From assembly GCA_949825045.1 (NCBI GenBank), contig OX463813.1, positions 372,001 to 436,000 of the forward strand: 64,000 nt of DNA, written 5' to 3'. The translations under genes were made by a program, and so were the position numbers. The DNA is from Argyresthia goedartella. Taxonomy: Eukaryota; Arthropoda; Insecta; Lepidoptera; Argyresthiidae. This document shows, piece by piece, positions 1 to 64,000 of this stretch (positions are counted from its first letter, which is position 1; the number at the start of each line of letters is the position of its first letter). The notes under the pieces were generated by a model. That model ran no database searches. It worked only from the letters and a program-made list of their open reading frames with translations, and had not been told where the DNA came from.

Positions 1-355
1 GCAAAAAAATATATATTTCTACAATTCTTTCTCAATTTATATGATTTCATGTTTATAGACTTACTTAAGCAACTTCTTATGTTAAAAAAGATAACTTTAA
101 AAAAATTGGTCTGGTAGCGTTTGACATGGAATGACCCTTGTCCAATATTTTCAGTTTTTGGTGCTTGTTCCATGATGGCTAACCACCCCACATCGACTCA
201 CTCAGATTTCTTGCTTTTTTCCATATCCCTTTCGGACTGGCTCTAAAACTACTGTGAATTTCACTGAACTGAAAATGGTTTTTAGGTAATTTGGGGGTTT
301 TCCCATTTTCCGACGCCATATTGGAAAAACTAGATACCCACAATTGTCTCTTCTT

Positions 356-457
356 GGGCCCTACATTTCCTACGTACAATTGTGTGTGTCACAATCGTAT
401 CAACTGGGGCCCTACACTTCCTACCTACATTTGTGAGTGTCACAAACGTATCAGACT
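356..457. repeat. 51-bp tandem duplication
   Basis: Two adjacent copies of a 51-bp unit beginning GGGCCCTACA (356-406 and 407-457), followed by the first bases of a third. The copies differ at several positions. No gene was recognised in 1-355 or 458-640; short ORFs there look like chance. Confidence 0.75.
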
Positions 458-639
458 GGGCCATTCCATACCACTTTGAAGCTATAGAAAATACAGGTTA
501 TTACAATTAAATAGACTTGTTAGTATCAAAATTAACCGTTTATTAGAAATAACATAAATTATTGCTTCTTACAGAACAAATCAACAATGGGAACTATGAT
601 TGAGATCAACTAGGTTTATTAATCAGCCTTGAATTACCC

Positions 640-760
640 TTAATATTATTTTTATACTATTTTAGGGAGTAGCGATACATCCCTTGTTTACCCTGCTAAA
701 CAAGCTTGTAATGTACATTTATTTCTGTAAATAAACGATTATTATTATTATTATTATTAT
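640..760 (+). repeat. Retroelement 3' tail with (ATT)n
   Basis: AT-rich sequence containing an AATAAA-type signal (TAAATAAACG) directly followed by a run of ATT trinucleotides at 738-760. This is the usual 3' end of a non-LTR retroelement or SINE in plus orientation. No coding part of such an element is seen upstream, so only the tail is called. Confidence 0.5.
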
Positions 761-774
761 ACTTTTACTTCTAT

Positions 775-2485
775 TTAATTGTCATTTTGAAATTTAAAGA
801 AGCAATTACGATCTTTGTTTAGACACAAATAAATGTCGCACTTCATGCAACGACAGCGGGTTCGCCTTGAGCAGCTTTCAAAACGGCAGCATCTAGGCTG
901 CTTCAAAGTGTCATATATTGGCCAATGGTTGAAGCCGTCGTTTTGTTTGTCCAGAGATGGAAGCGGCTTTACCCTGTATGTGGAACTAGAGGGCACATCT
1001 GCGAACTCTAGATCTTCCCTGCTTCTTTTCCTTGGAGGACCATGCAGAAGATGGTCACTAATAGACAGCCGGAACTGCAGCAAATCCTTAATGTCCTTAG
1101 ATCTGCGATTATTCGCTTGACAATCGGCTCGGTATTCAAACCACGAATTGACGATCGCCAGGTCAAACATGTGGAGGATTAGTTTTGTTGTCCACTTCCT
1201 GGATTTACGCCATGTCCGGTACGTCTCCAGCATTTGGTCGCAGACGTCAACCCCTCCCATAAACGTATTATAGTTTTTAACTATAGCCGGACAGAATACT
1301 TCGACATATTGTCGTAGCTTATCCCATCTTGACACTTTGGTTCGCGGCTCAGCCCCAAATGCTGTTTAGGTCAAAAGGACACCTTTATTATCCTTCCATT
1401 TGACAATACTGATGCTGTTATCGCCGTTAACAGCTGTCTCGCCTTCTCCTCTGACCATCTTCTGATCTTTTTTGAACTCGTATCGAGTTTTATTTTTTGT
1501 ATTGAATCGGTTGACCATCAATGTTCCTGTAACTTCAAGTTTTCGATTGTTCAGCTCGTTCAGTAGCGGAAGAGACGTAAATTATCGATCGAAATACAAG
1601 AAGCTAACTTCTGGTAATGTCATGCTCAAGCGCAGGACAACAGCTGCTGCAAATTTTTCAGAATCGGGTAAGGTGGTTGTATTTCCTTGATATATTTCGA
1701 AGTCTAAGACCATCCCGCTGTAGCTGGTCAAAACGAAGTTCTATAGTCCTGCTGGGCGAGGTTTGTTCTTGACTACAACCTTCAAACCTGCACAGCGACC
1801 ATCAAAGGGGATCATTTGTTCGTCAATAGAATAAGTGAATAAAGGCACGTCACGCGGCATCTGCAAACATCTTTTTCGGTCGGCATCGACGCTGTACTCT
1901 CCATAGTTTGTTTTTTGCTTGTTCTTCAGCCTGATTAACACCAGTAACTTCTACTACATGCAGGTTTGTCCTCAGTAAGAAGAACCTCTCCCTGGACATC
2001 GCATTTGCGATTGGTTCGTACCTGAAGCGTTCGTTCCAGTAATAATTAAGTCTCGGAAATTTGATGCAACCAATGAAGGCATGAATACCAAAAAACTTCC
2101 TGATGTCAAGGACACAACACGGAGGCTTTATTTGCATACCAATGGTGGCCATGTAGTATTGGCTGGTTTTCAAAGCAAATTCTTCAAGAAGCTCGGATGT
2201 GAAATAACTTTCAAAGTACTTTGAGTGATTTAAGATAACCGTCGGCGGACGAACGCTCTGTTGTGGTAGAGGTTTGCTATTGAAAGGCTTTCTCTTCCAT
2301 TGCAGCTCACTCAGCGGTCTGTTATTATCTTCGCTGTCGCCCTCAGAGCCTGATGAAGTGGAGCTGTTATCACCTTCAGGTTCTTCGGGAGCGATGTTCA
2401 CGTCGTCTTCATCGGATTCATCACCTTCGTCTCCTGAAGCGCCGAGCAGTTCCGCTATCGCAGCGTCGCTCAAAATTCTTGCCAT
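775..2485 (-). pseudogene. piggyBac-like transposase, broken
   Basis: Cut-and-paste transposase of the piggyBac (DDE_Tnp_1_7) family. Read on the minus strand, the acidic N-terminus starts at 2485 (MARILSDAAIAELLG). The frame then shifts near 1940 into a segment with YSIDEQMIPFDGR, which holds the first catalytic Asp. A further segment to about 1340 contains FDR, a stop, then FTSLPLL, which is the second Asp region. The last ORF (1335-775) carries the NYNTFMGGVDVCDQ block and ends in a Cys-rich zinc domain (CRCMKCDIYLC). At least two frameshifts and two in-frame stops make it inactive. Total coding span of about 1.7 kb fits the usual 550-600 residues. I could not find the terminal repeats or the TTAA flanks. 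Confidence 0.85.
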
Positions 2486-3149
2486 TGCTATTTATCTCTG
2501 AAATTAGTTGAAAAACAAATAAGTTTTTTAAACAACACAGTAAGGTACGGCCTAAGTTGATACAATTGTGCGGCAAAAATTCGTTACGCAGATAGATCAC
2601 TGTTTTACTTTCATAGATCTGTGCTAATCTGTTAAAAAAAATTGGTTGTTTGTAAAGTAGGTTTACGATCGAGATGTTTACGTGATAAGCCTCCGCTCGT
2701 GAGGATTCCGCGTGACAAGTTTCACGGAATGACTGGCAGCGCTCGAGATGAGACGGGAGATCGGTCCGTCTCTCTCTCGTTATACCTGCGATCGCGCTCG
2801 TGAGGTTTTGGTGTGACACAAGTTTCTGAACATGTCACCCGACTAAAACGATTTTAAAGACGTTATCACGTCAAAACATTCACCACTTATCCAATTTAAC
2901 AAATCATTAACAGCAACCAACAGTAACTAAGTAAATATATGAAAAAAACTTACTCACATTCGCAAAATCGGGGGTCACCAATTTTCATCGAACTCAACAC
3001 GTTGGCACTTGTTCGCCGACTGACTGACGCTCAAAATTCGCGCGGGGGGTCAAAGACCGGTTCTCGCGCTAGGCTCGTCGCTAGGCTAGGCTCGTCGCGT
3101 AAAAACGTAAAATAAATGAGATAAACTCGATCTTGAGACACGCGCAATC
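2486..3149. other. Unassigned spacer, probably transposon flank
   Basis: No gene recognised. It may contain the piggyBac 5' end and part of the MULE fragment that follows. A GC-rich patch at 3035-3110 has a short direct repeat of AGGCTCGTCGC. Confidence 0.4.
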
Positions 3150-3623
3150 GTGTTAGACCGTCGCGAAAGGGATATTGCTTGTTTGAAGTGAAAATTTTAC
3201 ACACTCTATAATCTCGGCGTCCGGTAAGCATGTATGAACGGCATTTATAACCACTAATTCGAAATCCAGAACAACTTTGCTTGGTTTCCAGTCTGGTAAA
3301 ATTAGCTTCATTGGGTTCAGTAATATTTCATAAGTCCTCTCCTGTTTGTTGGGTAGAAGTGCAAACAAAACGGGCATGATAGTTGAAGTCCTATCGTTGC
3401 TACCAACATCAGCATGCATTGAGTAGAGTTGGTAAAATGGTGAAGGACAGCTGCGGAATGTGCCGTTGGAGAAGAAAACATCTTTCTCTTGTATAATTGT
3501 TCTGCCAGCCGTAGACGAGAAAATTATTATTCGTTCTTCTTGGTTGTAATCAATCAACACAAAATCTCTGAATTGTCTCGGAATTTCCACCTCTTTTCTG
3601 AGCTTAAATATAGTCATTGTTAC
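3150..3623 (-). pseudogene. MULE transposase fragment
   Basis: Fragment of a Mutator-like (MULE_Tnp) transposase. Visible blocks in order are FFSNGTFRSCPSPFYQLYSM (the catalytic DGTF region, with N instead of D), VLFALLPNKQERTYEI and VVLDFELVVINAV (second Asp), then VKF where the family has the Cys-x-x-His step. It stops there, so the C-terminal third is missing. At its N-terminal side it is cut at 3624 by a hAT end. It is related in architecture to the larger MULE at 47676-50778, but not a close copy. Confidence 0.8.
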
Positions 3624-4087
3624 CAAGGGCGTACCCAGGATTTCAGCTAGGGGGGCAGCTCATACCTGTTTCGAGAAGATGGTCGGTCAGGTATATTGAA
3701 ACAAAAAAATCATGAAAATCATAGAGTAAATATGTACGTAGTAATAGTAACTCAATGATGAAAATTTACTTTTATTAATTAGTTTGATTATGACACAAAA
3801 CAAAATATTATTTATATATATATATAATTTAACAGTAATCTTCTCCTAAAATCACTGTTTTCCTTTAAATAATTGCGATGTACGCTCATCAGACATAAAT
3901 CCGTAAGCCTTTCTTCACCCTTGGTGCTTCTAAGCAACGTTTTAACTCTTCGCAGCGTACTGAATGACCGTTCTACGGTCGCCGTGGTGCATGGGATAGT
4001 GCTTAAAATAATCAATGCCTTTCTGACGGGTTCCCTACGCCATTTCGAAACACTATTTATAGAATGACGTTTCCCTGATGACGTCAA
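3624..4087 (-). pseudogene. hAT transposon 3' end with dimerisation domain
   Basis: The terminal sequence CAAGGGCGTACCCAGGATTT at 3624 resembles a common insect hAT terminus. The minus-strand ORF ending at 3812 encodes the hAT C-terminal dimerisation region: CTTATVERSFSTLRRVKTLL, then GEERLTDLCLMSVHR. Everything upstream of this last ~90 residues is missing, so it is a 5'-truncated copy inserted into the neighbouring MULE fragment. The opposite terminus was not found. Confidence 0.8.
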
Positions 4088-4097
4088 ATCGACAATT

Positions 4098-4440
4098 GTT
4101 TAGGCAAATGTTCATATTACCAATGTTTTATTTCCCCGAAAATCAGTTCCTTGACAATTGTTTTGGCGAATGATCATATTACCGATGGTTCATTTCCCCG
4201 AAAATCAGTTCTTTGACGAATCAGTTGAGGGATGTTTCATTTTCTCGATACCTATTGTTTCGGTGAATGTTCATATTACCGATGGTTCATTTCCCCGAAA
4301 ATCAGTTCTATGGCGAATCACTTGAGGGTTATTTCATTTTCTCGATACCTATTGTTTCGGCGAATGTTCATATTACCGATGGTTCATTTCCCCCAAAATC
4401 AGTTCTTTGACGAATCAGTTTAGGGAGGTTTCATTTTCTC
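4098..4440. repeat. 97-bp tandem repeat
   Basis: Degenerate minisatellite. The motif GTTCATATTACCGATGGTTC recurs with start-to-start distances of 62, 97 and 97 bp (anchors 4106, 4168, 4265, 4362). Each unit also carries CCCCGAAAATCAGTTC. No coding potential. Confidence 0.85.
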
Positions 4441-4575
4441 GATTCCTATATTTTTTATTTCAACTAAACAAAGCGCCAGTCTTGCCAATGTTGGGCCAGT
4501 GTTAGTGGAAGGAAATCCCACATTGACTCAATATTTGATCAATTTCGGATCAACATTGGACCAATGCTAGAACTA

Positions 4576-6592
4576 CTACCCGGTCACATAATCTCGAGAC
4601 CTGGCGTCTTTGACGTCACGTCGCGTCGGCGCTCAGATATGATGCGCAAAACAAGCATCCTCTAGTAGAATATTATTATAAACAATAAGATTTCCAACAA
4701 AACAAATATTGTGTTAATTAATTTAATGTAGGTAATATTATTATAATGATATGATTAAAATGATGAAAAATAAATTAAACAATCTTGGTTAAGTGGGTAC
4801 AAGAAGTGTTTATAACACAAAACTACAGACTAAAAATCTTCTTCAGAATATATGATTGGCTCGATGCCAGTCATTGTCTCATTAGCGCTATCGCTATCGC
4901 TGATCTCACTGTCCGAACTCTCTTCGCCTAGGGATATAATTATTTCACGAACATTTTCTTCTTCAAGGTGGTCTTTCTCCCAATACTCCTGTTGTAATCT
5001 TTCAACGTGATTTACTTCTTTTTTCCAGTCGGAAGGTGTGATGGAATTAATCGCATCTCTTGTTAATGTTTCTATTTCTTTTTCTGACTGGCTAACATTT
5101 TTGTCTGCCACCCTTTGCTTCACTAGATTCCAGATATATTCAATCGGATTTAAGTCACAGTGATAGGATGGCAGACGTACTATTTCCTGACCATTCTCTT
5201 TCATTAATTCGTCGACGACGTATTTTTTTGGAGGCTTTGTACTTAAAATTATCGGGTACAATTCCTTTTTCGTCATAATCTCGTCAAACGGAACGTTATT
5301 GTCACGCAACCAGTTTTGCATAACAGATTTGAGTGATGCGCTCGTAGGTGCCTTTATTGATTGAGTTGAATGGTAAGGTGCATTGTCAATGACGACAATA
5401 CCGTTCGGCGGTAAGTTAGGTAGCAACTTTTCTTTGAGCCATTTCAAGAAATTATCCGTATCCATCTCATGATGATAGTCGCCTGTTGTCTGTTTGCATT
5501 TATATAGTAATTCTGCGCCTGGTATGAAAACGTTTTCTCCCCCAGCATGCACAAGAATCCATCTCTGGCCGGGGTTAATTTTTTTTTACGCTGCTGTCGG
5601 TACTATTTTGCCAACATTTATTAACGGTGTAGTGTGAGTGAATCCATGTTTTGTCTAGAAACGTAACCGGTTTTTTATCTGCGCCAAGGTCATTGTTTTC
5701 TTTCATCCGGCGCGGGTAGCAAGCCCTCCACGCGGCTATATCTGGCTTTTGTATTAAGATTGTACGGGCATTTTTACATTTTTTGAATTTATATCCCAAA
5801 TGGTCAATTAAAATTTTTCTAAGGTAACTTCTTTCACCTTTAAAATTTATATCCCTTTTAGCGACTGCCAAGATTTTCTTTAATGTTGGGATTTCTTTTC
5901 TTACAGTATAAAAACTGTTAATAATATTACGTATGGCACAGATGTCAAAATCATCAATTTCGATTATTTTTTTGTACTTCTTGCGCTTTTTATCTGGTGT
6001 TGACAATTTTTCTTCACGTGTATCGTTGCTAGAACCTTGACTAGTACTCGTACTCGGTGTAGCATGTTGCAGTGACGCATGCCGCAATTCTTTGGCCTCC
6101 TTTTTTATTCTCATCAAAGTACATTTTGATATTCCTGTTGCAGCACAGGTTCGTTTAACAACTTGATCTACAGGTATTACGAATTGCTTGTTAGCTTTCT
6201 CTGATTCAAAGAAAGCGAGAACTTTCAGGATTAAATTTCTTGCTTCACTGTGAATAGGTTTTCCCATATTTGAAAAAACTTTCACTGTCCCACTTCAAAG
6301 CAACGAAATAGTAACAAAAATGTCCAAACTAAACCAAAATGTCCAAACTTAAAAAAATGTCCAACGTTGCAACAAAAACAATATTTTAACGTAACAACAA
6401 TAACAAAATAACAATAAAAGTCCAAACGTAACAATGGAATATTTAAAAATATACCACGAAAACAAGTCGACGCGTATCGGCAACGAAAGTGCTAACCGTA
6501 CTGACGCACCGTGGCGAGCGCGGGGAGGTGAAAGGAGAACGGGGCGGGTGGTTCGCATTCCAGCGAGGTCTCGAGATAATGTGACCGGGTAG
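4576..6592 (-). mobile_element. IS630/Tc1-like DNA transposon with long DD-E spacing
   Basis: Terminal inverted repeats begin CTACCCGGTCACATAATCTC on the left and match the complement of the right end with one mismatch over the first 20 bases. TA dinucleotides flank both ends (4574-4575 and 6593-6594), as expected for the Tc1/mariner superfamily. Length is 2017 bp. It contains one transposase gene on the minus strand, split by a single frameshift. The element is otherwise well preserved, so it looks like a young insertion. Confidence 0.9.
4830..6285 (-). pseudogene. Tc1-like DDE transposase, one frameshift
   Basis: Transposase in two abutting frames: 6285-5575 (N-terminal helix-turn-helix region, then VTFLDKTWIHSHY with the first Asp) and 5552-4830 (VVIDNAPYHS with the second Asp, then LPSYHCDLNPIEYIW with the Glu). 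The break coincides with a run of nine A on the coding strand (plus 5579-5587), so a one-base indel or sequencing error is the simplest cause. By my count 81 residues separate the second Asp from the Glu, far more than the 34-39 of ordinary Tc1/mariner. A long-spacing group (DD82E, called Sailor) is known to me from memory and may be the right home. The C-terminal tail is acidic. Confidence 0.85.
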
Positions 6593-6594
6593 TA

Positions 6595-7009
6595 CATTGT
6601 ACAAAAATTGTATCAACAATCGACCATTGATATAGAAAATTAATTGTAATTCTCAAACATAGTTTTAATTTCCGCGCAATATTTCAAAAAAGTATTAACA
6701 AGCCTTGGCCACAGTTTGGCACCTTGGTATTGATGGACTTACGTATGTGTGCCTCAGTGAATCGTCCACCAATGCCTCAGTTGCTGGCCGCTGCAGTAAT
6801 GTAATGTGAAAATAATACAATTCTTGACGAATCTCGGTCACATTGGGAGATGAAGATTATTTTTAAGATTCCGATCTTTAAAAGGAAAAAAAGGAACCCT
6901 GTAGGTGAACGCGCACCTAAACCACGCCGCAGGAGCCGCACGCGCCGCAGTCCGCGCGTTCCAGCGGCGGCGATTCAGGCGGCTCGGATAGGTGTCAAAT
7001 CGCATACCG
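6595..7009. other. Unassigned spacer
   Basis: No gene, repeat or RNA recognised. Short ORFs here lack any familiar motif. Confidence 0.4.
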
Positions 7010-7204
7010 TAAAGTGGGGCTAATTGGGACATTTTTTTTACAAAATATATTCTGTTAACTTTTATAATTACCCTAGAAACTCCTTTATATTTTTTTTTTT
7101 GGTAAAACGAGGTTTAATGCGTCGTTTTGTACGATTGATTTGTATGTAAGTATCAAGTTAAAGGCTATATTTTTTTTTTGGCTGTCCCAATTAGCCCCAG
7201 GATT
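7010..7204. repeat. Small inverted-repeat element (MITE-like)
   Basis: A perfect 17-base inverted repeat (TGGGGCTAATTGGGACA at 7015-7031 and its complement at 7183-7199) encloses about 150 bp of AT-rich DNA with no ORF. This is the shape of a MITE; its superfamily and target duplication are not clear. Confidence 0.5.
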
Positions 7205-7435
7205 GGGGCTTTTTGGGTCTGCATCTATTTTGTACCTAATTAGGCAGGATTTTGATAGAAATACTGAGTTTCGTGACCCTGGCGATATTTGGGACACTAA
7301 AGGTAAGACCGCACTAGGCGGTACTGCACCGCAGCGGAACTGAGCGACACGACGCATATTTTTTTTGGTAAACCGCACTTGGACTTCAGCGGCGCTACAA
7401 AAATATATTCAGTAGCTAGGCAACCTCCAAGCAAG

Positions 7436-7777
7436 ATGGACGACATGGACATGATTATTATTTCCTTGTTGTGCGAGGAAGAGGAAAGGATCGAGCAAGA
7501 ACAGGCAAGGAAAAAGCAAAGAATATGGCTACATGACATACCAAACTCGCGATATGATGAAGGCGAGTATTATACGCTTTTGCCACGACTTCAGAAGGAT
7601 CCAATAAGATTCCATACTTATTTTAGAATGTCTCAATACAAATTCATTGAGTTATTACAAATTATGCAGCCGCATATACAAAGGATGGACACACTATTCC
7701 GAAAAGCGATAGAAGTGGAAGAAAAACTCATGGTAATTGTCACCATGAGTTTTTCTTCCACTTCTATCGCTATCGCG
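7436..7777 (+). pseudogene. Harbinger A transposase, exon 1
   Basis: HARBI1-type N-terminus starting at the ATG of MDDMDMIIISLLCEEEE. It contains WLHDIPNSRYDEGEYYTLLP and FRMSQYKFIELLQIMQPHI, typical of the segment before the DDE domain. A splice donor GTAAGA follows at 7778 and the acceptor TTTCAG lies at 34892-34897, before exon 2. The end of this exon has been altered by a fold-back insertion (7742-7770), which changes the phase of the junction. Without that insertion an AG|GTAAG donor would join exon 2 in frame. An upstream non-ATG extension is unlikely to be translated. Confidence 0.75.
7706..7770. repeat. 29-bp perfect inverted repeat (fold-back insertion)
   Basis: Arm 1 is 7706-7734, the spacer is 7 bases, and arm 2 is 7742-7770, an exact reverse complement. 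Arm 2 lies inside the coding exon just before the splice donor. It looks like a templated snap-back copy primed by the natural short repeat CTCATGGT/ACCATGAG. Confidence 0.9.
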
Positions 7778-7898
7778 GTAAGATTTTTTTATTTATTGGT
7801 GACTTTTCATTAACTAAAATTATATAATTTTAAAAGGCAAATTAACAAAACATTATATGAGATCAAACTAAATTATAAAAAAAAAACAATGAACATTT

Positions 7899-8260
7899 TT
7901 AAACATTAGCATTATTGAGTAGACAGCCATCTGCAGTTAAGATATATTTCGCTGGTCCCAAAATACTTTGAGGTTCTGTATGTGCTTCCAGAACGTGAGT
8001 AGTCTGTGTCCGTAGTGTTGGTGTATTTTGGGATTTATTTAAATCAGATTTAAATGCATTTGGGTCCTCAAATTGTTCGTCAAGATAGATGGTTGTAGAA
8101 TCATCAAGATCTACTTGCTGAGCTGGAATATTTTGAGTTTGTCCTATTGTTGAATTTCTTTGCAAGTTCTCATATTCCAAGTTAGATACTGTTAAATAAA
8201 TGTCATTTTTTGCTTTCAACTGCAAGTCTGGAGGTAAATTCACGACGCAGTCAGCCATAT
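7899..8260 (-). pseudogene. Harbinger A MADF protein, C-terminal exon
   Basis: Minus-strand coding sequence reading MADCVVNLPPDLQLKAKN and ending at a stop near 7899. The start of the segment resembles the BESS-like region of insect MADF proteins encoded by Harbinger elements. It is the continuation of the reading frame that stops at 33148, on the other side of the large insertion. It lies inside the transposase intron on the opposite strand. Confidence 0.7.
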
Positions 8261-8800
8261 GCTTGTATTGGATTTATTTCTAAATAATTCTGAAACCAAT
8301 GTTCAATTTCATTTGTATTACAGAACACTGGTTAAAGGTAAATATGTCTTTTAAAATAAATAACTCCAAAATTGTCAGTTGTTACAATAGACAGACTGCT
8401 GATAGAGGTGGTTCTTTAATCTTTGTAAAAAATTATATTAAGGTGAAACAACGGAAATATATTCTTGTATTGGATTTATTTCTAAATAATTCTGAAACCA
8501 ATGTTCAATTTCATTTGTATTACAGAACACTGGTTAAAGGTAAATATGTCTTTTAACATAAATAACTCCAAAATTGTCAGTTGTTACAATAGACAGACTG
8601 CTGATAGAGGTGGTTCTTTAATCTTTGTAAAAAATTATATTAAGGTGAAACAACGGAAAGATATTCTTGCACTTACTGTTGAAAGACAAATAGAGGTATC
8701 CTGTGTTGAGTTAGATAGTTATTGTTTGTGTCTACAGATGAAAAAGGCCAAGGCAATTTATAATATTTGAGAAAATTATGGAGCAAGCACTAAACTATGG
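8261..8800 (+). pseudogene. CR1-like LINE 1, endonuclease fragment
   Basis: Encodes part of an apurinic-type endonuclease domain: FICITEHWLK, then a stretch with DRGGSLIFVKNY. A 202-bp segment is present twice in tandem (8262-8463 and 8464-8665), nearly identical. The 5' part of the LINE is missing at 8261, exactly at the Harbinger junction. Reverse transcriptase remnants of probably the same copy follow at 9236. Confidence 0.7.
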
Positions 8801-8810
8801 TCCTTTCTTT

Positions 8811-9230
8811 AGGCATGCAACGATACGCCTTTCTGCCGAGACGATATCGATACCGATACGCTTATAAAAATATCGGCGATACCGATACTGATACGCTTAT
8901 TGAATTAAAAAATGTTGGTTAAATAGATAAAATACAGGTTATTTTTTTAAATTAGGTAATATAAAAAAGCCAGGTTGATACAGTTTTAGTAGGTAATCTT
9001 ATCTTTAATCATATGTTTGTTTTAATATAGAGCGCGGGGTTTCCCCGAGCCTAGTTCGTGCGTCGTTTGCAACGAAATAGACGAAATAACACGTTACATT
9101 ACATTTTTAAAGCGAGAATTTTCAAAAGTATCGTTGTATCGGCCTTAAAAATATCACCGATGCCGATATGTCGACAAACCTGAAATATCACCGATATATC
9201 GGTATCGGTATCGTATCGGGTGCATCTTCG
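8811..9230. mobile_element. hAT-like MITE with GATACCGATA-rich ends
   Basis: The left end (AGGCATGCAACGATACG) and the complement of the right end (AGATGCACCCGATACG) are similar. Both sides are rich in clustered CGATACCGATA/TATCGGTATCG motifs. It is non-coding and interrupts the LINE 1 remnant. The target duplication is not clear, so the hAT assignment is tentative. Confidence 0.5.
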
Positions 9231-9235
9231 GGGTA

Positions 9236-9480
9236 CCTTTTAAAGATCTGCCTTTCATGGTGGAGAAATTGACTGGCATAGTGTTGTTTGTTGATGATAC
9301 TTCAATGGTCTTCAAAATTGAAGGACAAAAAGAAGATTTTGATGATGTTAATGGTGATGTTAGTCTTTAACCTTGAAGTGGTTATCAGTTAATAATTTAT
9401 TGTTAAACGCTGCTGCTGGTAAAACCAAGTGTATACAATTCTCACTTCCAAATGTCACACAATTCACATACTACCTGTAG
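9236..9480 (+). pseudogene. LINE 1 reverse transcriptase remnant
   Basis: Short decayed stretch encoding LFVDDTSMVFK (the F-x-DD catalytic block, with V instead of A), followed in another register by WLSVNNLLLNAAAGKTKC. These are adjacent blocks of a CR1/jockey reverse transcriptase. Most of the enzyme is missing. Confidence 0.65.
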
Positions 9481-9804
9481 TAAGTCAATTTATTTTCGAA
9501 AATATAATGTATTTACGCAAGAACCGTACAACATTTGCAAAAAATTACGTTAATTATCTACGATAATTAAGACATTTGATTTGATTTACATACGTTATTA
9601 AAATGTTTACACCTATAACATTCTATTCTATTCTATTTATATTTTAGTTTTAAAAAAAATATTTTTGTATAGTTGGTTTTCTGGTTTTCTGAAGTTTTAA
9701 TACTTAAATAACATAAATGTCAGATTTCTCTATCGTAGTCGATGAGTGACGTCGCGCTGGGCTGGGAGAGAGAGATATATAAAAAGAGAGAGAGAGCATC
9801 TCAC
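9481..9804. other. AT-rich spacer, GA microsatellite and exon-like duplicate
   Basis: AT-rich sequence with no gene, then a degenerate copy at about 9725-9765 of the exon segment at 9865-9900 (shared TCGTAGTCG.TGAGTGACGTC), then a (GA)n tract at 9765-9796. The duplicate hits a stop soon after. Confidence 0.5.
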
Positions 9805-9951
9805 GTTCAGCGGGTCCTCGCTGTCCAGCTCCCCTCCTTCTTGCAGCATCTGCAGCAAGTCTCTCTCGTAGTCGTTGAGTGACGTCACTCCGGGCCGAGT
9901 GCGTGTGCGCACCTGTTTCGCCTTCACGTCGCTCTTCCAGTCTTGGAACGA
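9805..9951 (-). CDS. Myb/SANT-like gene, exon B (candidate host exon)
   Basis: A 147-bp open exon of 49 codons, phase 0 at both ends. It has an acceptor (CCCAAG) at 9952 and a donor (GTGAGA) at 9804. It encodes SFQDWKSDVKAK and then LNDYERDLLQMLQEGG. This fits the second half of the Myb/SANT-like domain (Myb_DNA-bind_5, as in nuclear apoptosis-inducing factor 1-like proteins), where W..W.DWK...K is typical. The first half is encoded upstream on the same strand at 22884-22716 and 17543-17508. GC content and codon use differ from the surrounding LINEs. It could still belong to another transposon. Confidence 0.55.
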
Positions 9952-10023
9952 CTTGGGATAAAACTATAGATTAGTTGTGGTTTTTGGGTAGGTGTGGTAC
10001 TATGGTGTATTTGTTATAATAAT

Positions 10024-10424
10024 AAAAAACGGCCAAGTGCGAGTCGGACTCGCGCACGAAGGGTTCCGTACCACTGTACAATGGTAGGGATGGTGTGGAA
10101 TAAATGGTTTGGATTTTACATAGCAAAATGTTGTTTGCGGCTACTTTCACACTCTACCCAGGTTACACCTGTAACCAGTACATTCATAAGTTTGTATGTG
10201 GTATTGAAAAAATGGTTGTATGGGAGCCCCCTTAAATATTTATTTTATTCTGTTTTTTAGTATTTGTTGTTATAGCGGCAACAGAAATACATCATCTGTG
10301 AAAATTTCAGCTGTCTAACTATCACGGTTCATGAGATACAGCCTGGTGACAGACGGACAGTAAGACAGCGGAGTCTTACTAATATGGTCCCGTTTTCACC
10401 CTTTGGGTACGGAACCCTAAAAAT
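10024..10424 (+). repeat. Lepidoptera-type dispersed repeat, copy 1
   Basis: Begins with GGCCAAGTGCGAGTCGGACT and GGGTTCCGTA, and ends with GACGGACAGTAAGACAGC and GGTACGGAACCCTAAAAA. I know this element from memory as extremely common in moths and butterflies. It is non-coding, and its ends carry the inverted motif GGTTCCGTA/TACGGAACC. Confidence 0.8.
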
Positions 10425-10577
10425 CACAACAGAGGCAGAGTTGTGTCCAGCCTTTTGTAAATCTCAAGTTACGCAAAATATTATTAAAGCAGATAAACAT
10501 CTGTGTGGACTAGGGACGTTTTTCAACATCCCCGCGATATATCTAATGATGATCAAATACGATCGCAGGTTTCGCAG

Positions 10578-10660
10578 CTTGGTTGTGGTGGCACAATTGG
10601 TTTGATATCGGTTGCACAATCTTTAAGTTCTGGGTTCGAATCCACGTTCTGACATTTATG
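10578..10660 (+). repeat. tRNA-derived SINE head
   Basis: Pol III type A-box-like TGGCACAATTGG and a perfect B box GGTTCGAATCC, about 35 bases apart. The acceptor stem and D stem do not pair, so it is not a functional tRNA gene. Confidence 0.6.
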
Positions 10661-11041
10661 TTATTTTGTTTTAGATTTATTTCTTTTGTACGATATCGGT
10701 ACGATAGGGCATGGACGCGGGTATACCCGGGCTTCCCAAGATATCTGCAAACTTGGTTCCGAAGAAGTATACCCGGTTCCCCGGGGGTTCTTTAGAAACA
10801 TCAGAAATTACTTAATTCCGCAATAATAGCATTCAAATCAAGCGAGGGAGAGCCGTAAATGTGTAATTACAAAGTATCGTCGCGCGAGTTTAAAATCAGA
10901 TTTTACGGGATTTTTGAAAATGTACATTTCGTGATTTCGAACTTTAACACTTTAGATAAGGTTCAAATCCTATGAAATAAAATTGATCGTTTTATCAAAC
11001 GCTAGTAACAAGTGGGTTAAGACTGATGCACTCGTCGCACT

Positions 11042-11121
11042 CGTCGCACTCTCGCGCCGCCTTCGCCTGCCCCCCGCGCCATTCGTCGCACTCTCGCGCC
11101 GCCCTCGCCTGCCCCCCGCGT
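11042..11121. repeat. 42-bp GC-rich tandem duplication
   Basis: Two copies of a unit starting CGTCGCACTCTCGCGCCGCC (11042 and 11084), differing at a single base over most of their length. Confidence 0.8.
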
Positions 11122-11428
11122 ACCTTTGTTTTCTTATTTATACTATGCCTTTGTTTTCTCACCATGGGCACTGTGACCATATGTGGCAGTTTCCTGCCTT
11201 TTTGGCAGTATTAAGCAGAGTTTATACGAAGCCAGTCATGCTGGCGCCAGTCCTGCGACAAGCCAGTGTTGGCCTGGCCCCTGTTGTTTAGACGAGGCCA
11301 TTTCATTCGCGGATTTTTCTTCGGGTGTGCACACGTTTGAAGTAAAAAATAATGATTTGCGGCAAAGTCTATTGAAAAAAAAATGTTTAAGGAACATCTC
11401 TGCACTATTAAAAGAAGAGTTGATTGAT

Positions 11429-11806
11429 ATGTTAGAAAAAAAGAAAGCGAAACGACTTTGGATAAGAAAATGGTTAAGCGATAGACCTATAACTGGTGCT
11501 TCTGCCTTGTTGCTGAAACAACTAAGATTAGAAGATCCTTCTGAGTACAGGTTGGCGTTGCGGGTTACTGCTGAAAACTTTGATGAGTTACTTTCACTTA
11601 TACAGAGCTCGATTCAGCGCCAAGACACCCTGATGAGAGATGCATTACCAGCAAAAATAAAATTAGAAGTAACGTTATCGTTCTTAGCAACTGGAATGAG
11701 TTATCGAAGCCTGAGTCATTTTTACCGTGTTTCCAAACCATCTATATCAAAATTCATACCAGAAGTTTGTCGAGCAATCTATGAAGCATTAAAACAGTTT
11801 ATTAAG
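11429..11806 (+). CDS. Harbinger B transposase, exon 1
   Basis: First exon of a HARBI1-like nuclease. The start is the first in-frame ATG inside the element (MLEKKKAKRLWIRKWLSDR). It covers the N-terminal helical region with YRLALRVTAENFDELLSLIQ and LEVTLSFLATGMSYRSLSHF. The exon ends AAG|GTAAGA at 11806/11807. The acceptor TTTTTTTACAG ends at 12594, giving a phase-0 junction with exon 2. The intron of 788 bp holds the last exon of the antisense MADF gene. The frame upstream of 11429 runs into the terminal repeat and is unlikely to be coding. Confidence 0.85.
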
Positions 11807-11880
11807 GTAAGAGTTTATTTATTTACTTAAAATTGAAATAATAAGGCACACATTTTTAAAAATACAACTAACATGTGATA

Positions 11881-12489
11881 TTAAGCCTTATCGAAGGCTT
11901 GTTGAATGACATCACTGTTGTCTACGCTTTCGCCGTAACTTTCATAATTGTATGTAGTTTCTGGGGATACAATATTAGTAGTATACTGGGAACACGAAGA
12001 AGAACATGTCGATGGACTGGGCTCTGGAGGAGGACAGATTGTAGTTGTTGGCAGAGAGTATTGGGGTACTGTGAAGCTTGGAAGAACTTGTGTAGAATTC
12101 CAATTATTTTGCAATTGCATTTGACAAGAATACGCATTCTTGGCTCGTATATCTGTAAGCCTGCATTGTGTCAATATACTCTGTATCTTTTCCTTAGCAA
12201 TGACTGCCTGTTCCTCTGTCAATTGTTTCAATTGTGCCGAGACGCTTTTTCCAAATAGATCTAGTTCTGTTTCTTCAACGCATGTTCTGTCGTTAATTTC
12301 TCTTAAGTCACTTATCATGTTAGATATTTGTGTTAACTTGCTCCGCTTAGGTTTTGTGGGTGGGGTAAATTGTGGTATCTCTTCTGCCGACTCATTTTCT
12401 CCATTTTCAGAGCGTGGAACCAACGATGGTCCTGATTCATTGCTATTCGATGATCCTGGTTCATTGCTATTTGGTGTATCCATGTTATT
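11881..12489 (-). CDS. Harbinger B MADF protein, exon 2
   Basis: Second exon of the accessory DNA-binding protein. It begins after the acceptor TTTAATTACAG (AG at 12491-12490) and ends at a stop at 11881. It encodes a Ser/Pro/Asn-rich low-complexity region followed by a predicted helical stretch containing ISNMISDLREIN and LTEEQAVIAKEKIQSIL, where related proteins have the BESS-like interaction domain. Phase 0 matches exon 1. In PIF/Harbinger elements a Myb- or MADF-type partner is needed for nuclear import and end recognition. The exon lies wholly inside the transposase intron on the other strand. Confidence 0.8.
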   Translation of the reverse strand, partial: NNMDTPNSNEPGSSNSNESGPSLVPRSENGENESAEEIPQFTPPTKPKRSKLTQISNMISDLREINDRTCVEETELDLFGKSVSAQLKQLTEEQAVIAKEKIQSILTQCRLTDIRAKNAYSCQMQLQNNWNSTQVLPSFTVPQYSLPTTTICPPPEPSPSTCSSSCSQYTTNIVSPETTYNYESYGESVDNSDVIQQAFDKA

Positions 12490-12594
12490 CTGTAATTAAA
12501 CAAAATAAATTACTGTAATTGTAATGTTATAGTATGTTTGTGTCTAAAATTGTATTAAATAGGAGAGATTTTAATTACTATCCTTTTTTTACAG

Positions 12595-13359
12595 GTGCCA
12601 AATGCAGAAGAATGGAAAAACATCGAAAGGGGGTTTAAAACACGATGGAATTTTCCCTTATGTTATGGTTCTATAGACGGAAAACATGTGTCAATTAAAG
12701 CTCCTCCTAAAAGTGGAAGTTTATACTTTAATTATAAAAAAACAAGCAGCGTCGTATTGTTAGCTATTGCCGACCACGACTACTGTTTTTCGTACATAGA
12801 TGTCGGCGCATGTGGTAGCGCATCTGATGGAGGAGTTTTTAAGAATTGTTCGATTTACCGAGACCTGGAAAATAACTTATTACCTGACAGTGGAGTCATT
12901 GTAGGAGATGCGGCATTTCCACTAAAGACTTATTTAATGAAGCCGTATCCAGGTGTAAACCTCAGTACAGAAGAAAAAGTTTTTAACTACAGATTATCTC
13001 GGGCAAGACGGATAATCGAAAATGTATTTGGAATCTTAGTTAGTAGATTCCGGGTATTAGAAAAGCCAATACTGACTAACTTGGAAACAGTAGATGCAAT
13101 CGTTTGTGCTTGTTGCGCCCTTCATAATTGGCTACGAAAAAAAACAAGGTCTTACATCACCGTTACTTGTGTTGATAGGGAAGATGAACAGGGAAATTTT
13201 CTGCCCGGTTCATGGAGGAGTCAAATACATGCCCTACAGAGTATTGGCAATCAAGGTAGCAATCATTCAGCAGACACAGCAAGGGAGAAAAGGGACATTT
13301 TGAAAAATATGTTAAATAATGAAGGAAGAGTTCCTTGGCAATTAAATAGCATACATTAA
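12595..13359 (+). CDS. Harbinger B transposase, exon 2 (DDE domain)
   Basis: Carries the complete DDE_Tnp_4 nuclease core: YGSIDGKHVSIKAP (first Asp), VIVGDAAFPLKTYLMKP (second Asp) and SRARRIIENVFGIL (Glu), then ALHNWLRKK. There is no stop or frameshift before the natural end at 13359. Together with exon 1 it gives a protein of about 380 residues, within the normal range for the family. All three catalytic residues are present, so the product could be active. The exon lies wholly inside the intron of the antisense MADF gene. Confidence 0.92.
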   Translation: MPNAEEWKNIERGFKTRWNFPLCYGSIDGKHVSIKAPPKSGSLYFNYKKTSSVVLLAIADHDYCFSYIDVGACGSASDGGVFKNCSIYRDLENNLLPDSGVIVGDAAFPLKTYLMKPYPGVNLSTEEKVFNYRLSRARRIIENVFGILVSRFRVLEKPILTNLETVDAIVCACCALHNWLRKKTRSYITVTCVDREDEQGNFLPGSWRSQIHALQSIGNQGSNHSADTAREKRDILKNMLNNEGRVPWQLNSIH

Positions 13360-13570
13360 CAATCGACCTAGAAAATAAACATTGAAACGAAATTACATTT
13401 AAATGTACATACAAACATACATACACTGATCAAATACATAACCTTCTTTTGTTATGACATGTACCTGACGAGTAGTTGTGTATCTGACAAAACGCGTATC
13501 TGTAAATGGCTTTATAAGTTGCTTAAATGTAAATTTCGTTTAAAATAAATAATAATGTGATTTTACTTAC

Positions 13571-13909
13571 TATGGTTTTTCTCCTTATAGTAATCGGCTT
13601 TACAAACGAATCATATTCATCAAACCATTTTGCCTTTGGCTTATAAACGCTCCCCCCAGCCCCAGACCTCGTAGATTTTTCGATTTTGTCGAGTTCCAAG
13701 TAGTAAGTATTTCGAATACTTTTGATTTTTGATTTAACTTCATTGATAGTAAATCCATCTATATTCATTCCTAGACGAAGTTGTCCTAGTGCTGCAGTGC
13801 GCATTTCTTTATTTTTGTATGCATCACAACGTTTATCCCACAAGCATTCGTGCTCTCTATAAAGTTGTACGAATTTTAAAGTATCCTCTTCATTGAATTT
13901 TCTCGACAT
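13571..13909 (-). CDS. Harbinger B MADF protein, exon 1
   Basis: 113 codons starting MSRKFNEEDTLKFVQLYREH and ending at the donor GTAAGT (13570 downward). The domain reads CLWDKRCDAYKNKEMRTAAL, then INEVKSKIKSIRNTY and KWFDEYDSFV, the order seen in MADF (Myb/SANT-like) domains. An alternative in-frame Met lies 13 codons upstream (13948). The intron to exon 2 is 1081 bp and contains transposase exon 2. Whole protein is about 315 residues. Confidence 0.85.
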
Positions 13910-14059
13910 TTTGTCGCAGAGTTCCGAACAAAAAACTAAAACATACACACCGTATAGACGTTCGCCAGTGACTGCGAGAAGCGTCTACACGTGTCGCTGG
14001 CGCTGGCGCGGGGGTCGAGGGGTATGCGGGCGGAGGTCACTGGCTAGAAAAATAGGCCG

Positions 14060-14192
14060 GCGCTCTATTCACGCCAGCGTTGACTGCCAGCGCTGGCTTG
14101 GCTTGAAAAACTGTTTACACAAGGCAAATGCCACGCCAGCGCTGGCTGCCAGTCTTATTGGCAGCCAGCGTTGGCTTCGTATAAACTAGGCT
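14060..14192. repeat. Harbinger B right subterminal palindrome cluster
   Basis: At least four copies of GCCAGCGYTGGC-like half or full palindromes within 130 bp of the right end; looser copies (GCCAGTCATGCTGGCGCC) occur near the left end. These are plausible binding sites for the transposase or its MADF partner; that role is inference. Confidence 0.6.
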
Positions 14193-15017
14193 TTAGTCCA
14201 GTAAATTAACCTCTGGCAGATTATAGTGACGTTTTATGAAACTGGCAGTTTGTGGCAGTATTTCACGAAATTAAAATTTGAGAGAAAAAGTACCCAATTT
14301 TGAAATGGCCACATCCACATTACCTGTAGTATGGGACTGGGACTCCCCTTTGTAACTTTTGTGTTTATAGTTCATTCAATTATGAATCGTAACATAATAT
14401 GTCAATTTTTTTTAGTATAATTACTGCACAACATTTGATTACTTTTATTTCTGACTTCTTCGAAACCATTCACTTAATTTTTTCAAAGCCAATATTTGGC
14501 TGATAAAAATACTTCTTCTCAACTTTTGTAGTATGAATAGTTTTAATGACAACTTACTGAAACTTCCTTTTGTGTTTTCAAGTTGGAAGTATTAAAGTTT
14601 TCAAGTTTCTGTTTTTTACTTTTCTAGTTGCGGAATTCATTAGTTTCAGCTTGACGCTCAATAGGGAATTTTGTCAGGCAAAATAAGTATTTTTGTCTAT
14701 CAAAAACTAGATTTACGGTCATTTAAATACTACCATTTAAAATGTCGGCATCTTTTCGGTATTTTATTCGGAAAATGTGGCAGTGTTTGACATTAATTTA
14801 ATATCATGATAACTATGACTGATTAGTAAGCTAATAAATGTTGATTTATTATAATTTACCAACTTGATTTAATATAATTTAACAAATAATCTTCAGTTAA
14901 TCTGTGATTTATTTGATCATACATTTATTTATCAGTCGGAATCGGGAGAACCGGGATACCCAGGTCCGACTGCTTCTAGAACCGGGTATCAAAAATTTTA
15001 ACCGTAAGCGTGCCCTA

Positions 15018-15258
15018 GTATGGAGATATGAAAGATATGATATAACGTCAGTTAAATGTACTTAAGATAAATTCCTTATCTTATTGCTACGGCTTAGGTA
15101 CTCATGGTTAGTATCGGATTTCAGTAAACAATAAACTACTAATAAATAAAACGGTACTAAAGCCAATCTGGACAGCTGTGGGGAAAAGCTAGTAACCTTC
15201 ATAATTTCTTTATGGCATACAAATCATATAAAAAGTAAGGGTTACATAAAAATAGTGT
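15018..15258. other. Unassigned intronic or spacer DNA
   Basis: No gene or repeat recognised. Confidence 0.4.
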
Positions 15259-15310
15259 ACAAAGGCGAGCGTATCTCTAATAAGAGATCTCTTCCAGCAA
15301 ACCAGGTTAA
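15259..15310 (-). repeat. RTE-like LINE 3' UTR fragment
   Basis: GTACAAAGGCGAGCGTATCT, then GAGATCTCTTCCAGCAAACC. The same sequence occurs in inverse orientation at 48842-48890 inside a LINE 3' end. It is a short remnant of that family. Confidence 0.55.
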
Positions 15311-15474
15311 GATGGGAAAGGTTATTTGCTGAGCAGGGGTAGACCTATGTGTGCAACATAATATACCTAATATAACGAAATAAACGAATACTTACAAACA
15401 TATTAAAAAATAAAATAAATTATGTGAGTACATACTATTAACTAAATACTTATAATATACTATTGCTATAATAT

Positions 15475-16834
15475 AAAACTCAAAACTCAAAACTCAAAAC
15501 GTTTATTCTGTAAATAGGCCACAAGGGCACTTTCACATGTCATTTCATTTCATTTTTTACAGAACATTTGGTATTATTATCATATTATCAGAAAAAAAAA
15601 AAGTACTTAATTATTGTTTCTGAGAGATGTAAAGAGTCTCAAATGTCATAATAAAATAATTAAAATATAAATAACAGAGATGTATAGTCTCTTTAGTCAA
15701 TAATACAATGATAATAGGAGATGTAAATGGTCCCCACAGTCAAGTGTTGTATAATTAAATTAATCTTTGGAGGTGTAAAAGGCCTCCAAGTGTCCAGTAA
15801 AAGAAACTCTGGCAGTGAGGATGCTCACAATTAATTAGAACAATTCAGTCCCAAGCATTTTTATCGTCTATGTACTCTTTAATACTGTAGTAAGCTTTAG
15901 AAATAAGCCTTTGCTTGATGTATTTCTTGAACTTATTAATTGATAGATCTGTCAAAGTGCTTGGGAGTTTATTGTAAAATCTTACACAATTACCCTTGAA
16001 CGAGTTTTTTATTTTATGGAGCCGAGTAGTGGGCACTGCAAGTTTGTCCTTGTTTCTAGTATTAAAGTTATGTATATCACAGTTTCTTCGAAAGTTAACA
16101 ATGTTCTTATGGACATACATAATATTCTCGTAAATATATTGACTATGGACTGTCAATATATTTACTTCTTTAAACTTATTTCTAAGAGAATCTCTATTAT
16201 TCATTTTATAAATCGCACGAACAGCCCGCTTTTGCAGCACAAAAATAGTATTTATGTCAGCAGCACTGCCCCAGAGCAGAATACCGTAGGACATAATACT
16301 ATGAAAATAACTAAAATAAACTAATCTGGCTGTTTTTAAATCTGTCAAGTGACGGATTTTCCTGCATGCAAAAGCTGCAGAGCTCAGTCTGTTCGATAGC
16401 TTATCAATATGTGGACCCCATTGGAGTTTGGAATCCAACGTTATACCTAGAAACACTGTGCTGGTTACCAATTCCAATTCCTCATTTTTAATTGTTATAC
16501 ATGTCTGATTATTTTTAACGTTAGTAGTAAGAAACTTAACACATTTAGTCTTTTTCTCATTTAATAGCAAATTATTAACATTAAACCAATTTACCACTCT
16601 TGATATGGTATTGTTCACGTGATCATCAGTAGCGTGTTGGTTTCGCTTTGTTTTAAAAATAAGTGAGGTGTCATCAGCAAACAGTACCATATCATGACAG
16701 TCCCTTCCTAGATAGGGTAAGTCGTTTATATAGATGAGGAATAGGAAGGGTCCCAATATTGAGCCCTGTGGCACGCCCAAAGAAACCAATGATCCTGGTG
16801 ATCGTTCTCCGTTACGTCTACCCTTATACACTAA
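15475..16834 (-). pseudogene. CR1-like LINE 2, 5'-truncated, RT C-terminal half
   Basis: A single 328-codon frame (16831-15845) encodes the second half of a CR1/jockey-type reverse transcriptase: GVPQGSILGPFLFLIYINDL, MVLFADDTSLIF (catalytic FADD), VFLGITLDSKLQWGPHID and YGILLWGSAADIN. It ends in the thumb and connection region with FKKYIKQRLISKAYYSIKEY. A 3' UTR follows, ending in a tandem heptamer tail (AAAACTC repeats on the plus strand, 15475-15500). The endonuclease and the first RT blocks are missing, as in ordinary 5'-truncated copies. The frame that remains is open, so the copy is fairly recent. It sits in the intron between exons A and B of the Myb/SANT gene. Confidence 0.85.
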
Positions 16835-17198
16835 TAAATACTTATATGTAATTATGTATACTCCCTATAATTCAAAAGAGAGAGGTAATGCTTCTACACA
16901 CGACTTTTAAATATATTCAGAGTAGGACTGTCCCTGATGGTGCAGGGGAGTTCATTCCACTTTAATGTGGAAATCCTGCAACGACACCATAACAACATCT
17001 TAAAGCCTCAAAGAAGTACTCAAGCAGATACAAATGCCAACAATCAAGGAAGAAGTAAATCACACGACAAAAGGGATAAATACCAAAACGAGGTGGTATC
17101 AGCGCTAGGCACACTCCCTTCAAAAATAAATTTGAACAGGAAACATATGATCCAACTGAAACCTTACTAGGCAAACCAACGATGAAAAGGACTGCCTA
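16835..17198. other. Unassigned intronic DNA
   Basis: No gene recognised; the ORFs here show no known motif. Confidence 0.4.
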
Positions 17199-17396
17199 AA
17201 GTCAGACCGCCGAGTTGAAGGAATTTCGTACATTGACCCCTAGCTACTTGTCTCTTTCGCTCAATTCGTTCGTAAATTATATTGTCGTCGCGCTCGCACA
17301 GTTCAATTGTGAGCATGACGGCAATATCACGCGAGCGAAACAGACAAGTAGCTACGGGGCAATGTACGAAATTCCTTCTACTCGGCAATCGGACTT
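17199..17396. mobile_element. 198-bp MITE with ~60-bp inverted repeats
   Basis: Nearly two thirds of the element is inverted repeat: AAGTCAGACCGCCGAGTTGA on the left is matched by the complement of the right end, through GAAGGAATTTCGTACATTG and TAGCTACTTGTCT. TA flanks both ends (17197-17198, 17397-17398), suggesting a Tc1/mariner-type MITE. Non-coding. Confidence 0.85.
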
Positions 17397-17507
17397 TATC
17401 ACGCCCTAAAATCAAATACAAAAATTGCTAACAGAGTTGACTCATATCGCAAGTTAGCATAAACATAAGAAAAAAACTAATTGGTACAATGTTTACGTAG
17501 CAACTAC

Positions 17508-17543
17508 CTTCAACCATCGCTCAGCAGTCTTCCTAGGTCCCGA
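17508..17543 (-). CDS. Myb/SANT-like gene, exon A distal part
   Basis: A 36-bp coding remnant reading SGPRKTAERWLK, then the donor GTAGTT at 17507. This block follows directly on the WHDPSKILN segment encoded at 22720 in Myb/SANT-like proteins of this type (LN..GP+K....W pattern). LINE 3 lies between the two parts, so one exon has been split. Phase 0 at the donor agrees with exon B at 9951. Confidence 0.55.
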
Positions 17544-17973
17544 CTGTATACCAATTCAATTCAATTCAATTTGTTTATTGCAATAAATTACACGTTAGAT
17601 GGAGGTGTTACAGTTCGCATCACTTAGATACAATGTTATTTTACCCTTAAGGTGTAGCAATTAGTATAAAAAATAAGTATTTACATGAAAAAATATGTAC
17701 ACAACAACATTCATCCTCATTTAAAGTAAAATAACTCGCCTATAATTAATTAATAGTAAAATAGAAAACTGTGGTCATTTGATATTAATTTATTGGTCAT
17801 AATAATAATGTCAGTCATAATAATTAGGAGATAATTTCAAAATGTACATACACACACAGGATTCCATGTCAAAATTATTAAGTTCACTTAGGCTATGAGG
17901 ACACACATGATCATCAAAAGTTTCCCTAGTGCTACAGTTAATTGCATTTAAAATAAGTTATAGGTCATAATAA

Positions 17974-20869
17974 TCAGTCTGAATTAGGAGATAATTTCAA
18001 AATGTCATATACACATGATTCAATGTCAAAATTACAAAATTCACTTAAGCTGTAAGGACATATAAACACCAAAAGTTTTTTTAGTGCTATAAAAAATTTA
18101 CGATATTCTAAGACTACTAAGGCTTCTGGTAACTTATTGTAAACCTTTATGGCTATCATTTTTGTTCCCCGAGAGAAGGTAGTAGTTCTACATTGAGGAA
18201 CTTCTAGTTTTTTATGATTTCTTTCGTTCAGACGATTGCTGACACCAGGTGGTCTTTGAGGGAATTTTTCAGGGTGACGTCTGACCAATTTACACAACTC
18301 AATTATATATAACCCTGTTATAGTGTGTAGCTTAAGTTTTTTAAAAGAATCCCTGCACGAATCTCTGTTACTACCAACGTTATCCAAAATACGGACGCAT
18401 CTCTTTTGTAGGACGAAAATTTTATTTACGTCTATACTATTTCCCCACATTGCTAGTCCATAGAGGGTTCTAGATTGGAAGAAGGTGAAGTATGCCTGCA
18501 AGGCGGCTTTTTTTGTAGCTATTTTGTAAAGCGATCGTAATGCGTAGCAGAAGCTACTGAGTTTGTTCTCTAGGATCTCAATGTGTTTTTTCCAGTTTAG
18601 GTTTTCGTCGGTATATATTCCTAGGAACCTGGCATTTGGAACTAATTCAATATTTTTTTGGTCTAGCTTTAAGTTTAAGTTTATAGGTTTAGTGTTGTAA
18701 TTTCTGAAATGAATCAACTGTGTTTTGTTAGCATTTGTGTTAAGGTTAAGTTTTGGTGACTGATTCTGAAATCACATTCGAAAGGATTTCATTTTGGTCT
18801 CCTTGGAATTAAAAAAAAACAGATACATCGTCAGCAAACATAACAACTTTATCGTTTACGATTTTAGGTAGGTGGTTTACATACAAGAGAAAAAGTATAG
18901 GGCCTAGTATGCTACCCTGTGGCACTCCTCTGCCTATGTTTAATGTCTCAGATTCAATATTCAACATGGTTTTGGATTTATCCAAGATAGGCAAAACCAC
19001 GCTTTGCTGTCTACTTTCCAAGTACGATCTGAACCATTTATTTGTTTCTCCCCTGATTCCATACCTATCCATTATATCAAGTAGGATGTTGTGATTTACA
19101 TGGTCGAAGGCCTTTGACAGATCTAGTAAGACAGATATAACATTTTCCTTACGATCCAAACTTTCTGCCACAAAGTCACACATATCAAAAATTGCATCTG
19201 CTGTGGAGACACCCTCCCTAAAACCAAATTGCTCAGGTGATAAGATATTATTCAATGACAGGAAAGCTCCGAGTCTGTGTCCCATTACCTTTTCAAATAT
19301 TTTTGATAGTGTCAGAAGGAGAGATAAGGGCCTATAGTTGTTAATGTCTAACTTATCGCCTTTTTTGTGGATCGGTCTAACTTGGGCCTTTTTGAGCCTT
19401 TGGGGAAAGACACCTTCACTTAAGGATTTGTTTATGATAAATTGTAGTGGCTTTGCTACGGTTTCAAAGATAAATTTTATTACACAGGCTGGTATATGGT
19501 CATATCCGCAAGACATTTTGTTTTTAAGCGAACAGATAGTCTTTGTCAACTCATCCATAGACAGTGGTCTGACAAACATCGATTCTCGCGTAAATTGTGG
19601 TAATTCACAGCTTTCAGCAACATTACAATGTTGCGGTGGAACACTAACAGTATTCGTAAAGAAAATATTGAAAAGATCAGGCGCATCATAATCGGATTTA
19701 GTGGTGTTATCACCATCTGAGAGTCCAGTGAAACCATTTATTTCCACCGATCTTTTTCCTTTTACACTTTTGTTCACTAGTTGCCATGTAGTTTTGATTA
19801 TGTCATTAGACTTTATTATCTTTTTCTCATGATAGTTTTTTTTTGCTATTGATACAACCCTGTTTAATATTGAACAATACAGCCTATAATGATTTATCAG
19901 AGCTTCATCTTTATTTTTAGTTTTTTTCATCCTGATAAACAATTCCCTTTTCGTTTTGCAGGACTTTTTGATTCCCTGTGAGACCCAACCAGTATCAGTT
20001 TTGTTGTCAACATTATTTTTGACGCGAATGAGGGGGCAATTTACCTCAAAAGCACTTAAGAGGACATCGTGAAAGCAGTCAAATGCTGCATCGCAGTTTG
20101 ACTGTTTATATACATCCTCCCACGACTCGTTAGCCAGCTGGCTTTTTAAGTTCAGGAGATTATCGTTTTTCATATTTCTGACCACGGTGAAGTACACCGA
20201 TTTTACTTTCATTGGAACACTTATAGTAGCACATTGTAACGTGTGATCAGACAAGCCGACTTCAATTACATTTGCGTCATGCAGGGGCATATTTGATATA
20301 ATGTTATCGATACACGTGCTACTGTGCTGCGTAATGCGAGTTGGCTCGTATATATATCTTGTCATATTAAAGGACTCCAATAGGCAAATGAATTCTTTAG
20401 ATTCCGGATCATTAATCATTAAGTTGATGTTGAAGTCTCCACAGATTATAACCTTTCGCTCTTTGTGTTTTTGTATAATGTTTAGAATGGTGTCCATGTT
20501 TTCTATAAAATTATCGTTTCTGTCCTTCTTTGGTCTGTAAATGCAAAGAACAAAGGTACCGGCTAATTCAATACCACATACTTCTAGAATATATGGTATC
20601 GACATCTCCTGAATTTTTGGTACGTCTTTACATACTAAATTGTTCCTAACAAAAACAGCTGAACCCCCCTTAGAAGTTCTTTTCTTGCGGCAGTAACTAG
20701 CCGCCAGTTTGAAACCAGAAATATTAACTATTTGTAGATCTTCTATTATTCTATGGTGTTCTGTGATGCAGAGTATTTGAATGTTTTTTCCTTCCAAGCT
20801 ATTTAACCAAATTTCGAGTAGTGATACCTTTTTGTCATTTAAACTTTGAATGTTTATGTGTGCTATCAT
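17974..20869 (-). pseudogene. LINE 3 ORF2: endonuclease and reverse transcriptase
   Basis: The main frame (20869-18809, 686 codons) begins with an APE-type endonuclease: HINIQSLNDK, ILCITEHHR, VIICGDFNIN and VGLSDHTLQC. The reverse transcriptase follows: AQVRPIHKKGDKLDINNYRP, EQFGFREGVSTADAI, LLDLSKAFDHVNHNIL, RGVPQGSILGPILFLLYVN and VVMFADDVSVFF. The frame is lost at a run of nine A on plus (18811-18819) just after the catalytic FADD block. After a further shift it resumes in 18717-17974 with ARFLGIYTDENLNWKKHIE and LYGLAMWGNSIDVN. Apart from these indels the protein is full length (about 950 residues), so the copy was complete when inserted. Confidence 0.88.
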
Positions 20870-20895
20870 ACTTGCGCTTCTATTATCTTGTCTTA

Positions 20896-22710
20896 CTATC
20901 CTACTTGTGGGAGCTTTTGATCTATGCGGAAAACCTGGTTTATTCCTTCAATGTAGATTTCCCTTTGTTTTTCTACCTGTGCACGGAATATGTGAGGTAT
21001 TGTGCCCCTGTTTGGGGTTGCGGATCGTTTATTCCCTACTTTTGTGGTCAACGAAATGTTCGATTGATTTTTATATTCCGCATGTTGTTTATTCGGACCG
21101 TTTGTATTTTTGTCAAGAGAATATTGTTTTTGTCTTTCTGTCTGCCTGCGGAATATATAAGGTATTGTGCCTCTTTTTGGATTTGGAGATTCTACTTTTG
21201 TGGTTGACGTTGTTGTTGGTTTGATTTTACATACGGCAAGTTGTTTATATTTTTGATTCTCGAATAGGTACGGAATTGTTCCCTTTTTATTACTATTCCT
21301 TTGAGTACTATTATTTTGAGTTTTTTTTAGAGCAGCGCTTTTTACCCGACTGCCTTCAGAAGGGAGGGTTATGTTTTTTATATAAAGATTTTCATAATCT
21401 ACACTATCAATGTCAAGATTTAATTTTCTGCAGATATCGTATTGATTTTCTGCGTTTGCATCTATGAATTTTGTTGTATTGAAGTGATTACACAACAGTT
21501 TTATGTAGTGATTTTGCATGTCCGCATTTAGGAATTCATTGTTTGCAACTTTAACCACGTATACTCTTAGCTCTCGAAGTTTATACAATGCGTTGCACAA
21601 TCCAAAGACAAAATCATAGGGTTTTTTGTCATTTGATCCTAAAAGTAATACAACTACGTCATTTCTATTTGAATCTTTTAGCAAGCTATCACAACTTTTA
21701 AGGATATACATTGACTCTGCTTGAGGCTTGCTTAATGCACTGACATCATACTTATTGTTCCAATTATTTTTTCTTATAGCAAGTAGTTTTTGTGCCAGTC
21801 CTACACTATTTTGATCCCCTAGTATATGAATTTTCGGTTTCTTATTTGTTATTTCTACCAAACTGTTTTCAATATCATGTTTCCTAGCTTGTTTATATGA
21901 AGTTGAACTCTTGTCTTCTTCCTTTGTAGTTTTGATGAGAATTTGACTCCGTTTTATTAACATCTCAATTTTTTCGTTCATATCGTCCATTTGTTTTTTG
22001 AGATTTTTGTTTTCGCTGCCGAGGACTTCAATTTCATTGAGACTGCTTCGTTTTGTGTCGTCAGCAATAGTTGAACTGGTATCAAAATTGTTCTCAGCTA
22101 CATTAGAATTAGAACGTATTTTGTCTCCAGCATTTGCTTCGTTAGCATCTCCAGAATATTGTTCAAAATGTTTATTCATTTCCTCCAATCTTGTTGAATT
22201 TAATATATTTGGTTAGTGTGGTTCTTCGGTGTCTTCTATTATTTCGTTTGCATTTGACTTTTCGTTGGTATATATGTGATTTATAGTCCCTCCGGAATTT
22301 TCTAGATGCTGGTTCTCTGGGGTGACAACCGCATTTAACAGTTTTGATAAGCCGGTTTTCGGTGTACTAGATGCGGTTTTGGACTCTTTCTCTGTCGTTG
22401 TAGTAGATTCTATGTCTGTCGTGGGCTCCAGACTTACATCGGTCTTCTCCTTTTCGAAATCTTTGTCTGTATTTACGTTGACCGTGCTCAGTGTAGGGAC
22501 TATTTTGTCATTTAGTTTTATATTGTTTCTCCTGTATCGAACTATGTTTGTCTGGTTTTGTGTAGCCATTAGCATCTTCGGCTTTTTTCTTTTTCTGAGG
22601 TTCATTGGTGTCATTGATAATTCGGAATTATTTAGGGCTTTATATGTTTCAACGAGCTTGCGGAATTTATCCAGTTCGGTTTTGAGCGAATGATTTTGTA
22701 GGTTTAATTC
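20896..22710 (-). pseudogene. LINE 3 ORF1: coiled coil, SGNH-like domain, GTIP repeats
   Basis: One frame with a single in-frame TAA at 22215-22213. The N-terminal part has a Lys/Arg-rich and acidic low-complexity region. It is followed by a predicted coiled coil (EVLGSENKNLKKQMDDMNEK) and an SGNH/esterase-like core (IHILGDQNSVGLAQKLL, then DVVVLLLGSND). CR1 LINEs are known to carry esterase-like ORF1 proteins. Here the block-I serine of GDS is replaced by Gln, so hydrolase activity is doubtful. The C-terminus has three copies of a GTIPYIF-type repeat (GTIPYLF, GTIPYIF, GTIPHIF), each followed by a Gln and a basic stretch. Confidence 0.75.
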
Positions 22711-22715
22711 TCAAT

Positions 22716-22884
22716 TTCTTGGGTTCAGTATCTTGCTCGGGTCATGCCAGGAGTCCGTCTTCTGCTCAAAGGTCTCCATGGCTTTGCCTTTGCCCTTGAT
22801 CAGTTTGGGATGTGCCTTAAGATAGGCCAGCATTGCCTCGCGTTGCTCGGTGGAGATGTGGCGACTTCGCTGTAGGGATGACAT
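22716..22884 (-). CDS. Myb/SANT-like gene, exon A proximal part with start
   Basis: Starts MSSLQRSRHISTEQREAMLA and continues LKAHPKLIKGKGKAMETFEQ up to WHDPSKILN, where LINE 3 begins. The pattern (S..QR..ML.YL..HP.L..GK) is the N-terminal half of a Myb_DNA-bind_5/zeste-like domain. The ATG at 22884 is a plausible start, but CCTACAG at 22892-22886 region could also be a splice acceptor. Upstream DNA shows no further recognisable exon. The gene is inactivated here by LINE 3 unless another copy exists. Confidence 0.55.
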
Positions 22885-22902
22885 CATCAAATCAATGATC
22901 AA

Positions 22903-24330
22903 TCAATCAGTCGACATTCACCCACTCCTGAGTACAGGCCTCTTCTTAAACACGCCATTTACTCCTGTGCCTCCCACATCCACTGCCTAGGGGGCATCCA
23001 TTAATTATACCACGAGTTATGAGCGGTGGCCTAGAATGCGCAGTAGTCATTTTTAAATACCTGTACATATACGAAGTTATTCCCGCCAACGTCGCCCAGC
23101 GCTCTTAATTCGTGGCGCGAGGTATATGTGAGGTGGGGAGGTTTCAGCAAATATCACTTATTACGGAAAATTGGGTTAAATTCAAGTACAACATGTTTCT
23201 TGGCTTGACTAAACTATGCCAAAATGCTAATGTCATCCGTCCTGGGCAGCCATTCCCATCTGGGTAAACATAGCCTCATATATGTATACATTTTTGTAAT
23301 TAGAAACTCGCTGTTAATACATATTTGCGCTTTCTTTCTTTGACTCGCGCAAAAAAGTAAAGAGCATGACGATTAAGGTACATTGATTGACTCATTGGTA
23401 CACGCTCAGCATCGGGATTTGTGACAGACAGGTGAGCGTGTAGGGATTCCACCCCGGTCGGCATTCGAACCTGGGACCATCGCTTGTGAGTCAGAGAGAT
23501 CCATTACATTATAATGGTAGAATCACAATAATTTGCGGATAAAACAGAAAACATATTTACCGCACGCTCCATTTTTGGTTTAACTTCAGTTCAGCACCTT
23601 CACTATCACTCATAATCATCTGATCTTGCCGTAGAACCACTGATCCCCACAGAGTAACTTATTATCTGATCATTATTCTGATCCCTTCTGAACATATTAC
23701 TGGCAACATGTACTTTTAGGTAGGTATGGTGTTAGTCAAGAGCTAGTCACCGCCTAAGGCATGTGTCCACTTTTTCCCATAACAAAGATGAACTCCTAGG
23801 CGAACTTACTGAAGAAAAACATTGTAGGTAGGTTTGTAAGAAACAATGTCCTGGAGGCTTACCACAATCTCTTAGTTAGCAGGACTAAAGTAGGGCAGTT
23901 TATTTTCAATGTTTAAAATAAACTGCTGCCTTAAGGGGGATTTACACGATCAGTTCTACCGCATCCATTCGCAAGCCAACGCATGGTGTAAACAGTCAAC
24001 GCGCCGCCCTCAGAACGTATCGGCGACCGGATCGGTCGCCTCGCTAGGTGGCATATACTAATAAAAATTAATTTTTATTAGTATAGAGGTCAAATAATTA
24101 CGTAATTAGAATGTGGTTCAATGTACTGCCTTTCTCTTTTTATCCAGCTTAATAAGAGTATAGTAAATAATAATAAACCCTCCATAAATGCCATACAACA
24201 ATGGCCCGCGATGTTGAACCTTATTGTTTTGTAAGAAAAAAACCTATGAAAACATTGTCCGGCTATAAGCTATATAGCTTTGAAAAAGGAATATATAGGG
24301 TTCTCAATATCCTTTGTAGTTGGTGTCATT
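22903..24330. other. Spacer with SINE-like remnant and palindrome
   Basis: No gene. A minus-strand B-box-like GGTTCGAATGCC at about 23461-23472, with upstream similarity to a tRNA anticodon region (GACTCACAAGCGATGGTCCC), suggests a decayed tRNA-derived SINE at 23420-23530. The rest of the interval, apart from the palindrome at 24054-24085, shows nothing recognisable. Confidence 0.4.
24054..24085. repeat. 32-nt perfect palindrome
   Basis: TATACTAATAAAAATT followed by its exact reverse complement, with no spacer. Possibly the centre of a collapsed MITE. Confidence 0.9.
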
Positions 24331-24339
24331 GTAGATGAC

Positions 24340-27297
24340 CGTGAATCCATATTTCGCCCAGCCGGTGAGCGATGTACGTTTTATAAGTACGCGCGCTGTT
24401 TTTTATCCAATGTAGCACTGTCGTGGAATCACTCCAAAAGATTCGACGTTCTGGTTTTATTCTGTGTTCATTAGTTATTGCTTCAGCTCATCTAGCAGCT
24501 AAGACCGCAGAACCCAGCTCAAGACGAGGAACCGTCGTCGTTTTTAGCGTCGCGACGCGACATTTGCTTGCGATAAACGCCTGATGCACTTTGTTATTTT
24601 GTTGCCAGCGCCAATATGCTACTGCACTGCACTTTCGTGGACGCGTCGCAAAATAAATGAAGCTGCAGATTTTTATAACACTTCGTAGTACAGACTGGTT
24701 TCGGCACATGCGGGAGCGCATCATCTCCGCCCGGAGTACTGATAACAACATCTAGCTGCGTCCCGCTCGCCCTCGCGGTGTCTGCGCCTCGGTCGCTCGC
24801 ACCTGCGGCGGCCGAGTAATAATATCTAGGCAGACGTACTTCGCGCATTGATTTTAATTGACCAATCCATTTTAACCATTTTTCGTAAATAATGTCTGGT
24901 ACAGGTTCATCCCAATTTATCTGAAGTTGCCAAGCTTGCTGAATAATTAATTTTCCATTTATTGTGAAAGGCGATAAATATCCATAAACGTCAAAAATCA
25001 ACATAATGACTCGTAATATGTCTCTTTTCGTGGGCCTTTCTTTCCCGCTAATTATATTTTCAGATAGCTTCTTCAACGAAACGTCGAACCCGAGCGTGTC
25101 TTCATTGGGATTCCATAACAAACCAAGTGTTCGTTCGCCTTCGCACTGTTGTCCGACTTTGAACTTTACTGCACTACCACCGAGAGTCTCTTGGAATGCT
25201 GTTGATGACGGTTTCGCTGTTACTGTTCCAGTTACGTATATGAAAATTTCCCTGTGCATGTATATAAGTGACGTCACGAACTAGCTTCATTGCGGTTTCT
25301 TCATCAGGTAAGCTATCGATATAGTCATCTACATAATGTTGCGTGTATATAGCATTAGCTGCCTCTGGCATAGTATCTTCGAAGCGTCGTACGTTTTTAT
25401 TTTTGATTAACTGTGCGATGAATGGTGAGCAGTTCGCGCCGAAGATTAGTGACGTCATCAAGTAGGTATCTATAGGATCTTCAGACTTATCTCGGTATAA
25501 GAAGCGTAAGGCGTGTTGATCTTCTGGTTTAATTTTAACTCTTAAAAACATGTTTTTTATATCTCCGGAGACGGCGATTTTATTTTCACGGAAACGCCAC
25601 ATTATGCCTATTAGCGCCGTAAGTAGGTCAGGACCTTTATATAGGTAATCGTTAAGAGATAATCCTTTTGATGCAGCAGCTGCGTCGAATACCAATCGGA
25701 GGGCTTTCTTATTTGGATTATCTATTCCAAAGCTAGGTAGGTACCACGTTTTAGACGTGACGGCTGGATTCTCCAGCTTCTCCGCGTAATTGTTCTCCAA
25801 CAAATGTTGTATGCGTTCTTTAAACCTTCGTGCATACTCTTCATTCCTTTTCATTTTCAGCTCCACTCCCTTTAGTCTCGTCAGAGCGTTTGGAAAGGAG
25901 TCAACGGTGACGCAATGAAGATCTTTCCAAGGTAAGCCCACTTGCCATTGGCCATCGATAAGTTCAGAGGTTTGTTCCAGGTGCTCCTGGGCCCGTACGT
26001 CCTCCGAGTTCTGCCTAGGTTTAGCAGATACGCCCATGGAATCGATGGAGAAAGACTGTCGAATATCCTCATGTAGTTCACGAAGTAGTTGATTGTTTTC
26101 CATTATTGTATTTTGCTCTTCGCTGTGACGAACGTGTAATGACGTGTGTATACCTTTTTGTGCCATTACAGATGCCGGCGCTCTTCCATGAAGGCACCAG
26201 CCCAGCGGCGAGCGAGTAGCACAAGGCTCGTGCTCTCCACCCCGTACCACTTCTAGAGGTACAAGTAAGTGGTAGTTATCTTGTCCAATAAGTATTTCAG
26301 GTTTCAATTGTTTAGTGCACAAGTTTTTCTTTATAGGTTCCAGGTACTTGTAGTTCTCGCATTTTACAACACCTAGGTTTTGTGCAGGTAAGTTAAAATT
26401 GTCCACACTGCGCGCATTTAATGTAAACATTGTTCCATCATTATTAGACAACGTGCAATTGATAAGCTGAGTTTCACACAACAGTTCCGTACTGTCCCAA
26501 GCGCCGCGCACTCGTAAACATTCCCGGCGCCCGCGCAGCCTGGCCCGCTCGGCGAGGTTTGCACTAATTAACGAAACACTCGACCCATCATCAAGTAGGC
26601 AAGTCGTGCTAATTTTACCGTTAGGTCCATGAATTATTATTGGCACGACCTTTAATAGTACTTCGCACTTATTAATGTTTATATGCGTTACAGTTTCGGT
26701 TTGAACACCATTGTCCGTCACTTCCCCTACCGCATAGTGGTTTTGGCGTGAACTTTGCCCCGGTACATAATGCAATAGCCGGTGGTGAGATTGACCGCAC
26801 CCCTCCACGTCGCACTCGGCGGCTGCGCACGAATGTCTATCATGGTGCGATAACAAACACTTGTAACATAAACCGAATCGCTTCACATACTGCCATCTGT
26901 CTTTGCATAGTGATTTTTTGAACTTTTTGCACTCCGGTAAATTATGTTTTCCTATGCGACAAAAACGACATTTATCACTGCTGCTCGTATGTCCACTTTG
27001 CACTAAAATAGTTTGCGGTTTATAGTCACTGTTTTCATAGTTCCTACGTTTATAGTCCGGTCGTACTTGCATAAGAGAAGTACTGCAGGTTGATACTTTC
27101 ACAGCTTCTTCATGAAGAAAATCGGCGAGAATGTCCAGTTTAGGTTTAGTTCCCTCTTTTATTAGCGTGTAACTATAGTCTGTCCACTTAGGTAGCAACA
27201 CTGTAGGTATTTTGGACAACACAACAGCGACTATGTTCACTTCTTGCAGGTACTCGCCACGATCCAGCGCCCGAACAGCTGTAACGTAGTTTTTTAC
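24340..27297 (-). pseudogene. BEL/Pao retrotransposon, gag end, protease, RT, RNase H
   Basis: The minus-strand reading runs from the end of gag (27297) through a zinc-knuckle region (CRFCRIGKHNLPEC, GLCYKCLLSHHDRHSC) and an aspartic protease (CLLDDGSSVSLISANLAERA). A reverse transcriptase follows, with the catalytic YVDD in TQHYVDDYIDSL. After a frameshift near 25200 the Peptidase_A17/RNase H-side region follows (LHLFCDAS, then VPRLELGSAVLAAR). RNase H motifs (FWSDSTTVLHWIK) reach about 24340. The integrase and the 3' LTR are missing. Several frameshifts are present. The 5' part of the element is at 31962-33142, separated by LINE 4. Confidence 0.9.
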
Positions 27298-27314
27298 GAA
27301 AATACATTAGACTT

Positions 27315-27659
27315 TTGAATTCCATAATAAACGATGCAGAAAGGAAGTACAATGTATTAATCACAGGTCTACGTTATAACGGAATGCATAATGAAGATAT
27401 CTACAATATCAATATGCAGATAGCTAATATGGCAAGAGTTAATGAAAATGTCAAGTACATAGATCCAAATACTAGATTTGAAAATACAAAAAACTACCTA
27501 GCGCTCAAAAAGTTTGTAACAGAACATGTCATATCATGCTTAAAGAACACATTTATTGGTAATTCATCCCTACGCTTCATAAATAGAGAAGAACCGCACT
27601 CAACTACTACTACTAGAACAAATTTTCCGATAATGCAAAGAATAAGTCAAAAACCATAA
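27315..27659 (+). pseudogene. LINE 4 ORF1 C-terminus (SGNH-like)
   Basis: The last 114 codons of an ORF1 protein. YNVLITGLRYNGMHNEDIY, followed by VKYIDPNTRFENTKNYLAL, lines up in position with RVYVVKVANNEFLNAD and FIDAN of LINE 3 ORF1, the end of the SGNH-like domain. It overlaps the beginning of ORF2, which starts in another frame around 27655. The N-terminus was lost by 5' truncation. Confidence 0.65.
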
Positions 27660-30584
27660 TTCTACATGCGAATGTTCGAAGCATACATAATAAATACTTA
27701 CAAATAGAAAATGTAGCACAAGAACAAAACTGCGACGTGCTGTGCTTGACGGAGACGTGGGGGAAGGACCACCAGATACAGGCGATGACTTTAGATAATT
27801 ATACGTTAGCTACTTGTTTTAATAGAGTATTTTTTGAACACGGCGGGACAGCAATATACATAAAAAACAATTTAGACTATAAGGTTAGGCAGGATCTAAA
27901 TAAACTTTCTTTTGAAACCAATTGTGAATTAGCGTCAATAGAATTAAAATCATCCAAGACAGTTATTGTTGCACTATATCGACCTGATTATGATATGAGT
28001 CTATTTTTTGAAATATTAACCAAACTTCTGAATAAAATTTGTCGAGAAAATAAGCGAATAATAATAGCAGGAGATTTGAATTTGAATGTATTAAAATTAG
28101 ACAAAAATATAAAAAAGCTCAACAGAATTCTTAATAACTGTAATTGTAAATGGGTTCTTAATGAACCCACTAGAACTGAAACTAACAAAAATAACGTTAC
28201 TACTTCTACTTGTATAGACAATTTCATTGTAAATTTTAACGAATATAATGGTTCTGTCCTTAGACATAAAATTTCAGATCACAATGTTATTAAACTAGAA
28301 TTATTAAATCAAAATGACTTGTGTAATAATACGACCTATGTAGCCAGAAACTTTTCTATGAGTAATCTGAAGTACTTTAATTTCATATTTAATAACAATT
28401 ATTTTAAAATAAAATCAGAAATCCTATTGGCAAATGACCCGAATGCAAGAATGAAGATTCTACAAGATGCTGTTAATTATTGTTACAATATCGCTTTCCC
28501 AAAAATAAAAAAAGAGTTAATAACAAACAAAAACACTGGTCAACTTTAGGCATAGAAACAAGTAAAAATAATTTATGTAAATTAGAATTCCTTCAACAGC
28601 ATTACCCCAGCCAAAAAACAAAATTAAGAATTAAAATGTACAGAAAAATTTTGCAAAAAGCAATGCTAGCCGCAAAAAAACTACAGTATAAGGCTAGGAT
28701 AGCTAAATCGAAAAATAAAATTAAAGAAGCGTGGCAAATCATAAATGAACAAGTAGGACATAAAAAGCGACAAAATACAAAATCACAGATAGAACTCTTA
28801 AAAGATGAAACGGGAAATGATTTTAGAGAACCTGAAAAAATTGCAAGTCTATTTAATGACTTTTTTCGTAACATTGCACAAAAACTAACAACTAAATTAA
28901 ATATCAAAGCACAAAATTGTTTAAAATACTTACTTAAATATACAGAATAAGCCTCTAACAACAATTGTATTTCATCCATTATGTTTTAGTGAGTTTAGAA
29001 AGATATTAACGAATATGAAGCAAAAACCTACTTTAGATATCTATGACATGAGTACGAAAACGTTAAGAAATATTGTAATAAATAACAATAACTTATTTGA
29101 ATTAGTTCTTCTTGTTGTCATCTCTTGCTTATCTGAAGGCATTTTCCCTGATGTACTTAAGCCGGGTAGGGTAGTACCGCTCTTTAAAAAAGGAGATGTC
29201 ACAGATCTTAGCAATTACAGGCCAGTATGTGTATTACCAACTTTATCAAAAATTTTAGAAGCAGCTATAAAATCTAGAATTGTAAAATACTTCGAGGATA
29301 ATAACATGTTTACAATAGCACAGTTTGGATTTAGAAAAGGTAAATCGACTGAAATGGCAATTAGAAAAGTAATTTATTACATTCTTGATTCCTTAGATTT
29401 TTCAAATAGATGCGCCAGTATTTTTTGTGACCTTTCAAAAGCTTTCGATTGTTTGCGTCACGATATATTAATATTAAAATTGCAGTACTATGGGTTTCAA
29501 GGCGTTGAACTCAGTATGATGATAAGTTACCTAAATAACCGCACACAAATTGTATCGGTAAATAATCATACTTCTCATCCAGGAAAGATGTCGATCGGGG
29601 TACCACAAGGGTCAATCCTGGGTCCCGTATTGTTCTTAATATATATAAATGATCTTTGTAATATACTTCCAAGTGAAGCTCATTTGAGCTTATTTGCTGA
29701 CGATACACATATTGGCTTGAGAGACAAAAGTAAGTCGCAGTTAGATGATAAATTAAACAACGTCATAAGTTTGCTTAAAGAATGGTTTGATGCTAACGGC
29801 ATTATTCTAAACTCTAATAAAAGTATTGTAATGTATTATCAATCAAGATTAGGCATTTTTGGTAACTCGACTTCTCAAGAAAATGTATTTTTAGGATATA
29901 CAATAGACAATACGATTAGTCACAAAGGGCATATTGATAAAATTTGTATGAAATTAGCTTGCAGCAATTATGCTCTTTTTAAACTTAAACCATTATTAGA
30001 TAAAAAATCACTTCTATCTGTTTATTATGCGTATATACATTCAATTATTAGATATTCTATTACTGTATGGGGTAATGCTACAGAAATTAACAGAGTCCTA
30101 AAATGTCAAAAACGATCAATCAGAACAATCAATGGTTTAAAAAAACGCAGCCACGCAAGAGAGCACTTTAAAAAAGATAAAATTATGACAGTTATTTCTC
30201 TTTACATTTACAATAGTTTGTTAGAGGTTCACGAAGATAGGGAAATTCCGGAAAAGAAAAACTGCTTTACCCTGTATTTTCCGTGATAATAAAAAACGAA
30301 CAATAAAAAATAATGAAACCCGTATAGTACCAAAAACAAGATTAGCTAAAGTACAGAAACAAGGTCGTTACTTTAAAATCCTGATGTATGATAAATTACC
30401 AAAAAGTCTGACCACTCTAAAATTTAACTTGTTCAAACAAAAACTAAAAATATTTTTTGAAAATAATCCATTTTATACTGTCAAAGAATATATTTTTATT
30501 TATTTATTTATTAACATAATTTATCTATGCCTTGACAGCCGACGCCAAATCGACATAAATTACAGATATATACCAATAAAATAA
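27655..30584 (+). pseudogene. LINE 4 ORF2: endonuclease and reverse transcriptase
   Basis: Endonuclease frame to 28549 with VLCLTETWG, RIIIAGDLNLNVL and HKISDHNVIKLEL. A linker frame runs 28480-28950. The RT frame 29015-30286 has FKKGDVTDLSNYRPVCVLPT, FGFRKGKSTEMAI, FCDLSKAFDCLRHDIL, IGVPQGSILGPVLFLIYIN and LSLFADDTHIG. The last piece (30384-30584) has FENNPFYTVKEY, then runs into LINE 5. At least four frameshifts or stops break it. Domain order and the catalytic FADD box place it in the CR1/jockey group. LINE 3 and LINE 4 share the same plan but are clearly different families. Confidence 0.85.
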
Positions 30585-31704
30585 AATATTTACAATCCAA
30601 ATTAAAATTCACAATATGTCATCAATCATAAATCAATTAAATCAATTAATAAAAAACCAAATTCAATGTTATAATTTGACATTACTGCGAGATGATGGAA
30701 TGACCATCATCTCGCAGAACCTGCCACACATTCGCACAATGTCCCTCCATGCATCACCAAACAGATCGTTCAGTGGTGCTACCGCCAACAGAGCATTCAG
30801 GCTGTCCCGCGCCCGGACAAGCGGAGACTGCCGGCGCGCCACCGTGCGGTGCGAGCCGCCCGCTAGCAGCTGGTGCCTGCGCCCGCGTACGTAATTGTCA
30901 GGCACAAATAACGCGCATACCGCACTGACAAGCGTCGCGCAGTCACTGTCGCCTCGCAACAATCGACACACAGTCAGAAGTTGTTCAGTGTTACGTCTCA
31001 CCTCTAGTGAGTTATATCCAAGCATACCCAATATAAAAGCGGTTGGATAGAGATAAGTGTAGTACCCAAATTTCCTCTTATATAGGTATCGTAAAAAAGC
31101 TTTTTGTACCTTCTCGAGCATAAGGACGTATGAGCTTTCGTGTGGATTCCAAACAACCGAGCTAGATTCCAGTTTGGTTCTCACTAGGGCAGTGTAAAGA
31201 AGCTGTACCACACCCAGATTACGGAATCCCTTACTATTCCGAATCACAAACCCCAATCTTTTAAAGCATTCCTTGGCTAAAGTGCTCATGTGCTCATGAA
31301 ATGTAAGTTTAGGGTCAAACGTAACACCGAGATCGTTCATCGAATACACTCGAGTCAAGGACTCCGCGCCGAGTGTATACGTCACGCTAATAGGCCGAGG
31401 AGAGCGCGTGAAAGACATTATGCAACATTTTTCACTATTGAATAGGAGTTTGTTGCTCACACTCCATCTATAGACCGCATCTAGATCTTCCTGTAGTAGC
31501 CTACAGTCATTTTCTGACATTATGGGAAGTACTAGTTTGAGGTCGTCCGCGTACAGTAGGCATTTAGAATATTTTAGCACTGATTCTAGGTCATTTATCA
31601 TGATGATAAATAACAACGGACCAAGAATAGAGCCTTGGCTAACACCCGACCGCGTGTGGTACGGCTGGGACTCAAAGCAGCCATGTCGCACAAATGTGTC
31701 GATA
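30490..31704 (-). pseudogene. LINE 5, 5'-truncated RT of another clade
   Basis: The minus-strand frame 31691-30669 (340 codons) encodes the second half of a reverse transcriptase: TRSGVSQGSILGPLLFIIMI, KCLLYADDLKLVLP (YADD rather than FADD) and CRLLQEDLDAVYRWSVSNKL. It continues with MNDLGVTFDPKLTFHEHMST, LGFVIRNSKGF and LVRTKLESSSVVWNPHES. This is the jockey/R1-like type common in arthropods rather than CR1. It ends in an AATAAATA-type tail at about 30490-30510. It is inserted in the final coding segment of LINE 4, since LINE 4 coding resumes in frame at about 31705. Confidence 0.8.
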
Positions 31705-31961
31705 TGTCAATGGAACTTGTAGAATATTTGTTCTTGGAAAAATTATAAATAAAATAACTATCATTTCACTGTAAAAAGTTAAATGCAGTAATTTAAATGT
31801 CAAATATTTAAGTAATGTAAAATTTGAAATATTTAAGTTAGAATAGGAATTTCAAATATTTAAGTAGTATGTAAGTGTAAAATGTAAATGACTTGCCTGT
31901 AAATTATTTTACTTCAAGGCCAATAAATATTTCTATTATCTATTATCTATTTTATCTTGAC
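31705..31961 (+). repeat. LINE 4 C-terminal end and 3' UTR
   Basis: Resumes LINE 4 after LINE 5: about a dozen codons to a stop, then an AT-rich UTR with repeated AAATATTTAAGT motifs, a polyadenylation signal AATAAATA and the terminal microsatellite. Confidence 0.65.
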
Positions 31962-32877
31962 AGAAAACGGTACTATTTCTCTGTGGTATTCTGGTGGCAG
32001 AGGGTGTAGTTTTTTAATTTCCACCAGCATACGCGATATTTCCATATTGTAACTCAAGGGTTGACATCAGAGTTTCGGGTGAGGTTCCACTCATGAGCAG
32101 AGCGTTGACGGAATCTCTGGCAGGTCCACGGAGACACTTTCTTAATCGCCACATGTTTTCAATATCGCTGAAACTACACACTCTTGTTGATTCTTCGAAA
32201 GCTTGCTTAAACTGCAGCCATTCCATTAGTTCACCGAAGAACAGAGGCAGTTCTCTCGGCGTGCTGATGCGGCTTAACAGCGTAGCGTTTTGGTTGTTAT
32301 TGGATGCAGATACGGTGGCTAATTCCTTCAGTGCGCTGGCTATCACCTGGATTGGCACCCCAGTGCCGGCAACTGCGGCTGCCGACTGACACAGCGGGCC
32401 CTCATTATTTACATTCTGGGTGGCATGCTGTGACTCCAGTTCCAGCTGGCTGCGCTCGACCCACCTGGCTACATCACTATTAACGGTTTGGTGGTCCTCT
32501 TCTGTATGTGGACTGTATTCTTCATCTTCCAACTCGGCGAGATCTGCCTGTAGCCTTTTATCTATCAGGTCCATTTTTATGCGAGCTTTTGCTTCAGCTG
32601 CTTCCAGCTCCAGCTTCTTCCGTCGTGCCGTTACAGAAGACACAATCGACTTTTTCGAACCAGGTTTGCTGTTTTTGTGAGAACAATGACTTGGCGGTTC
32701 TATGATTTTCCTTTGTTCGGATTTTATTTCACTACCCGTTTCTAAAATAATAGTCTTATTGATCTGTTTCGTTGGTTCTTCTTTTGAAGGCGTTTGTAAC
32801 GGTGGATTTGGAGGCTGTTTCTGTTCTTCTTCTTTTCTTTCCTTCTCACGTTTTGCGGTACTGCGTGTGTTGACCAT
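31962..32877 (-). pseudogene. BEL/Pao gag
   Basis: Starts MVNTRSTAKREKERKEEE (32877), with a charged coiled-coil region, then the gag core LPLFFGELMEWLQFKQAFEE and LRKCLRGPARDSVNALLMSG, the DUF1759 signature of BEL/Pao gags. A frameshift occurs near 32020. The other frame then continues to 31962, where LINE 4 interrupts it. The next gag residues resume at 27297 on the far side of LINE 4. Confidence 0.88.
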
Positions 32878-32919
32878 CTTTGGTGTGTGATACATTCAAA
32901 TCCGGTTCGAAGACCACTT

Positions 32920-33142
32920 TGTTGGTTGTTGTGTGTTTTAGGCCCAATAAAAATGGTCACAATATGCACTATACTTTTAATTGTAGTTAGATATAGCGAT
33001 ACGGTACAGTAATTAAAAGAAATATTAAAGAGGTAACGTCCGTTCGGTGCAACTCGCAATAGGATCTCTGCCGCGCGGTAGCCGTCCCTGCCCCCCGTGC
33101 CCGCACCCCGCGCCGCGCTCGCCCTCTCGGCATTCATCAGCA
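32920..33142 (-). repeat. BEL/Pao 5' LTR (single copy)
   Basis: About 223 bp on the minus strand, beginning TGTTGCTGATG at 33142 and ending CCAACA at 32920, just before the gag leader. No second LTR copy was found, so the inner boundary is inferred from the TG...CA ends. CATAT directly outside (33143-33147) fits the 5-bp duplication usual for BEL/Pao. Confidence 0.6.
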
Positions 33143-33147
33143 ACACA

Positions 33148-33540
33148 TATATTGTTGTAGAACGCTGGCTACTGATGGTTCACTTGATTGTTTTTTTTTT
33201 CTTTCTGTCATTTTTTTGAACAATGTTGATGTTGCTGATTGAGAAGAAAGTGAGCTTGCTGGCTCGGGGCTGATCGGGGCCACTTTGTGAGGAGAATTTA
33301 CACTGATCGGGGCCATTTCGTGAGGAGAATTTACATTACCATCACTCGTAACTGATCCAGCATCCTCAAAATTACCCTTTGTTTTTCTTTCATAAAGGTA
33401 TTGTTGCAGAAACTCCATCTGATCCTCGTACTTCCATTTCTTGATTTTTGAAGCACCATCTCCACTCTTGCATTTACGCTTTTTCAAGCATCTGTGATAA
33501 CCGTCTCTTAAATATTTCCATTTTTGTTTGCAGATTTTTA
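33148..33540 (-). pseudogene. Harbinger A MADF protein, exon 2 (first part)
   Basis: Begins after the acceptor TTATTACAG (AG at 33542-33541). It encodes ICKQKWKYLRDGYHRCLKK and KWKYEDQMEFLQQYL, the C-terminal half of a MADF domain, then a Ser-rich linker and SVASVLQQYM at the insertion junction. Phase 1 joins exon 1 at 36002. The frame continues at 8260 on the far side of the 24.9 kb insertion. Confidence 0.8.
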
Positions 33541-33562
33541 CTGTAATAAAAAATATATAATA

Positions 33563-34868
33563 CATAGTCAGGTCATAAGTTCTGTCACATGTGCAATATG
33601 AAATAATTTAGACATGTTTATTATTTATGTAAACATTTATATAGCAAAATTAACTTAATAAAACATAGATTCTTATGGTAATAAAGTTTATTCAAAATGA
33701 CCCCCGCGATTTTGAATACAGGCCTTTATTCTGCGCGGCCAGTCGTCTATCGCAGCACGAACGAGGTCCACGTCAATATCGGCGGCTGCCTTAATCAAGG
33801 ATGCTTTGAGTGACTCCAAATCAGGATGAGGCTTTGAGCAGGCCTTTTCCTCCAAGTGTTGCCATATCTTGTAATCTAACGGACTCAAATCTGGACTAGA
33901 GGAGGGCCAGTCTTCGTGCCGGATGAAGTCGATTTCACGCGCCAGCCAGTCTTGTGTGCTTTTCGCTCTATGAGCTGGCGCAGAATCTTGTTGGAATACC
34001 CAGTGCCTGTTATTAAACATGGTATGAGAAACAGGTTCCACAAGGTTCTTGAGGACTGTATTTTGATACACAACTGCATTCGTTTTTACGCCTTTCTCAC
34101 AAAAATGTACCTCAGTTAAGCCCCAATAAGAGACTCCCAACCAAACCATGTGCGAGGATGGAAAATGACCTCGTTGGACACGCGGAATACGGTTGCTCGC
34201 TTCTTCACTGCTGTGTGCGTACACCATATCATTTTGTTTGTTGTAGCTCTCTTCCAAGGTGAAAATTTTTTCATCCGAAAAAAGAATTTCCCGATGCTTT
34301 TTTCCCGCGTACCGCTTCAACAAAGCGCGGCATCTCTTCAGTCTCAGGTCCATTAAACGAGCGTCCAAACGATGTCCTGTTTTTCTTCGATATGCCCTAA
34401 GCCCTAAGTCTTCATTTAACACCCTTTTCACCGTGGTCCTGCTTAACCCCATCTGAAGGGCCAACAGTTTCTGCTTACGTATGGGATTTCTTTGAATTCG
34501 TGCCTTCACAGCTTTTATCTCTGCTGGAGTCCTAACAGAGCGAGGGCGACCACTTCTTGACCTGTCATCTACACTAGAGTCTTCATTGTATCGTTTTATG
34601 GTACGGTAAACGAATTTTTTGGTTATATTCAAATTTTTCAGTAAGTCGAAAATCTGAATTGGCGCGTAACCGCAACGATGCAACACAATAACTGCGACAC
34701 GGTCTTCTTTAAGTGTCCATTCCATATTTAAAAATGAAGAAAATTCTAAAAAGTACACATTTTTATTTTCATGAAAAATTCGAAATTCGAATTCAATAAA
34801 CTTTTTCGTGGCCAGCGTTCTAAATTCAAAAGTTTTTATTGTGTGACAGAAGTTATGACCTGACTGTG
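33563..34868 (-). mobile_element. mariner-like element, 1306 bp
   Basis: Terminal repeats CATAGTCAGGTCATAAGTTC (left) and CACAGTCAGGTCATAACTTC (complement of right), flanked by TA (33561-33562, 34869-34870). It carries one uninterrupted transposase. It sits in the overlap of the two Harbinger A introns, so it is younger than Harbinger A. Confidence 0.93.
33688..34725 (-). CDS. Mariner-like transposase, uninterrupted
   Basis: 345 codons from MEWTLKEDRVAVIVL, normal length for the family; an in-frame Met 11 codons upstream is less likely because it lies outside the conserved start. The N-terminal half has two helix-turn-helix segments, with the GRPR motif in DDRSRSGRPRSVRTP. The catalytic triad is visible: REILFSDEKIF, VFQQDSAPAHRAKS and SSSPDLSPLDYKIW. 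The third residue is Asp, with 36 residues between the second and third Asp by my count (classical mariner 34, maT 37). No stop or frameshift was seen, so it may be a source of active protein. Confidence 0.92.
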   Translation of the reverse strand: MEWTLKEDRVAVIVLHRCGYAPIQIFDLLKNLNITKKFVYRTIKRYNEDSSVDDRSRSGRPRSVRTPAEIKAVKARIQRNPIRKQKLLALQMGLSRTTVKRVLNEDLGLRAYRRKTGHRLDARLMDLRLKRCRALLKRYAGKKHREILFSDEKIFTLEESYNKQNDMVYAHSSEEASNRIPRVQRGHFPSSHMVWLGVSYWGLTEVHFCEKGVKTNAVVYQNTVLKNLVEPVSHTMFNNRHWVFQQDSAPAHRAKSTQDWLAREIDFIRHEDWPSSSPDLSPLDYKIWQHLEEKACSKPHPDLESLKASLIKAAADIDVDLVRAAIDDWPRRIKACIQNRGGHFE

Positions 34869-34897
34869 TATTTATATTTATTTTTCGATTGTTTCAG

Positions 34898-35774
34898 GTT
34901 GCTAGCTACTGGCGATTCATTCAAGACAATAGCACAATCTTTTCGTTTGGGATAAACAACCGTACAAGAAATCGTACATACTACATGTACAGCATTGTGG
35001 GAAGTTTTATCTAAAATGGTAATGCCTGTACCAAAAAAGAGGAATGGCAGAACATTGAAAAAGACTTTTCCGAGAAATGGAACTATCCCAACTGCATCGG
35101 TGCATAAGATGGGAAGCATATAGAAATTTTCTCACCACCAAAAAGTGGCTCCCTTTATTTTAATTACAAAAAATTCTTTTCTATAGTGCTGCTTGCTTTA
35201 GTGGATGCCAATTATAAATTTATATATGTAAATGTCGGTGATCTAGGAAAGAACAGCGACGCAGGGATCTATTCGCGATCAAATTTAGCAGCAGTTGGAG
35301 GCAAATACATTAAATATACCAGAGCCAAAAGTTTTACCAGGGACCAGAGTTCGACAACCTCACGTAATAGTTGGTGACGAAGCTTTCCCTTTAAAAACGT
35401 ACTTGATGAGACCCCATCCTGCTGCACAATTGAATGACCAATGCAGAATATATAATAAGAGGCATAGCAGAGCCCGAAGAGTTTCAGAAAACGCATTCGG
35501 CATATTGTGCCAAAAATTTAGAATCTACTATCGCAACATCTGCCTCAGTCCGGATCAAGTAGATAATGTGATTCTTGCTTCTTGTGTCCTGCACAATTTT
35601 CTCAGAGATGATATAGCATCATTTCGTATTGAAGACACTAACAACCAGGAATGCCAATTACGAGACCTTCCTCGTATAGGGGGTAATTTTGTAAACAACG
35701 CTATTCAAGTACGAAATACATTCAAAGATTACTTCAATTCCTCTCAAGGTAGTTTAGCACGGCTAAGAGCATGA
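34898..35774 (+). pseudogene. Harbinger A transposase, exon 2 (broken)
   Basis: Begins after TTTCAG with LLATGDSFKTIAQSF, then the DDE_Tnp_4 core. [20 protein letters not shown] has the first Asp, directly preceded by a stop. [19 protein letters not shown] has the second Asp and RARRVSENAFGIL the Glu. Two in-frame stops and one frameshift (near 35290) inactivate it. It is a homologue of the Harbinger B transposase, not a close copy. It lies inside the intron of the antisense MADF gene. Confidence 0.88.
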
Positions 35775-36001
35775 ACAGGGGCTGACATCAGAACAAAATA
35801 CGGAAATAGTATTTTAAATACCCGTAAATTATGTACGTACCTACTTATAACAATAAATAAGATTAATCTAAAAGGTTATTTTTTTCTTATAGTACATACA
35901 AGCTAAACAATTCAAATAAGATTATCAATGAAACCAATTATTTATAGTACATTGGAAAGGCCATCCTTCATCCACAGCAAAAAAATACGAAATTTACTTA
36001 C

Positions 36002-36137
36002 CATTTACTCCCATTTCTTGGGCTATTATAGTCCAAAGCTGGTTTTTTCTGTCTGTGTTCATGTATTTTTCGTGCATGCCGTCATATATCTCCGGATCGC
36101 TCACGAGTACAATTAATTTATCTTCCTCTATCGACAT
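36002..36137 (-). pseudogene. Harbinger A MADF protein, exon 1
   Basis: Too short for simple ORF calling. It starts MSIEEDKLIVLVSDPEIYDG, continues through HEKYMNTDRKNQLWTII, and ends at the donor GTAAGT (36001 downward), phase 1. This is the N-terminal half of a MADF domain. The next exon is at 33540. Itself unbroken; the gene is disrupted by the large insertion further on. Confidence 0.8.
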
Positions 36138-36448
36138 TTTTGAAAATCCACAGATGAAAATGACAAACAATTATCGCGCTTCCAATCCAAGTCTCTCGTT
36201 TGACTGACTATGAAAATGAAGTTCGTCAAAACGCACTCCGCGGCAGCAGAACTACACGTCGCGACAGGTCAGGTCGCGCGCGACACTTTTGGTTATTGAT
36301 CAACTTTGGCGCGCAGTTCCGCTGCAGTGCAGTTCCGTTGCCGCTTAGTGCACTTTGTCGCATATAATTTCATACAAAGAATGTTTTGACGCGTCGTGTC
36401 GCTCAGTTCCACTGCGGTGCAGTTCCGCCTAGTGCGGTCTTACCTTAA

Positions 36449-36896
36449 AACAACAACGAAGCTTCTCTTAAGGTGCGTTTCATAATCATCGAATATATGT
36501 GGAGGTCCATACCAAAACGTTTTTGATGTAAATATGTTCTAGATACTGAATTCTATCGAAATGTTAACCAAAATTGCGAAATGACGCGTCTAAACCTGTG
36601 ATAAACGGCCTTGCAATGAGTCGATTGCACCAAAACGTAATAAAAATAATTCTGATACTATATTCCCTACTAGGATATTATCATGCTTGTCAAATTATGT
36701 AAATTGCTTACGATCGAAATGTATCGTTTTGGTATGGTCATCCACATTTATATAGCCTAAAATAAAATAAAAAGCTTTTGCGATTCAACAAAAAAATTAA
36801 TGAAACTTTTTCGAATCAACAAAATGAAAGTCTTATAATTAAAATACAAATTAAAATGAAAATAATTTACATTCCCGTTTGTCACACAGTTTGAGT
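36449..36896. other. Spacer with probable MITE at 36491-36765
   Basis: ATATGTGG.GGTCCATACCAAAACG at about 36492-36515 and its near-complement CGTTTTGGTATGGTCATCCACATTTATA at about 36724-36752 form an inverted repeat around 210 bp of AT-rich DNA. No ORF. Otherwise nothing recognised. Confidence 0.5.
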
Positions 36897-36922
36897 TTAA
36901 AAGTAAATAGCATCTTCTAGGT
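36897..36922 (-). pseudogene. Last codons of an unrecognised gene, beyond the hAT
   Basis: Continuation of the coding remnant at 41027-41912 on the left side of the hAT insertion: reads through the duplicated TTCTAGGT to EDAIYF and a stop at 36897. Confidence 0.45.
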
Positions 36923-37223
36923 CAGCGGTCCACAACCTTTTTGATATTACGACCCCGAAATTAAAAAACGAGTTATGAGCGACCCCAGAAAAAAAATCAC
37001 TAAGTTAACAAGTGCAAAGGTTGGTTCAGGTAACGAAGTTAGCTGTTTTTATTTCGTAAATTATTTATATTGAAGAGGATATTTATTTTGGAAAGTAATA
37101 TTAGAGCAAACTAGAAAATATGCATTTAACATGCGAGTAATATTTATGATGGCATTAAATGAGACAAGCAATTATTTTAATATTTTATTTAAAAAAAAAG
37201 GTACATATACGTAACCTTACAAA

Positions 37224-39468
37224 CTAATGTGAACCTTGTGCTTGCACACTTGCAGTCAGTATATTAATTCTTGGTGATATATTATCAGAAACAGACACCC
37301 TCAAATCAGGTTCTACGTTAAGTCTGGAGCGATATGTTGTTTTTATTATATTAGCAGTTAATGTGGAGAAAGCTGTCTCGCAAAGGTATTTAGATGCGAA
37401 TGGCAGCAATTTCAGGAGAGATGTTTTGAATAACAGTGGATATTCCTTTTCCGCCAATAACCAGAACTTGGATAGATCCGTGGTTTTGAAAATAGATCGA
37501 AGGCTTTCATCGGAAATGAAATTGATCAGCTGCTCCTTTTCTTTTAAGTTCATCTTTACAGGATTAAGATCACAAGTGAATGGATTAATTATCCATTGGT
37601 CGCCGTGTGACGTATCTGGGAATCTTATTTCCAAGTCTTGCTTAAGGTTTGTAAGATGCATCATGATTTTGGTTTTAATTTCTTCTTCGAGCTTTATATT
37701 GTTTTCTTCAGAAAATTTCTCCAAACATGCAAACATCTCGTAGTTTTCAGAACTGATTTCGTCTATCCACAAACTTATTTTCCTACCAAAAGCTTTTATT
37801 TTGTTAGCTAAAATCAATACATTTGTACCCTTCCCTTGCAACGATTGATTTAAATCGTTAAGTTTTTACAAAATATCCGAAAGATAGCCAACTGTTGCCA
37901 GCCAATTTTCATTCAAGAAATATTCCGCTAGCTTTGGTTCCCGTTCAAGTAGAAATATTCTGATTTCATCTTTGAGATCAAATACACGTCAGAGTATTTT
38001 TCCTCGCGATAACCACCTGACCTCCGTATGTAACAGTAGATTTTTGTATTCTGATCCCATTTCACGACACATCATTTTGAAAAGGCGACTGTTTAAAGCG
38101 CGAGCTTTAATAAAATTTATTATTGTTTCGACTTGTTCCAACACTCTATTCACATCTGGTTGCAAATGTTTTACTGCAAGAGCTTCACGGTGAATCATAC
38201 AGTGAACAAAGCCTACCTGAGGTGCAATCTCAGTTACTTTTGCTTTGAATCCTGTTTTGGAGCCGGTCAATGCAGCTGCGCCGTCTGTACACACAGATAC
38301 ACAATATTCCCACTTTATGTCATGGAGTTCAAAAAAGGTATTAACTGCATTAAAAATTGCTTCACCGGTTGTTCTTCCTTCTAATCCCTGACAAAATAAT
38401 AAATCTTCGCATATGTCGTTTTCATATCGGTATCGGATAAATATCAGAAGTTGAGCTACATTAGCTACATCAGTGCTTTTATCCAGCTGAATAGCATAAT
38501 AGGGACTCCCTTTCACGCGATCTATAAGTTGTATTTTGATATCATCAGCAAGTAGATTGATACGACGATGAACAGTGTCACTTGATAGTGGAATTGTTTT
38601 CAGTACATTGGCATGCTTTTCTCCTTGCATGATCGAAACCATTTTCATTGCAGCTGGCAAAATGAGCGTCTCGCCAATGTTGTGAGGTTTTTTAGTTTTG
38701 GCAATCAAAAAGGAAACCTCGAAAGATGCTTGTAAGGCTTTTTGGTTAACTGTTGTGTATTTTTGGAAATCAACCTGCTGTGACGTTAGTTTGGTGGCAA
38801 GTTGTTTAAAATAAGATTCATCTTTATTATTTAACCCATTAATGCATGGTAAACCATATATGGTTTCATAGGTTTTGAGCTAAATAACCAAGCAATAAGG
38901 TTGAAAATCGCGATCCATTTCGGGTAAGGCCATGCGGTTAAGGGGTTAACTGTGGATGCTTAGTTTCTAGGTGCCTTTTCAGTTTGGCCGGCTTCATGCT
39001 CTCATTTGCCAAAACCTCCGAACAAACAACGCACTGTGGACGTTGTTCAAAATTCAACAGTGTACATTTAAAACCGAACTGGATGTACGATTCTTTAAAA
39101 ATGCGTTGACGCTTCCCAGTTATCTCCGATGTAGCTGTTGCTTGTTTAGTTGAAGTTGAAGCGTCACTCTCTTTATCGATGTGTGTTGAACTACAATAAT
39201 CGCTGTTATGACTAATAGTTGTAGTAGTGGAACTAGATGTTGCTCTGCTTTCATCGATAGTAATAACACTACTAGTACTTGAAGTGGCGGCATTGTTTTC
39301 ACGACTTATATTACTCGTAACAGTAGTTGTCATTGTAGAATCTGAGGCGACACTGTTGTCAAGAACTACGTGCTTAATTCTTTTGATTTGTGGTGCATTA
39401 TTAGGACTTCCGCCACCTGCATCTTTAGATGTGCGTTTTATTAGCCTCTTATCCATTGTTAACTGCAA
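37224..39468 (-). pseudogene. hAT transposase with BED finger, ZBED5/FAM200 type
   Basis: The N-terminus (Met at 39468 or 39456) is a Ser/Thr-rich region followed by a BED zinc finger: KCTLLNFEQRPQCVVCSEVL, then KRHLETKHPQL. Frame interrupted at 38946 by a MITE, resuming at 38834. The catalytic region includes YYAIQLDKSTDVANVAQLLI, CVSVCTDGAAALTGSKTG and FVHCMIHREALAVKHL. The C-terminal hAT dimerisation region is LLPFASKYLCETAFSTLTAN. There are two in-frame stops (about 37986 and 37867). Otherwise it is near full length, so decay is modest. Confidence 0.9.
38835..38945. mobile_element. 111-bp piggyBac-type MITE
   Basis: Ends CCCATTAATGCATGG and (complement) CCCCTTAACCGCATGG, flanked by TTAA on both sides (38831-38834, 38946-38949), the piggyBac signature. 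It sits inside the hAT coding region. Removing it with one TTAA restores the hAT reading frame exactly. Confidence 0.9.
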
Positions 39469-39596
39469 TAATAAATACGTATTAATAAATAAAAAATGTA
39501 TTCCAAACGATTAATATTAGATTTTTCGTCGTATGCTCGCGTGGTAACAGGATTTACTTCAAATTTATTTTCAACGAAGCACAAAAAGACAAGCAA

Positions 39597-40087
39597 AAAA
39601 AGTGGCCAAGTGCGAGTCGGACTCGCCCATGAAGGGTTCCGTGGTAGCAAGTAACAATATGACTGGATGTTAGTTGTAACTTTGTTTTTCATAGTGTTTG
39701 TATGAATGACAAAGTCTTTGCAGTTAAAATAAATGCTTTTTATCTTAAAAACTGCTTTTTTAATTTTGTTCTAACCAATTGTCGGTGAAAATTTGTAATG
39801 AGATACAAAGTATATATTTTGTTTAGATTTTTCACTCTCTTACTTTAGAAATTAGAGGGGGGACACTAATTTTTCCACTTTGGAAGGGTCTGTCTCTTTC
39901 ACGATTTACTTTGAGGAAAAATGGTTAGAGGAAACTCAACGTCATTTTTAAAGACCTATCTATAAACACCCCACATAGGTAGGTCGGATGAAAAAATATA
40001 TTTTTGGTTTCAGTTTCGTGTAAGGGGAGCCCCCCCTTAATATATATATTTTTTTATTTTTGTAAAAAATTCGTAAAGCGGTTTATA
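39597..40087 (+). repeat. Lepidoptera-type dispersed repeat, copy 2 (truncated)
   Basis: Starts GTGGCCAAGTGCGAGTCGGA and GAAGGGTTCCGT, like copy 1 at 10024. Its body is of the longer variant I remember from moth genomes (GGGGGGACACTAATTTTTCC, TAAACACCCCACATAGG). The usual terminal GGTACGGAACCC is missing: the copy ends where the next element starts. Confidence 0.75.
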
Positions 40088-40474
40088 CAGGGTGATTACG
40101 GGGTCGTGGAGCAAGAAAGAAGCATTTAACTTACTTTCTCCTAAGGATCACGATAGGTTAGGACTAACAGTACACCAGCGACTTATAATTAGTCAGCAAA
40201 AAAAAACTGCGATAATTCGACATCATGGTCACCCTACTATTTCCCAAGAAAACTTATGTCAAGTGCATGGACTTAACAATCGTTGCAGTAAGGTTGTTAT
40301 GACGACGAGGGGGGTAGTAAAGTGACCACGCATTTTGAGTCAATCATAATTTTTAAATAAAAATACGTAAATAACGAATCATCTTTGTTTCAATTAAAAT
40401 AAATACAGGTAGCATCGCAATCATTTACTGAGTCAGAAAAAAATGGTTGGGATCACGACCCCGAAATTACCCTG
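40088..40474. mobile_element. 387-bp MITE-like element, CAGGGT termini
   Basis: Left end CAGGGTGATTACGGGGTCGT, complement of right end CAGGGTAATTTCGGGGTCGT. TA flanks both sides. Non-coding. It shares the 15-mer ACGACCCCGAAATTA with the left terminus of the surrounding hAT. Confidence 0.75.
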
Positions 40475-41026
40475 TAGAAAGTCAAAGTCAAAGTAAAAAA
40501 TATTTCGCGCTGGTTTTGTTATTGAACCCACGCGTCCAAAATGGCCGCGCTGCGATGACGCCTCACTTTATTTTCTAAGTATGAGTGCACAGTTACTTAC
40601 CGTGTGCGTGGTTATCCACGAGAACACTAATCTTCTAAAAAACTTTCTACAGAAGTAATCTTCCGTGTTTTGACATCAATTAAGGATGTATTTGCAATCG
40701 ACAAAGCGGCGATGAGTACGCACGTGCGGATAGAACTGACTGAACAGACAGACCGAACGAAGAAAGAGGGATTGCGGTGGGGGCGCGGGCGCGGGAGCGG
40801 TAAGGTTGTGACGGGCGGGACTGGACAGGTCGTACTGTCGTAATTATTTTCGATTCTCTCCGTTTTAAGGACATTGTTTGATTGTATATGTAAAGAGAGG
40901 TTATATTTTATGCATAAACCTAAATAAAATTCGATAAGCACAGGACCTTGTTGACTTTTTTGGCGACCCCATAAATATCTTTCGCGACCCCACACGGGGT
41001 CGCGACCCCAGGATTGCGGACCGCTG

Positions 41027-41912
41027 TTCTAGGTTACTAAGGGTATACTCATCCGGTTTTACAGAAATTTTCAAAATGTCTATTGTTTTTACCACAGATA
41101 ATTCGGGTACGGTATCTCTGTCGACTTTTGTAGGTCTTTTGAATTTTAAGTCTGGTTTGTTGCGCCACTTTTTGCGTAGAATGATATGTCATAGGTGTGA
41201 TTATTATTACAACCCGTGACCACACCGATGTAATACTTCCACGACTTTTGTCTGTAGTACCGTATCAAAACTGTATCGTTTTGATACGGGTTTGGGAATA
41301 CACTGAAGACACCAGCTGTGTCATTGGATCAACTGTAAGGTCCTGTTGTAAGGTTTCTGTTATGTCCGTTGGTGGGCAGGACTCACCTAACTTGGAATCT
41401 GGTTGACGGGCCTGTGTACCGTTAAAATTATCATGTTGGTCTTGGGACATTTCAGTATTAATATTTATATCAACTGGTTCTCTGGAAGTTGATGGCCCTC
41501 GGCCTATATTTCCGAAAGTAGGTGTCGGAGAATCGTTGATTGGTTAAAAATTATGGTAAGGATGTAGCGAATCATCAGAGTGTTCATGAGTACTAGATTC
41601 ATCAATGTTCCAATCTTCAAAATCCCTCACGTCAAGAATACTGGAGTCACTATGAACGCTCATGTTGTCAGATATACTTGTAGTTGAGCCATCAGAGTCG
41701 GGTGAATATGTCTTTTTATTCAGTTTTTGCACCGTCTCAATTAAACCACCGGACTTTCCAACCTCATGTTCGATTGTGTCATCAACATCTGATTCGGCTG
41801 TACTGTCTTTGGTATTTGAGTTTATTTGTTTTACTCTATTTTGTTTATTTTTTAATGGTTGGCTCTTATCCATTTTTTCATCTATCGTAGTTTTCAGTCT
41901 TCTCATATTCAA
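41027..41912 (-). pseudogene. Unrecognised coding remnant at the satellite edge
   Basis: I do not recognise this gene. One minus-strand frame runs from 41912 (MNMRRLKTTIDEKMDKSQ) through an acidic, Ser-rich region (SDGSTTSISDNMSVHSDSS) and past a TAA (41543-41541) to QTRIKTIQF and a TGA. After a frameshift, near 41190, a basic segment (LRKKWRNKPDLKFKRPTK) leads to VKTIDILKISVKPDEYTLSN. That frame crosses the hAT site and stops at 36897. The high-coordinate side ends where the satellite begins, so the 5' part may have been lost. Composition suggests a disordered nuclear or retroelement ORF1-like protein, but nothing decides it. Confidence 0.45.
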
Positions 41913-44900
41913 AAATCATCAAAATTTGCACATCATTATATATCATAAGGAATATTTTATTTTATTTTTTATCTCAAGCATTCTTGCTTTGATGGTCAGC
42001 TCAAAGGCATCAAATTCCTACCTTTGATTTTAAAATTTGCACATCATTATATATCATAAGGAATATTTTATTTTATTTTTTATCTCAAGCATTCTTGCTT
42101 TGATGGTCAGCTCAAAGGCATCAAATTCCTACCTTTGATTTTAAAATTTGCACATCATTATATATCATAAGGAATATTTTATTTTATTTTTTATCTCAAG
42201 CAATCTTGCTTTGATGGTCAGCTCAAAGGCATCAAATTCCTACCTTTGATTTTAAAATTTGCACATCATTATATATCATAAGGAATATTTTATTTTATTT
42301 TTTATCTCAAGCATTCTTGCTTTGATGGTCAGCTCAAAGGCATCAAATTCCTACCTTTGATTTTAAAATTTGCACATCATTATATGTATATCATAAGGAA
42401 TATTTTATTTTATTTTTTATTTCAAGCATTCTTGCTTTGATGGTCAGCTCAAAGGCATCAAATTCCTACCTTTGATTTTAAAATTTGCAAATCATTATAT
42501 ATCATAAGGAATATTTTATTTCATTTTTTATCTCAAGCATTCTTGCTTTGATGGTCAGCTCAAAGGCATCAAATTCCTACCTTTGATTTTAAAATTTGCA
42601 CATAATTATATATCATAAGGAATATTTTATTTTATTTTTTATCTCAAGCATTCTTGCTTTGATGGTCAGCTCAAAGGCATCAAATTCCTACCTTTGATTT
42701 TAAAATTTGCACATCATTATATGTATATCATAAGGAATATTTTATTTTATCTTTTATCTCAATCATTCTTGCTTTGATGGTCAGCTCAAAGGCATCAAAT
42801 TCCTACCTTTGATTTTAAAATTTGCACATCATTATATATCATAAGGAATATTTTATTTTATTTTTTATCTCAAGCGTTCTTGCTTTGATGGTCAGCTCAA
42901 TAGCATCAAATTCCTACCTTTGATTTAAAAATTTGCACATCATTATATATCATAAGGAATATTTTATTTTATTTTTTATCTCAAGCATTCTTGCTTTGAT
43001 GGTCAGCTCAAAGGCATCAAATTCCTACCTTTGATTTTAAAATTTGCACATCATAATGAATATTTTATTTTATTTTTATTTCAAGCATTCTTGCTTTGAT
43101 GGTCAGCTCAAAGGCATCAAATTCCTACCTTTGATTTTAAAATTTGCACATCATTATATATCATAAGGAATATTTTATTTTATTTTTTATCTCAAGCATT
43201 CTTGCTTTGATGGTCAGCTCAAAGGCATCAAATTCCTACCTTTGATTTTAAAATTTGCACATCATTATATATCATAAGGAATATTTTATTTTATTTTTTA
43301 TCTCAAGCATTCTTGCTTTGATGGTCAGCTCAAAGGCATCAAATTCCTACCTTTGATTTTAAAATTTGCCCATCATTATATATCATAAGGAATATTTTAT
43401 TTTATTTTTTATCTCAAGCATTCTTGCTTTGATGGTCAGCTCAAAGGCATCAAATTCCTACCTTTGATTTTAAAATTTGCACATCATTATATATCATAAG
43501 GAATATTTTATTTTATTTTTTATCTCAAGCATTCTTGCTTTGATGGTCAGCTCAAAGGCATCAAATTCCTACCTTTGATTTTAAAATTTGCACATCATTA
43601 TATATCATAAGGAATATTTTATTTTATTTTTTATCTCAAGCATTCTTGCTTTGATGGTCAGCTCAAAGGCATCAAATTCCTACCTTTGATTTTAAAATTT
43701 GCACATCATTATATGTATATCATAAGGAATATTTTATTTTATCTTTTATCTCAAGCATTCTTGCTTTGATGGTCAGCTCAAAGGCATTAAATTCCTACCT
43801 TTGATTTTAAAATTTGCACATCATTATATATCATAAGGAATATTTTATTTTATTTTTTATCTCAAGCATTCTTGCTTTGATGGTCAGCTCAAAGGCATCA
43901 AATTCCTACCTTTGATTTTAAAATTTGCACATCATTATATATCATAAGGAATTATTTATTTTATTTTTTATCTCAAGCATTCTTGCTTTGATGGTCAGCT
44001 CAAAGGCATCAAATTCCTACATTTGATTTTAAAATTTGCACATCATTATATATCATAAGGAATATTTTATTTTATTTTTTATCTCAAGCATTCTTGCTTT
44101 GATGGTCAGCTCAAAGGCATCAAATTCCTACCTTTGATTTTAAAATTTGCACATCATTATATATCATAAGGAATATTTTATCTTATTTTTTATCTCAAGC
44201 ATTCTTGCTTTGATGGTCAGCTCAAAGGCATCAAATTCCTACCTTTGATTTTAAAATTTGCACATAATTATATATCATAAGGAATATTTTATTTTATTAT
44301 TCATCTCAAGCATTCTTGCTTTGATGGTCAGCTCAAAGGCATCAAATTCCTACCTTTGATTTTAAAATTTGCACATCATTATATGTATATCATAAGGAAT
44401 ATTTTATTTTATCTTTTATCTCAAGCATTCTTGCTTTGATGGTCAGCTCAAAGGCATTAAATTCCTACCTTTGATTTTAAAATTTGCACATCATTATATA
44501 TCATAAGGAATTATTTATTTTATTTTTTATCTCAAGCATTCTTGCTTTGATGGTCAGCTCAAAGGCATCAAATTCCTACATTTGATTTTAAAATTTGCAC
44601 ATCATTATATATCATAAGGAATATTTTATTTTATTTTTTATCTCAAGCATTCTTGCTTTGATGGTCAGCTCAAAGGCATCAAATTCCTACCTTTGATTTT
44701 AAAATTTGCACATCATTATATATCATAAGGAATATTTTATTTTATTTTTTATCTCAAGCATTCTTGCTTTGATGGTCAGCTCAAAGGCATCAAATTCCTA
44801 CCTTTGATTTTAAAATTTGCACATCATTATTTATCATAAGGAATATTTTTGTTATTTTTTATCTCAAGCATTCTTGCTTTGATGGTCAGCTCAAAGGCAT

Positions 44901-47675
44901 CAAATTCCTACCTTTGATTTTAAAATTTGCACATCATTATATATCATAAGGAATATTTTATTTTATTTTTTATCTCAAGCATTCTTGCTTTGATGGCATG
45001 GTTAGCTCAAAGGCATCAAATTCCTACCTTTGATTTTAAAATTTGCACATCATTATATATCATAAGGAATATTTTATCTTATTTTTTATCTCAAGCATTC
45101 TTGCTTTGATGGTCAGCTCAAAGGCATCAAATTCCTACCTTTGATTTTAAAATTTGCACATAATTATATATCATAAGGAATATTTTATGTTATTATTCAT
45201 CTCAAGCATTCTTGCTTTGATGGTCAGCTCAAAGGCATCAAATTCCTACCTTTGATTTTAAAATTTGCACATCATTATATATCATAAGGAATATTTTATT
45301 TTATTTTTTATCTCAAGCATTCTTGCTTTGATGGTCAGCTCAAAGGCATCAAATTCCTACCTTTGATTTTAAAATTTGCACATCATTATATATCATAAGG
45401 GATATTTTATTTTATTTTTTATCTCAAGCATTCTTGCTTTGATGGTCAGCTCGAAGGCATCAAATTCCTACCTTTATTTTAAAAATTTGCACATCATTAT
45501 ATATCATAAGGAATATTTTATTTTATTTTTTATCTCAAGCATTCTTGCTTTGATGGTCAGCTCAAAGGCATCAAATTCCTACCTTTGATTTTAAAATTTG
45601 CACATCATTATATATCATAAGGAATATTTTAATTTATTTTTTATCTCAAGCATTCTTGCTTTGATAGTCAGCTCAAAGGCATCAAATTCCTATCTTTGAT
45701 TTTAAAATTTGCACATCATAATATATCTTTAGGAATATTTTATTTTATTTTTTATCTCAAGCATTCTTGCTTTGATAGTCAGCTCAAAGGCATCAAATTC
45801 CTAACTTTGATTTTAAAATTTGCACATCATTATATATCATAAGGAATATTTTATTTTATTTTTTATCTCAAGCATTCTTGCTTTGATGGTCAGCTCAAAG
45901 GCATCACATTCCTACCTTTGATTTTAAAATTTGCACATCATTATATATCATAAGGAATATTTTATTTTATTTTTTATCTCAAGCATTCTTGCTTTGATGG
46001 TCAGCTAAAAGGCATCAAATTCCTACCTTTGATTTTTAAATTTGCACATCATTATATATCATAAGGAATATTTAATTTTATTTTTTATATCAAGCATTCT
46101 TGCTTTGATGGTCAGCTCAAAGGCATCAAATTCCTACCTTTGATTTTACAATTTGCACATTATATATCATAAGGAATATTTTATTTTATTATTTATCTCA
46201 AGCATTCTTGCTTTGATGGCATGGTCAGCTCAAAGGCATCAAATTCCTACCTTTGATTTTAAAATTTGCACATCATTATATATCATAAGGAATATTTTAT
46301 TTTAATTTTTTCTCAAGCGTTCTTTCTTTGATGGTCAGCTCAAAGGCATCAAATTCCTACCTTTGATTTTAAAATTTGCACATCATTATATATCATAAGG
46401 AATATTTTATTTTATTATTCATCTCAAGCATTCTTGCTTTGATGGTCAGCTCAAAGGCATCAAATTCCTACCTTTGATTTTAAAATTTGCACATCATTAT
46501 TTATCATAAGGAATATTTTTTTATTTTTTATCTCAAGCATTCTTGCTTTGATGGTCAGCTCAAAGGCATCAAATTCCTACCTTTGATTTTAAAATTTGCA
46601 CATCATAAGGAATATTTTATTTAATTTTTGATCTCAAGCATTCTTGCTTTGATGGCATGGTCAGCTCAAAGGCATCAAATTCCTACCTTTGATTTTAAAA
46701 TTTGCACATCATTATGTATCATAAGGAATATTTTATTTTATTTTTTATCTCAAGCATTCTTGCTTTGATGGTCAGCTCAAAGGCATCAAATTCCTACCTT
46801 TGATTTTAAAATTTGCACATCATTATATATCATAAGGAATATTTTATTTTATTTTTTATCTCAAGCATTCTTGCTTTGATGGTCAGCTCAAAGGCATCAA
46901 ATTCCTACCTTTGATTTTAAAATTTGCACATCATTATTTATCATAAGGAATATTTTTTTTATTTTTTATCTCAAGCATTCTTGCTTTGATGGTCAGCTCA
47001 AAGGCGTCAAATTCCTACCTTTGATTTTAAAATTTGCACATCATTATATATCATAAGGAATATTTTATTTTATTTTTTATCTCAAGCATTCTTGCTTTGA
47101 TGATCAGCTCAAAGGCATCAAATTCCTACCTTTGATTTTAAAATTTGCACATCATTATTTATCATAAGGAATATTTTTTTTATTTTTTATCTCAAGCATT
47201 ATTGCTTTGATGGTCAGCTCAAAGGCGTCAAATTCCTACCTTTGATTTTAAAATTTGCACATCATTATATATCATAAGGAATATTTTATTTTATTTTTTA
47301 TCTAAAGCATTCTTGCTTTGATGGTCAGCTCAAAGGCATCAAATTCCTACCTTTGATTTTAAAATTTGCACATCATTATATATCGTAAGGAATATTTTAT
47401 TTTATTTTTTATCTCAAGCGTTATTTCTTTGATGGTCAGCTCAAAGGCATCAAATTCCTACCTTTGATTTTAAAATTTGCACATCATTATATATCATAAG
47501 GAATATTTTATTTTATTTTTTATCTCAAGCATTCTTGCTTTGATGGTCAGCTCAAAGGCATCAAATTCCTACCTTTGATTTTAAAATTTGCACATCATTA
47601 TTTATCATAAGGAATATTTTTTTATTTTTTATCTCAAGCATTCTTGCTTTGATGGTCAGCTCAAAGGCGTCAAAT
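41913..47675. repeat. 111-bp satellite array, left block
   Basis: About 52 tandem head-to-tail copies of a 111-bp AT-rich monomer. The consensus runs from AAAATTTGCACATCATTATA through TCTCAAGCATTCTTGCTTTG and GATGGTCAGCTCAAAGGCAT to CAAATTCCTACCTTTGATTT. Variants include a TATG insertion (42381, 42719, 43710, 44380), deletions of TTATATATC, and a GGCATG insertion. Each monomer can form a 7-bp stem TCAAAGG/CCTTTGA with a 13-nt loop. Open frames inside are by-products of the period (111 is a multiple of 3) and not genes. Confidence 0.97.
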
Positions 47676-47716
47676 CCCTTGTTACTCGTACATAACCGAG
47701 TTACATAACCAGCAAT

Positions 47717-47872
47717 GTACAAGGATAAAATATTCTTCGTACAAAACCGGGTAATGTATTAAGAAATATTTTTTCTTTGCACATTACTGATAACATTTCC
47801 AGTTTTGTACGAGGATGTCAATATTCTTCCTACATTACCCGGTTTTGTACGAAGAATATTTTATCCTTGTAC
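47717..47872. repeat. 42-nt perfect inverted repeat inside the MULE left end
   Basis: Arms 47717-47758 and 47831-47872 are exact reverse complements (GTACAAGGATAAAATATTCT begins the first). The first arm is within the terminal repeat; the second extends just past it and has no counterpart at the right end. The left end can therefore fold on itself as well as pair with the right end. Confidence 0.9.
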
Positions 47873-48124
47873 AAAACCGAGGAGTTTCTCCGAGTAAATA
47901 ATAAATAAAAACCTAGCTACTGCTCTGCAGTTTAAAAACATTCACAAAACCTGAGCTATCGATGTGAAACCGTGGACACACACGCTTATATGTATAGACT
48001 GTTAATGTTATATCCTCTTTAGTAACAATTAATAAAACAATTACATGTTTTTCTACCTGTCACTGTGACTGACTATTCTAGCAAATTAAAAGATATTTGA
48101 ACGTTAATCGAAAATACCGGAATA

Positions 48125-48469
48125 ATGTCGGGACGCAATGGAATAAACAATTTTGGACTATTGCGGACGCCCGAAATAATAGGTGTTTGTGTATTTCCCG
48201 GATGCACCCGAAAGGAGTTCGGGGAAGTTTCCAGTGTAAAAAAAAACAACTTCCTTAGCAAGCTGAATTTTTTGATATCTCGAGGAACGAATGTCTGCAA
48301 GTATCATTGCACAGTTGGCGAAGACGAATCGACGGAAGTTTTCGAGTCGCCCAACAACTGCTCGGATTTTGGCACCAGCCACGCAGAGTCAATTGCTCAC
48401 CTTCTTAGGTTTTCCTTAAATATGGTCCATGATGTGGTGTGGAAAATGCTGGGCGATGTTTTGGAGTAA
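48125..48469 (+). CDS. Small Cys-containing ORF of the MULE
   Basis: 114 codons starting MSGRNGINNFGLLRTPEIIG. GVCVFPGCTRKEF and later GTNVCKYHC give a possible C-x4-C ... C-x3-H-C metal-binding pattern. The family is not recognised; a degenerate THAP-like or other zinc finger is possible. It lies opposite and downstream of the transposase, in a position where some DNA transposons carry an accessory gene. The frame is open over its whole length inside an otherwise broken element, which is the only argument that it was coding. Confidence 0.4.
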   Translation: MSGRNGINNFGLLRTPEIIGVCVFPGCTRKEFGEVSSVKKNNFLSKLNFLISRGTNVCKYHCTVGEDESTEVFESPNNCSDFGTSHAESIAHLLRFSLNMVHDVVWKMLGDVLE

Positions 48470-48609
48470 ATAATAAAATAAAATAAAGTAAATATTTTTT
48501 TTATTTTAAAATTTATGAAATAAAACAAAACAATCCATTTTTGGTAAACTGAAATAGGTAACACCATACACCTAAAATAATCTATAACTGTATGCTTATT
48601 ACTTTAGCA

Positions 48610-48955
48610 TAAGCATACCTACTCTTTTGTGATAGTTGTAGTATGTATATTATTATTATATGTAAACTATATGTACAGGTTTATGTATGTATTGATACGT
48701 ATTTAGTAGTTTGTTAGATACGAGTATGTATTTTATTTACCGTATTTTATAGATATGTAATTTACTTATATGTATTTTATTATTGTTTAGATATTGTGCA
48801 CTGCCTACCCTTTATTGATAAAATTTCCTGTCATGCCTTGGTTTGCTGGAAGAAATCTCTTTTTAGAGATAAACTCGCCTTTGTACATATGTTTTCTCTT
48901 AATGTATCTTTTTTAAATAACTGTGCTCAATAAAGAATTATGAATTATGAACCTA
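48610..48955 (+). repeat. RTE-like LINE 3' UTR
   Basis: AT-rich sequence, then CCTTGGTTTGCTGGAAGAAA, GATAAACTCGCCTTTGTACA and a terminal CAATAAAGAATTATGAATTA tail. I recall this as the 3' end of a widespread lepidopteran LINE. No coding part. It is inserted between the two MULE genes. Confidence 0.65.
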
Positions 48956-49092
48956 ATTCTATAATAAAAACAGTGAGGTCATTATATAAATGGGCATATT
49001 TTTTCGAGACAATGTCCTGTCGTTATGGAATGGTTTTCCAACTGAGAAACAGCTCTATTTATCCGAATGATAACTTGGATGTCATTCAGCGT

Positions 49093-50333
49093 TTATCTTT
49101 TAGAGTGAAAATTTTGGTTGAACTTGGACATAGAGACACCGTAAAATGTGGCGTCGTCATGTAATACCGATAATAGGTGTGGAAGTGTTGGATATGTACG
49201 ACCAACAAATCTTTTCATTCTGGAATTCCACCCTTCTGCGTAGTTGGTAGTACGGTGCTGTTCTTGATGACAACACAATATCTTGCGATATTCTTTGTTC
49301 TTGATCCAGGTTCTGTACATGTATTTATTAAATTCAGTAACCTTAGTGTTATTCGGACTCTCGCTTTGAATATATATCCAACCTTCCTCTATGTTTTCGA
49401 TAGGTAAAATTGCTAGCCCTGCACAAAGACAAACGTGTCGGTTATTGACTTTCGATGTTTTTTAATTCCAAAAAGTCGGGCTTTTCGCATTAAGCTCTGG
49501 TAAAAATGAAAGTAGCAGCCCCGTACCATAATGTTTGGAAATATTTTTTAATAGCATTTCTTGGTGCTATTTCGAAATCAAAAGTAAATTGATCGGCTTC
49601 CCATTCGGGGATTTGAGATTTTACCATGTGGAATAATATTTCGTAAGTCAATTGCTTTTTATTTAACAGCAGGGCATAGACCAAAGGAATTATATTAGTC
49701 GATTCGTCGTCGCTACCTAAGTCACCGTAAATTACATAGAGCTGATCGAAAGGCTGACAACACCCAAATGTTCCATCTGCGAAATATTTTTTACATTTAG
49801 TCATAAGTAGTCGTGCTTCTTTCGAGGCAAACAATAATATTTTGTTATTGTCTTCATATTCTGCCAATATAAACGGTCGGAAATTTACTGGAATTTGGAC
49901 CTCCGCGTGGTTCCGAAATACACTGTTTTCAATTTCCTGAAACTTCTTTCTAGCGTTGTATAAACCAGTATGTATATTTGCAAATTTAGGCAACGGCTCC
50001 AATAAATGCATACCTGAATTTTTCAACCTGCATATTGATTCATTATATTGTTTCGGTATAGGTAGGTAGTTTTTGGTCACATTATTCCGTAATTGATCGA
50101 ATTCTTTCAGCACAATGTTTTTTGGTGGATTTCGGGTGCAACTATTATGATGCAGGACACTAGCTGTAACCCTGTTTTCGAACACTGTTAAACTGCCGCT
50201 ACATATCTTGTAGTTTGCACAGATCTAATATTGCGATCCAGTTCCGAAAAGCTTTCCTTTATGATATTTATGACCGTCGTATAACAATATTTGACCTCCT
50301 CTTTTGGACGTAATATACACCAGTTCGTCTATA
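49093..50333 (-). pseudogene. FLYWCH-MULE transposase, broken
   Basis: An N-terminal FLYWCH zinc finger (VQKRGGQILLYDGHKYHKGK, then ICANYKICSGSL and VLHHNSC) has a TAG where the family has its conserved Trp (Y-stop-I-C), a likely TGG-to-TAG change. The MULE core follows (50185-49490): KYFADGTFGCCQPFDQLYVI with the first Asp, LVYALLLNKKQLTYEILFHM, and FTFDFEIAPRNAI with the second Asp. A frameshift near 49530 precedes VRGCYFHFYQSLMRKARLFG (C-x2-H step). A second frameshift near 49430 leads to the C-terminal RTTNYAEGWNSRMKRFVG, ending at 49093. So one nonsense change and at least two frameshifts. Confidence 0.88.
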
Positions 50334-50786
50334 GAACTGTTCGGCGATTCAGTAGATATTATGAACTATTTGTTTCGTAGAGCATCTGTCCTTTAAATTG
50401 TGATAGCTGAAGGGCCCTCGAATTAAGTACAATAAATGCGATAAATTACGATAGGTAGTACTTCCCCTGTCCTTTGTATTTCTTTCTAATGAAATGTCAA
50501 GCTTGTCAATACTTATTTGAAAATAAAAAGATAAACCACATAAAGAAGGTGTATACTACTCGGAAAACCTCCTTGGTTTTGTACACGGAATTAAGATTTC
50601 TTTGAGCAAAACCGAGCAATGTAGGAAGAATATTGACATCCTCGTACAAAACTGGAAATGTTATCGGTAATGTGCAAAGAAAAAATATTTCTTAATACAT
50701 TACCCGGTTTTGTACGAAGAATATTTTATCCTTGTACATTGCTGGTTATGTAACTCGGTTATGTACGAGTAACAAGGGCGTCAAAT

Positions 50787-53700
50787 TCCTACCTTTGATT
50801 TTAAAATTTGCACATCATTATATATCATAAGGAATATTTTATTTTATTTTTTATCTCAAGCATTCTTGCTTTGATGGTCAGCTCAAAGGCATCAAATTCC
50901 TACCTTTGATTTTAAAATTTGCACATCATTATATGTTTATCATAAGGAATATTTTATTTTATTTTTTATCTCAAGCATTCTTGCTTTGATGGTCAGCTCA
51001 AAGGCATCAAATTCCTACCTTTGATTTTAAAATTTGCACATCATTATATATCATAAGGAATATTTTATTTTATTTTTTATCTCAAGCGTTCTTTCTTTGA
51101 TGGTCAGCTCAAAGGCATCAAATTCCTACCTTTGATTTTAAAATTTGCACATCATTATATATCATAAGGAATATTTTATTTTATTATTCATCTCAAGCAT
51201 TCTTGCTTTGATGGTCAGCTCAAAGGCATCAAATTCCTACCTTTGATTTTAAAATTTGCACATCATTATTTATCATAAGGAATATTTTTTTTATTTTTTA
51301 TCTCAAGCATTCTTGCTTTGATGGTCAGCTCAAAGGCATCAAATTCCTACCTTTGATTTTAAAATTTGCACATCATAAGGAATATTTTATTTAATTTTTG
51401 ATCTCAAGCATTCTTGCTTTGATGGTCAGCTCAAAAGCATCAAATTCCTACCTTTGATTTTAAAATTTGCACATCATTATATATCATAAGGAATATTTTA
51501 TTTTATTTTTTATCTCAAGCATTCTTGCTTTGATGGTCAGCTCAAAGGCATCAAATTCCTACCTTTGATTTTAAAATTTGCACATCATTATATATCATAA
51601 GGAATATTTTATTTTATTTTTTATCTCAAGCATTGTTGCTTTGATGGTCAGCTCAAAGGCATCAAATTCCTACCTTTGATTTTAAAATTTGCACATCATT
51701 ATATATCATAAGGAATATTTTATTTTATTTTTTATCTCAAGCGTTCTTGCTTTGATGGTCAGCTCAATAACATCAAATTCCTACCTTTGATTTAAAAATT
51801 TGCACATCATTATATATCATAAGGAATATTTTATTTTATTTTTTATCTCAAGCATTCTTGCTTTGATGGTCAGCTCAAAGGCATCAAATTCCTACCTTTG
51901 ATTTTAAAATTTGCACATCATAAGGAATATTTTATTTTATTTTTTATCTTAAGCATTCTTGCTTTGATGGTCAGCTCAAAGGCATCAAATTCCTACCTTT
52001 GATTTTAAAATTTGCACATCATTATATATCATAAGGAATATTTTATTTTATTTTTTATCTCAAGCATTCTTGTTTTGATGGTCAGCTCAAAGGCATCAAA
52101 TTCCTACCTTTGATTTTAAAATTTGCACATTATATATCATAAGGAATATTTTATTTTATTTTTTATCTCAAGCATTCTTGCTTTGATGGTCAGCTCAAAG
52201 GCATCAAATTCCTACCTTTGATTTTAAAATTTGCACATCATTATATATCATAAGGAATATTTTATTTTATTTTTTATCTCAAGCATTCTTGCTTTGATGG
52301 TCAGCTCAAAGGCATCAAATTCCTACCTTTGATTTTAAAATTTGCACATCATTATATATCATAAGGAATATTTTATTTTATTTTTTATCTCAAGCATTCT
52401 TGCTTTGATGGTCAGCTCAAAGGCATCAAATTCCTACCTTTGATTTTAAAATTTGCACATCATTATATATCATAAGGAATATTTTATTTTATTTTTTATC
52501 TCAAGCATTCTTGCTTTGATGGTCAGCTCAAAGGCATCAAATTCCTACCTTTGATTTTAAAATTTGCACATCATTATATGTATATCATAAGGAATATTTT
52601 ATTTTATCTTTTATCTCAAGCATTCTTGCTTTGATGGTCAGCTCAAAGGCATCAAATTCCTACATTTGATTTTAAAATTTGCACATCATCATATATCATA
52701 AGGAATATTTTATTTTATTTTTTATCTCAAGCATTCTTGCTTTGATGGTCAGCTCAAAGGCATCAAATTCCTACCTTTGATTTTATAATTTGCACATCAT
52801 TATATATCATAAGGAATTATTTATTTTATTTTTTATCTCAAGCATTCTTGCTTTGATGGTCAGCTCAAAGGCATCAAATTCCTACCTTTGATTTTAAAAT
52901 TTGCACATCATTTTATATCATAAGGAATATTTTATTTTATTTTTTATCTCAAGCATTCTTGCTTTGATGGTCAGCTCAAAGGCATCAAATTCCTACCTTT
53001 GATTTAAAAATTTGCACATCGTTTTATATCATAAAGAATATTTTATTTTATTTTTTATCTCAAGCATTCTTGCTTTGATGGTCAGCTCAAAGGCATCAAA
53101 TTCTTACCTTTGATTTTAAAATTTGCACATCATTATATATCATAAGGAATATTTTATTTTATTTTTTATCTCAAGCATTCTTGCTTTGATGGCATGGTTA
53201 GCTCAAAGGCATCAAATTCCTACCTTTGATTTTAAAATTTGCACGTCATTATATATCATAAGGAATATTTTATCTTATTTTTTATCTCAAGCATTCTTGC
53301 TTTGATGGTCAGCTCAAAGGCATCAAATTCCTACCTTTGATTTTAAAATTTGCTCATAATTATATATCATAAGGAATATTTTATTTTATTATTTATCTCA
53401 AGCATTCTTGCTTTGATGGTCAGCTCAAAGGCATCAAATTCCTACCTTTGATTTTAAAATTTGCACATCATTATATATCATAAGGAATATTTTATTTTAT
53501 TTTTTATCTCAAGCATTCTTGCTTTGATGGTCAGCTCAAAGGCATCAAATTCCTACCTTTATTTTAAAAATTTGCACATCATTATATATCATAAGGAATA
53601 TATTTTTTTATTTTTTATCTCAAGCATTCTTGCTTTGATGGTCAGCTCAAAGGCATCAAATTCCTACCTTTGATTTTAAAATTTGCACATCATTATATGT

Positions 53701-56700
53701 TTATCATAAGGAATATTTTATTTTATTTTTTATCTCAAGCATTCTTGCTTTGATGGTCAGCTCAAAGGCATCAAATTCCTACCTTTGATTTTAAAATTTG
53801 CACATCATTATATATCATAAGGAATATTTAATTTTATTTTTTATCTCAAGCATTCTTGCTTTGATGGTCAGCTCAAAGGCATCAAATTCCTACCTTTGAT
53901 TTTAAAATTTGCACATCATTATATATCATAAGGAATATTTTTTTTATTTTTTATCTCAAGCATTCTTGCTTTGATGGTCAGCTCAAAGGCATCAAATTCA
54001 TACCTTTGATTTTAAAATTTGCACATCATAAGGAATATTTTATTTTATTTTTTATCTCAAGCATTCTTGCTTTGATGGTCGGCTTAAAGGCATCAAATTC
54101 CTACCTTTGATTTTAAAATTTGCACATCATTATATATCATAAGGAATATTTTATTTTATTTTTTATCTCAAGCATTCTTGCTTTGATGGTCAGCTCAAAG
54201 GCATCAAATTCCTACCTTTGATTTTAAAATTTGCACATCATTATATATCATAAGGAATATTTTATTTTATTATTCATCTCAAGCATTCTTGCTTTGATGG
54301 TCAGCTCAAAGGCATCAAATTCCTACCTTTGATTTTAAAATTTGCACATCATTATTTATCATAAGGAATATTTTTTTTATTTTTTATCTCAAGCATTCTT
54401 GCTTTGATGGTCAGCTCAAAGGCATCAAATTCATACCTTTGATTTTAAAATTTGCACATCATAAGGAATATTTTATTTAATTTTTGATCTCAAGCATTCT
54501 TGCTTTGATGGTCAGCTCAAAAGCATCAAATTCCTACCTTTGATTTTAAAATTTGCACATCATTATATATCATAAGGAATATTTTATTTTATTTTTTATC
54601 TCAAGCATTCTTGCTTTGATGGTCAGCTCAAAGGCATCAAATTCCTACCTTTGATTTTAAAATTTGCACATCATTATATATCATAAGGAATTATTTATTT
54701 TATTTTTTATCTCAAGCATTCTTGCTTTGATGGTCAGCTCAAAGGCATCAAATTCCTACCTTTGATTTTAAAATTTGCACATCATTATATATCATAAGGA
54801 ATATTTTATTTTATTTTTTATCTAAAGCGTTCTTGCTTTGATGGTCAGCTCAATAACATCAAATTCCTACCTTTGATTTAAAAATTTGCAAATCATTATA
54901 TATCATAAGGAATATTTTATTTTATTTTTTATCTCAAGCATTCTTGCTTTGATGGTCAGCTCAAAGGCATCAAATTCCTACCTTTGATTTTAAAATTTGC
55001 ACATCATAAGGAATATTTTATTTTATTTTTTATCTTAAGCATTCTTGCTTTGATGGTCAGCTCAAAGGCATCAAATTCCTACCTTTGATTTTAAAATTTG
55101 CACATCATTATATATCATAAGGAATATTTTATTTTATTTTTTATCTCAAGCATTCTTGCTTTGATGGTCAGCTCAAAGGCATCAAATTCCTACCTTTGAT
55201 TTTAAAATTTGCACATCATTTTATATCATAAGGAATATTTTATTTTATTTTTTATCTCAAGCATTCTTGCTTTGATGGTCAGCTCAAAGGCATCAAATTC
55301 CTACCTTTGATTTAAAAATTTGCACATCGTTTTATATCATAAAGAATATTTTATTTTATTTTTTATCTCAAGCATTCTTGCTTTGATGGTCAGCTCAAAG
55401 GCATCAAATTCTTACCTTTGATTTTAAAATTTGCACATCATTATATATCATAAGGAATATTTTATTTTATTTTTTATCTCAAGCATTCTTGCTTTGATGG
55501 CATGGTTAGCTCAAAGGCATCAAATTCCTACCTTTGATTTTAAAATTTGCACGTCATTATATATCATAAGGAATATTTTATCTTATTTTTTATCTCAAGC
55601 ATTCTTGCTTTGATGGTCAGCTCAAAGGCATCAAATTCCTACCTTTGATTTTAAAATTTGCTCATAATTATATATCATAAGGAATATTTTATTTTATTTT
55701 TTATCTCAAGCATTCTTGCTTTGATGGTCAGCTCAAAGGCATCAAATTCTTACCTTTGATTTTAAAATTTGCACATCATTATATATCATAAGGAATATTT
55801 TATTTTATTTTTTATCTCAAGCATTCTTGCTTTGATGGCATGGTTAGCTCAAAGGCATCAAATTCCTACCTTTGATTTTAAAATTTGCACGTCATTATAT
55901 ATCATAAGGAATATTTTATCTTATTTTTTATCTCAAGCATTCTTGCTTTGATGGTCAGCTCAAAGGCATCAAATTCCTACCTTTGATTTTAAAATTTGCT
56001 CATAATTATATATCATAAGGAATATTTTATTTTATTATTTATCTCAAGCATTCTTGCTTTGATGGTCAGCTCAAAGGCATCAAATTCCTACCTTTGATTT
56101 TAAAATTTGCACATCATTATATATCATAAGGAATATTTTATTTTATTTTTTATCTCAAGCATTCTTGCTTTGATGGTCAGCTCAAAGGCATCAAATTCCT
56201 ACCTTTATTTTAAAAATTTGCACATCATTATATATCATAAGGAATATATTTTTTTATTTTTTATCTCAAGCATTCTTGCTTTGATGGTCAGCTCAAAGGC
56301 ATCAAATTCCTACCTTTGATTTTAAAATTTGCACATCATTATATGTTTATCATAAGGAATATTTTATTTTATTTTTTATCTCAAGCATTCTTGCTTTGAT
56401 GGTCAGCTCAAAGGCATCAAATTCCTACCTTTGATTTTAAAATTTGCACATCATTATATATCATAAGGAATATTTAATTTTATTTTTTATCTCAAGCATT
56501 CTTGCTTTGATGGTCAGCTCAAAGGCATCAAATTCCTACCTTTGATTTTAAAATTTGCACATCATTATATATCATAAGGAATATTTTTTTTATTTTTTAT
56601 CTCAAGCATTCTTGCTTTGATGGTCAGCTCAAAGGCATCAAATTCATACCTTTGATTTTAAAATTTGCACATCATAAGGAATATTTTATTTTATTTTTTA

Positions 56701-59700
56701 TCTCAAGCATTCTTGCTTTGATGGTCGGCTTAAAGGCATCAAATTCCTACCTTTGATTTTAAAATTTGCACATCATTATATATCATAAGGAATATTTTAT
56801 TTTATTTTTTATCTCAAGCATTCTTGCTTTGATGGTCAGCTCAAAGGCATCAAATTCCTACCTTTGATTTTAAAATTTGCACATCATTATATATCATAAG
56901 GAATATTTTATTTTATTATTCATCTCAAGCATTCTTGCTTTGATGGTCAGCTCAAAGGCATCAAATTCCTACCTTTGATTTTAAAATTTGCACATCATTA
57001 TTTATCATAAGGAATATTTTTTTTATTTTTTATCTCAAGCATTCTTGCTTTGATGGTCAGCTCAAAGGCATCAAATTCATACCTTTGATTTTAAAATTTG
57101 CACATCATAAGGAATATTTTATTTAATTTTTGATCTCAAGCATTCTTGCTTTGATGGTCAGCTCAAAAGCATCAAATTCCTACCTTTGATTTTAAAATTT
57201 GCACATCATTATATATCATAAGGAATATTTTATTTTATTTTTTATCTCAAGCATTCTTGCTTTGATGGTCAGCTCAAAGGCATCAAATTCCTACCTTTGA
57301 TTTTAAAATTTGCACATCATTATATATCATAAGGAATTATTTATTTTATTTTTTATCTCAAGCATTCTTGCTTTGATGGTCAGCTCAAAGGCATCAAATT
57401 CCTACCTTTGATTTTAAAATTTGCACATCATTATATATCATAAGGAATATTTTATTTTATTTTTTATCTAAAGCGTTCTTGCTTTGATGGTCAGCTCAAT
57501 AACATCAAATTCCTACCTTTGATTTAAAAATTTGCAAATCATTATATATCATAAGGAATATTTTATTTTATTTTTTATCTCAAGCATTCTTGCTTTGATG
57601 GTCAGCTCAAAGGCATCAAATTCCTACCTTTGATTTTAAAATTTGCACATCATAAGGAATATTTTATTTTATTTTTTATCTTAAGCATTCTTGCTTTGAT
57701 GGTCAGCTCAAAGGCATCAAATTCCTACCTTTGATTTTAAAATTTGCACATCATTATATATCATAAGGAATATTTTATTTTATTTTTTATCTCAAGCATT
57801 CTTGCTTTGATGGTCAGCTCAAAGGCATCAAATTCCTACCTTTGATTTTAAAATTTGCACATCATTTTATATCATAAGGAATATTTTATTTTATTTTTTA
57901 TCTCAAGCATTCTTGCTTTGATGGTCAGCTCAAAGGCATCAAATTCCTACCTTTGATTTAAAAATTTGCACATCGTTTTATATCATAAAGAATATTTTAT
58001 TTTATTTTTTATCTCAAGCATTCTTGCTTTGATGGTCAGCTCAAAGGCATCAAATTCTTACCTTTGATTTTAAAATTTGCACATCATTATATATCATAAG
58101 GAATATTTTATTTTATTTTTTATCTCAAGCATTCTTGCTTTGATGGCATGGTTAGCTCAAAGGCATCAAATTCCTACCTTTGATTTTAAAATTTGCACGT
58201 CATTATATATCATAAGGAATATTTTATCTTATTTTTTATCTCAAGCATTCTTGCTTTGATGGTCAGCTCAAAGGCATCAAATTCCTACCTTTGATTTTAA
58301 AATTTGCTCATAATTATATATCATAAGGAATATTTTATTTTATTATTTATCTCAAGCATTCTTGCTTTGATGGTCAGCTCAAAGGCATCAAATTCCTACC
58401 TTTGATTTTAAAATTTGCACATCATTATATATCATAAGGAATATTTTATTTTATTTTTTATCTCAAGCATTCTTGCTTTGATGGTCAGCTCAAAGGCATC
58501 AAATTCCTACCTTTATTTTAAAAATTTGCACATCATTATATATCATAAGGAATATATTTTTTTATTTTTTATCTCAAGCATTCTTGCTTTGATGGTCAGC
58601 TCAAAGGCATCAAATTCCTACCTTTGATTTTAAAATTTGCACATCATTATATGTTTATCATAAGGAATATTTTATTTTATTTTTTATCTCAAGCATTCTT
58701 GCTTTGATGGTCAGCTCAAAGGCATCAAATTCCTACCTTTGATTTTAAAATTTGCACATCATTATATATCATAAGGAATATTTAATTTTATTTTTTATCT
58801 CAAGCATTCTTGCTTTGATGGTCAGCTCAAAGGCATCAAATTCCTACCTTTGATTTTAAAATTTGCACATCATTATATATCATAAGGAATATTTTATTTT
58901 ATTTTTTATCTCAAGCGTTCTTGCTTTGATGGTCAGCTCAATAGCATCAAATTCCTACCTTTGATTTAAAAATTTGCACATCATAAGGAATATTTTATTT
59001 TATTTTTTATCTCAAGCATTCTTGCTTTGATGGTCGGCTTAAAGGCATCAAATTCCTACCTTTGATTTTAAAATTTGCACATCATTATATATCATAAGGA
59101 ATATTTTATTTTATTTTTTATCTCAAGCATTCTTGCTTTGATGGTCAGCTCAAAGGCATCAAATTCCTACCTTTGATTTTAAAATTTGCACATCATTATA
59201 TATCATAAGGAATATTTTATTTTATTTTTTATCTCAAGCATTCTTGCTTTGATGGTCAGCTCAAAGGCATCAAATTCCTACCTTTGATTTTAAAATTTGC
59301 ACATCATTATATATCATAAGGAATATTTTATTTTATTTTTTATCTCAAGCGTTCTTTCTTTGATGGTCAGCTCAAAGGCATCAAATTCCTACCTTTGATT
59401 TTAAAATTTGCACATCATTATATATCATAAGGAATATTTTATTTTATTATTCATCTCAAGCATTCTTGCTTTGATGGTCAGCTCAAAGGCATCAAATTCC
59501 TACCTTTGATTTTAAAATTTGCACATCATTATTTATCATAAGGAATTTTTTTTTATTTTTTATCTCAAGCATTCTTGCTTTGATGGTCAGCTCAAAGGCA
59601 TCAAATTCCTACCTTTGATTTTAAAATTTGCACATCATAAGGAATATTTTATTTAATTTTTGATCTCAAGCATTCTTGCTTTGATGGTCAGCTCAAAAGC

Positions 59701-62700
59701 ATCAAATTCCTACCTTTGATTTTAAAATTTGCACATCATTATATATCATAAGGAATATTTTATTTTATTTTTTATCTCAAGCATTCTTGCTTTGATGGTC
59801 AGCTCAAAGGCATCAAATTCCTACCTTTGATTTTAAAATTTGCACATCATTATATATCATAAGGAATTATTTATTTTATTTTTTATCTCAAGCGTTCTTG
59901 CTTTGATGGTCAGCTCAATAACATCAAATTCCTACCTTTGATTTAAAAATTTGCACATCATTATATATCATAAGGAATATTTTATTTTATTTTTTATCTC
60001 AAGCATTCTTGCTTTGATGGTCAGCTCAAAGGCATCAAATTCCTACCTTTGATTTTAAAATTTGCACATCATAAGGAATATTTTATTTTATTTTTTATCT
60101 TAAGCATTCTTGCTTTGATGGTCAGCTCAAAGGCATCAAATTCCTACCTTTGATTTTAAAATTTGCACATCATTATATATCATAAGGAATATTTTATTTT
60201 ATTTTTTATCTCAAGCATTCTTGCTTTGATGGTCAGCTCAAAGGCATCAAATTCCTACCTTTGATTTTAAAATTTGCACATCATTATATATCATAAGGAA
60301 TATTCTATTTTATTTTTTATCTCAAGCATTCTTGCTTTGATGGTCAGCTCAAAGGCATCAAATTCCTACCTTTGATTTTAAAATTTGCACATCATTATAT
60401 ATCATAAGGAATATTTTATTTTATTTTTTATCTCAAGCATTCTTGCTTTGATGGTCAGCTCAAAGGCATCAAATTCCTACCTTTGATTTTAAAATTTGCA
60501 CATCATTATATATCATAAGGAATATTTTATTTTATTTTTTATCTCAAGCATTCTTGCTTTGATGGTCAGCTCAAAGGCATCAAATTCCTACCTTTGATTT
60601 TAAAATTTGCACATCATTATATGTATATCATAAGGAATATTTTATTTTATCTTTTATCTCAAGCATTCTTGCTTTGATGGTCAGCTCAAAGGCATCAAAT
60701 TCCTACATTTGATTTTAAAATTTGCACATCATCATATATCATAAGGAATATTTTATTTTATTTTTTATCTCAAGCATTCTTGCTTTGATGGTCAGCTCAA
60801 AGGCATCAAATTCCTACCTTTGATTTTATAATTTGCACATCATTATATATCATAAGGAATTATTTATTTTATTTTTTATCTCAAGCATTCTTGCTTTGAT
60901 GGTCAGCTCAAAGGCATCAAATTCCTACCTTTGATTTTAAAATTTGCACATCATTTTATATCATAAGGAATATTTTATTTTATTTTTTATCTCAAGCATT
61001 CTTGCTTTGATGGTCAGCTCAAAGGCATCAAATTCCTACCTTTGATTTAAAAATTTGCACATCGTTTTATATCATAAAGAATATTTTATTTTATTTTTTA
61101 TCTCAAGCATTCTTGCTTTGATGGTCAGCTCAAAGGCATCAAATTCTTACCTTTGATTTTAAAATTTGCACATCATTATATATCATAAGGAATATTTTAT
61201 TTTATTTTTTATCTCAAGCATTCTTGCTTTGATGGCATGGTTAGCTCAAAGGCATCAAATTCCTACCTTTGATTTTAAAATTTGCACGTCATTATATATC
61301 ATAAGGAATATTTTATCTAATTTTTTATCTCAAGCATTCTTGCTTTGATGGTCAGCTCAAAGGCATCAAATTCCTACCTTTGATTTTAAAATTTGCTCAT
61401 AATTATATATCATAAGGAATATTTTATTTTATTATTTATCTCAAGCATTCTTGCTTTGATGGTCAGCTCAAAGGCATCAAATTCCTACCTTTGATTTTAA
61501 AATTTGCACATCATTATATATCATAAGGAATATTTTATTTTATTTTTTATCTCAAGCATTCTTGCTTTGATGGTCAGCTCAAAGGCATCAAATTCCTACC
61601 TTTATTTTAAAAATTTGCACATCATTATATATCATAAGGAATATATTTTTTTATTTTTTATCTCAAGCATTCTTGCTTTGATGGTCAGCTCAAAGGCATC
61701 AAATTCCTACCTTTGATTTTAAAATTTGCACATCATTATATATCATAAGGAATATTATATTTTATTATTTATCTCAAGCATTCTTGCTTTGATGGTCAGC
61801 TCAAAGGCATCAAATTCCTACCTTTGATTTTAAAATTTGCACATTATTTTATATCATAAGGAATATTTTATTTTATTTTTTATCTCAAGCATTCTTGCTT
61901 TGATGGTCAGCTCAAAGGCATCAAATTCCTACCTTTGATTTAAAAATTTGCACATCGTTTTATATCATAAAGAATATTTTATTTTATTTTTTATCTCAAG
62001 CATTCTTGCTTTGATGGTCAGCTCAAAGGCATCAAATTCTTACCTTTGATTTTAAAATTTGCACATCATTATATATCATAAGGAATATTTTATTTTATTT
62101 TTTATCTCAAGCATTCTTGCTTTGATGGCATGGTTAGCTCAAAGGCATCAAATTCCTACCTTTGATTTTAAAATTTGCACGTCATTATATATCATAAGGA
62201 ATATTTTATCTAATTTTTTATCTCAAGCATTCTTGCTTTGATGGTCAGCTCAAAGGCATCAAATTCCTACCTTTGATTTTAAAATTTGCTCATAATTATA
62301 TATCATAAGGAATATTTTATTTTATTATTTATCTCAAGCATTCTTGCTTTGATGGTCAGCTCAAAGGCATCAAATTCCTACCTTTGATTTTAAAATTTGC
62401 ACATCATTATATATCATAAGGAATATTTTATTTTATTTTTTATCTCAAGCATTCTTGCTTTGATGGTCAGCTCAAAGGCATCAAATTCCTACCTTTATTT
62501 TAAAAATTTGCACATCATTATATATCATAAGGAATATATTTTTTTATTTTTTATCTCAAGCATTCTTGCTTTGATGGTCAGCTCAAAGGCATCAAATTCC
62601 TACCTTTGATTTTAAAATTTGCACATCATTATATATCATAAGGAATATTATATTTTATTATTTATCTCAAGCATTCTTGCTTTGATGGTCAGCTCAAAGG

Positions 62701-64000
62701 CATCAAATTCCTACCTTTGATTTTAAAATTTGCACATCATTATATATCATAAGGAATATTTTAATTTATTTTTTATCTCAAGCATTCTTGCTTTGATGGT
62801 CAGCTCAAAGGCATCAAATTCCTATCTTTGATTTTAAAATTTGCACATCATTATATATCATAAGGAATATTTTATTTTATTTTTTATCTCAAGCATTCTT
62901 GCTTTGATGGTCAGCTCAAAGGCATCAAATTCCTAACTTTGATTTTAAAATTTGCACATCATTATTTATCATAAGGAATATTTTATTTTATTTTTTATCT
63001 CAAGCATTTTTGCTTTGATGGTCAGCTCAAAGGCATCACATTCCTACCTTTGATTTTAAAATTTGCACATCATTATATATCATAAGGAATATTTTATTTT
63101 ATTTTTTATCTCAAGCATTCTTGCTTTGATGGTCAGCTAAAAGGCATCAAATTCCTACCTTTGATTTTAAAATTTGCACATCATTATATATCATAAGGAA
63201 TATTTTATTTTATTTTTTATCTCAAGCATTCTTGCTTTGATGGTCAGCTCAAAGGCATCAAATTCCTACCTTTGATTTTACAATTTGCACATCATCATAT
63301 ATCATAAGGAATATTTTATTTTATTATTTATCTCAAGCATTCTTGCTTTGATGGCATGGTCAGCTCAAAGGCATCAAATTCCTACCTTTGATTTTAAAAT
63401 TTGCACATCATTATGTATCATAAGGAATATTTTATTTTATTTTTATCCCAAGCATTCTTGCTTTGATGGTCAGCTCAAAGGCATCAAATTCCTACCTTTG
63501 ATTTTAAAATTTGCACATCATTATATATCATAAGGAATATTTTATTTAATTTTTTATCTCAAGCATTCTTGCTTTGATGGTCAGCTCAAAGGCATCAAAT
63601 TCCTAGCTTTGATTTTAAAATTTGCACATCATTATTTATCATAAGGAATATTTTTTTTATTTTTTATCTCAAGCATTCTTGCTTTGATGGTCAGCTCAAA
63701 GGCGTCAAATTCCTACCTTTGATTTTAAAATTTGCACATCATTATATATCATAAGGAATATTTTATTTTATTTTTTATCTCAAGCGTTCTTTCTTTGATG
63801 GTCAGCTCAAAGGCATCAAATTCCTACCTTTGATTTTAAAATTTGCACATCATTATATATCATAAGGAATATTTTATTTTATTTTTTATCTCAAGCATTC
63901 TTGCTTTGATGGTCAGCTCAAAGGCATCAAATTCCTACCTTTGATTTTAAAATTTGCACATCATAAGGAATATTTTATTTTATTTTTGATCTCAAGCATT
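50787..64000. repeat. 111-bp satellite array, right block (open-ended)
   Basis: Continuation of the same satellite, about 119 monomers in the same orientation, running off the window. Monomer variants are arranged in longer repeats (see the higher-order unit). Shared variant strings link 52571-53670 with 60614-61716 at an offset of 8043 bp. Confidence 0.97.
53123..58870. repeat. Higher-order repeat, 2308-bp unit
   Basis: Segment 53123-55430 recurs at 55769-58076 with the same private variants (TTGCTCATAATTA, GGAATATATTTTTTTAT, a GGCATGGTTAGC insertion). A three-monomer block of 338 bp is repeated between them (55431-55768). A third copy starts at 58077, follows to about 58870, differs over one monomer and resumes near 58977. 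Confidence 0.88.

Follow-up and report, generated by a model that had tools for sequence, protein, structure and literature searches.

A complete-looking PIF/Harbinger transposon of 2,979 bp, here called element B, occupies positions 11214-14192 of the window (the whole 64,000-nucleotide stretch of Argyresthia goedartella DNA analysed here, to which all positions refer), and its two genes, a transposase gene (T) and a MADF gene (M), are almost certainly nested in each other. The exons alternate between strands in the order T1(+), M2(-), T2(+), M1(-), and the last exon of each gene lies inside the intron of its partner (Table 1). A preliminary description of this DNA had proposed the same gene models; its exon coordinates were correct to the base, and the mutual containment that it described extends to the stop codon and the AATAAA signal of each gene. 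Its further statement, that splicing of each pre-mRNA takes out the antisense exon of the other gene, is a consequence of this geometry. Taken as a whole, the account of a two-gene PIF/Harbinger element with convergent, mutually nested genes, whose introns would serve to store the last exon of the partner, appears probable.

Gene layout of element B

The transposase of element B is of the DDE_Tnp_4 type (PF13359), comprises 380 aa after predicted splicing and has three acidic residues, D154, D231 and E268, which we take to be the catalytic residues. The second gene encodes a protein of 315 aa with a MADF domain (PF10545). Target duplications of PIF/Harbinger elements are 3 bp long, with the sequence TWA. 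Element B is flanked by TTA and a second element in the window, element A, by TAA, and both end in terminal inverted repeats (Table 1). The same two duplications, TAA or TTA, are given in the available text of a report on PIF/Harbinger elements (PMC2213677).

Table 1 Features of elements B and A in the window.
Element	Feature	Position	Strand	Remarks
B	Target site duplication, left	11211..11213		TTA
B	Left terminal inverted repeat	11214..11234	+	21 nt, 19/21 identical to right
B	Transposase exon 1	11429..11806	+	N-terminal part; starts at first in-frame ATG
B	Transposase intron	11807..12594	+	788 nt, phase 0; contains all of MADF exon 2
B	Two overlapping AATAAA 3' of MADF stop	11814..11823	-	Within transposase intron
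B	MADF exon 2	11881..12489	-	C-terminal region; FGKSVSAQLK...IQSIL block conserved in relatives
B	MADF intron	12490..13570	-	1081 nt, phase 0; contains all of transposase exon 2
B	Transposase exon 2	12595..13359	+	DDE_Tnp_4 domain (Pfam, 4.9e-36)
B	AATAAA 3' of transposase stop	13374..13379	+	Within MADF intron
B	MADF exon 1	13571..13909	-	Whole MADF domain (Pfam, 5.7e-14)
B	Right terminal inverted repeat	14172..14192	-	
B	Target site duplication, right	14193..14195		TTA
A	Target site duplication	7298-7300 and 36446-36448		TAA
A	Whole element, second far-diverged Harbinger	7301..36445		Terminal 50 nt 48/50 identical; insertions inside, including element B
A	Transposase exon 1	7436..7777	+	GTAAGA donor at 7778
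A	Perfect 30-bp hairpin	7705-7771		In transposase exon 1
A	MADF exon 2, probable 3' part	7899..8259	-	From frame and position only; no MADF-type Pfam match
A	MADF exon 2, 5' part	33146..33540	-	MADF profile 44-84, 1.5e-7
A	Transposase exon 2	34898..35774	+	DDE_Tnp_4, 5.2e-10 and 1.5e-15, two pieces
A	MADF exon 1	36002..36137	-	MADF profile 8-37, 3.7e-5; donor GTAAGT at 36001

The 5' end of the transposase gene is less clear than the rest of the element. Six relatives (P0016, P0020, P0024, P0026, P0034 and P0015) have 9-52 extra N-terminal residues compared with the element B transposase, and two others (P0070 and P0133) have none. Relatives already align ahead of 11429, from 11357 for P0053 and from 11369 for P0028, and no in-frame ATG was found in this upstream region of similarity. 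The transposase of element B may start late or may have lost its original start, in which case this copy of the element may be impaired; it is doubtful that 11429, merely the first in-frame ATG, is the true start.

On the minus strand, poly(A) signals for the MADF gene have their first bases at 11823, 11819 and 11803. Because these signals are so near the transposase donor (11807), the mature transposase and MADF RNAs could overlap by a few bases where transposase exon 1 ends.

Intron borders in element B and its homologues

All four junctions of element B are GT..AG and in phase 0. At the transposase intron, the donor reads AAG/GTAAGA and the acceptor cctttttttacag/G (slashes mark the junctions); at the MADF intron, the acceptor reads tttaattacag/A and the donor ATA/GTAAGT, which is perfect on the intron side and weak on the exon side. 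Consensus by itself is little proof here, since splice-like words are common at such composition: GTAAGW occurs 2 and 2 times on the two strands (1.96 and 1.44 expected from 200 shuffles) and AATAAA 4 and 4 times (3.0 and 3.1 expected, again from 200 shuffles). What places the junctions beyond chance is that they lie exactly where full-length homologues need them.

The closest named proteins among the matches listed for both genes are from Leguminivora glycinivorella. Its transposase (P0015; 89% identity, 99% coverage) is identical and ungapped across ALKQFIK/VPNAEEWKNI, and its MADF protein (P0002; 57% identity, 100% coverage) aligns free of gaps across RRKT./NN. Both are from contigs of equal listed size (25,267,037). 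Furthermore, the MADF domain and the block encoded by MADF exon 2 are joined in single proteins of Leguminivora, Bombus, Andrena and Callosobruchus.

Unspliced reading frames of relatives record the borders from the intron side. The survey covered the 120 transposase relatives listed of 4,413 matches, 33 of them solely from contig collections, and 18 of these 33 cover exon 2 alone. In all 13 ORFs that reach beyond the junction, Q (as from CAG) stands directly before V/I-P at the transposase acceptor; of the remaining exon-2-only ORFs, 2 begin at the junction and 3 inside exon 2. At the MADF donor, V (GTN) follows right after the junction residue in 20 of 22 exon-1 ORFs of relatives. The motif used to locate the junction was fitted by eye, with one alternative, for P0160 alone. 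The two exceptions are P0177, which has D at the site and V two residues on, and P0169, in which the pattern is absent. The 22 do not include P0182 (27% identical), an ORF that reads through and also lacks the pattern; with it the proportion becomes 20 of 23. For the MADF acceptor, one relative, P0014, shows the border: its frame has ...LQ ahead of the exon. The comparison covers these three borders, as ORFs of transposase exon 1 alone are too short for the search to reach the fourth, the transposase donor. Judged from homology, the two spliced reading frames and the intron borders of element B are as modelled, and both introns are presumably removed as in ordinary genes.

These comparisons also weigh on a reading without any functional interlock, in which M1 would be a short MADF gene ending in the intron, M2 a separate gene and T2 a gene part with its own start. 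The frames of element B leave room for it: without splicing, the M1 frame would end at 13523, an ATG at 12483 is available to M2, and T2 is open from 12559. Yet the single proteins of the four insects unite what it would separate, the full-length P0015 has no gap over the transposase junction, and relatives carry splice-site signatures at the transposase acceptor and the MADF donor; we regard this reading as highly improbable.

Nesting in relatives and in a second element

If the last transposase exon also lies in the MADF intron of relatives, read-through from MADF exon 1 into the intron should be compatible, codon by codon, with the antisense of the transposase C-terminus. This codon-compatibility test recovered the known antisense frame of element B in the window, which served as a positive control. 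The read-through of P0148 is compatible with the antisense of the final 29 residues plus the stop of transposase P0099 (30/30 codons), with a score of 93.5 bits against a mean of 19.2 and a maximum of 25.9 in 150 shuffles; shuffles of the P0148 tail against whole transposases reached up to 32.1 bits (60 shuffles). The read-through of P0147 agrees with the antisense of the same C-terminus, stop included, in 17/17 codons and in another frame than that of P0148 (43.2 bits; mean 20.5 and maximum 27.9 in 150 shuffles). The position of the last transposase exon in the MADF intron is thus not peculiar to the element B copy, although P0148 and P0147 resemble each other closely and may represent one lineage. 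The transposase stop lies approximately 70 and 225 nt deep in the MADF intron of these two relatives, respectively, compared with 211 nt in element B. M2 is thus not between T2 and M1 in either relative; if present, it must lie beyond T2, in the transposase intron (a full interlock) or beyond T1. M2 inside the transposase intron was seen in elements A and B only, the relatives being known from protein or ORF sequences alone.

The test covered the 13 MADF tails with at least 14 residues (9 shorter ones were skipped). The other 11 were at background for transposase antisense, and all 11 are shorter than the spacing of element B; five of them exceed the spacing of P0148 and are still without transposase antisense. 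In the reverse direction, antisense MADF matches of the 81 transposases tested among the 120 stayed at noise level (at most 28.0 bits). Matches of 33-36 bits (to 36.0) between four MADF proteins and a leucine-rich stretch of P0097 were judged to be low-complexity noise. P0147, at 43 bits, exceeds these leucine-rich matches by little, and P0148 is well clear of them.

Contig sizes, listed for 94 transposases and 59 MADF proteins, were also compared, and nine transposase-MADF pairs have equal sizes. Among short contigs there are 4 such pairs, whereas jitter predicts 0.26 and reached at most 3 in 2000; this hints that the two genes on equal-sized contigs lie together and gives no indication of their order. 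One of the pairs, P0058/P0173 (contigs of 1193), was considered as support for nesting and rejected: it would need overlapping ORFs, none of the arrangements tried permitted an overlap, and the pair is counted as chance or a cluster artefact. No overlap was found in the pairs P0054/P0170 and P0112/P0168 either.

Element A is a second Harbinger in the window, far diverged from element B (35% identity between the two transposase exons 1). It was recognised from pieces resembling Harbinger, one at 7.4 kb and one at 35 kb, which are its two ends. When its M1 and M2 are joined, they match the MADF profile over 8-84 (3.7e-19), and the DDE exon lies between the two halves. Element A appears to be built like B in exon order, T1-M2-T2-M1, with mutual nesting, and in both elements the antisense of a MADF-strand AATAAA lies within approximately 20 nt after the transposase donor. 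An insertion of approximately 25 kb (8260-33145 by eye), with CATA at both sides, contains element B; BLAST found no long terminal repeats at its two ends. Element A is also interrupted at 33688-34893, by what by eye resembles a mariner ORF. T2 of element A carries stops and a frame change, which indicates that the element is dead.

The introns of the two elements differ in place; those of A were positioned from tblastn rows. The transposase of element A is split at an LLATG motif, with query residue 85 placed at 34899, approximately 42 codons before the intron of B, and the MADF gene is split inside the domain in A and after it in B. The intron phases of A, read from the sequence around the borders, also appear to differ, at 2 and 1 (transposase and MADF) compared with 0 and 0 in B; the transposase phase was read from the acceptor side, as the hairpin disturbs the donor side. 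Conversion of one arrangement into the other would move coding sequence across an exon of the partner, which makes two origins simpler than one and suggests that the interlocks of A and B arose separately. A common ancestor with more exons is a possible alternative.

It is very unlikely that rearrangement or decay of this copy alone produced the order in element B by accident. In favour of an accident, its transposase start region looks altered compared with several relatives; against it, neither spliced frame is interrupted, both ends of the element are intact, the placement of T2 in the MADF intron is common to two relatives, and the order recurs in element A. The interpretation in the preliminary description is upheld as regards the interlocked gene models, by homology, conserved borders, antisense read-through and element A. 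The antisense T2 in the MADF introns of relatives and the second interlocked element go beyond that description.

The interlock is not a feature of every Harbinger. At the transposase junction, P0090 has a surplus of only approximately 30 residues, which, if they are intron read-through, are too few for an M2 exon. A scan of genome contigs gave a single locus (L001), on a contig catalogued under a betaproteobacterial MAG, whose 41% identical transposase runs in one frame across the intron site. Parts of exon 1 and exon 2 also share one ORF in 15 of the 33 contig-derived transposases among the 120 listed, which represent intronless genes or cDNA contigs, and both exon parts lie within one ORF in the MADF relative P0011. 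Scans of viral contigs with P0036 and with a transposase alignment (A2) found no relative.

Known two-gene elements and the possible role of the interlock

A report on PIF/Harbinger elements (PMC9710019) describes them as dependent on two proteins. According to the available text of that report, insect elements likewise pair a transposase with a MADF/Myb-like gene, and some domesticated pairs adjoin, not always in the same direction. The adjoining genes, separated in Anopheles by 97 and 179 bp, differ from the exons of element B, which alternate on opposite strands; one pair is annotated there as a single transcript. The Ectocarpus Harbinger is described as having 'two tail-to-tail genes' (PMC12477816), convergent as in B, and mutual nesting goes unmentioned in the part of the article available. 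The MtPH elements of Medicago (PMC2213677) have two genes and a transposase with introns, as does B; their transposase lies before or after orf1 and, unlike in B, antisense nesting is not mentioned in the accessible sections. Among host genes, nested antiparallel genes of metazoans form a known class, with a gene in the opposite-strand intron of another (PMC2330155, in part). There, one gene is wholly contained, whereas in element B, a mobile element, the containment is reciprocal and concerns last exons only, so that neither gene is a fully nested antiparallel gene. A literature search of titles and abstract starts (Repbase reports were outside its scope) found no mutually nested genes in Harbinger, in agreement with the earlier remark that this interlocking had not been described, and we regard its novelty as provisional.

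If transcribed as modelled, the unspliced transposase and MADF transcripts would share approximately 1.6 kb of complementarity (~11800 to ~13395) and the spliced ones almost none. The interlock would pack two intron-bearing genes into 3 kb, and it would lock them together as a pair, because any single deletion or crossover that took out or split off one gene would also cut the other. We consider packing and locking the likeliest role of the interlock, with about even odds that they are its main one. Antisense coupling, by interference or by duplex-derived small RNAs that would limit both proteins, would probably be a side effect and perhaps a benefit.

It is rather unlikely that the interlock is above all a self-limiting control. 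Convergent transcription over the ~1.6 kb would then lead to RNA pairing or polymerase collision, and output would be capped or small RNAs fed while spliced mRNAs escape. A long overlap of the pre-mRNAs with almost no overlap of the mature RNAs is the geometry that such a control would have; the recurrence of the order in the diverged element A, and of half of it in two relatives, would suit a selected role, and antisense gene pairs over retained introns are reported in Giardia (PMC6545626, in the text available). Compactness or chance retention would, however, give the same sequence picture. A broader reading, which joins locking of the gene pair with expression coupling through the shared pre-mRNA and regards mutual antisense nesting as a recurrent design of insect PIF/Harbinger elements with at least two origins, kept for both effects, can be put forward only tentatively.

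The means by which a mobile element holds on to both of its genes are an open question of practical interest, which bears on the frequent joint domestication of such pairs. Exons locked in each other's introns would explain the linkage and would make antisense overlap an inherent part of the element. As two instances occur within a single 64-kb window, a survey in existing insect genomes and RNA data seems feasible now.

Terminal words and a bacterial-labelled relative of element B

Close to the two ends of element B, the PIF/Harbinger transposon whose transposase and MADF genes are mutually nested, we found GCTGGC/GCCAGC words, with one copy on the left (11240-11245) and eight on the right (13996-14169). 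The MADF protein may bind at these words. The genome-contig search recovered a locus on contig JAHZIU010000197.1, assigned to a betaproteobacterial MAG, which encodes a Harbinger transposase with 41% identity to that of element B. The presence of this contig in the MAG is probably due to eukaryotic contamination.

Organization of element A and repeats in the window

The exons of the diverged Harbinger element A (7301-36445) follow the same interlocked order as those of element B, and the intron positions differ between the two. Element A is divided by approximately 25 kb of nested insertions, within which element B itself sits. The inverted repeat in its first transposase exon looks like a templated inverted duplication. 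Repeats and an open reading frame are listed below.

Repeats and an open reading frame, with window coordinates
Feature	Coordinates	Description	Location
Inverted repeat	7705-7771	perfect, 30 bp, 7-nt loop	element A transposase exon 1, a short way upstream of donor site
Tandem duplication	8257-8669	202-bp unit, 98% matches	left edge of insertion in element A
Satellite array	41921-63964	22 kb, 111-bp unit, 198 copies, 84% matches	
ORF	49490-50224		inside the 111-bp satellite array
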